Part shown: positions 1-33,812 of the stretch, in pieces | Layout of the letters: each line of letters starts with the position of its first letter | Position numbering within the stretch: the stretch's first letter is position 1 | Assembly: GCA_011389855.1 (NCBI GenBank) | Contig: JAABTM010000022.1 | Location: 1-33,812 of the forward strand | DNA length: 33,812 nucleotides | Direction: 5' to 3' | DNA from: Desulfobacteraceae bacterium | GTDB lineage: Bacteria; Desulfobacterota; Desulfobacteria; Desulfobacterales; JAABSP01 | Position numbers and translations under genes: made by a program | The notes under the pieces: generated by a model | Database searches by the model: none | What the model was told of the DNA's origin: nothing | Seen by the model: the letters and a program-made list of their open reading frames with translations, nothing else

Positions 1-543
1 CCGATCTCCGGCCTGGGACTGGCCACGGTGTACGGCGCGGTCAAGCAGAACAACGGCTTTATCAATGTGTACAGCGAGCCGGGTCAGGGGACGACCTTCA
101 GGATCTACCTGCCTCGGCGCCCTGCCGGGTCGCGGGTACGGCCCGATAAGGCAGCGGCAAAACCTGCGACGCCCGGAAGCGGGATCATCCTGCTTGTGGA
201 AGACGAGCCGGCCATCCTGCACATGGCCGCGATGATGCTCGAAAGACTGGGGTATGCCGTGATTGCCGCCCAAACCCCGGGCGAGGCCATCCGTCTGGCC
301 CATAAACACACCGGATCCATCGACTTGCTTATGACCGACGTGGTCATGCCCGAAATGAACGGCCGGGATCTGGCCAAAAACATCCTGTCCATCTATCCCG
401 GCATCAAACGCCTGTTCATGTCCGGCTATACCGCCAACGTCATCGCCCGCCACGGCGTACTGGACGAAGGCGTTCATTTCATTCAGAAACCGTTCTCTTC
501 GAAGGATTTAGGGGCGAAGCTTCGTGATGTTCTGGAAGGCTGA
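1..543 (+). CDS. Hybrid sensor histidine kinase, C-terminal part (partial)
   Basis: The reading frame is open from the first base, so the gene starts upstream of the window. The first residues (ISGLGLATVYG) match the G2 box of a histidine-kinase ATPase domain, followed by the usual end of that domain (GQGTTFRIYLP). After a Pro/Ala-rich linker comes a complete receiver domain, with the acidic pair in LLVEDEP, the likely phospho-acceptor Asp in LLMTDVVMP and the conserved Lys in IQKPF. In such hybrid kinases the catalytic domain autophosphorylates a His and passes the phosphate to the attached receiver. The sensor region and the His box lie outside the window, so the signal is unknown. Its high GC content matches the chromosome rather than the island that follows. 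Confidence 0.9.
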   Translation, partial: PISGLGLATVYGAVKQNNGFINVYSEPGQGTTFRIYLPRRPAGSRVRPDKAAAKPATPGSGIILLVEDEPAILHMAAMMLERLGYAVIAAQTPGEAIRLAHKHTGSIDLLMTDVVMPEMNGRDLAKNILSIYPGIKRLFMSGYTANVIARHGVLDEGVHFIQKPFSSKDLGAKLRDVLEG

Positions 544-607
544 TATAGGTTATTCGAGACGTTCGACTCAAAAATAAGGTAAAATAACATGCCAAAAAAA
601 GGATGGG

Positions 608-781
608 TATTTGACTTTGGGGACGATGATCGCCATCGGGAAAAACTATATTTATGCCGGAATGTGTTGGATGATCGTCTTTCCCGGCGCGGCGCTGGTG
701 ATGCTGGTGGTGGCGATTAATTTGTTCGCGGACTGGTTGCGGGAGGAGTTGAATCCGAAGATTGAGCGGAAGGAGGCGTGA
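608..781 (+). pseudogene. C-terminal remnant of a DppC/OppC-like ABC transporter permease
   Basis: The frame ending at the TGA at 779-781 encodes a typical C-terminus of a dipeptide/oligopeptide-type permease: LGTMIAIGKNY, then a hydrophobic helix (MIVFPGAALVMLVVAINLF), then ADWLREELNPK. The family end usually reads GD-LRD-LDPR. Only about the last 55 residues are present, and the upstream membrane domain with most of the EAA loop is missing. The ATG at 589 is in another frame, and an internal ATG at 626 gives a product too short to work. It is therefore a decayed or truncated gene at the left edge of the AT-rich island. The family assignment rests on pattern memory of the C-terminal motif. 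Confidence 0.65.
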
Positions 782-837
782 GGGGATGTGATGGAGGGAA
801 CTACTGTGTTAGCTATTATGGGGCGACAAAAAAGGCG

Positions 838-866
838 TTGAAAATTGAGCGACGATAAGTTATCAT
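838..866 (+). promoter_or_regulatory. Sigma70-like promoter for the RNA upstream of the reverse transcriptase
   Basis: A -35 box TTGAAA (838-843) and a -10 box TATCAT (861-866) are separated by exactly 17 bases, each one or two changes from consensus. The predicted start near 872-874 lies just before the first hairpin of the structured segment. The promoter is about 190 bases upstream of the reverse-transcriptase start codon, so it would first produce the non-coding leader. Confidence 0.65.
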
Positions 867-871
867 TTAGA

Positions 872-1041
872 TTACTTCCTTATGGGAAGAACGGTCTTAC
901 CTTCTGCCGATCAGAAATGATCGGCTTTGCCATCATGCGAAGTGATGACGGAGTTGGAGTCTCAAAACTCCTTCAACCAGAAAACTTACTTTTACCTGGG
1001 TAACACCGTGGAAGAGCCTGAGTGATAACTCGGGCTCTTTT
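872..1041 (+). ncRNA. Candidate structured RNA partnered with the reverse transcriptase
   Basis: This stretch of about 170 nt carries a run of hairpins: 875-879 with 885-889; 906-913 with 918-925, a perfect 8-bp stem closed by a GAAA tetraloop; 931-935 with 943-947; 950-955 with 966-971; and the terminator stem 1013-1023 with 1028-1038. It is bounded by a good promoter and an intrinsic terminator, so a discrete RNA is expected. Position (immediately 5' of a stand-alone RT gene), size and structure resemble the RNAs of defence-associated reverse transcriptases such as DRT2 and DRT9, which act as template and scaffold. An unpaired, U-containing segment (about 981-993) before the terminator is one place a template could lie. 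It may instead be only a regulatory leader; no family model was run. Confidence 0.6.
1013..1041 (+). terminator. Intrinsic terminator between the candidate RNA and the RT gene
   Basis: An 11-bp stem (1013-1023 with 1028-1038, one T-G wobble) has a GATA loop and is followed by TTTTGTTT. It ends only 15 bases before the RT start codon, so most transcripts from the 838 promoter should stop as short RNA and RT mRNA would come from read-through. Confidence 0.85.
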
Positions 1042-1056
1042 GTTTGTGGAGGATAT

Positions 1057-2553
1057 ATGAGTTTAGAAAATAGGCTTGCTATTGCAATCAAGAAGGAAGC
1101 AGAAAAATTAATTTATAGGTACCATGAATACCACAACAATATACATGCGGAGTTTCTGAGAAACAAGAAAAGGTTAGGAGACTCTACACCACCAAAATCA
1201 ATAAAAAGACCAGACTATTGGGATATAGATAGAAAATTCAACCCTTTTTACGTTAGGCGCAAACATAAAAGTATCGCTAAATCAATAGCAAAAAAAATAA
1301 AATTACGATCATATAGACCGAATAAACCGTTCATAAAGGAAGTGCCAAAGCATGACGGCGGCAGACGAAAAGTAACCATTTATCAGATTCCAGACGCCGC
1401 TGTTTCTAAATTGTTTTTCAATCGTTTATTATCAAAGAATAAACATCGATTTAGCTCTTTTTCATATGCATACAGAAATGACAGGAATGTACATTTTGCG
1501 ATTCAAGACATTTCCGTAGATCTTAAAAATAGTGAACGTATCTTCATAGCAGAATTCGATTTCTCAGATTTTTTCGGATCGATTTCACATAATTATTTGT
1601 TTGATCAGTTTGGTAAAAATGGGTTCTTCATTAGCCCAGAAGAAAGATTTATTATTCGCGCCTTTCTTAAAGATAGAAAAGTTGGCATACCGCAAGGAAC
1701 TTCTATTAGTTTGTTTTTAGCCAATTTAACCTGTTGGAGTTTTGATCAAAAATTAGAAAAAGAAGGGGTGAAATTTTCTAGATATGCTGATGACACTATA
1801 GCATGGTCTCCAGAATATTCAAAAATTTGCAATTCATTTTTATTAATTAATGAATTTTCTAAAGAGGCTGGTATTAGAATTAACATTGCAAAATCAGACG
1901 GAATTAATTTATTGTCAAAACCCAATTTACATTCTGAAATATCATCAAAAAATTCCTTAGACTTCCTTGGCTACACTTTATCTGTTGATAAGGTATCTAT
2001 TAAAAGCAAATCCGTTACAAAAATTAAAAAACAAATTTCCTATATATTGTATCGAAACTTGATTCAACCACTTAAGCAAACTTCTCTCACGGGACAAACA
2101 ATACCTGCAAATGATAAAGATGAGAATTTTCTGTCCGCTATGATGCAGATTAGACGCTACCTATATGGTGGCTTAAGCAAGAAACAGATCAACGATTATC
2201 TATCAGGGAGAATTAATAGAATTTTCTTCAAAGGAATAATGAGTTTTTACCCATTGGTTGACGATACTGATCAATTGAAGGGGCTTGATGGTTGGCTTCT
2301 TTCAGTAATCCACCGCTCTTTACAACTGAGAGCTAAATTGTTATCGACATGGAATTTTAATCGATACCACATATTCCCTTTCAATCAAAGCCGTGACGAA
2401 TTGCTGGTGAGATGTGGAGAAGAAAAAATTTATGGCAAAAATCTTTTAGAACTACCCAGCTTTTTGCTGATACATCAAGCCCTTCAAAAAGGCTTAATTG
2501 AAAAAGGCATAGAAAAAATTATGAATCCTCGTTCACTTGGTTACTATTACTAA
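1057..2553 (+). CDS. Stand-alone reverse transcriptase, defence (DRT/UG)-like
   Basis: This 498-residue protein has the palm motifs of a reverse transcriptase: motif A with the catalytic Asp in EFDFSDFF (about D168), motif B IPQGTS (211-216), motif C YADD (243-246) and a FLGY motif (303-306). A roughly 85-residue basic N-terminal extension and a roughly 190-residue C-terminal domain flank the RT core. It lacks the maturase and HNH regions of group II introns, and I do not see the retron NAxxH and VTG signatures. It best fits the 'unknown group'/defence-associated RTs. The extreme C-terminus is three tyrosines (496-498). Start: GGAGG at 1048-1052, four bases before the ATG. The gene is strongly AT-rich and sits in a probable integron cassette behind its own promoter, RNA and terminator. 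The exact DRT class is unresolved; DRT9-like is my leading guess and DRT2-like an alternative. Confidence 0.85.
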   Translation: MSLENRLAIAIKKEAEKLIYRYHEYHNNIHAEFLRNKKRLGDSTPPKSIKRPDYWDIDRKFNPFYVRRKHKSIAKSIAKKIKLRSYRPNKPFIKEVPKHDGGRRKVTIYQIPDAAVSKLFFNRLLSKNKHRFSSFSYAYRNDRNVHFAIQDISVDLKNSERIFIAEFDFSDFFGSISHNYLFDQFGKNGFFISPEERFIIRAFLKDRKVGIPQGTSISLFLANLTCWSFDQKLEKEGVKFSRYADDTIAWSPEYSKICNSFLLINEFSKEAGIRINIAKSDGINLLSKPNLHSEISSKNSLDFLGYTLSVDKVSIKSKSVTKIKKQISYILYRNLIQPLKQTSLTGQTIPANDKDENFLSAMMQIRRYLYGGLSKKQINDYLSGRINRIFFKGIMSFYPLVDDTDQLKGLDGWLLSVIHRSLQLRAKLLSTWNFNRYHIFPFNQSRDELLVRCGEEKIYGKNLLELPSFLLIHQALQKGLIEKGIEKIMNPRSLGYYY

Positions 2554-2560
2554 TTTATAT

Positions 2561-2619
2561 AGCTAACAAGGCTAATGTGCCGACGCAAAAAGCCGCGCGG
2601 CCGATTAGCGGCGTTATAT
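2561..2619 (+). repeat. Integron attC-like recombination site (59-bp)
   Basis: Starting 8 bases after the RT stop, the segment begins with a TAAC core (AAC at 2565-2567) and ends with GTTATAT (2613-2619). Between them are imperfect inverted arms: GCTAAT (2571-2576) pairs with ATTAGC (2604-2609), and GCCG (2579-2582) pairs with CGGC (2599-2602). The A-rich centre, core spacing and total length of 59 bp match the classic 59-base element. In integrons each gene is read toward its attC, which fits the RT being the cassette gene. No integrase gene is in the window, so this would be a cassette outside or far from a complete integron. Confidence 0.7.
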
Positions 2620-2704
2620 GTCTACAGGTTTTAAAATTCAAACCAAGAGGTTGGGGTTAAGGGAGAGGATGGATTTGTAAACTCACAAAAGGAGGGGGGG
2701 AGGA

Positions 2705-3184
2705 ATGAAAAAGAAAGGGACTATCTGTTTAATAATGATTGCATTCACATTTCCAGCTTTTGCAGATGTGATTGGGGACGTAAACGCCGACAGCAAGGTG
2801 GGCTTAGAAGATGCTGTGTATGCTCTTCGGAGCGCGGCCGGCCTTCAATCTTTCGCAAACGCAACTGAGCCAGTAAGTTTTCATGGCTTTGTTCCAGAAG
2901 GTATTGACACTGCTGCAGATATAACAACAGTACCGGCAGGGAAAACCTTCGTCATGACGGATATTATTATTCTTCTTGATGACTCTACTTTATGTAAGAT
3001 AGATTTGTTCCAAGATGATGGGTCGAAAAGAACGACACGATTTGCACGAAATTTTAATTCAGCTGAAATTGAGTATTCTATGATGACGGGAATAACATTT
3101 TCAAGCAATACAACTGTAATTGTTGGGGGATGCAAAAGCGCTGGCGTCGAATATACAATCAGCGGCTATTACATGAACAATTAA
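2705..3184 (+). CDS. Small secreted protein with dockerin-like calcium-binding repeat
   Basis: This 159-residue protein has a clear Sec signal peptide (MKKKG, then a hydrophobic stretch ending in FPAFA, cleaved before DVIGD). Immediately after it comes a dockerin type I-like half-repeat, GDVNADSKVGLEDAVYALR, whose Asp/Asn-rich loop is typical of calcium binding. The remaining roughly 110 residues are beta-rich by appearance, with two Cys (about 97 and 143), and I recognise no named domain. A purine-rich AGGAGGGGGGAGG run just before the ATG supplies the ribosome-binding site. It lies directly after the attC-like site, so it may be the next cassette or fixed neighbouring DNA. The dockerin-like segment resembles the end of the 1639-residue surface protein at 14141-19060. 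Confidence 0.7.
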   Translation: MKKKGTICLIMIAFTFPAFADVIGDVNADSKVGLEDAVYALRSAAGLQSFANATEPVSFHGFVPEGIDTAADITTVPAGKTFVMTDIIILLDDSTLCKIDLFQDDGSKRTTRFARNFNSAEIEYSMMTGITFSSNTTVIVGGCKSAGVEYTISGYYMNN

Positions 3185-3334
3185 TTGGGGGATAAGGTTA
3201 TATTGGCGGGAAGGTGCAATTAGAAAACAATTCGCTGACAACAAATCAGTGCATTGGACCCCGCAAGCGTTCTGCCGATGAATTCTTCGTTAACCGTATC
3301 GTAACAACTGAAAACTTTTTAGGAGGAATGAAGA

Positions 3335-4249
3335 ATGGTGATAATATCGGTAATCAATTATAAAGGCGGGGTTGGAAAAACTACTGTTACTGCAAATTTA
3401 GCGGCTGAACTTGCATACCGAGGTAAGAATATATTAACCATTGATCTTGACCCTCAAGCAAGTCTAACATTTTCATTTATTACTGTTGATGATTGGCGAA
3501 AAAATTATGAAAATTCAAAAACCATTAAGAATTGGTATGATGCCTTTATTGACAAAGACACCGAGCTTAATCTAAACAGTCTAATCGCTCGACCGAGTCG
3601 GGTAAACAGCGGGAGGGGGAATCTTGATCTTATATGCTCTCATCTTGCTTTAATAAATGTCGATTTAGAACTTGCAACCAGGCTTATCGGTGGAACCGAA
3701 CGCGACCTTAGAAATAATTACCTTCGAGTGCATTCGCGTTTACGTTTTGGCTTAGAATCATTAGAAGAAGAATATGATTATATTCTTATTGATTGCCCCC
3801 CTAATTTTAACATAGTAACAAAGACTGCCGTAACAGCCAGTGATTATCTTCTAGTCCCTACGAAGCCCGACTATCTATCAACATTAGGTATAGAACAATT
3901 AGGAAAACATGTTGGGGAGTTAGTAAAATCATATAACAAATATGTCGATGACAGTGATGATTCGGAGTGGGAGAGAATTAATCCAGAAATAGTTGGAATA
4001 TTATTTACAATGATACAAATACGGAATAGATCGCCAATTTCGGCACAACAGCCTTATATTCAGCAGGTTCGCAGACTAAATATGCCAATCTTAGGAACTA
4101 TGATAAGAGAAAATAAAACAATCTATGCTGATGCACCAGAATACGGAGTTCCAGTTGTTCTCCGGCGAGTTTCCGGCCAAACCTATAAAGATGTTCAATC
4201 GGAACTTGAAAATTTGACTACTGAAATCCTTAACATGGTGACACCGTGA
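3335..4249 (+). CDS. ParA/MinD-family ATPase
   Basis: The 304-residue protein carries the deviant Walker A motif KGGVGKT (residues 10-16), with the signature Lys that marks the ParA/MinD/Soj group, a Walker A' region TIDLDPQAS (about 36-44) and a Walker B region DYILIDCPPN (about 148-157). ParA proteins form ATP-dependent dimers that bind DNA or membranes and position plasmids, chromosomes or protein complexes. There is no recognisable parB partner; the next gene overlaps by 4 bases (GTGA), so the two are translationally coupled. No N-terminal HTH is present, which argues for a Soj-like or small type Ib-like protein. A weak GGAGGAATG run before the ATG supports the start. The gene is AT-rich and part of the island; its cargo is unknown. 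Confidence 0.85.
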   Translation: MVIISVINYKGGVGKTTVTANLAAELAYRGKNILTIDLDPQASLTFSFITVDDWRKNYENSKTIKNWYDAFIDKDTELNLNSLIARPSRVNSGRGNLDLICSHLALINVDLELATRLIGGTERDLRNNYLRVHSRLRFGLESLEEEYDYILIDCPPNFNIVTKTAVTASDYLLVPTKPDYLSTLGIEQLGKHVGELVKSYNKYVDDSDDSEWERINPEIVGILFTMIQIRNRSPISAQQPYIQQVRRLNMPILGTMIRENKTIYADAPEYGVPVVLRRVSGQTYKDVQSELENLTTEILNMVTP

Positions 4250-4647
4250 AACAAAAAAATATTTTCTCGAAATTATTTCGGGTTATTGCAACTGTAATTG
4301 ATAACCTTAGCGATGACGAAATTGATAATCTTTTATCTGGTAAAGCGACCTTGATTTATCATGCGCCACCAATATCTAAAGATGGTCAAAAAGAACCCCT
4401 TAAAATTAAAAATGAAGATATCCTTAATAAGTTAAGCAAGTGCAAAGATCGGGAAGAAGCAAAGGTAATTTTATCTGAAGTTCCAAACAAAGACACATTA
4501 ACTGCAATTGCCAAATCATTAAAGGTACATGTGGTAAAGTATGACAGGCGTGAGGATATTGAAAATAAATTGATAGAGTTTGTTATTGGCGCTAAACTTA
4601 GAACCGAAGCTCTAGATTCACTAAATATGAAGGGTGGAAATGGTTAG
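4246..4647 (+). CDS. Uncharacterised partner of the ParA-like ATPase
   Basis: This 133-residue protein starts with a GTG that overlaps the ParA stop codon (GTGA), so it is almost certainly co-translated with it. It is charged and mostly helical by eye. The N-terminal part contains an acidic patch (DNLSDDEIDNLL), and the C-terminal half (about 70-125) resembles a small helical SAP/Rho-N-like fold (LTAIAKSLKV, then EDIENKLIEFVIGAKLR). That resemblance is a guess. No HTH or ParB box is visible. By position it could be a ParB-like adaptor or cargo factor. It ends shortly before a strong inverted repeat that can terminate the operon. Confidence 0.6.
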   Translation: MKQKNIFSKLFRVIATVIDNLSDDEIDNLLSGKATLIYHAPPISKDGQKEPLKIKNEDILNKLSKCKDREEAKVILSEVPNKDTLTAIAKSLKVHVVKYDRREDIENKLIEFVIGAKLRTEALDSLNMKGGNG

Positions 4648-4657
4648 CCTATCATTC

Positions 4658-4706
4658 CAGCGGTTTTTTGGGAGCTTCGCTGTGCTATGGCCCCGAAAAA
4701 CCGCTG
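4658..4706 (+). terminator. Inverted repeat after the ParA operon, probable terminator
   Basis: A 15-bp stem (4658-4672 with 4692-4706, one wobble) encloses a 19-base loop 10 bases after the stop codon of the ParA partner gene. The stem arms contain T and A runs (CGGTTTTTT and GAAAAACCG), so it could act in either direction. No T-run follows the second arm, which keeps confidence moderate. Confidence 0.5.
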
Positions 4707-4731
4707 AATAAGTCGTTCTCCGATAGATAGC

Positions 4732-5094
4732 ATGAACGAAAAGACCGAGAGATACTCCACCATGGCCGTCTTCACCCAAAATATCCTTTCTGATGTTCAT
4801 GAGGCTGCTAAAAGACGGCTTCTCTTTTTACCCCACGCTATTCGGCAAATGGCCCGCCCAATGCCGCAAATCCGTCCGGCCGAAATTCGTGCTGTAGTTT
4901 TGGCGAGAGAAATCATCGAGGACTACCCCGAAGATGCCCGAGGCCATAGCTGCCTTATGCTCGGAACTGGGCATGGCGGACGTTCTGTACATGTGGTATG
5001 TTCCCCAAAGGAGGGTTATCTGGCAATCATTACAGCCTATCTGCCCGATAGCGGGCTTTGGTCTGATGATTATCGAGAAAGGATTAAGCCATGA
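4732..5094 (+). CDS. DUF4258-type toxin-like protein
   Basis: The 120-residue product has the features of DUF4258 proteins: a His-Ala start to the core (LPHAIRQMARP), a central helix, then a strand pair ending in AIITAYLPD. DUF4258 proteins are small RelE-like-fold candidates for ribonuclease toxins and commonly pair with YgiT-type zinc-finger genes. The next gene is exactly such a partner, overlapping by 4 bases (ATGA). Codon use is closer to the chromosome than in the RT and ParA genes, so this pair may have a different origin. The start is uncertain: no good ribosome-binding site precedes 4732, and an in-frame ATG at 4762 would still keep the domain. Toxicity is inferred from family and context only. 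Confidence 0.7.
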   Translation: MNEKTERYSTMAVFTQNILSDVHEAAKRRLLFLPHAIRQMARPMPQIRPAEIRAVVLAREIIEDYPEDARGHSCLMLGTGHGGRSVHVVCSPKEGYLAIITAYLPDSGLWSDDYRERIKP

Positions 5095-5303
5095 AGTGCC
5101 TATTTTGCCAAGGTGAGATGAAAAAGGGCGAGACCCCGTTTCATATCGATCGAAGAGGCATTCACATCACTCTGGATGCGGTTCCGTCTTGGGTGTGTAT
5201 GCAATGCGGTGAACCGTACTTCGAGGAGACAGAGGTCGATGCAATTCAAGACTTGATCGAATCCGTTGATGAGAAGTCGGATGCTTTAGCAAAGTCTGCT
5301 TGA
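5091..5303 (+). CDS. YgiT-type zinc-finger antitoxin-like protein
   Basis: This 70-residue protein has two CxxC pairs, C3-C6 (KCLFCQGEM) and C36-C39 (VCMQCGEPYF), the zinc knuckle of the YgiT/MqsA N-terminal domain. It ends after a short acidic helix (VDAIQDLIESVDEK) and has no C-terminal helix-turn-helix, unlike full-length MqsA. It is therefore the short form that probably binds the toxin and may not bind DNA itself. Its ATG overlaps the stop of the DUF4258 gene, giving toxin-first order and translational coupling. Confidence 0.75.
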   Translation: MKCLFCQGEMKKGETPFHIDRRGIHITLDAVPSWVCMQCGEPYFEETEVDAIQDLIESVDEKSDALAKSA

Positions 5304-5351
5304 GTTCGGTAAACGAATGGCAGCCCTGCAGGTTGCTAAGAGGAAAAGACA

Positions 5352-5930
5352 ATGGCCGAGCCAGCAAAAAAGGAAGCTGAATACGAAGATTTATTTCACA
5401 TACCAGAAAATATGATTGGAGAAATCATAAATGGCGAACTGCATACGATGCCCAGGCCGTCACCCAAACATTCAATGGTGGTTTCGTCCCTTGGAGGCGA
5501 AATCGTCAATCCCTTCTCAAAAGGGCGCGGAGGGCCGGGCGGTTGGATCATATTATTCGAACCTGAATTGTTAATGGACAAAAACATTCTTGTCCCGGAT
5601 CTCGCTGGCTGGAAGAAAGAAAGATTGCCGAATCTTCCGGAAACCAACTGGATTGAAACATCTCCGGACTGGATATGTGAAGTTCTTTCCCCCAGTACGG
5701 TTAAGATAGATAAGACTAAAAAAATGCCGATTTATGCCAATCATAAAGTGCGGCATGTATGGTTGATCGATCCAATAGCGAAAACTTTAGATGTCTTTAA
5801 ACGGCTGAATTCCGGTGGATGGGAATTAATGGGATCGTTTGCTGAAAATGATAAGGTTGCGGCAGTGCCTTTCCATGAAATAGAAATTCACCTGGCTGAT
5901 CTTTGGGAACTTCAGGGCCATGATCCTTAA
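5352..5930 (+). CDS. Uma2-family (DUF820) putative endonuclease
   Basis: The 192-residue protein matches the Uma2/DUF820 family, a PD-(D/E)XK nuclease-fold group very abundant in cyanobacteria and environmental bacteria. Visible features are the N-terminal EIINGEL segment, the strand VPDLAGW with the expected catalytic Asp, WICEVLSPST with the expected Glu, a following KMPIYA segment that supplies a Lys, and HVWLIDP. The length is normal for the family. The start ATG at 5352 follows an AAGAGGAAAAG run. The biological role of Uma2 proteins is not established; they are often scattered among toxin-antitoxin and mobile genes, as here. It does not overlap its neighbours. Confidence 0.85.
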   Translation: MAEPAKKEAEYEDLFHIPENMIGEIINGELHTMPRPSPKHSMVVSSLGGEIVNPFSKGRGGPGGWIILFEPELLMDKNILVPDLAGWKKERLPNLPETNWIETSPDWICEVLSPSTVKIDKTKKMPIYANHKVRHVWLIDPIAKTLDVFKRLNSGGWELMGSFAENDKVAAVPFHEIEIHLADLWELQGHDP

Positions 5931-5992
5931 GTGTTCGGGATCAGAAAAAACACCGGATACACTGGTGATTTTTACGTTCAGCAATAATGTGA

Positions 5993-6023
5993 TTGATTTG
6001 TTGTATGTATCCATGATATACAA
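5993..6023 (+). promoter_or_regulatory. Promoter and palindromic operator candidate for brnTA
   Basis: TTGATT (5993-5998) and TATACA (6017-6022) are 18 bases apart, and the -10 box overlaps an imperfect 23-bp palindrome whose arms are TTGTAT (6001-6006) and ATACAA (6018-6023). The brnT ATG is only 6 bases further on. BrnA-type ribbon-helix-helix antitoxins repress their own promoters through palindromes, so this is a plausible operator. The layout predicts a leaderless or near-leaderless transcript. Confidence 0.45.
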
Positions 6024-6028
6024 TCTGT

Positions 6029-6331
6029 ATGGTTAAAGCCACTAAAATATTAGCGAAATGCACAGGGTTCGAATGGGACCAAGGAAATATTACAAAAAAT
6101 TGGGAACGGCATGATATTTCGACTATTGAATGCGAACAGATTTTTTTCAATAGGCCGATTATCGTAAAACGTGATAAAGGGCATTCATTCCATGAAAATC
6201 GCTATTACGCTCTTGGTCGGACAGACATGAACCGATTGCTTTTTGCGGTTTTCACGGTTCGTGATGAAAAAATTAGAGTTGTTTCCGCACGGGATATGAC
6301 GGATGTGGAAATTGAAAGGTATCTAAAATGA
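6029..6331 (+). CDS. brnT: BrnT-family ribonuclease toxin
   Basis: The 100-residue protein contains the BrnT hallmark FEWDQGNITKNWERHDIS near the N-terminus, a central RYYALGRTD strand and the closing IRVVSARDMTDVEIERY. BrnT toxins have a RelE-like fold and cleave RNA; they are neutralised by BrnA. The following gene is BrnA-like, overlapping by 4 bases. The first ten residues (MVKATKILAK) extend beyond the usual family start. No Shine-Dalgarno sequence precedes the ATG, which lies within a few bases of the probable -10 box, so leaderless translation is likely. The pair is AT-rich compared with the chromosome. Confidence 0.85.
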   Translation: MVKATKILAKCTGFEWDQGNITKNWERHDISTIECEQIFFNRPIIVKRDKGHSFHENRYYALGRTDMNRLLFAVFTVRDEKIRVVSARDMTDVEIERYLK

Positions 6332-6621
6332 AGAAGAAAATACCAAAATTCAATAGCGAGGCTGAAGAACGAATTTTTTGGCAAAATAATGATTCGTCAG
6401 AATATATTGACTGGTCTGATGCGGAAGAGGCCGTTTTTTCGCGGCTTAAGCCTTCAACGAAAACGATATCGGTTCGTCTCCCGGAATCAATGATCGAAGA
6501 TTTAAAATTATTAGCCAACAAACGAGATGTTCCATACCAGTCTCTGTTAAAGATCTTCCTTTCCGAACGAATAGATTCTGAATTGCGTCATACCGATGGC
6601 ATCCACGGAGGAGACCAATGA
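6328..6621 (+). CDS. brnA: BrnA-family ribbon-helix-helix antitoxin
   Basis: This 97-residue protein has the BrnA plan: a charged N-terminal toxin-binding region (PKFNSEAEERIFWQNND, then YIDWSDAEE) followed by a CopG/MetJ-like ribbon-helix-helix, with the strand TISVRLPESM, then IEDLKLLANKRDVPYQSLLKIFL. BrnA binds and masks BrnT and represses the operon. It is coupled to brnT by an ATGA overlap at its start and to the next gene by another ATGA overlap at its end. Toxin-antitoxin order with the antitoxin second is normal for brnTA. Confidence 0.85.
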   Translation: MKKKIPKFNSEAEERIFWQNNDSSEYIDWSDAEEAVFSRLKPSTKTISVRLPESMIEDLKLLANKRDVPYQSLLKIFLSERIDSELRHTDGIHGGDQ

Positions 6622-7433
6622 AACTTCCAAAACAAGACGCCAAACTCTTTTTCCAGTTGATGTGGGCGCTCCAATTTTATGTTGACCAAAAACTCAAAAT
6701 TGTTCAGTTCAGCAGTCTCGACGACTATATTGAAGCGCCTCCAGACAAAAAAAAGAAAGTCCGCGAAGCCCTATACGAAAATATCGACCTCGTCGATTCC
6801 TTCGTCAGCGAAAACCCCCAGGATTTTCCAACAGAGCATCTGGATATCATATCAAAATGGAAACACTTCATCCGGGGCGATTTTTTCATTGAACGCCAGT
6901 TAAAGAAATACGCTGTTTTTATCCAGGATGATCGCGTCTACGGCGTCTTGGGATTGCATGAAAGCTTTGAAGCGTTGACCTATGGCGCCAAATTGCCGAT
7001 GTACCTCGATACGGCTTTATTGCCGTTCAAGGGGAAAATCGTTTTCGACGGTATTTTGTGGGTTCGAAACATCTACTTCGGCGGCGGAATCCGGCGTGGG
7101 CTGAAAGAAACCTACATGCGGGCCAAGCAAAACAACCGAATTATCGAAAGCCTGGAAAAGCCCCCGGCGGACAAAAAAGGTAAATCAACCCTCAAACCCG
7201 CAAAAGACTGGCGACCCGAACTGGCGGAGCTGGCCCGCAAAGCGAATGCATTGAGAGGGTCGGTCGATGACCCGCCGGTTTACACCCCCGCGTTCAGCCT
7301 GATCAGAGCCAGCATTGAATTCGCGCAAGCCGCAGCAAAGGATGCGGATGACCTGGATGGTCTCTATAAAGCGATGAAAAAGGTCCGGCGAGCGTATAAC
7401 AAATCCAACACCGTGCTCTCCCGGGAAGAATAA
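6618..7433 (+). CDS. Unrecognised 271-aa protein coupled to brnTA
   Basis: I do not recognise this protein. It is soluble by appearance, with no signal peptide or membrane segment. The N-terminal half is helical and rich in aromatic residues (FFQLMWALQFYVDQKLK). The middle has a strand-rich part with a GIRRG motif after NIYFGGG. The C-terminal third is basic and Pro/Lys-rich (KPPADKKGK), followed by Ala-rich helices. The ATG overlaps the brnA stop (ATGA) and GGAGGAG lies just upstream, so it is translated with the toxin-antitoxin pair. Its base composition is intermediate between the island and the chromosome. It ends 5 bases from the convergent minus-strand gene, so this is the right edge of the island or of its fixed host flank. 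Confidence 0.5.
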   Translation: MKLPKQDAKLFFQLMWALQFYVDQKLKIVQFSSLDDYIEAPPDKKKKVREALYENIDLVDSFVSENPQDFPTEHLDIISKWKHFIRGDFFIERQLKKYAVFIQDDRVYGVLGLHESFEALTYGAKLPMYLDTALLPFKGKIVFDGILWVRNIYFGGGIRRGLKETYMRAKQNNRIIESLEKPPADKKGKSTLKPAKDWRPELAELARKANALRGSVDDPPVYTPAFSLIRASIEFAQAAAKDADDLDGLYKAMKKVRRAYNKSNTVLSREE

Positions 7434-7438
7434 GAGTT

Positions 7439-8230
7439 TTATCGCCCGGAAAGCCGCCAAGCATCGCTCTCGGACACCAACGCCGCGAATCGCTCCCCGT
7501 TTTGTCCCTTTTCTTTGTAAAAGCGAAGGCATTCCCCGACGATTTCCACCACCTCGTCTTCATTGAACAAACCGGACAATTCCATCCCCAGCCTGGGATG
7601 ACGGCCGAGTTTTCCCCCTAAAAGCACCCGATATCCCTTATCCTTCGTCATGATGGCGCCGGTGGGGCACCCGGCCGCGCAACTTCCGCAGTAAAGACAC
7701 CGGCCCATGTCGATCCGGGGCGTCTTTCCGTCGTCTTCCAGGCGGACCGCCGTTTCCTTGCAGGCCGCCACACAGGCCCCGCACCCGGTGCATTCCTCGT
7801 CGGACACTCCGGGAACCGCGGCGCCGATGATGCCGATATCCCGGATCTGGGGCTGGGAGCAGGCGTTGGGGCAATCGGCGAGGGTGACGGTGAATTCGTG
7901 GTGGAATTTGAGGGGACCGCTGACGTGGGTTTTCAAGAAGTCCAAAAGATCCGCGTTTTGAAGCGTTTCTTCGATGCGCCGAAACAACCCGTCGCTCTCG
8001 ATGGTCCGATTCGGGCAGCCCCCGGACCCGAAACATGCGTCGATCCGATAGCCCTTGATTTCCCGCTCCATATTATTGAGATAGCGGGCCTGGGCGGCGC
8101 GGACATCGTCGATGTCCACCCGCCGTTTTCCGGCGGACAAAGCCTCTTTCTCCACTTGCGCTTTGACGCGTTTCCGAACGAAAAAGGGAACCTTCCCGAC
8201 GGCTGACTCGGCTTCCGGCGTCCAATTCAT
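7439..8230 (-). CDS. Siroheme/4Fe-4S reductase-like protein with PCP_red and ferredoxin domains
   Basis: The 263-residue protein starts at MNWTPEAE, chosen because AGGAAAGGAG lies about 9 bases upstream; a longer frame to 8290 has no such site. Residues 1-45 resemble the PCP_red domain (WTPEAE...VPFFVRK). They are followed by the siroheme/4Fe-4S pattern C66-x5-C72 and C120-x3-C124 (DCPNACSQPQI), then a two-cluster ferredoxin with C147, C150, C153, C157 and C178, C181, C184, C188. This domain set occurs in small sulfite/nitrite reductase-like proteins of sulfate reducers and other anaerobes, related to AsrC and the ferredoxin-like half of Dsr proteins. It is cytoplasmic. The substrate is unknown, and it stands alone without a visible electron-donor gene. 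Confidence 0.8.
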   Translation of the reverse strand: MNWTPEAESAVGKVPFFVRKRVKAQVEKEALSAGKRRVDIDDVRAAQARYLNNMEREIKGYRIDACFGSGGCPNRTIESDGLFRRIEETLQNADLLDFLKTHVSGPLKFHHEFTVTLADCPNACSQPQIRDIGIIGAAVPGVSDEECTGCGACVAACKETAVRLEDDGKTPRIDMGRCLYCGSCAAGCPTGAIMTKDKGYRVLLGGKLGRHPRLGMELSGLFNEDEVVEIVGECLRFYKEKGQNGERFAALVSESDAWRLSGR

Positions 8231-8369
8231 ACGGCGATGCTCCTTTCCTGAAAATAATGTCATAGAAGCATCCTTACCACGCCACACCACGGGGACGCAT
8301 TGACCGAAGTCAATTGTCGGGATTCCGGGATCATACCGATAGGGGACGAAAGACCGGCGGCCAGAGGGG

Positions 8370-10481
8370 TTATTTGGTCATCAGGGGAATGTCCCCTTTC
8401 CAGTCTCCGCCCGGCGGGTTTTCACGGAAATAGTCGAGCTGCAGGATCATGAACTCCGAGGCTTTGTCCGATTTTTCCTTCCACAACGCCTCGAATCCGG
8501 CCCTGGCCGTATCGAAATCCCCGTCGTAGAACGCGGCCAGCGCTGCTTCGTATCGCTCTTTGATCTCTTTCTGATCGGGAGTCGCATCGTCGGTGAAGGC
8601 CATCAGATCGAAGACGGCCACCGGTTTTTTCTTGCCCTTTACGATGAACCGGCCCACCTCCCTGGCGAAAAACCGTTCCGCGGCGGCGGGATCGGAGCGG
8701 ATGTGGGTCAGGGTCGATTCGCTGATGAGGGTGCGCGTGCCGAACAGTTTGTTCACCCCTTCCAGCCGGGACGCCAGATTGACGCCGTCCCCCATGACGG
8801 TGTAGTTGAACCGGGTGTTGGATCCCATATTCCCCACGAATACATCGGCGGTGTTGATCCCCATCCGGACGTGAACCTCCACCCAGTTGGGGGGCGGGGC
8901 CTCATTGAGTTCATCGAGGCGCCGCTGCATCAACAATGCCGTGTTGCAGGCCCGGACCGCATGGGTATCCTGGGGTTCGGGCGCGCCGAAAAAAGCCATG
9001 ACGGCGTCGCCGATGTATTTGTCCAGGGTCCCCCGCTGCCGGAAAAGTATGCTGGTCATTTCTTCGAAGTAAATGTGGAGAAAATCGATGAGCTTTTCCG
9101 GGTCCAGCCGTTCGGAGATGGACGTGAAATTGGCCAGGTCGGAGAAAAACACGGACAGCTCGTGACGCTCGCCCCCCAGGGCGATCTCCCCTTCGCTGGA
9201 GACGAGTTTGTCCAGGAGCTGCGGGGGCAGGTACTGTTGAAAGGCGCTGCGCAGAAATCGGGAATACCGCTGCTCCGTCAGTTGGATGACCGCCTGGCAG
9301 ACCATGAACGCGATGCCGAAGGCCATCACGGGAAAGGCGATGGGGATCAGGAGGTCGCACCGGACGAAGGCGACCGTGCCCGACGCGGCCCAGCTTAGCA
9401 TGCAGACCGGCAGCATGGCGAGGGCCAGAATCGGCCGCGGGAAAAGGAACAACAGGGCGGCGAGGGTGAAGAAAGCGGTCTGAAAGAGGAATTTCTGGAC
9501 ATCGGTCGGTGCGAAGATAAACCGGTCTTCGAGCAGCATGCTCAGGGTGATGGCCTGGAGTTCCACCCCGAAGGAGGTCAGGTAGCCGTTTTTCTGGGTG
9601 GAGAAAGGGGTCAGGAACACATCCCCGAGGTCTTCGACGGCCGATCCCACAAGGACGATCTTGTCTTTGAACAGCGCTTCCGGGAGGATGGCCGCTTCGC
9701 TGGCGGCAAAGGCTTCGAAGTTGTGATCCATTCTTTCAAGCCGGGTGGGCGGACCGGGGAAATCCATGAGCATCCAGGGGTTTTCGGGGCTCAGCCGAAG
9801 GCGCTCCGGGATGTCGAAGGGGCGGCCGGTGAAGAGCCGGTAAATGGTCGCGGCAAAGGCGTGGTGTCCGCCCGGGAAGGGATAGATGCTGGTCCATCGG
9901 TGGAAATCGTCCCCCTCGGATTTGGAGATGGAGTACCCCTCGTGGGTCGTCCGGGAGAATTCGGGCAGGATGTCGGACCGGATCACCGGCGCGACGCCGT
10001 CCACGGGGATGGAGAAATTCTTCACCAGAACGACCCGGTCCCCGGCCCGGGACAGGGCCGCGGCCAGCGCCCTGTTCGCCGCCGCCAGAACCTCCTGGGA
10101 GACCACCATGTCGGCGCCGGGCGTCCCAAGAAACATCTCGCCCACGTCCTCGTAGGACCGGTCCAGGAGCACGTCGATGCCGATGACGGCGGCCCCCTTG
10201 TCGTAGAGCTGGTTGACGAGATCGGCCAGGAGAAGGCGGGGGGTGGGGGACCGATACCCGTAGGCCATGGCCGATGGGTCGTCGATGAAAACGATGACGA
10301 TGGGGGTGTCGAGGGTGTAGCGGTCCGGTCCCCGGATGAGAAACCGGTAATCGATGGAGCGGTTTTCCAGCCGCTTGAGCAGCGATTCCCCCATCTCCGC
10401 AACCTGGGGCAGCGACAGGACGATGGCGACGATCAGGGCGAAGAGAACCTTGGATAACGGGGAAAGGCGGTTTTTCAGCAA
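8370..10481 (-). CDS. CHASE2-domain class III adenylate cyclase
   Basis: The 703-residue protein begins at TTG with GGGGAG upstream. An N-terminal helix (about 12-28) leads into an extracytoplasmic CHASE2 sensor domain (about 35-320; VIVFIDDPSAMAYG near its start). Three membrane helices (about 330-400) connect to a class III cyclase domain (about 438-620). Catalytic residues are present: metal Asp448 (FFSDLANF) and Asp492 (YIGDAVMAFFG), purine-selecting Lys488 and Thr561 (a Lys/Thr pair indicates ATP, hence cAMP), and transition-state Asn568 and Arg572 (GVNLASRLEG). A short helical tail (about 630-690) follows. It is the last gene of the five-gene set, 12 bases after the FecR/DUF4384 gene. 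It probably senses an envelope or external signal and makes cAMP; the ligand is unknown. Confidence 0.9.
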   Translation of the reverse strand: MLKNRLSPLSKVLFALIVAIVLSLPQVAEMGESLLKRLENRSIDYRFLIRGPDRYTLDTPIVIVFIDDPSAMAYGYRSPTPRLLLADLVNQLYDKGAAVIGIDVLLDRSYEDVGEMFLGTPGADMVVSQEVLAAANRALAAALSRAGDRVVLVKNFSIPVDGVAPVIRSDILPEFSRTTHEGYSISKSEGDDFHRWTSIYPFPGGHHAFAATIYRLFTGRPFDIPERLRLSPENPWMLMDFPGPPTRLERMDHNFEAFAASEAAILPEALFKDKIVLVGSAVEDLGDVFLTPFSTQKNGYLTSFGVELQAITLSMLLEDRFIFAPTDVQKFLFQTAFFTLAALLFLFPRPILALAMLPVCMLSWAASGTVAFVRCDLLIPIAFPVMAFGIAFMVCQAVIQLTEQRYSRFLRSAFQQYLPPQLLDKLVSSEGEIALGGERHELSVFFSDLANFTSISERLDPEKLIDFLHIYFEEMTSILFRQRGTLDKYIGDAVMAFFGAPEPQDTHAVRACNTALLMQRRLDELNEAPPPNWVEVHVRMGINTADVFVGNMGSNTRFNYTVMGDGVNLASRLEGVNKLFGTRTLISESTLTHIRSDPAAAERFFAREVGRFIVKGKKKPVAVFDLMAFTDDATPDQKEIKERYEAALAAFYDGDFDTARAGFEALWKEKSDKASEFMILQLDYFRENPPGGDWKGDIPLMTK

Positions 10482-10493
10482 AGCCGCTCCCCG

Positions 10494-11774
10494 CTATCGG
10501 CGGGCCAGGTGGAGCACCTGAACGTCCTGGCAGATATCGGGGAGGGCCGCCGCGACCGTCTCGCGGGAGAGATCGCTTCCCCCCGCAAGCACGCCGTTGA
10601 CGCCGGCCATCACGCCTTCCACCGCCCAGGACGGCATGGGCCCCGGCGAGGCCCATCCCCAAAGGTAATGGACGCCCGAGCCGGCGGGGACTCGCAGCAC
10701 GGCCAGTACATCCCCCGACTGTTTGCCTTCGGCCGCGGTTTCGCCGGCCAGTTTGTGCTTGAGGACCCATCCGGTCAGCCCGGACGAAGCGGCGATGCGG
10801 TACCGCCGCCCCTGCTTTTCCAGAACCGTCACGGGCGTTCCCTCGTTAAGCGTTCCCACCACCTCGGCGAAGGGCGTCTCGCCGGCGCGGACGGACACCC
10901 CGTCCTCCTTGGCCGACAGGGTCTCTTCGGCCGCCACCCGGCTGGCGAAAAACGTCCGGCCGGCCAGGGCCATGAGGTCGTCGGTATCCGGAAACAACCG
11001 GGTGGAAACCGCCTTGCCGTTGGGCGTTCGGGCGGTGTGGTAGACGTAGACGTACCGTTCCCGGCCCGTTTTGTAGGCGACCTGGAGGGCTTCTCCTCCC
11101 GTGGAGAGTCGGTCTTCCCGGATGGGCGCGCCGTTGACCGCCCACGCGCCGCCGGCCCCTTGCGCCCGGAGGGCCCGGTCGGCCAGGGCCTGGATGCCGG
11201 GATCGTCGGGAAAGAAGCTTTTGAGTTTCCATAGAATGTAGACGCTCCGGTTGGGGCTGTTCTCGGCATGGAAGGCGGCGGCCAGTTCCAGGGCCGCTTC
11301 GATCTTGTTCGGCGAGAGATGGTTGAAGCGGCTGAAGGCGATCCAGTCCTGCTGAAGCGGCGTCAGGTGACTCCTGACGGCATTGATCCGGGTCCGCTGG
11401 TTGGGACTGAAAAATTCAGCCACGAACGCCGAATAGCCCGAGGCGTCGTCGCCGGCCGCGCCGGCCGATCCTTCGGAAGCCCCGGCGCCGAAGGCGAGCG
11501 CCTGTTCCTGGTTCGCGGGGATCTTGATCAGGATCCCGTCCGGGGACAGGATCCGGGCAAAGGCGTCGGGCCCGGTTTTAACCGTGGCGCCGCCGGCGAC
11601 TTTGGCCCCGCGTTTGAGACGCTGCCAGTCCGCTCCGGGCGCGGCTTTGGTCTGGACGTCTCCGGTGGCCGACAACACGGTGCCGGTCGCGGCGAATGCC
11701 GGCGGCGCCAGGGTCGTCAGGGCCAGAAACGTCAGCGCCGCGATGCCGGCGCCGATCATCAGAAAGGGTTTCAT
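10494..11774 (-). CDS. Secreted FecR / SH3 / DUF4384-like protein
   Basis: The 426-residue protein starts at MKPFLMIG with AAGGAGG 5-6 bases upstream; the frame continues to 11810 but this start gives a proper signal peptide ending near PPAFA. After it comes a FecR-like domain (about 28-90; GTVLSATGDVQ, then a Gly/Lys-rich barrel). A helical region follows (about 115-200). Next is a DUF4384-like segment (about 210-270; YKTGRERYVYVYH) and an SH3-like barrel (about 280-330; AEVVGTLNEGTPVTVLEKQG). FecR domains in such proteins lack the iron-signalling context and often sit beside CHASE2 and TPS genes. The likely location is the periplasm or outer surface. The role may be to bind cell-wall or secreted partners encoded by the same operon. 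Confidence 0.75.
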   Translation of the reverse strand: MKPFLMIGAGIAALTFLALTTLAPPAFAATGTVLSATGDVQTKAAPGADWQRLKRGAKVAGGATVKTGPDAFARILSPDGILIKIPANQEQALAFGAGASEGSAGAAGDDASGYSAFVAEFFSPNQRTRINAVRSHLTPLQQDWIAFSRFNHLSPNKIEAALELAAAFHAENSPNRSVYILWKLKSFFPDDPGIQALADRALRAQGAGGAWAVNGAPIREDRLSTGGEALQVAYKTGRERYVYVYHTARTPNGKAVSTRLFPDTDDLMALAGRTFFASRVAAEETLSAKEDGVSVRAGETPFAEVVGTLNEGTPVTVLEKQGRRYRIAASSGLTGWVLKHKLAGETAAEGKQSGDVLAVLRVPAGSGVHYLWGWASPGPMPSWAVEGVMAGVNGVLAGGSDLSRETVAAALPDICQDVQVLHLARR

Positions 11775-11819
11775 GAACGCCTCCTTGCTTTTCATGGGTC
11801 GGGTTTGCAATCCTTTTTT

Positions 11820-14135
11820 CTAAAGCCAATTGCCGATGAGCAGAAACGGCCCCCAGAACGCGGGGTGGTGGAACCGGTCGTCCCCGATCATTCGGGTCTG
11901 GGCCAGCCGCAGCGCTTCCGCCTTGGGCTTTTTTTGCTGGTAAAATTCCCGGTAAAATTCCGTCATGATCCTGAACGCGGCTTCGTCGTCCGCGAACCAG
12001 AGGGTGGCCACGGCGCTGCTCACCCCGGCCTTGACCGCGATGCCGGCCAGCCCGAAGGCGGCCCATTCGTCCCCCAGGGCGGTCTGGCAGGCGCTCAGGG
12101 TCAGCAGGTCCACCTGATTGCCCCGGCGGCGGGTCTGGTCGATGATCCTTTCCAGGCGGTCCATGGTCAGTTTTTCGTTGTGGGTCAGCAGGAAAGTCTC
12201 ATCGGCGCCGCCGCCGAACACGCCGTGGGTGGCCATGTGGACGATGTCGTAATCGGCGTCGTCGAATGCTTGGGTCAGGTTGTCCAGGGTGAAGTTTTCG
12301 TCCAGCAGAACGGTCCCCCCCATCAGATGGTGGAGCGTTGACAGCTCCTGCTTGACGCTGGGAAGCGACGCAAAACCCTGTCGGGCCTCTGACAAGCCCT
12401 CCAGGAGGACTCCGCCGCTTGCTCCGTCCGCCGGTCCGGCGGTGGTGAGGGTGATGGCCGGCACCGTGCCCACGGCGTATTTTTGAACGAGAAACCGTTC
12501 GCCGTCGTAGAGCGTCGAAAAAGGGATGAGACGCAGCACGCCGTCCGGGGCGATCACCAGCGTGTCGATGTCGCGTTGGGCCAGCGCCGGTTCCATGGGG
12601 CGGATCAGCCAGTCGTGGAGGGTCCGTCCATCCTCTTCAAATCCCTCGCCCCGGCTGTTCTGGAGGCGGCGCCGGAACCGGCGGACGGTCCGGTCCAGTT
12701 CCGTCGCCGCCACCGGGACGGTGTACAGGTCGATGGCGTCCCGGGTCATGAGCAGGATCGCCAGGTAATCGGGGAAGGGGATGGGGTAGATCACCGCCGT
12801 ATGAGGGGCCATCTCCTCCGGCTTGATGGTGGTGGTCTCCAGGGCGGAGACGCAGGGATCCTGAAAATACTCCTGGAGTTCGACGGTTTTGAGCAGCTCC
12901 ATGGCGTCCCGCCCCTCTTCGAGCAGGGCCTTTCGGGCGTCGCCGTTTTTCCGGGACGCTTTTTCCAGGAGCAGCCGCGCCAGTTCCAGGTAGACCGGAC
13001 GGATCTTTTCCTGGAAGAGATCGTGCCGGTCCCGGTAGCCGGCGACCAGTTCCTGTCGGATGGGCGTCAGGGCCTCGACGGACAGCCGGTAGGACCGGAT
13101 GGCCTCGTCCATGTCGCCTGCGTCGGCGTGGAGCCGTCCCGCCCGCCAGTGGAGAGGATAGCGGATTTCCGGGGAGATCCCTGACTGCTGGGCGTGAAAC
13201 AGGGCGGACAGGGTGAGCGTCATGGCCTCCGCATTTCGGCCTCTGAGTTCGTAAAGCCGGCCGAGATCGCTCCGGGCCAAGGCCATCAGCTCGGGGTCGT
13301 CCAGTCGCGTCGCGATGGCGTCGGCCCGTTGCAGCGCCGAAAGGGCCATCGGATCCATCTCGTCGGCCGCATCCGGCCAGATTTGACGGCCCTCCATGGC
13401 CAGCAGCCCCAGGGAGACGAGATCCCGGCCCTTTTCATGGCTGTCGGGCCGGTCTCCGATCCCGGACAGGGCCTCCCGGACGGCCTCGACGGCGGCCTGG
13501 GGGTCGCCGAGGCGAACGCTGATCCGGGCCAGGTTGATGAGGAGCCGGGACCGAAGGGCCGGGGCTTCCGCCATCCGGTCGAGGAGATAGCGGCATTCCT
13601 CCCAGGCCGCCACCGCATCGACATAGTCTTTGCGGGAAGCATGGGCGACGCCGGTGTTGATGAGCACCCCGGCGAGGGCCTCCCGGCTGCCGGCCTTGGT
13701 GGCCAGATCCTCTCCCTTTTCCAGGAAAGCCATGGCCTGATCCGGCTGCCCGATGGCGAGATAGAGATCCCCCAGCCGGGCGTGGAACCGGGCCTTCTCC
13801 ACCGGATTCCGCACCCTGTCCGCGACCCCGGCGGCGGTTTGGAGGGTCGCCAGGGCGCGGTCAAGATGTCCCAGGGCCTGCAACGCCTTGGCCTGGGATA
13901 GAAGGGCCTTGAGCGCGGCCTCCGGTGCTTTCTCTCGTTGCGCCCGGTCGGCCGCCGTTTTCCAGAAATCGACGGCTGAGGCGAACTCGCCCCGCTGGTA
14001 ATGGGCCGATCCCTTTTCCATGAGATTCGAGATGGAATCAGATGCGGTCGCCGTAGAAGGCGGCGGGAACGCGGCCAGTATGAACAGCAGGGTTCCGGTG
14101 AAAAACCGGAGAATCCGTTTAGATGCCTGTGCCAT
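11820..14135 (-). CDS. Secreted TPR-CHAT protease-like protein
   Basis: This 771-residue protein has a signal peptide (RILRFFTGTLLFILAAF, cleaved near TATAS). About ten TPR-like helical repeats follow (about 35-370), then a linker and a C-terminal CHAT domain (about 500-771). CHAT is a caspase-fold (clan CD) protease domain; its expected dyad is intact, with His637 in HMATHG and Cys683 in LSACQTALG. Bacterial CHAT proteins range from separase-like proteases to gasdermin-activating and CRISPR-linked proteases, but those are cytoplasmic, whereas the signal peptide puts this one in the periplasm or outside. It starts 5 bases after the stop of the large repeat-protein gene and has no clear Shine-Dalgarno sequence, so its translation is probably coupled. 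Substrates may be the exoproteins encoded upstream; this is inference. Confidence 0.85.
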   Translation of the reverse strand: MAQASKRILRFFTGTLLFILAAFPPPSTATASDSISNLMEKGSAHYQRGEFASAVDFWKTAADRAQREKAPEAALKALLSQAKALQALGHLDRALATLQTAAGVADRVRNPVEKARFHARLGDLYLAIGQPDQAMAFLEKGEDLATKAGSREALAGVLINTGVAHASRKDYVDAVAAWEECRYLLDRMAEAPALRSRLLINLARISVRLGDPQAAVEAVREALSGIGDRPDSHEKGRDLVSLGLLAMEGRQIWPDAADEMDPMALSALQRADAIATRLDDPELMALARSDLGRLYELRGRNAEAMTLTLSALFHAQQSGISPEIRYPLHWRAGRLHADAGDMDEAIRSYRLSVEALTPIRQELVAGYRDRHDLFQEKIRPVYLELARLLLEKASRKNGDARKALLEEGRDAMELLKTVELQEYFQDPCVSALETTTIKPEEMAPHTAVIYPIPFPDYLAILLMTRDAIDLYTVPVAATELDRTVRRFRRRLQNSRGEGFEEDGRTLHDWLIRPMEPALAQRDIDTLVIAPDGVLRLIPFSTLYDGERFLVQKYAVGTVPAITLTTAGPADGASGGVLLEGLSEARQGFASLPSVKQELSTLHHLMGGTVLLDENFTLDNLTQAFDDADYDIVHMATHGVFGGGADETFLLTHNEKLTMDRLERIIDQTRRRGNQVDLLTLSACQTALGDEWAAFGLAGIAVKAGVSSAVATLWFADDEAAFRIMTEFYREFYQQKKPKAEALRLAQTRMIGDDRFHHPAFWGPFLLIGNWL

Positions 14136-14140
14136 ATCGG

Positions 14141-17100
14141 TTACCGTATTCCCGCGGCTTTCTGGAGATGGACAATGACGTCCCTTAAATCAACCATTGA
14201 ATCTGAAACGCCTCCTTTCGCCGCCGTATATTGCGCGCCGGTTATACTACCTGTTCTAACGCCTGTCAGCACTTTAAGAGCGACAATGGCGTTACCGAGG
14301 TGGGTATTGCCGGTTGGGGCTTTAAGCGTAATCGATGTCCGGGAAATGTTTTGAGCTTCATCCCTGAACTGAACGTAGATGGTTGTATCGCCGCCGGACG
14401 CCAGCTTCCACTGTTTCGTGGCGCTGTAGTTTTCCCATTTTCCGCCCTGGCCGAAATTGACGTCGCTGATGTACATCTCCGTGGCATTGGTGGCGCCGAG
14501 GTTCAACAAAACGCTGCCCGTCGTTCGGGCCTGGCTATTGGCATCGGTTTTCACCGTTGGGTTTTTCGGAGGCTCCGTGTCGAGCCAGAAGTCAAGGGGC
14601 GCGGTGGGGCCGATGCGTCCGCGGTTGTCTTCGGCCGCCACATGAGCGAAAAATTTGACGTAATCGCCTTTCAGCGCCCGGCTGGAGACCTTTCGCTTGG
14701 TCAAGCCGGGTTTGTTGGCGTTTCGCTTGTTGATGACGTGGTTTGCGTCGTTGTTGAAAGCATAATAGTATTTCTCGTTCCCGCCGTTAAGCGTGGGATC
14801 CCACTGGATGGTGACATTCGGGCTTCGGGTGATTTTTTCCGATGTCGCCCGGGTCAATTTCTGGACGAGTGTACTTCCGGCCCGCATGTTCCGGACGACG
14901 CCCGGTCTGCGAATGGGCGAGTTCCGTTTTTTGGCGACATCGAATCTGAAACCGATGAGCGGGGCATCGGTGGCGTGGGTGGTCGCCGCATCGGGTATGA
15001 CGCCTGACACGGTTTCATTGACGCCATTTCCAGTCGCGTCCCGCCATTGGTCGTATATTTCGTTAAAATCGTCGCCGATTACGTGGGCCGTGAACCTCAG
15101 GAAATAATCGGTCGAGGGAGACAGCTCGGTAAAGGAGAAGCTTCCGTCATCGGATGTTTGCGTCCATGCCCAGTCATTTGGATTGTTGGCGTTAATGGCA
15201 TTCACAATGACATAGGTGTTTGCGAGGGCCGGGTCGCTGATATTTTCGACTGTCCCGGAAAGCGTGTTGCCCGCCCCGCGCGCCAGCAGGATGTTGACTT
15301 GTTGGTTGGCCTTCTTGTCCGCGGGAGTGGTTTTTGTCGGATATCCGTCGGCCCTGGCGGCAACCTGGTAGTTGGCGATTTCCTGTCCGGCGTTGTCCGT
15401 TGCGGGAATGCCGCTGATGGCGTATCCGCCGTCCGGTCCCGTGCTGGTGGCCCAGAACAGGGTTTCCCCCGTGTTGCTTACGCGTGTGATTTCCACCGCG
15501 GCCCCGGCCACTGCTTGGCCCTGCGCCGTCACCAAACCGGAGATAACGCCGCCGTCGGCGAGTTGGAAGTCAACGTCGGCGGTCGGAAAAGCGGTCGGCG
15601 CTTCCGTTGCTTCAAGATATCCCTCCAGGATCACGGTGATGAGGTAATCGCCTAACCCATTGGGAACCTGTGGAATTTCATAATGGCCGTTCCGGTCGGT
15701 GGTGTCGTAATTCCAGAAAAAAGACGTTTCGGAATAGACGAATACCCATGCGCCGGCGGCTGAAGCGCCGTCCGGCAACGACACGGTCCCCCGGATCGCG
15801 CCGCCCTGACCCAATTCGATATCAATGTTGCGGCTAATCGATATGTCCCTGGGTTTGGTTTCTGTATAGACGGAATAGTTGGAATCCAGCGGCGGCCACA
15901 CTGTCAATTCGTAGTCGCTTGCGGGAATGATCCGATTGATGCTGTAGGCGCCATCGCTGCTCGTTTCGGCCCATGCATAACCGCCCATATCGCCAATTGA
16001 TTCGGACCAGACCTCGACCACCGCGCCCGCTACCGCCACCTCTGGATCGTTGGCGTCCGTCACTTTACCAGAAACCGTGAGGGTCCCGCTATTTTTGCTC
16101 AAGATCAGTTCCATCGGGTTGCAGTCGGTGGAGCACGTTTTCACATTATTTTTAAATCCCGGAAGATAGTCGGATCCCCAGTCGGGCCACACGCTGACTT
16201 CATAATCCAATCCTTCGGGAAGTCCGGAAATGGTAAATTCTCCATTAATGTTCGTATAGCTTTCGTTGCCGGCCAGTTGTTTGTCGGACCATGCGCTGAC
16301 CCAGACGCCGGAGATCGGTTTGCCGGAAGCGTTGAGCACCTTGCCGATGATTCGTTTCCCGGCCTGGATGGCGATGTCGATCCCTTCCGGAGGGTCGTCA
16401 AGGGTGCTGACAGGGGCGGCGACCGTGTAGTCCCGGACGGTTTTTCCGCCGGCGCCATAATAGAAAAATCCCAGTTCACCGCCGTCGGCTTCGACGATGA
16501 AATCGTTCGCGGCGTAAAGACCGGGGATGGTGTAGGTCCCGTCATTGCTGGAATAGGTCTCTCCCCAAGAAAAAGTGCTTTCCGACCAGGCGGATACAAA
16601 AACGCCGCCCACGCCGGCGTTGGATGCGCCGTCAATGATCTTCCCGGAGATCGTCGTTCCCCGGGATAAGGTGAAATTGACATCGTTCCTGTTGGTCGCC
16701 ACCGGTACGGCCGTTTCATAATCGCTGCTGTTGTCGTAATACAGCGGCATGGACGTTTCCGGCCATATGCTGACAATGTAGTCGTTCCCTGAAACCAGCC
16801 CCCCGATGGTGTAAGGGATATCGCAAGGGGCGTCGGCGCAGTCCTGGGGCGTTACTTCGATTTCCACTCCGGACCCGTATCCGGTGGAAAGAGATTCGGC
16901 GTTCACCCAGATGATCTCCGCTGTTTCCACCGTCGCCGCCAGGGTGATGACGCCGCTGATGCCGGCAAGTCCCGCCGTGTCTACCAGTTGGAAATCGATT
17001 CCCCCCTTGGAACCGGCGGTGATGTCCACCGGTGTACTCTCCGACCAGTCATATCCGAGTGGGTAAACCTGATAAAGATGAAAATCGGGGTAGATTTCCA

Positions 17101-19060
17101 CGATGTAATCCGACGCCGCAGGCAGGTCGGCGATGGTGTATTGGACTGGCGATCCCGCGCCCACGATCAGAACGTCCCCATAATAATCGTTCGAGGGGGA
17201 CCAGGCGCTGATGACGGCCGTTTCGTCCGCAGACAGGTTGGAAACCGTTCCGGAAATGCTGTTGCCCTGAAAATTCGCCAGCTCGAAGTTCGCGACCCCG
17301 CTGGCCGATGCGGTCACGGTTGCCGGTTGACTTGGCAGGGGCATGCCTTCGTAGGTATAGACAGAGACCTCGTAGGTTCCTGGAATGACGCCTTCGATGG
17401 CGTAGTTTCGATCATTTTCAAGCGTTCCAAGGGTCTCCGCGCCGAACCAGGCGCCTGTATCAGGATCCCACGCTTCCACCCACGCCCCCGGATAAGCGGC
17501 GCCGTTGAGGGTCACCTTTCCATATATGGCGGCGGCGCCGACCGATATGTCGATGTTTCGCATTTCCGTGCTGGATGGATTGACCGGGGTGGCGTTTTCC
17601 CCGGAAAGCACGCTCGCGGCGGCGCCGTAGTAGGCCCCCGCGCCAATGTCCGGCCAGGCGGAAACGATGTATTGCTGATTCGGATCAAGGCCGAAGATTT
17701 GATAATTCCCTTCCGCGTCCGTGACTGTGTCGCTGACGAATTCATAGTCAGGGGTCCATGCCTCGACCCATAGTCCGGTATCTGGAACGGCCCCGCCGAC
17801 GGTGACGGCGCCCTTTATCACGCCCTCTAAAGCCGATGGGTCGAGGTCGAGATAAACGTCGAGGGAGACGGCGCCTTCCGTTAGATCAACAGGGTCCGCC
17901 ATTTCCTCGCTCATTTTTCTGTCGTAATAAATGGGTGGAAGATCCGGGCTGTAGACGGCCACAATATAGTCGCCGGCCGGCGGCAAATCCGAAAAGGCAA
18001 ACTCACCCATGGGGTCGGTTATCTGGTAATCGTAATAGAATGTGGCGTCGGACCAGATCTCCACCTCGACGCCGCTGAGTTCGTGCCAAACCCTGAGTGA
18101 TGATTCGGGCGGGTCGTCCGTTGTCCAAACCGTTCCGGTGAGCGAAACCCCGACAACATCGGTCGTCAGATTGAAATTCACGTTGTCGGCGCCGGTGACC
18201 ACCGGGTCCGGATAAATCTGATATGGATAATTCACAGGGTAAACTTCCACGGTGTAGCCTTCAATTGGGTCGGACGTTTCCGCTAGGCCGATAATGGTGT
18301 AACACCCTGTTTCATCGGTGATCGCATCGGATTCCGAGCCCAATAATTCGGACCAGGCGTACACCCATGTGTCCGGCGCGGGATCGCCAAGTTCGTCCCG
18401 CACGCACCCGGAAATGGTTCCACCCGAGGAAATGTTGAAAACAACATCGGAACGGCCCGTGACGACCAGTTCCGGGTATTGGAAGGATGTATTGTGGGCG
18501 TATGCTTCCACAATATAACCGGAAGCTGGGTCCGCGGTTTCCACCAGTCTGGTGAACTGATAAAAGCCTGATGCATCGGTATAAACAAAAGACCCCGCGT
18601 CGAGGGCCTCGGACCATGCGTACATTTCCGCATCCGGGATGGGAGCGCCGCCGGAGTCGTAGACATATCCGGAAATCGTTCCGCTCGGGACGGTGAAATT
18701 TACGTCGAATCGACCCGTTACAACGGATTCTGGGTAATAATAATAATAATTTTGGGAGATAGTGTCGTCCCAAAACTCGAGCATCACGGTATATCCCGAG
18801 GCCGGGTCGGTGGTTCCCGCGAGCCCGGTGATTTGATAAAAGCCTGATGCATTGGAAATAGCGGAAGATTCCGTGCCGAGAGCGTCGGACCATGCGTACA
18901 CCGACGCATCCGGGAGGGGAGCGCCGTCAGGGCCGTACACGTATCCGGATATACTGTCTATTTGCCCGAATGCAACGCTCGCCATAGTTAGCGTAAAGCA
19001 GAATAACACCAGGCCGACCCAGTTCAATTTCATTCCCCTTTTAATGCTGATCGCTTCCAT
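14141..19060 (-). CDS. Giant secreted protein with about 14 carboxypeptidase-regulatory-like repeats and dockerin-like end
   Basis: The 1639-residue protein starts at 19060 with a GAGGGGGGG run before the ATG; an internal ATG (19033) has poorer spacing. A signal peptide ends near SVAFGQ. From about residue 35 to 1380 a module of about 90-100 residues recurs about 14 times. Each opens with ISG-V or a variant and contains an (A/V)WS-type strand and a G-Y-I-GL segment, as in carboxypeptidase regulatory-like (Ig-like prealbumin) domains. Examples start ISGYVYGPDG, IKGAVTVGG, ISGKIIDGAS and ISGLVTAQG. A fibronectin/Ig-like part follows (about 1400-1560), then two dockerin-like half-repeats (NAIVALKVLTG and MVDLRDVIVHLQKAAG) at the C-terminus. 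It is very likely an outer-surface structural or adhesive fibre. It lies 33 bases after the TPS exoprotein gene. Confidence 0.85.
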   Translation of the reverse strand: MEAISIKRGMKLNWVGLVLFCFTLTMASVAFGQIDSISGYVYGPDGAPLPDASVYAWSDALGTESSAISNASGFYQITGLAGTTDPASGYTVMLEFWDDTISQNYYYYYPESVVTGRFDVNFTVPSGTISGYVYDSGGAPIPDAEMYAWSEALDAGSFVYTDASGFYQFTRLVETADPASGYIVEAYAHNTSFQYPELVVTGRSDVVFNISSGGTISGCVRDELGDPAPDTWVYAWSELLGSESDAITDETGCYTIIGLAETSDPIEGYTVEVYPVNYPYQIYPDPVVTGADNVNFNLTTDVVGVSLTGTVWTTDDPPESSLRVWHELSGVEVEIWSDATFYYDYQITDPMGEFAFSDLPPAGDYIVAVYSPDLPPIYYDRKMSEEMADPVDLTEGAVSLDVYLDLDPSALEGVIKGAVTVGGAVPDTGLWVEAWTPDYEFVSDTVTDAEGNYQIFGLDPNQQYIVSAWPDIGAGAYYGAAASVLSGENATPVNPSSTEMRNIDISVGAAAIYGKVTLNGAAYPGAWVEAWDPDTGAWFGAETLGTLENDRNYAIEGVIPGTYEVSVYTYEGMPLPSQPATVTASASGVANFELANFQGNSISGTVSNLSADETAVISAWSPSNDYYGDVLIVGAGSPVQYTIADLPAASDYIVEIYPDFHLYQVYPLGYDWSESTPVDITAGSKGGIDFQLVDTAGLAGISGVITLAATVETAEIIWVNAESLSTGYGSGVEIEVTPQDCADAPCDIPYTIGGLVSGNDYIVSIWPETSMPLYYDNSSDYETAVPVATNRNDVNFTLSRGTTISGKIIDGASNAGVGGVFVSAWSESTFSWGETYSSNDGTYTIPGLYAANDFIVEADGGELGFFYYGAGGKTVRDYTVAAPVSTLDDPPEGIDIAIQAGKRIIGKVLNASGKPISGVWVSAWSDKQLAGNESYTNINGEFTISGLPEGLDYEVSVWPDWGSDYLPGFKNNVKTCSTDCNPMELILSKNSGTLTVSGKVTDANDPEVAVAGAVVEVWSESIGDMGGYAWAETSSDGAYSINRIIPASDYELTVWPPLDSNYSVYTETKPRDISISRNIDIELGQGGAIRGTVSLPDGASAAGAWVFVYSETSFFWNYDTTDRNGHYEIPQVPNGLGDYLITVILEGYLEATEAPTAFPTADVDFQLADGGVISGLVTAQGQAVAGAAVEITRVSNTGETLFWATSTGPDGGYAISGIPATDNAGQEIANYQVAARADGYPTKTTPADKKANQQVNILLARGAGNTLSGTVENISDPALANTYVIVNAINANNPNDWAWTQTSDDGSFSFTELSPSTDYFLRFTAHVIGDDFNEIYDQWRDATGNGVNETVSGVIPDAATTHATDAPLIGFRFDVAKKRNSPIRRPGVVRNMRAGSTLVQKLTRATSEKITRSPNVTIQWDPTLNGGNEKYYYAFNNDANHVINKRNANKPGLTKRKVSSRALKGDYVKFFAHVAAEDNRGRIGPTAPLDFWLDTEPPKNPTVKTDANSQARTTGSVLLNLGATNATEMYISDVNFGQGGKWENYSATKQWKLASGGDTTIYVQFRDEAQNISRTSITLKAPTGNTHLGNAIVALKVLTGVRTGSITGAQYTAAKGGVSDSMVDLRDVIVHLQKAAGIR

Positions 19061-19093
19061 ATGCCCCCCCCTCTTACTTAAAGATATTCGTTG

Positions 19094-21985
19094 CTAAAAC
19101 GGGCTCGCCAGCCAGTCGTCCACCGGCGTGGGCGCGCCCTCTCGTTCTTTGACAATGAACCGACTGGCGTCTTCCACCGCCCTTTCGGCGCAGGATTTGA
19201 CGATCCACTGGCCGGCGTCCAGGAACTGATCCGGCAGCACGGCCAGAAAGCTGCTGATGTCGGTGACGGGCGATTCGATGAAAATGTCGCCGTCGATGCC
19301 GAGTTCCGAGGATGCCGACACGACGCTGTCGGGGGTGGTGATGAACTGGTCCGCCGTAATGCGGATGTTGCCGCCCCGGCCCTCGAAGGCCTTGGCGATG
19401 ATCTGTCCGTTTTTCAGGACGATGAACCGGGCGACCGCGTCGATGTCGCCCCCGTTTTCCGCGCCCTGCTGGACGCTGGTGGTGATGCGGCTGTCTTCCA
19501 GGTAGAGCATGTTCCCGCTGGTGATGTACATCCGGCCGCCGCCGGCGTTGACGGCTTCTGTTGTCGCTTCGCCGCCGTCGGTCATGGCGATGTCGCCGTC
19601 CGCCGAGATCGTGATCGTGCCGGCGTCCCCGGCGGCGCCGGTGTTCCGGCTGGCGGAGGAGATGGACGCTTCGCGGGCGACATCGAGCCGGCCCGTCGTG
19701 AGTCGGATGTTGCCGGCATTCCCGTAAGCCTGTTCGTCTATGACGCTGGCAAGGCTTTGGGTTTCGGTGCTGATGGTCGAGCCGTCGTCTGCCAGATTCA
19801 TCGATCCGGCTTCGATATTGATCTGTCCGGCATTGCCGCCTTTGTCGGTGTTCCGGCTGGCGGATGTGATGGACGCGCCCTCGGCGACGCTCAGGCTGGA
19901 CGTCGTCAGTTGGATATTGCCGGCATTCCCATAAGATTGTCCTCCAATGACGCTTACAAGGCTCTGGGTTTCGGTGCTGATGGTCGAACCGTCGCCTGTT
20001 AGATATACCGATCCGGCTTCTATACCGATCCGTCCGGCATTCCCGCCGGTCTCGACGCTGTCGCTGGAGGATGCGATGGCGCCGCCGCCGGCGATGCGCA
20101 GTTCGGATGCCGCGGACACCTCGATGGCGCCGGCGTTTCCCGGTCCCGAAGTGCTGGCGGCGATCCCGCCGCCGTTTTCGAAAATGACCTCGTTTCCACG
20201 AACGACGATATTTCCGGCATTGCCCGCGTCGGTCAATTCGGATTTGGCTGTTGTCTGGACCCGGCTGAATTCTCCGTTTGAATTGGCGCCGCTGAACAGG
20301 ATCGTCCCTCCTGCGGCGTCAAGCGTTACATCGCCGCCGCGGCCGGCGCCAAGAGACTCGCTTTTAATGCTGGCGCCGTCGGTGAACCGAATTCCCAGCG
20401 CCTTGAGCGTCACCCGGCCGCCCGCGCCGGCGGTCGGGCCCTGGCCGTCCACGGCGCCGGCGAAGATCTGGCTGTCGGCCACATGAATGAGATCGGCATG
20501 CGCTTCGCCGAGGCCCGACACGAAAACATCGCCGCCCAGACCGCCGCCGTCATACGTATCCGCATTGATTTTGGACGTGTCCGACATGGTAAACCGCCGG
20601 GTTTCAATACGGATATTGCCGCCGTCCCCATCATTGGCCGCCCCGCCCACCGTGCCGGAAAAGATGCGCCCGTCGCCGGAAAGGGTCACGGACGTTGATC
20701 CCTCAATGTGGATTTCCCCTCCGTTGCCGCTGCCGTAGGTGTCGCTGGAGACAAACCCGCCCGAAGATATGGCGACTCGTTCGGCGGAAATGCCGATGGA
20801 CCCGGCTCGTCCCTCCTGATGGTAGGCAGCCTGTGCGTCATCGTCGGCGGGATAGGGGGCGTCCGACACGAAATAGGTGTCCGCGAAGACGTGGCTGTTG
20901 TTTCGGATGTCGACGGAGTCGTTCGCCTCCAATCGAATCGAGCCGCCTGTGCCCGCCGCCTCGTCGGAACCGGGTTCAAAGGCCAACTGGTTGTCGGAAT
21001 AAATGTCGCCGTTGTTCAGGGTGATCGTATTCGCTTTGATGTCGATGCCGCCTCCATTTTTGGGGCCGTCGTTGTCCGCGGTAATGGACCCATTGTCCAA
21101 TAGGAAAGCACCGCCCTGAATGTAAATGTCGCCGGACCCGTTGCCGCTGGCGGTCAATTTTGCGCCTTCGGACAGCCGCACATTGCCCATTTGCCGCCGC
21201 GGGGTCAGGCCATCGGCTATGGGAAATTCGCCCGGCGAAGCAGCGGCGACGACCCTTATCCGGCCGGCCGGCGCCGAGAGCCGGGGAAATCGCATATAGT
21301 CCGCATCGTATTGCCCGCCATGGAGTCCACGAATGTCGATATCACCGCCAACAATGGAAATAGCCTCCCCTTCCTTGACCCGAAGGCCCGACTCCTCTTT
21401 CGATATCGACGGATCGACGGGTCCGCCCTCCAGGGCGATGCCGGCCGGGGAATCGGTCAGAAATCCAAACGCCTGGGGCTCGGCGGCCGAGAGCACGTCG
21501 CTCTCCGATGGTTGGGCGTAAAACCGGTCGGTTTCGCCCATCTGAAGGTAGTCCGCGGTGCTGACGTGGAACGAGCCCCCCAGGTCCAGGCGGGCATTGG
21601 AGCCGAAGACGATGCCGGAGGGGTTTAAAAGGAACAGGTTGGCGTTGGAGATCAGGCCGCTGCGCGTCAACGTCGAGGTCAGCGTGCCGTCGATCCGGGA
21701 CGACCCGCCCGTAATCCGCGCGACGATGTTGTCGATATCCGACGCGGCGGCGAAATCGGCCGCTTCATCCACCTGGATGTTCAGGGTTTTCAGGCTGTGG
21801 AAAAGATTGCCCCCGACCCGTTCTCCGTAGCTTTCCAGGACCGTGTAGGTATCGTTGCGAAGAGGGATCGACATCTCGCCGGAGGGGCCGACGGTCCCGT
21901 CGAGGGCCACCTGGGCGGCGGCCGGAGAAAAGAGGCAAAGCACAAAACTCCATAGCAGGACAGCGGAGGGGATGCAGGTTTTCAT
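19094..21985 (-). CDS. Two-partner-secretion exoprotein, FHA N-terminal type (TpsA-like)
   Basis: The 963-residue protein starts with a signal peptide (VLLWSFVLCLFSPAAAQ) and then a filamentous-haemagglutinin N-terminal TPS domain. Its markers are FHSLKTLNIQV, RITGGSSRIDGTLTS, ANLFLLNPSGIVFG and NARLDLGGSFHVSTADYL. The rest is a long right-handed beta-helix of Gly/Ala/Asn-rich coils (for example NAGNIRLTT and GNAGQINIEAGS), with at least one internally duplicated block near residues 650-750. The C-terminal tail contains a single Cys (SCAERAVEDASRFIV) as in many cyanobacterial and deltaproteobacterial members. A GGGAG run precedes the ATG. Export of TpsA proteins needs a TpsB/ShlB-type porin, which is not in this window. 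It is the first gene of the five-gene minus-strand set. Confidence 0.9.
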   Translation of the reverse strand: MKTCIPSAVLLWSFVLCLFSPAAAQVALDGTVGPSGEMSIPLRNDTYTVLESYGERVGGNLFHSLKTLNIQVDEAADFAAASDIDNIVARITGGSSRIDGTLTSTLTRSGLISNANLFLLNPSGIVFGSNARLDLGGSFHVSTADYLQMGETDRFYAQPSESDVLSAAEPQAFGFLTDSPAGIALEGGPVDPSISKEESGLRVKEGEAISIVGGDIDIRGLHGGQYDADYMRFPRLSAPAGRIRVVAAASPGEFPIADGLTPRRQMGNVRLSEGAKLTASGNGSGDIYIQGGAFLLDNGSITADNDGPKNGGGIDIKANTITLNNGDIYSDNQLAFEPGSDEAAGTGGSIRLEANDSVDIRNNSHVFADTYFVSDAPYPADDDAQAAYHQEGRAGSIGISAERVAISSGGFVSSDTYGSGNGGEIHIEGSTSVTLSGDGRIFSGTVGGAANDGDGGNIRIETRRFTMSDTSKINADTYDGGGLGGDVFVSGLGEAHADLIHVADSQIFAGAVDGQGPTAGAGGRVTLKALGIRFTDGASIKSESLGAGRGGDVTLDAAGGTILFSGANSNGEFSRVQTTAKSELTDAGNAGNIVVRGNEVIFENGGGIAASTSGPGNAGAIEVSAASELRIAGGGAIASSSDSVETGGNAGRIGIEAGSVYLTGDGSTISTETQSLVSVIGGQSYGNAGNIQLTTSSLSVAEGASITSASRNTDKGGNAGQINIEAGSMNLADDGSTISTETQSLASVIDEQAYGNAGNIRLTTGRLDVAREASISSASRNTGAAGDAGTITISADGDIAMTDGGEATTEAVNAGGGRMYITSGNMLYLEDSRITTSVQQGAENGGDIDAVARFIVLKNGQIIAKAFEGRGGNIRITADQFITTPDSVVSASSELGIDGDIFIESPVTDISSFLAVLPDQFLDAGQWIVKSCAERAVEDASRFIVKEREGAPTPVDDWLASPF

Positions 21986-22038
21986 TGGCTCTCCCTGAAG
22001 GTTACGGGATCGGAAGGAAACGCTTAAGCATTAATTAA

Positions 22039-24159
<2,121 letters not shown>

Positions 24160-24210
24160 AGCAATCCGAGGATTTCAGTAAACCTTGTCATATGTTGAGG
24201 GGATGAAAAA

Positions 24211-24591
24211 ATGAGAAAGCAATGGGTTTTCGACCCACATTCAGGCGGCTCCAAAGTGAGCCCAAGCCGAAAGATCCAAGTCGAGCAACGGATTCGAAAA
24301 TTTGCCGACCAGAATTTCAAAGGGCGAGGCGATAAAATCGAAGTGCGGTTTCGAGGGGCGTTGTGTTACGTGGCCCTCTACATAGAATATAAAGATGAGC
24401 CCGATAGAGAGGACTTTCGATTCCCTTTATGCCGATTAAGACACTTCGATATCGACCGATGGAGCATTTCGTTGTTTTTGTGGAGCAATGAGAAATACGA
24501 ACCCACTATGTTCCCGTCAGGAGAGTGGTTTGGAACCATAGAAGAATGCCTGGAATTCGCGGGATCGTTTTTAGATGAGACGGAATTCTGA
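24211..24591 (+). CDS. Conserved hypothetical protein, about 126 aa
   Basis: This 126-residue protein opens with VFDPHSGGSKVSP and closes with SNEKYEPTMFPSGEWFGTIEE. I recall this pattern from a widespread small family of unknown function in cyanobacteria and other environmental bacteria, with a similar LCRLRHFDIDRWS-type middle part. No signal peptide, membrane segment or catalytic motif is visible. A GAGGGG run 8 bases upstream supports the start. The last 175 bases of the gene lie within a 177-bp direct repeat, copied almost exactly at 26469-26645, so this is the intact parent and the other copy is a fragment. Confidence 0.6.
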   Translation: MRKQWVFDPHSGGSKVSPSRKIQVEQRIRKFADQNFKGRGDKIEVRFRGALCYVALYIEYKDEPDREDFRFPLCRLRHFDIDRWSISLFLWSNEKYEPTMFPSGEWFGTIEECLEFAGSFLDETEF

Positions 24592-24593
24592 AA
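24417..24593 (+). repeat. 177-bp direct repeat, left copy
   Basis: Identical to 26469-26645 except for one base (G at 24454, A at 26506). This copy is the 3' end of the intact 126-aa gene plus two bases. Confidence 0.95.
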
Positions 24594-24634
24594 GCCGGGC
24601 TGTCAACCATCGCCGCTCCCTGACCCGAACCACT

Positions 24635-24773
24635 CATTGGGAGATCCGCATGGCTGCCCGCTCCAATGGTATGGTCGAGATATTGTGGCGCCGCCGGGAA
24701 ACCAGGCGGCAAACAGAGAAAACAAACTTCGACCTGAAGCCGGAACCGGACTGGGCCGCGAGCAATCGCGGCC
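24635..24773 (+). other. GC-rich spacer with three consecutive hairpins
   Basis: Three stem-loops follow one another between the 126-aa gene and the PIN toxin-antitoxin pair: 24635-24643 with 24661-24668 (one bulge); 24690-24697 with 24702-24710 (one bulge, GAAA loop); and 24754-24761 with 24766-24773, a perfect 8-bp stem with a GCAA loop. Two GNRA tetraloops in a row suggest a folded RNA rather than a protein gene. No intron domain V, tRNA or known element was recognised, and frames across it show no protein family. Confidence 0.4.
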
Positions 24774-24817
24774 GACCGCCGTGCGGAAGGAGGCTTCTCC
24801 CTATCCCCATATGCCTT

Positions 24818-25009
24818 TCATACATCCTGATTCGTTGTGTATCTGTTTTTATATTTCTGTTGCCACTGCCTGAATTTTTCAAGAGCTTCTCTGTTTATCT
24901 CATCGACGCTTTTGCGACTGAATTCTTTATGCAACTCATGCCTTATCTCATGCAGTTCCCATAACATCGCATCCTCATTTTTGTCATAGCTGTTTCTATA
25001 CGTTTCCAT
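24818..25009 (-). CDS. Probable antitoxin of the PIN pair
   Basis: The 63-residue protein starts at METYRNSYD, chosen because GGAGGAG lies just upstream. A further upstream ATG in the frame lacks this site. The sequence is highly charged and helical (DAMLWELHEIRHELHKEF, then EINREALEKFRQW). It has no recognisable ribbon-helix-helix, HTH or AbrB DNA-binding domain. Its start overlaps the end of the PIN toxin gene by 14 bases, so the two are co-translated, toxin first. Small helical partners that match this description accompany PIN proteins of this subtype. The antitoxin role is inferred from position. Confidence 0.6.
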   Translation of the reverse strand: METYRNSYDKNEDAMLWELHEIRHELHKEFSRKSVDEINREALEKFRQWQQKYKNRYTTNQDV

Positions 25010-25490
25010 ATTTCGCTCCTCCGAATATCTGCAATGAACCGATTTCAATCGCTGTATGATTGTGTTTTTGGTTGATTTCACGTATTTTTCTTATCGGATT
25101 TATGCTTACAATATGTCTGAAATTCCATGATGCCAGTGCGTCAAGACCGTTTATTGCAGCTATTGCGACATGATATGCGTCTTCGATCTCCGATTTCGGA
25201 ATTGCTCCTCTGTTCATGTATTCCTCCGCCAAAACTTTTGCTCTTTCAGACAGTTCAAGGATTTTCATATTATGATTCACTGTCAGTTCGCTGATATTTC
25301 GTCTTTTTACATCATTCCTCGTTTTTTCTATTTCCTCGACAGTTATGACGGATATGTACAGTTCATATGTCGATGCGTCATTCTCAAACCATTTCTGTGT
25401 TATCAACTGTCTCATCGGTTTGGAAGTGTCGTAATATGCACTCGGAACCGAGGTATCCAAATATAATCTGATTTTTTTATCTTCGGACAT
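24996..25490 (-). CDS. PIN-domain ribonuclease toxin, VapC-like
   Basis: The 164-residue protein has a PIN fold: the first metal-binding Asp in RLYLDTSVPSAYYD, the conserved Glu in SVITVEEIEKT, a central helix with Asp in EIEDAYHVAIAA, and the closing SWNFRHIVSINPIRKI strand. PIN toxins are Mg-dependent RNases that cut tRNA or rRNA. This subtype (LDTSVPSAY with SWNF) is longer than classic VapC and is common in environmental genomes. The toxin gene precedes its partner, the reverse of classic vapBC. Both genes are AT-rich compared with the flanking chromosome, which suggests recent acquisition. Confidence 0.8.
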   Translation of the reverse strand: MSEDKKIRLYLDTSVPSAYYDTSKPMRQLITQKWFENDASTYELYISVITVEEIEKTRNDVKRRNISELTVNHNMKILELSERAKVLAEEYMNRGAIPKSEIEDAYHVAIAAINGLDALASWNFRHIVSINPIRKIREINQKHNHTAIEIGSLQIFGGAKYGNV

Positions 25491-25662
25491 ATTCTCAATT
25501 TCTTTATTTTTGCTATTTTATTTCAAGGGCATAACGATATTATTATGCGAAAATTTTGACGCTTCACCTACTCTTTACTAATCTATTTTCCATAACAGTA
25601 GATACTAATATATTTTTATAGATTTGCCAACAGTGTTTTTAGCCCCTTGATGCCGTCCAGCA

Positions 25663-25714
25663 CCGTCCGGTCTTAACAGGACGGCGAGGGGGAAAGACCG
25701 CTTCCCCCCCGCCG
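25663..25714. other. Pair of overlapping GC-rich inverted repeats
   Basis: A 6-bp stem (25663-25668 with 25679-25684) overlaps a stronger one formed by CGGCG plus GGGGGAA (25682-25694) and TTCCCCC plus CGCCG (25702-25714). They are mutually exclusive. They lie 43 bases after the truncated opuAC gene and before the PIN pair. There is no T-run on either side, so a terminator is not proven. The rest of 25491-25756 is AT-rich and shows no gene. Confidence 0.4.
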
Positions 25715-25756
25715 GCTTGATGGTGGATCTCATGATATGGCTGAATCCGGTTTCTC

Positions 25757-26468
25757 TCACTTCAGCCAGGCGTTCACCTGATCTTCGTGGAACCGCATAT
25801 AGCGGAGGGCTTTTTCGCCGGGAAACATGCCGTCGTCATCCTTGATCCAGATCATCAACTGTTCCAGTTCTTCCGTATTCCATTTGAATGCGTCAAGGAA
25901 CTTGTACACGTCGGGCATGTCCTCCTTCAGCCCTTCCCGGACGATGGTGTGGATCTTTTCCTCGCCGCCGTAGACGTTTTTGGGATCGTCGAGGAATTTG
26001 AGCTTCCACCGGGCGAACATCCAGTGGGGCTCCCATCCGGTGACCACGATCCATTTCTGCTTCCGGATGGCGTTGGACAGCTCGGCGGTCATGGAGACCT
26101 CGCTGCCCTTCACCAGCTCGTAATTGTACAGGCCGTATTCCCGGAGGGCTTCTCGGGTTTTTTCCATGATGCCGGCCTCGGGGTCGATGCCGATGATCCG
26201 GCGATGGAATTTGTCGGCGTACTTTTTTAAATCGCCGATGGACTCGGCCTTGATGTAAGACGCGTTGCGCTGCCCGGAAGCGGCGGTCTGCCGCCCCACG
26301 GTGATGTCCGGCACCACCAGGCCGATCTGGGTTCCGGTGAGGTTGGGGCCCAAATCCACGATCCGGTCTTTGTATTCTTCGTAGAAATGGCCGTGGGTGG
26401 TGGGCAGCCAGGCCGCCACCATGCCGTCCACCACGCCGGCGGCCACCGACGCCCACATCTTGTCCGCC
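25757..26468 (-). pseudogene. 5'-truncated copy of glycine-betaine-binding protein (OpuAC-like)
   Basis: The segment matches the C-terminal 236 codons or so of the intact gene at 28388-29308 without a gap (712 bases from the stop codon to the breakpoint), with about 13 amino-acid differences. It lacks the signal peptide and roughly the first 70 residues. Homology stops abruptly at 26468, where a 177-bp piece of the 126-aa gene begins. An ATG at 26458 gives an open frame of 233 residues, but the protein would be cytoplasmic and half of the first lobe of the binding cleft would be missing. It is best read as a pseudogene, with the frame still open because decay is recent. Confidence 0.85.
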
Positions 26469-26645
26469 TCGATTCCCTTTATGCCGATTAAGACACTTCG
26501 ATATCAACCGATGGAGCATTTCGTTGTTTTTGTGGAGCAATGAGAAATACGAACCCACTATGTTCCCGTCAGGAGAGTGGTTTGGAACCATAGAAGAATG
26601 CCTGGAATTCGCGGGATCGTTTTTAGATGAGACGGAATTCTGAAA
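26469..26645 (+). repeat. 177-bp direct repeat, right copy (fragment of the 126-aa gene)
   Basis: This is a plus-strand copy of the 3' end of the gene at 24211-24591 (176 of 177 bases identical), placed between the truncated opuAC copy and the lactate permease gene. It joins the opuAC break directly, with no spacer. Confidence 0.95.
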
Positions 26646-26665
26646 CGTGATATCCTTTTTCGCGA

Positions 26666-28360
26666 TCAAAAGACTTTCGGGAAAAAGATGTAGCAAAAGA
26701 GAAGCCCCATGACGCCCACCACCGCGCCGTAAAGGACCAGCGGGATGGCGTTGCGTTTGATGATGAGCCCTTCCATGCCCGACAGTCCCACGGTGGCCGA
26801 AGCGGCGACGATGTTGTGGATGCAGACCAGATTGCCCATGGCGCCCCCGACGGCCTGCAGGGACACGATAATCTGGTGGGGCAGATCGAGCGAAGAGGCC
26901 ATGCCCCACTGAAACTGGGCGAAGAGCAGGTCCGATACGGTGTTGGAGCCGGTGATAAAGGAGCCCAGGGCGCCCACGAAGGAGGAGAAAAGGGGCCAGC
27001 TTCCTCCGGCCACGGCCGCAGTGGCGCCGGCCATGGAAAGCGGCATGGAGGGGATGCCCAGTTCGTTTACAGCGGATTGTTTGAAGATCTCCACCAGCGC
27101 CACGGCGAAGAGCAGGGCGATGGTCGGCTTCTTCATCCGTTGGAAGGAATCGACCCAGGCGGTCCTGACCTTGCCGGCGTCCATTTTGTGGATAAAGATG
27201 GTTAAAACCGCCACCAGAATAAAGGGGATGACCCCCGGCAGATAGAGCGGCGTCATCTCGAAATCGACGGTCGGGTAGCCGAGAATGTCGGGGATGCGGA
27301 TGGTAAAGGCGGTGACCCAGTCCTTGAAGGGGAGGAAGGTCACCCGGGTCAGCACCAGGATCAACCCGATAAGCACATAAGGTATCCATGCTTTAAACTG
27401 GCTCATGTGGGCGGTGAAGTCGCAATCGTCGGTCGATTGAATCTCGCCGGTCCACCCGGCTTCCCATTCCGATTGAGGGGGGAAGTCCCAGACCTCATCC
27501 GGAAGAAACAGGCCGCGTTTGGCCCCGAAGACCGTCAGCCCCAGTCCGATCAGGCCCCCCAAAAGGGAGGGGAACTCCTCGCCGAACAGAAAGGCGGTCA
27601 GGACATAGGGGACGGCGAAGCAGGTGGAGGCGAAAAAGGAGAACCGCCAGGCGTTGAACCCTTCTTTCCATGACCGGTTCCGGCCGAAAAGCCGGGTCAT
27701 GAACCCGAGGACGAAGACCGGCAGGATATAGATCATGGGCAGGTGGAAGACGACGGCCCACTGGCCCACCACCGCGAAAAATTCTCCCATGCTCTGGAAT
27801 GCGATATCCGGATGGGCCGCTATGGCCGCCTGGACCTTTTCTTCAAGAGGGGTCAGTCCGAACCAGATGGGGGTTCCCACGGCGCCGAAGGTCACGGGAA
27901 AGGAGTTGAGGATCAGGCAGACCAGCGCCGCCGCCAGGGCCGGGAATCCCAGGCTCAACAGCAGCGGCGCCGCGATGGCCGCGGGAGTGCCGAAACCGGC
28001 CGCGCCCTCCAGGAAGGCCCCGAAGATGCCGGCGATAATCACCACCTGCACCCGCCGGTCCTTGCTGATGCCGTGAAACCCGCGGTTGATGGTCTCCATG
28101 CCCCCCGAATCCCTCAAGGTATAGAGGATCAGGATGGCGCCGAAAACGATGATGAGAACGTTGACGGCGCCGCCGAACCCGTTGAGGGTGGCGGCGATCA
28201 CGAATCCGACCGGCATCCGCCAGACGGCGACGGCCACGATGGCGCACACCAGCCAGGCGAGGGGCATGGCCTTGGTGGCCGGCCACCTGAAACCGACCAT
28301 GAGCACCAGTGCCAGAGCGATGGGAATGAATGCGAACAGCGCTAATAATCCGATGGACAT
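26666..28360 (-). CDS. L-lactate permease (LctP/LldP family)
   Basis: The 564-residue protein is almost entirely membrane helices (12-14 predicted by eye). It shows LctP features: GMETINRGFHGISKDRRVQ, the Gly/Ala-rich GAFLEGAAGFGTPAAIAAPLL (a family signature), GAVGTPIWFGL and, near the C-terminus, GSFITGSNTVSDLLFAQFQWG and GNLVCIHNIVAASATVG. These match the proton-coupled lactate/glycolate uptake family. Lactate is a main electron donor for many sulfate reducers. The ATG at 28360 follows a GGGAGGTAATC run. It lies between the intact and truncated betaine-binding genes on the same strand, 27 bases after the stop of the intact one, so it may share that transcript. Confidence 0.9.
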   Translation of the reverse strand: MSIGLLALFAFIPIALALVLMVGFRWPATKAMPLAWLVCAIVAVAVWRMPVGFVIAATLNGFGGAVNVLIIVFGAILILYTLRDSGGMETINRGFHGISKDRRVQVVIIAGIFGAFLEGAAGFGTPAAIAAPLLLSLGFPALAAALVCLILNSFPVTFGAVGTPIWFGLTPLEEKVQAAIAAHPDIAFQSMGEFFAVVGQWAVVFHLPMIYILPVFVLGFMTRLFGRNRSWKEGFNAWRFSFFASTCFAVPYVLTAFLFGEEFPSLLGGLIGLGLTVFGAKRGLFLPDEVWDFPPQSEWEAGWTGEIQSTDDCDFTAHMSQFKAWIPYVLIGLILVLTRVTFLPFKDWVTAFTIRIPDILGYPTVDFEMTPLYLPGVIPFILVAVLTIFIHKMDAGKVRTAWVDSFQRMKKPTIALLFAVALVEIFKQSAVNELGIPSMPLSMAGATAAVAGGSWPLFSSFVGALGSFITGSNTVSDLLFAQFQWGMASSLDLPHQIIVSLQAVGGAMGNLVCIHNIVAASATVGLSGMEGLIIKRNAIPLVLYGAVVGVMGLLFCYIFFPKVF

Positions 28361-28387
28361 GATTACCTCCCGATGGCAGGTTTTGGT

Positions 28388-29308
28388 TTACTTCAGCCAG
28401 GCGTTCACCTGCTCTTCATGGAACCGCATATAGCGGAGGGCTTTTTCGCCGGGATACATGCCGTCGTCTTCATCTATCCAGATCATCAACTGTTCCAGTT
28501 CTTCGGTGTTCCACTTGAACGCGTCAAGGAACTTGTACACGTCGGGCATGTCCTCCTTCAGCCCTTCCCGGACGATGGTGTGGATTTTTTCCTCGCCGCC
28601 AAAGACGTTTTTGGGATCATCGAGGAATTTGAGCTTCCACCGGGCGAACATCCAGTGGGGCTCCCATCCGGTGACCACGATCCATTTCTGCTTCCGGATG
28701 GCGTTGGACAGCTCGGCGGTCATGGAGATCTCGCTGCCCTTCACCAGTTCGTAATTGTACAGGCCGTATTCCCGCAGGGCCTGTCGGGTCTTTTCCATGA
28801 TGCCGGCCTCGGGGTCGATGCCGATGATCCGGCGATGGAACTTATCGGCGTATTTTTTCAGATCCGCGATGGACTCGGCCTTGATATAAGACTCGTTGCG
28901 CTGCCCGGAAGAGGCGGTCTGCCGCCCCACGGTGATGTCCGGCACTACCAGGCCGATCTGGGTCCCGGTGAGGTTTGGGCCCAGATCCTCGACCCGGTCT
29001 TTATAATCTTCGTAGAAATGCCCGTGGGTGGTGGGCAGCCAGGCCGCCACCATGCCGTCCACCACGCCGGCGGCCACCGAGGCCCACATCTTGTCCGCCG
29101 TCATGGGGATGATCTCGCACTCCATGCCGAGTTTTTCCTGGATTACCGTTTTGACCATATTGGTGGCCGCCACGGTCTCGGACCATTCCACATAAGAAAG
29201 GCGGACTTTCTTGGGGGCCGCCTCGGCAGGGGTTGAAAAGAGGGTGAACGCCAGCGCCAATGCGCAGAACAGAACCGTCGCGACGGTGGGGATCATTTTT
29301 TTTGTCAT
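28388..29308 (-). CDS. Glycine betaine/proline-type ABC substrate-binding protein (OpuAC-like)
   Basis: The 306-residue protein starts at MTKKMIPT; AGGAGG lies 5 bases upstream of this ATG (a second ATG directly before it is too close). A Sec signal peptide ends at TPAEA. The mature part follows the OpuAC/ProX type II binding-protein plan: VRLSYVEWSETVAATNMVK at the start, MWASVAAGVVDGMVAAWLP, GIDPEAGIM, and VVTGWEPHWMFARW, which supplies Trp residues of a betaine aromatic cage. It is periplasmic. No ATPase or permease genes (opuAA/AB) are adjacent; instead it follows a BCCT transporter gene, separated by a terminator hairpin. A truncated copy of the gene lies at 25757-26468. Confidence 0.85.
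   Translation of the reverse strand: MTKKMIPTVATVLFCALALAFTLFSTPAEAAPKKVRLSYVEWSETVAATNMVKTVIQEKLGMECEIIPMTADKMWASVAAGVVDGMVAAWLPTTHGHFYEDYKDRVEDLGPNLTGTQIGLVVPDITVGRQTASSGQRNESYIKAESIADLKKYADKFHRRIIGIDPEAGIMEKTRQALREYGLYNYELVKGSEISMTAELSNAIRKQKWIVVTGWEPHWMFARWKLKFLDDPKNVFGGEEKIHTIVREGLKEDMPDVYKFLDAFKWNTEELEQLMIWIDEDDGMYPGEKALRYMRFHEEQVNAWLK
28391..29099 (-). repeat. Large direct repeat shared with 25760-26468
   Basis: This 709-bp part of the intact opuAC gene matches the truncated copy without gaps. Similarity begins at the stop-proximal end (CTTCAGCCAGGCGTTCACC) and ends at TGTCCGCC (29092-29099). The flanks differ on both sides. The copies differ by scattered, mostly conservative changes, so the duplication is older than the 177-bp repeat. 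Confidence 0.9.
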
Positions 29309-29341
29309 CATTGCCTCCTTATCTTTAAAATGCTGAAAAAT

Positions 29342-29373
29342 AAAAAGCTTCCCGCCGCGACGACGCGGCGGGA
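29342..29373 (-). terminator. Intrinsic terminator downstream of the BCCT gene
   Basis: On the minus strand a perfect 10-bp stem (29364-29373 with 29350-29359, 4-base loop) is followed by AGC and then TTTTTATTTTT. It lies 30 bases after the BCCT stop codon and about 40 bases before the opuAC start, so it would limit or attenuate read-through between the two. Confidence 0.85.
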
Positions 29374-29402
29374 TAGCCATCTGCCGCTGTCTTCCGGCCG
29401 GA

Positions 29403-30968
29403 TCATTCATATCCATGTTCTTTGACGTGATCGATAAGCCCTTTGACCACCGCGAAGCACATGACGAACATGATGACGGCAAAGGGGAGCCCGGTGCTGA
29501 TGGCCGCGGTTTGGAGGGCCACCATGCCCCCTCCCAGGAGCAGGATCGCCGCCACCACGCCTTCGAGAATGGCCCAGAAGAGCCGCTGGGGCGTGGGCGG
29601 GTCCGGATTGCCGCCGGCGGTGATGATGTCGATGACCATGGAGCCGGAGTCCGAAGAGGTCACGAAGAAGAAAATGACCACGATCATGGCCAGAATGGAG
29701 GTCATCCAGCTCAGGGGAAAGCTCTCCAGGAAGACGAACAGGGAGACCGGGATGTTGGTTTGAACCGCCTTGGCCATGCCGCCGCTCATGTACCGCTCGA
29801 TGTAGATGGCGCTGTTGCCGAAAATTGTCATCCAGACAAAGGTGACCAAGGTCGGCACAACCAGCACGCAGGCCAGATACTCCCGAATGCTCCGGCCGTA
29901 AGAGACCCGGGCGATGAACATGCCCACGAAGGGAGACCAGGCGATCCACCAGGCCCAGTAGAAAATGGTCCAGCCGTTCTGCCAGTTGCCCTCGTCCGTG
30001 TAGGTCTCGTTCCAGAATGCCAGGTCGAAGAAATTCTGGAAATAGTTGCCCATGTTTTCGACCAGGCCGTTCATGACATAGAGGGTCGGTCCGAGAAACA
30101 GGACGAAGAGCATCAGCAGCAGCGCCAGCCCGATATTGATGTTGGACAGCAGCTTGATGCCGCCGTCGAGGCCGCGCACCACCGACCAGGTGGCCAGTGC
30201 GGTAATGCAGGCGATGAGAATGACCTGAACCCATGCGGCCTGGGGAATGCCGAACAGGTGGGTCATGCCGGCGTTGACCTGCTGCACGCCGAAGGCCAGG
30301 GAGGTCGCCACGCCGTAAAGACAGGAGATGGTGGCCAGGATGTCGATGGCGTTGCCCAGACCGCCGTAGATGCGCTCTTTCAGGAGGGGATAAAACACAT
30401 TCCGGATGGACAAGGGCAGTCCTACGGTGAAGCCGAAAAACGCCAGTCCCAGCCCGATGAGGGCGTAGATGCCCCAGGGATGGAAGCCCCAGTGGAGGAA
30501 GGTCAACTGCATGGCCACCTTGGCGCTTTCCACGGTGCCGGGTTCCGACAGCGGGTTGGCCACATAGTGGAACATGGGTTCGGCCACCCCGTAAAACAGC
30601 AGGCCGATGCCCATGCCGGCGGAAAAGAGCATGGCGAACCAGCTCATATAGCCGAATTCGGGCTCCGCGTCGGGCCCGCCGATGCGGAGTCGTCCCAGGG
30701 GCGAGACCAGAATGCCGATGCAGGTGGCCAGCACCACGTTCATGGTCAGCACCATGAACCAGCCGGTATAGTTGGCGATCCAGTTTTTAATGGAGGAAAA
30801 CAGCTGTTCGGCGGATTCCCCGGCGATGATCGTGAAGAGCACGCCGGCGAGGATCAGTCCGGCGCCGCCGAAAAACACCCAGGGCTGGATGTCGTATTTA
30901 AAGATTTTGTTGTCCAGGTTCTTGATCGTCTTTGCGGTTTCGATCTGAAACGCTTTTTCGTCGGCCAC
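29403..30968 (-). CDS. BCCT-family betaine/carnitine/choline transporter
   Basis: The 521-residue protein has 12 predicted membrane helices and clear BCCT markers: the Gly-rich GMGIGLLFYGVAEPMFHY in TM3, the Trp-rich segment FYWAWWIAWSPFVGMFIARVSYGRS in the central part and SSDSGSMV near the end. The GMG motif of TM3 is found in sodium-coupled members such as BetP and OpuD. Proteins of this family import betaine or related trimethylammonium compounds, mainly for osmoprotection. It has a roughly 50-residue cytoplasmic N-terminus and a very short C-terminus without the long osmosensing tail of BetP, so it is probably not regulated in the BetP way. The start lies 23 bases after the stop of the upstream regulator gene, so the two are probably co-transcribed. 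Confidence 0.9.
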   Translation of the reverse strand: MADEKAFQIETAKTIKNLDNKIFKYDIQPWVFFGGAGLILAGVLFTIIAGESAEQLFSSIKNWIANYTGWFMVLTMNVVLATCIGILVSPLGRLRIGGPDAEPEFGYMSWFAMLFSAGMGIGLLFYGVAEPMFHYVANPLSEPGTVESAKVAMQLTFLHWGFHPWGIYALIGLGLAFFGFTVGLPLSIRNVFYPLLKERIYGGLGNAIDILATISCLYGVATSLAFGVQQVNAGMTHLFGIPQAAWVQVILIACITALATWSVVRGLDGGIKLLSNINIGLALLLMLFVLFLGPTLYVMNGLVENMGNYFQNFFDLAFWNETYTDEGNWQNGWTIFYWAWWIAWSPFVGMFIARVSYGRSIREYLACVLVVPTLVTFVWMTIFGNSAIYIERYMSGGMAKAVQTNIPVSLFVFLESFPLSWMTSILAMIVVIFFFVTSSDSGSMVIDIITAGGNPDPPTPQRLFWAILEGVVAAILLLGGGMVALQTAAISTGLPFAVIMFVMCFAVVKGLIDHVKEHGYE

Positions 30969-30991
30969 GAAAAACCCCCTTTCCGGAGCGG

Positions 30992-31324
30992 TTAGTCTTC
31001 CTGGGTTTTCTTCAGAATGAGTTTGCCATCTTCGACGGTCACTTCCAAGGCGTCCCCCGGCGAGAATCCTCCCTTTTCCAACAACTCTTTGGAAAAGACG
31101 ATGCCGGCCTGGCGCGATTTGGGTTGTTCGGCTTCGGGATCATCGAAGAGCCCCTTGACGTAATAGATCTTCTTGTCCTGCTCCTGGAGCATCCGCAAAT
31201 GCTCTCTCAGGGTGTAGGGCGAGATTTTAAATTCCTTCATAATCTCCTTGGCCCGCTTCCCCTCGTTGATCATGTCCCGCAACTTGTCGGGGTTGTAACG
31301 GATGCTGAAACTTCCCCTGGTCAT
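30992..31324 (-). CDS. Small HTH plus AbrB/SpoVT-like regulator, copy 1
   Basis: The 110-residue protein has an N-terminal helix-turn-helix-like part (about 13-45; KLRDMINEGKRAKEIMKEF then ISPYTLREHLRML), a short linker (YYVKGLFDDPEAE) and a C-terminal AbrB/SpoVT-like swapped-hairpin segment (about 73-107; GIVFSKELLEKGGFSPGDALEV). Such an HTH plus AbrB-like combination suggests a transcription factor. GGAGG lies 7 bases before the ATG. It is about 75% identical by eye to the next gene and lies directly upstream of the BCCT gene, 23 bases apart, so it may control betaine uptake. No ligand-binding domain is visible. Confidence 0.65.
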   Translation of the reverse strand: MTRGSFSIRYNPDKLRDMINEGKRAKEIMKEFKISPYTLREHLRMLQEQDKKIYYVKGLFDDPEAEQPKSRQAGIVFSKELLEKGGFSPGDALEVTVEDGKLILKKTQED

Positions 31325-31419
31325 GGCCGCGCCTCCTTCCGCTTGTGGTTAGCATCAAAGCGTTCGTATTGGATTTCGTCAAAAAACATAACGGTTATCA
31401 CGCCCTCTTTATCATGCGG

Positions 31420-31752
31420 TTAATCTCTCCGAATCTTTTTCAGAATAATCTTATCCTTTTCGACGATCATCTCGAAGGCGTCCCCCGGCGTGAATCCGCT
31501 CTTTTCAAGCATTTCCTTGGAAAAAACAACGCCGACCTGGCGGCTTTTCGGTTTTTCGGCCTCGGGATCATCAAAGAGCCCCTGGACGTAATAGACCTTC
31601 CTGTCCAGATCCTGGAGCATCCTTAAATGCTCCCACAGGGTGTAGGGCGAGATTCGAAATTCCTTCATGATCTCACGGGCCGTCTTCCCTTCGTTGATCA
31701 ACTCCCTCAATTTGTCGGGATTGTAGCGGATGCTGTAATCACCCTTGGCCAT
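31420..31752 (-). CDS. Small HTH plus AbrB/SpoVT-like regulator, copy 2
   Basis: This 110-residue paralogue of the previous gene starts at MAKGDYSIRYNPDKL, chosen because AAGGAG lies 8 bases upstream; a longer frame to 31926 is not supported. It has the same HTH part (KLRELINEGKTAREIMKEF) and AbrB-like part (GVVFSKEMLEKSGFTPGDAFEM). It is the promoter-proximal gene of the unit that probably continues into copy 1 and the BCCT transporter. A sigma70-like promoter and a pair of 10-bp direct repeats lie upstream. The two regulators may form mixed oligomers; that is inference. Confidence 0.65.
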   Translation of the reverse strand: MAKGDYSIRYNPDKLRELINEGKTAREIMKEFRISPYTLWEHLRMLQDLDRKVYYVQGLFDDPEAEKPKSRQVGVVFSKEMLEKSGFTPGDAFEMIVEKDKIILKKIRRD

Positions 31753-31854
31753 GGCCTCGGCTCCTTTCGTTGATGGTGGATAAACTGGTTCGGCCCCGTT
31801 TTCCGGGCCCGTCGGATCATAGTGGGGACGGTCGGGTTTCAAAGGGTTAGGACG

Positions 31855-31907
31855 ATATATGATTCGTTGCTCCTGGTGCTTATATATGATTTTAACCGAA
31901 AAAGCAA
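31855..31907 (-). promoter_or_regulatory. Promoter and operator-like direct repeats for the regulator genes
   Basis: On the minus strand TTGCTT (31902-31907) and TATAAG (31879-31884) are separated by 17 bases. A 10-bp sequence ATATATGATT (plus strand) occurs twice, at 31855-31864 and 31882-31891; one copy overlaps the -10 box and the other lies just past the predicted start. This is typical placement for a repressor site. Confidence 0.5.
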
Positions 31908-31931
31908 ACGGCCGGCCGGCGCCCAAGAGGG

Positions 31932-31961
31932 TTGGACTGGAACAATCGAATCTGCTATAGA
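31932..31961 (+). promoter_or_regulatory. Sigma70-like promoter for the potassium channel gene
   Basis: TTGGAC (31932-31937) and TATAGA (31956-31961) are separated by 18 bases. The predicted start near 31968 is about 30 bases before the ATG. It is divergent from the regulator promoter. Confidence 0.5.
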
Positions 31962-31998
31962 AAGCGTCCGTGAAAAATAATTTTCAGGAGCGAATCGT

Positions 31999-33702
31999 AT
32001 GAAAACCATGGCCACCCAACTTTCCCTGCTGCTTCAACTCGGCCAGCGAAAAAGCAACGTGCAGTTGCTGATCAAATTTTCCCTGGTGTTGATCTTTTTT
32101 TTCGTGGCGTACAGCGTGCTGTTCCATATGCTGATGCTCCACGAAGGACGGGAGTATTCCTGGATCACCGGCTTTTACTGGACCCTGACGACCATGTCCA
32201 CCCTGGGATTCGGCGATATTACGTTCACCAGCGATATGGGAAAATTTTTTTCGGTGGTGGTGTTGATGAGCGGCATTATTTTTCTTCTCATCATGCTGCC
32301 CTTTACCTTCATTCAATTTTTCTACGCGCCCTGGCTGGAAGAGCAGAACAAGGCCCGGGCTCCCCGGACGGCGCCCGAGGGCATGTCCAACCATGTGATT
32401 TTGACCCATTTCGACGAGGTCGCCGCGGCCCTGATTCGAAAACTCGGCCAATACGGCATCGATTACGTCGTCCTCGCCGCCGAACTTCAAACCGCGCTGG
32501 ATCTGCACGATCAGGGATATCAAGTGGTCGTCGGCGACCTGGACGACCCCCTCACATACGAACGGCTGAACATCGGCCGCGCCGCCATGGTGGTGGTCTT
32601 GAACGACGACATCGCCGGCACGAACATCATTTTCACCATTCGGGAGGTCAACCCCGATGTGGTTATCGCGACCAATGCCGATGTGGACGATTCGCTGGAT
32701 ATCCTGGAACTGGCGGGCGGCACCCATGTCTTCCAGTTTACCAAAATGCTTGGCGAAGCCCTGGCGCGCCGCGTACACGGGGTCAGTTTGAAGGCCAATG
32801 TGATCGGGGAATTCAACCAGTTGTTCATCGCCGAGGCCCCGGTCATGCGGACCTGGTTGGAAGGAAAAACCCTGGCCGAAAGTCGTTTGCGCGAGGTCGC
32901 CGGGGTGACGGTGGTCGGTTTGTGGGAACAGGGCCGGTTTTTAACGCCCGAACCTCAATCGCTTCTGGGGGAATCCACCGTGTTGGTCCTGGCCGGCGCC
33001 GAAAGTCAGTTGGAAGCGTTTGATCGATCCATCGGAGGCGATGCTGAAAAAGAGCCGGCCGAAGGACCGGTGGTCGTGCTGGGCGGCGGCCGCGTCGGCC
33101 AGGCGGCGGCGGATGCGCTGGAGGATCAGTCCATTGATTTCCGCGTGGTGGAAAAAAACATCAAAATCGCCTCCCGGAATCCCAACTTTATCCAGGGAAG
33201 CGCCGGCGACCTCGAGACCCTTGTAGAGGCCGGCATACGCCAAACGCCGTCGATCCTCATCACCACCCACGACGACAACATGAACATCTACCTGTCCATC
33301 TATTGCCGCCGCCTTCGGCCGGATGCCCAGATCATCAGCCGGGCCAGCCTGGACCGCAATATCAACACTCTTCACCGGGCCGGCGCCGATCTGGTGATGT
33401 CCTACAGTTCGCTGGTCGCGGCCACCATTCTGAATTTGCTCCAGCCCCAGAAGATACTGATGCTTTCCGAAGGGCTTAATGTTTTTCGAACCGCCCTGCA
33501 CCCGAGACTGCAAAACCAGGCTCTGGCGAACATTCGCATTCGTGAAAACACCGGTTGCAGCGTTGTGGCCGTCAAAAGAGGCGGCGGTCTGGTCGTCAAT
33601 CCAGATCCCTCGATTGTCCTTCAGGGCGGCGACGAATTGGTGCTGATCGGAACGGCCCAATCCGAAAAGCGGTTCATCGAAAAATACTCGCCGCCACTAT
33701 AA
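31999..33702 (+). CDS. Two-TM potassium channel with two RCK/TrkA domains
   Basis: The 567-residue protein has two membrane helices (about 24-46 and 83-107) around a pore loop with the selectivity filter TLGFGD (68-73), a variant of TVGYGD. An RCK/TrkA-N domain begins near residue 127 (NHVILTHFDEVAAALIRKL), followed by a TrkA-C-like segment (about 270-340). A second RCK domain starts near 355 with an intact dinucleotide motif (VVVLGGGRVGQAAADAL), followed by a second TrkA-C-like part. The first RCK has lost the glycine-rich motif, so only the second is likely to bind nucleotide. AGGAG precedes the ATG. It probably mediates gated potassium flux for turgor or pH control, consistent with the betaine transport genes beside it. 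Its end overlaps the convergent CBS gene by 6 bases. Confidence 0.9.
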   Translation: MKTMATQLSLLLQLGQRKSNVQLLIKFSLVLIFFFVAYSVLFHMLMLHEGREYSWITGFYWTLTTMSTLGFGDITFTSDMGKFFSVVVLMSGIIFLLIMLPFTFIQFFYAPWLEEQNKARAPRTAPEGMSNHVILTHFDEVAAALIRKLGQYGIDYVVLAAELQTALDLHDQGYQVVVGDLDDPLTYERLNIGRAAMVVVLNDDIAGTNIIFTIREVNPDVVIATNADVDDSLDILELAGGTHVFQFTKMLGEALARRVHGVSLKANVIGEFNQLFIAEAPVMRTWLEGKTLAESRLREVAGVTVVGLWEQGRFLTPEPQSLLGESTVLVLAGAESQLEAFDRSIGGDAEKEPAEGPVVVLGGGRVGQAAADALEDQSIDFRVVEKNIKIASRNPNFIQGSAGDLETLVEAGIRQTPSILITTHDDNMNIYLSIYCRRLRPDAQIISRASLDRNINTLHRAGADLVMSYSSLVAATILNLLQPQKILMLSEGLNVFRTALHPRLQNQALANIRIRENTGCSVVAVKRGGGLVVNPDPSIVLQGGDELVLIGTAQSEKRFIEKYSPPL

Positions 33703-33812
33703 AAGATCATTATCCAATATCAAGCTGGACAGGGTGATCATGCCGACCAGTTCTCCCTTTTCGTCCACGGGCGCCCGCCGAACGTCGATGCGTTGAATCA
33801 GGCGGATGGCGT
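33697..33812 (-). CDS. C-terminal end of a CBS-domain protein (partial)
   Basis: The minus-strand frame entering at the window edge encodes AIRLIQRIDVRRAPV, then DEKGELVGMITLSS, which is the second half of a CBS domain, and stops at a TAG (33697-33699). CBS pairs bind adenosyl nucleotides and regulate channels, enzymes or stand-alone sensors. Only the last 37 residues or so are visible, so the full domain set is unknown. Confidence 0.75.
   Translation of the reverse strand, partial: AIRLIQRIDVRRAPVDEKGELVGMITLSSLILDNDLL

Follow-up and report, generated by a model that had tools for sequence, protein, structure and literature searches.

A DRT9-type reverse transcriptase and its upstream RNA in a Desulfobacteraceae genome

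In DRT9 systems, an RNA scaffolds a hexamer of the reverse transcriptase (RT), a tract of four uridines (U4) in this RNA lies near the active site, and C-terminal tyrosines of the RT prime synthesis; long poly-dA builds up during phage infection, and the infected cell dies (PMC12483538, PMC12489045). In SenDRT9, the system of Salmonella enterica (EAO1508900.1), it is the U4 at nucleotides 123–126 that templates the poly-dA (PMC12483538), and deletion of one U inactivates the system. Phage defence by abortive infection is known for SenDRT9 and for PsaDRT9, the latter tested in defence and represented in the literature by poly-dT/poly-dA reads. In E. coli, ExoI restrains DRT9, and introducing SenDRT9 was not possible in its absence.

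Here we describe a locus from a Desulfobacteraceae bacterium, lying in a window (the whole stretch of DNA analysed) of 33,812 nucleotides, contig JAABTM010000022.1 of assembly GCA_011389855.1. The locus is almost certainly an intact copy of the already described DRT9 anti-phage system, an ordinary new example, from a bacterium of the sulfate-reducer type, and no new kind. Its identity, anatomy, conservation and covariation were established on this copy itself, and the features are collected in Table 1.

Table 1. Features of the DRT9 locus, in window positions.
Feature	Positions	Strand	Remarks
Unit common to a same-order genome of another family (L049/L005)	812–2565	+	89.5% identical, flanks unrelated
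Sigma-70-type promoter, TTGAAA-17-TATCAT	838–866	+	Putative, from promoter scan; placement kept across DRT9 loci
DRT9 ncRNA, about 168 nt	874–1041	+	5' end by homology with the E. coli/Salmonella RNA; 3' end at terminator
5' stem-loop SL1	874–889	+	
Long-range closing helix, 5' strand ACGGT	891–895	+	Pairs with ACCGT at 1005–1009; invariant in nine-sequence alignment
8-bp stem with GAAA loop	906–925	+	Two-sided changes at 7 of 8 pairs
Stem-loop CATCA(T)/TGATG	931–947	+	
Stem-loop GGAGT/ACTCC	956–971	+	
U4 template tract inside ACTTACTTTTAC	990–993	+	Homologous to U123–126 of SenDRT9; function per PMC12483538
Closing helix, 3' strand ACCGT	1005–1009	+	
3' terminal stem-loop (SL6 of the ncRNA) and intrinsic terminator	1013–1041	+	
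DRT9 (UG28) reverse transcriptase, 498 aa	1057–2553	+	YADD at 243–246; C-terminal ...SLGYYY (Y496, Y498)

The reverse transcriptase

The stand-alone RT predicted by an earlier, sequence-only reading of this DNA is encoded by an intact open reading frame. The PADLOC Drt9 profile matches it over residues 4–496 of 498 with 721 bits, the runner-up DRT class being UG17 with 85 bits, and the best PDB match is likewise the DRT9 RT (chain 9ioa, plus five other entries; E 4e-242, residues 1–498). Full-length identity to the E. coli/Salmonella DRT9 RT, the protein of these structures, is 71%; an RT matching chain 9ioa occurs in E. coli NZ_CP039298 (L009). The YADD active site and both C-terminal priming tyrosines, Y496 and Y498, are present and are invariant across five aligned RTs, namely the window copy and those of E. 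coli, a viral contig, a same-order genome and a Hymenobacter plasmid. In the RT tree, the window copy pairs with the same-order copy (100/100) within a nine-row clade (99/97) that includes the E. coli copy and Photobacterium sanctipauli, a position inside the DRT9 family. The host genome holds one DRT9 RT and one DRT9 RNA. When records of mobile elements were searched by tBLASTn for the DRT9 RT, the phage records gave no match and plasmids gave two distant relatives.

The RT also matches the NCBIfam group II RT model (125.9 bits) and retron models weakly, as might a remnant of a group II intron or retron RT, but these scores fall far under the curated cut-offs of 300 and 235 bits. In the PDB search the DRT9 RT leads RTs of these two kinds by a wide margin, the full-length match is to Drt9 only, and the window contains no Rfam RNA at gathering score. 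We consider the probability of such a remnant negligible: the RT does not belong to a group II intron clade, and the earlier statement that it has no intron or retron signature holds. All scores with the NCBIfam group II RT, retron, Drt2 and Drt3a models were well under their cut-offs; for Drt2 the score was 71 bits against a cut-off of 390 (75 bits with the PADLOC profile), which places the RT outside the Drt2 family. On these profile scores the group II, retron, DRT2 and new-subtype readings were rejected.

The upstream RNA and its promoter

The segment directly upstream of the RT gene, at about 874–1041, is identified by homology as the known DRT9 ncRNA. A covariance model (R2) made from the RNAs of E. 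coli, the viral contig, Alteromonas, Photobacterium, Pseudoalteromonas and Sulfurimonas, all from other genera and with no close kin of the window among them, has its sole match in the window at 870–1041 (114.8 bits, E 1.3e-30). A further model (R1), built from nine close sequences, finds the RNA directly upstream of the RT in all DRT9 loci searched except L042, including loci of Bacillota, Bacteroidota and Campylobacterota. The consensus fold of the nine sequences has 50 pairs, 24 of them with two-sided changes, and 93.6% of its cells are paired, compared with 84.9% in column shuffles and 35–49% when the partners are slid; in the model-fitted R1 alignment, two-sided changes occur at 49 of the 50 pairs. 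The sequence-only reading had staked its case on conservation and covariation of this segment among RT homologues, and both are found. Alignment to the E. coli DRT9 locus gives the common blocks AACGG...ACCGTGG, TCAACC and AACTTACTTTTAC...GGGT. The Rfam search of the window at gathering score returned no RNA, and the DRT9 RNA is therefore not recognised by Rfam here.

The U4 of SenDRT9 aligns with UUUU at 990–993, in a loop ahead of the closing helix, and U4 is kept in 39 of 40 plus-strand RNA matches. A Luteimonas DRT9 RNA (L030:2308-2446) has UUUA in place of the tract (ACTTACTTTAACTAGG).

The decisive matches of both RT and RNA to DRT9, and the place of the RT inside the DRT9 tree, settle the class as DRT9. 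What had been observed, a defence RT of the DRT2/DRT9 kind with its own upstream structured RNA, is confirmed; the accompanying suggestion that the class was open, and could be a new subtype, is not. In such a subtype the product templated by the upstream RNA would not be poly-dA but, for instance, a repeated gene as in DRT2 or a tandem repeat as in DRT10; the literature on these two systems does show that the template varies among class 2 UG RTs that have an upstream RNA. We find this scarcely credible here, as the template loop ACTTACTTTTAC is identical to that of the E. coli/Salmonella DRT9 and the Drt2 scores are as low as given above.

The RNA of about 170 nt with several hairpins that had been predicted stands, with its extent refined to about 168 nt; both ends are placed by homology only. 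Its segment is strongly folded (minimum free energy −69.2 kcal/mol versus −41.5 ± 3.5 in shuffles, z −7.9), and the 8-bp stem with a GAAA loop lies exactly where it had been reported. The predicted 11-bp intrinsic terminator is also present (AGAGCCTGAGT-GATA-ACTCGGGCTCT at 1013–1038, then TTTGTTTG), and this hairpin belongs to the RNA itself, as the 3' stem-loop that the literature calls SL6. An automated terminator scan does not list it, probably because extension of the stem swallows the T run. An abundant short RNA and little RT mRNA would plausibly fit the layout, judging from the terminator. This terminator ends 15 nt ahead of the RT start codon, and the layout would be alike if the segment were a mere leader or attenuator of the RT mRNA with no separate functional RNA. 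The most conserved parts of the RNA, however, are the closing helix and the template loop, which a leader does not need, and in the homologue the RT binds the RNA and defence against T5 requires all stem-loops except SL3; we accordingly give the leader reading very little credence.

The promoter proposed in the sequence-only reading is present. Promoter scanning alone gave a chance-level result (9 sites in the region versus 10.4 expected in shuffles), so that the site is not significant by itself, but its −10 element stops 7–8 nt short of the RNA 5' end set by homology. Of 37 DRT9 loci, most have their top-scoring −35/−10 pair ending 5–9 nt ahead of the RNA start. The mean score of this pair over the 37 loci is 8.9, compared with 7.5 in shuffles, and both hexamers are kept in the same-order genome of another family (L005). 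The position relative to the RNA start is conserved across DRT9 loci.

Extent of the unit and its surroundings

Comparison of the first 6 kb of the window with the same-order genome of another family confines the similarity to 812–2565, from which we take the transferred unit to be promoter, RNA and RT, with no partner gene. A SLATT partner gene is only occasional in the DRT9 family and does not define it. Here, the nearest downstream open reading frame has no Pfam match and the common unit holds the RNA and RT only; we do not count this against DRT9 membership, because most DRT9 systems lack the partner too. Just upstream of the promoter, window positions 600–781 resemble the coding sequence for the C-terminus of a dipeptide-type ABC permease (...NLFADWLREELNPKIERKEA), possibly a remnant at the insertion point.

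The DRT9 RT of a same-order genome (L006), matching that of a Desulfobacula MAG (L016), is divergent beyond about residue 405 and so has no priming C-terminus; upstream of it is a tmRNA-like sequence. The E. coli DRT9 copy also adjoins ssrA, with an integrase in between. The DRT9 RNA of same-order genome G090 has a score identical to that of the Desulfobacula MAG RNA and appears to be the same.

Elsewhere in the window, a ParA-type ATPase gene is followed by an overlapping 133-aa open reading frame with no family match (3335–4647), and a Uma2-family putative nuclease (5352–5930) matches the PADLOC candidate PDC-S03. On the minus strand lie a cluster of a TPS-secretion-domain protein, a 1639-aa carboxypeptidase-regulatory-repeat protein, a TPR-CHAT protein and a CHASE2-cyclase (8370–21985); two very similar glycine-betaine-binding (OpuAC) genes around a lactate-permease-family gene (25757–26458, which appears 5'-truncated, and 28388–29482); and two adjoining paralogous genes for small regulators, each combining an HTH-like part with a MazE-like C-terminal part (30992–31324 and 31420–31926). 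By eye, dockerin-like segments (GDVNADSKVGLEDAVYALRSAAG; MVDLRDVIVHLQKAAGIR) occur in two secreted-type proteins, the one encoded at 2705–3184 and, at its end, the one encoded at 14141–19060.

Mode of action, silencing and comparison with known systems

We are highly confident that the locus is a complete two-component DRT9 anti-phage system. The promoter would make the structured RNA of about 168 nt, ending at its own 3' hairpin and terminator, and the RT mRNA would be supplied by read-through or by a second start. The RT would bind the RNA, which would scaffold an oligomer (a hexamer in SenDRT9), and in the active complex uridines 990–993 would sit at the YADD site and be copied repeatedly into poly-dA, primed by Y496 and/or Y498 and staying covalently bound to the RT. 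Upon phage infection poly-dA would accumulate and the infected cell would die, protecting the population. Because none of the mechanism-relevant features recognisable at sequence level is missing, we infer RNA binding, hexamer, poly-dA, tyrosine priming and abortive infection with high confidence from the homologues (PMC12483538, PMC12489045).

DRT9 may be silenced differently in this host than in E. coli, where the arrangement has been worked out. With one family model, the ExoI C-terminal domain (PF08411) was not found in the host genome, a draft that is 95% complete, in which ExoVII and RecJ are present. The same domain was not found in 10 of 28 DRT9-bearing genomes, the host included (G000, the host; G294, G296, G301, G307, G308, G309, G311, G314 and G315), and Bacillota and Bacteroidota are among them, which suggests that the silencer differs between hosts. 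We tentatively propose, as an idea with rather less than even support, that DRT9 in hosts without ExoI is silenced by a different nuclease or control, the tug-of-war between ExoI and phage being one version only. How DRT9 is silenced in such hosts is a question that this locus makes testable. Since ExoI was needed to introduce SenDRT9 into E. coli, the present host, without detectable ExoI, might instead harbor a genuine DRT9 locus that is now non-functional. That is very unlikely, as the RT reading frame is intact with all key residues, the RNA stems, template and promoter are intact, and the copy in the other family of the order, 93% identical, has the same features.

Among described systems, DRT2 (UG2) likewise has a class 2 UG RT with an upstream RNA as scaffold and template, but the window RT scores only 75 bits with Drt2, and its RNA has a U4 loop in place of a long gene-encoding template. 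SenDRT9 has an RT 71% identical to the window copy over its full length and shares with it YADD, Y496 and Y498, the same ncRNA architecture, an identical template loop and the order promoter, RNA, terminator, RT. It differs in its host, the window host having no detectable ExoI, in its RT C-terminus, which is NYDYE rather than the GYYY of the window RT, and in one stem-loop region, which is shorter and of different sequence in the window RNA, so that U4 lies at nucleotides 117–120 there and at 123–126 in SenDRT9. The DRT9 of Photobacterium sanctipauli (L013), which from its species we take to be the PsaDRT9 of the literature, has a 76% identical RT and an RNA of the same family, in a host of a different phylum. 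To these the present locus adds a clean DRT9 copy from the Desulfobacterales, and its comparison with a second family of the order shows a transferable unit of exactly promoter, ncRNA and RT.

Follow-up and report, generated by a model that had tools for sequence, protein, structure and literature searches.

TPS (two-partner secretion) exoproteins are among the largest proteins that bacteria export, and to our knowledge the processing, anchoring, and monitoring of their C terminus are understood for only a few pathogens. With classical two-partner secretion (type Vb, FhaB/FhaC), the locus analyzed here shares an N-terminal TPS domain, a beta-helix, and a dedicated TpsB transporter (POTRA_2 plus ShlB), often encoded next to its exoprotein at sister loci; it adds a TPR-CHAT peptidase, a C-terminal exoprotein segment with an invariant cysteine (TPS-C), and a CHASE2 receptor. 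A C-terminal signature on many exoproteins combined with a dedicated cysteine peptidase is found in PorU with the C-terminal domains of T9SS and in exosortase with PEP-CTERM, where the logic is alike but the secretion route and the sequence families differ. A survey of polymorphic toxins lists T5SS proteins with HINT peptidases, and caspase-like toxin peptidases are not listed there for T5SS (PMC3482391).

Judged from the predicted model of a relative, the TPR-CHAT protein has the same fold as Csx29 of Craspase (type III-E CRISPR), also a His/Cys peptidase, over ~580 residues (Z 31.9). The cut made by Csx29 lies in the C-terminal domain of its partner (PMC10028731), and the same logic is proposed here for the CHAT protein. 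Csx29 is activated by RNA through Cas7-11, whereas the protein described here has a signal peptide, no Cas partner, 11-14% identity, and a cysteine specific to its subfamily (Cys428); no cas gene was found among the operon and the neighboring genes scanned, and the locus appears to have neither the partner nor the cytoplasmic setting of Craspase. Separase, of clan CD as well, is alike in the fold of the CHAT half (Z ~25) but is eukaryotic and has cohesin as its substrate. HetF of Anabaena, the founding CHAT protein, is likewise associated with the envelope (PMC8406250), but it has one transmembrane segment and a role in the divisome. In Sinorhizobium, NsrA and the cyclases CyaD1, CyaD2, and CyaK also span two membranes with an outer-membrane protein and a CHASE2 receptor cyclase (PMC13001267, PMC7529298), but no CHAT or TPS protein is reported there and NsrA is not described as a TpsB. 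We found no paper describing CHAT with CHASE2 or CHAT with TPS, and the widespread envelope module is apparently undescribed.

The window, i.e., the whole stretch of 33,812 nucleotides that was analyzed (contig C449), comes from the genome of a sulfate-reducer-type bacterium, with 5.26 Mb in 569 contigs and 95% completeness. Five minus-strand genes lie end to end in it, encoding in order a TPS exoprotein, a repeat protein, a TPR-CHAT protein, an SH3 protein, and a CHASE2-cyclase (Table 1). The intergenic gaps are 33, 5, 45, and 12 nt, the third shrinking to 9 nt with the upstream TTG start of the SH3 open reading frame (10494-11810, minus strand; ATG start at 11774). An initial annotation, made from the sequence alone, had reported this co-directional arrangement, and it stands: a same-genus genome (L252) shares all five genes and their order, and the whole set was found nowhere else. 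Its further claims of signal peptides on the first four proteins, an intact CHAT dyad, and six intact cyclase residues agree with our reading, in which those four proteins open with signal-peptide-like stretches and every quoted residue is present. Pfam bears out the domain identities as well (TPS, 2e-29; CarboxypepD_reg, 5e-73; TPR plus CHAT, 2e-59; SH3_3, 2e-9; CHASE2, 2e-29; Guanylate_cyc, 4e-23). All five genes are under purifying selection, with dN/dS values against the sister genome of 0.15 for the cyclase, 0.20 for the SH3 protein, 0.26 for CHAT, 0.27 for the repeat protein, and 0.33 for the TPS exoprotein; identity is 48% for the repeat protein, the fastest diverging, and 84% for the cyclase. 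Consensus searches for an operon promoter and terminators gave the same counts as in shuffled sequences.

Table 1. Features of the five-gene operon, with positions in the window
Feature	Position	Strand	Support or remark
TPS exoprotein, TpsA/FhaB type, 963 aa	19094..21985	-	PF05860 2.3e-29, NCBIfam adhes_NPXG; operon gene 1
Parts of the TPS exoprotein: signal peptide, TPS secretion domain, beta-helix, C-terminal signature	19094..21985	-	
TPS-C signature, aa 910-962, ~50 residues	19100..19258	-	Outside every Pfam/NCBIfam model
Cys932 codon, exoprotein	19190..19192	-	Sole cysteine beyond the signal peptide
Secreted repeat protein, 1639 aa, 9-12 CarboxypepD_reg/transthyretin-like repeats	14141..19060	-	PF13620 5e-73
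Dockerin-like C-terminal tag, repeat protein	14144..14311	-	1 of 24 matches in the genome
Secreted TPR-CHAT protein, 771 aa, clan CD cysteine peptidase fold	11820..14135	-	PF12770 1.8e-59
CHAT Cys428 codon	12852..12854	-	106/107 TPS-linked CHATs, 0/33 other CHATs
CHAT catalytic His637 codon	12225..12227	-	107/107 and 33/33
CHAT catalytic Cys683 codon	12087..12089	-	107/107 and 33/33
Secreted SH3_3 protein, 426 aa, FecR-like N-terminal stretch (no Pfam support)	10494..11774	-	PF08239 1.6e-9; kept in sister genome
CHASE2 receptor plus class III adenylate cyclase, 703 aa	8370..10481	-	PF05226 1.8e-29, PF00211 3.7e-23

What recurs across many phyla is a core of TPS, TpsB, TPR-CHAT, and CHASE2, often with DUF928. 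In 297 genomes of the phylum, the CHAT protein has two kinds of match: full-length relatives (31-46% identity), which adjoin TPS, TpsB, CHASE2, and DUF928 genes, and relatives of the CHAT domain only. A scan of GTDB yielded 79 loci in Desulfobacterota, Nitrospirota, Cyanobacteria, several proteobacterial classes, Verrucomicrobia, Myxococcota, Planctomycetes (Scalindua), and others. Among loci of at least 15 kb, a TPS or TpsB gene lies within ~10 kb of 35 of the 46 full-length relatives and of none of the 21 domain-only CHATs of the phylum (Fisher, 1e-9); once the C-terminal signature described below is used, 38 of the 46 have one and 8 lack both. The recurrence in cyanobacteria and deltaproteobacteria that the initial annotation had described holds for the core but not for the five-gene set; few or no relatives of its SH3 and repeat proteins were found elsewhere. 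The set is complete on a conjugative plasmid of Nostoc (L283, NZ_CP151101.1), where individually annotated genes encode CHASE2, DUF928, a TPS-like protein (labeled "S-layer family protein"), ShlB, CHAT, and a further TPS protein, indicating that the module can travel. The TpsB elsewhere in the genome, the fusions of TPS with CHAT, the TPS-C signature, and the subfamily-specific cysteine described in the following paragraphs all go beyond the initial annotation.

The exoprotein is of the TpsA type, its TPS domain (PF05860, 2.3e-29) following the signal peptide at aa 24-278, and the single TpsB-like transporter (ShlB/POTRA_2) found in the genome, its putative partner, lies outside the operon on contig C544. 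Exoproteins paired with this CHAT subfamily end in a common segment of ~50 residues, TPS-C, with the consensus SGxLxxLPxxFLDAxxLLxxxCxARxxxxxSSFxxxGRxGLPxxPxxxLxSP, which no Pfam or NCBIfam model covers. Its cysteine is present in all 91 nonredundant segments, 94.5% of which have exactly one cysteine; the cysteine in the window exoprotein is Cys932. An arginine was considered as a conserved cleavage residue and rejected, since the motif R-[DGEN]-G occurs in only 56% of the signatures and no single cleavage site stands out. TPS-C is absent from all 27 TPS loci without CHAT. In the phylum sample, it is found in 7 of 7 genomes with the CHAT subfamily and in 0 of 23 other TPS-positive genomes, and a search of whole genomes with the signature alignment gave, besides those 7, only one chance frame with stops and the fragmentary G168, whose short locus truncates both the TPS and the TpsB gene. 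Among 242 genomes of the order, TPS-C occurs in 34 and the CHAT subfamily in 35, with both in 33 of the 36 carrying either (CHAT only, 2; signature only, 1; neither, 206; Fisher, 4e-37). CHAT-linked proteins went into building the TPS-C model. From a comparison of loci with contigs, we estimate that its seeds derive from about 4 among the 33 order genomes having both and 4 among the 7 phylum genomes, meaning that most, not all, of this co-occurrence test is independent. Copy numbers of CHAT (tallied up to four per genome) and signature also correlate (Spearman, 0.90, approximate). The co-occurrence is overwhelming: the unit is the TPS-CHAT pair, and the signature is its hallmark. One locus of Desulfonema magnum (L272, 2186-15920) has four tandem signature-bearing TPS genes followed by one CHAT gene and one DUF928 gene.

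On the side of the peptidase, the His/Cys dyad of PF12770 (His637 in HMATH and Cys683 in SAC, within a TPR plus CHAT match of 2e-59) is invariant in 107/107 TPS-linked CHATs and 33/33 other CHATs. Cys428, between TPR and CHAT in the motif LQ(D/E)YFQDxC, is present in 106/107 of the former and 0/33 of the latter. Past residue 40, 39 of the 107 paired CHATs have exactly two cysteines, and conservation picks out two columns, 428 and 683; DUF928, TpsB, and CHASE2 have no conserved cysteine column. At one locus (L199), a CHAT adjoining a TPS gene lacks Cys428 and its TPS protein lacks the signature, a single natural negative control.

Eight open frames join TPS and CHAT and contain the signature (L010, L054, L099, L100, L101, L103, L117, and L143). 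The signature lies 725-780 residues before the end, with TPR repeats directly after it and no signal peptide between; the frames have no ambiguous base, and those of L010 and L103 start inside the beta-helix. A further TPS-CHAT frame (L053) has no detected signature. Unfused CHATs start with a hydrophobic export signal in 53 of 67 cases by a simple count and in several others by eye. An apparent TpsB-CHAT fusion in L127 was rejected: an ambiguous assembly base is followed by a new Met and a signal peptide, so these are two genes. An AlphaFold2 model of the fused relative L101, covering the signature and TPR-CHAT, is confident from about residue 90 (mean pLDDT, 85.9), its best solved matches being the TPR-CHAT of Craspase (Z 31.9, 580 residues, 11% identity) and Csx29, followed by separase (Z ~25). 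The signature is of low confidence in this model, and no docking is seen.

How might such a module work? The operon, the co-occurrence of its core and of signature with CHAT subfamily, the fusions, the cysteine pattern, the intact dyad, and the purifying selection were observed directly, and a dedicated partnership of TPS tail and CHAT is very probable. Building on this, we propose that the exoprotein would be taken across the inner membrane by Sec and then through an FhaC/ShlB-type TpsB (C544) in the outer membrane, its C-terminal signature leaving the pore last and staying reachable from the periplasm. The Sec-exported TPR-CHAT protein would bind the signature, with Cys428 contacting or bonding the exoprotein cysteine, and would cut in or near the signature so that the exoprotein is released, matured, or anchored; in the TPS-CHAT fusions, the same step would be self-processing. 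CHASE2 in the inner membrane would sense the state of the periplasm, be it a free tail, a cleaved peptide, or an idle CHAT, and in this genus would change cAMP through the cyclase. On balance, this is the reading we favor: a widespread envelope module, centered on a TPS exoprotein and a dedicated TPR-CHAT peptidase, would work in these steps, and the operon would be the form of it that this genus conserves. The parts of this reading differ in strength. Cleavage of the tail by CHAT has about an even chance of being right, sensing of that step by CHASE2 is plausible but short of even, and the contact between Cys428 and the exoprotein is put forward tentatively; the compartment would be the periplasm. 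The initial annotation had suggested that CHAT acts on the exoproteins, and this idea gains ground as a working model, now with TPS-C as a candidate target region. Equally tentative is the full version, a processing or sorting system in which secreted TPR-CHAT would recognize TPS-C through the pair of Cys428 and the lone cysteine and cut in trans (in cis in fusions), while CHASE2, with interchangeable outputs, would report completion to the cytoplasm, in at least Desulfobacterota, Nitrospirota, Cyanobacteria, Proteobacteria, and Verrucomicrobia. If it is true, a dedicated caspase-fold partner in many environmental phyla would represent a whole new class of TPS exoprotein processing, TPR-CHAT peptidases, whose other known settings are mainly CRISPR and cell death, would have a role outside the cytoplasm, and there would be a hint at what the orphan sensor domain CHASE2 detects. 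The predictions are sharp, involving one segment, two cysteines, and one catalytic residue.

Signature and CHAT could also be co-inherited without touching. The signature might do no more than cap the structure of one TPS subfamily and serve as its TpsB anchor, with CHAT acting on incoming protein or envelope debris and traveling with TPS as a cassette for surface defense or conflict. TPS exoproteins are often contact effectors or adhesins, and co-occurrence would follow from operon linkage alone; caspase-like peptidases are, moreover, common in polymorphic toxin systems (PMC3482391). However, the signature tracks the CHAT subfamily and not TPS, as the 23 other TPS-positive genomes indicate, Cys428 is subfamily specific, and in the fusions the junction coincides exactly with the signature. 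Some signature genes (e.g., at L275, L280, and L281), moreover, have no CHAT within 14-20 kb on their contig or stretch, in genomes with a CHAT elsewhere, a pattern that simple operon co-inheritance does not predict. We therefore regard the cassette as somewhat unlikely. For the cysteine pattern, the simplest guess, again a tentative one, is direct contact between Cys428 and the exoprotein cysteine, its main rival being a redox lock inside CHAT, in which Cys428 would pair with the catalytic Cys683 and the exoprotein cysteine would have a separate role such as TpsB pairing or dimers. Control of cysteine peptidases by oxidation is established in general, and the paired CHATs with just two cysteines fit such a lock; it leaves unexplained, however, why the 33 other CHATs all lack Cys428 and why the exoprotein cysteine co-occurs with it, and TpsB has no conserved cysteine to pair with. 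The lock is, to our judgment, unlikely.

Could CHAT be an inactive scaffold in an ordinary adhesin or biofilm operon with a cAMP sensor, its TPR repeats doing the work? TPR makes up about half of the protein and matches many scaffold proteins, but the invariant dyad and the dN/dS of CHAT make this improbable. A defense system of the Pycsar or Craspase kind is suggested by PADLOC PycC profiles, which match the cyclase (4e-25), and by the TPR-CHAT fold common to Craspase. Yet the PycC profiles match nothing beyond the generic class III cyclase domain, each of the first four products has a signal peptide, the operon has no PycTM or TIR effector and no Cas gene, which sets it apart from Pycsar, and no relative of CHAT was found in 50,697 phage records; this explanation is thus very improbable. 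The most economical reading would be that a periplasmic CHAT may process or anchor the tail of the exoprotein.

The last gene of the operon encodes a CHASE2 receptor adenylate cyclase, combining CHASE2 with a class III cyclase in which the metal, adenine-specifying, and transition-state residues are present (Asp448, Lys488, Asp492, Thr561, Asn568, and Arg572); its best solved relative is CyaB (3r5g, 3.9e-33). In Sinorhizobium, CHASE2 cyclases work together with NsrA of the outer membrane (PMC13001267, PMC7529298), and CyaD1 without CHASE2 produces cAMP constitutively (PMC5498481), a precedent that supports a receptor role for CHASE2. CHASE2 lies near 28 of the 79 CHAT loci; since CHASE2 genes occur in 180 of the 297 phylum genomes, we estimate that a random 20-kb stretch would hold one in ~1% of cases. 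Specificity of CHASE2 for TPS-linked CHATs was rejected (21/46 versus 5/21 other CHATs; P = 0.11), suggesting that its link is with CHAT in general. The co-occurrence that the initial annotation had put up for checking lies far beyond chance. What CHASE2 is coupled to varies among sister loci: a class III cyclase, a histidine kinase and receiver (L267 and L154), an AAA-like domain (L161), or nothing (L055 and L103). cAMP, the reporter proposed initially, is therefore only one output and not the common one, and the constant part is the periplasmic sensor.

The repeat protein has 9 PF13620 stretches at E ≤ 0.01 and 12 at E ≤ 10, with relatives found only in the sister genome and at one locus of Desulfonema magnum (L274). 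There, a relative of 2748 aa is encoded directly beside a signature-bearing TPS gene, downstream or upstream, on the same strand; the locus has no CHAT in its 20 kb. The C-terminal tag, made up of two dockerin-like repeats, is matched 24 times in this genome and 87 times in Desulfonema magnum (another example is L009, 11622-14105). The proteins that carry it are large and secreted, and one of them has a glycoside hydrolase 123 domain. With such numbers, its nearness to CHAT is only weakly informative, and the tag was rejected as a part of the module. The SH3 protein was likewise rejected as a conserved part, as no full-length relative was found in the 297 phylum genomes. The FecR domain assigned to it initially finds no support in Pfam, of which no FecR family (PF04773) gave a match up to E 10, so the name reflects visual resemblance only; the protein may still be a diverged member of that family. 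Its single-sequence structure prediction was unusable (pLDDT, 36). A similar secreted FecR-like protein of 360 aa is encoded directly upstream of a CHASE2 gene in another genome (L177, 1435-3266), as in the window.

Just downstream of the operon, a NIR_SIR/4Fe-4S protein with a protochlorophyllide-reductase-like segment is encoded at 7439-8290 (minus strand). Further away, at 1057-2553 (plus strand), a reverse transcriptase gives a near full-length match to the defense family DRT9 (E 1.7e-217). This gene lies in a stretch of low GC content (33%) and is followed by genes for a ParA-like ATPase and a Uma2 nuclease; the stretch looks like an acquired defense island.
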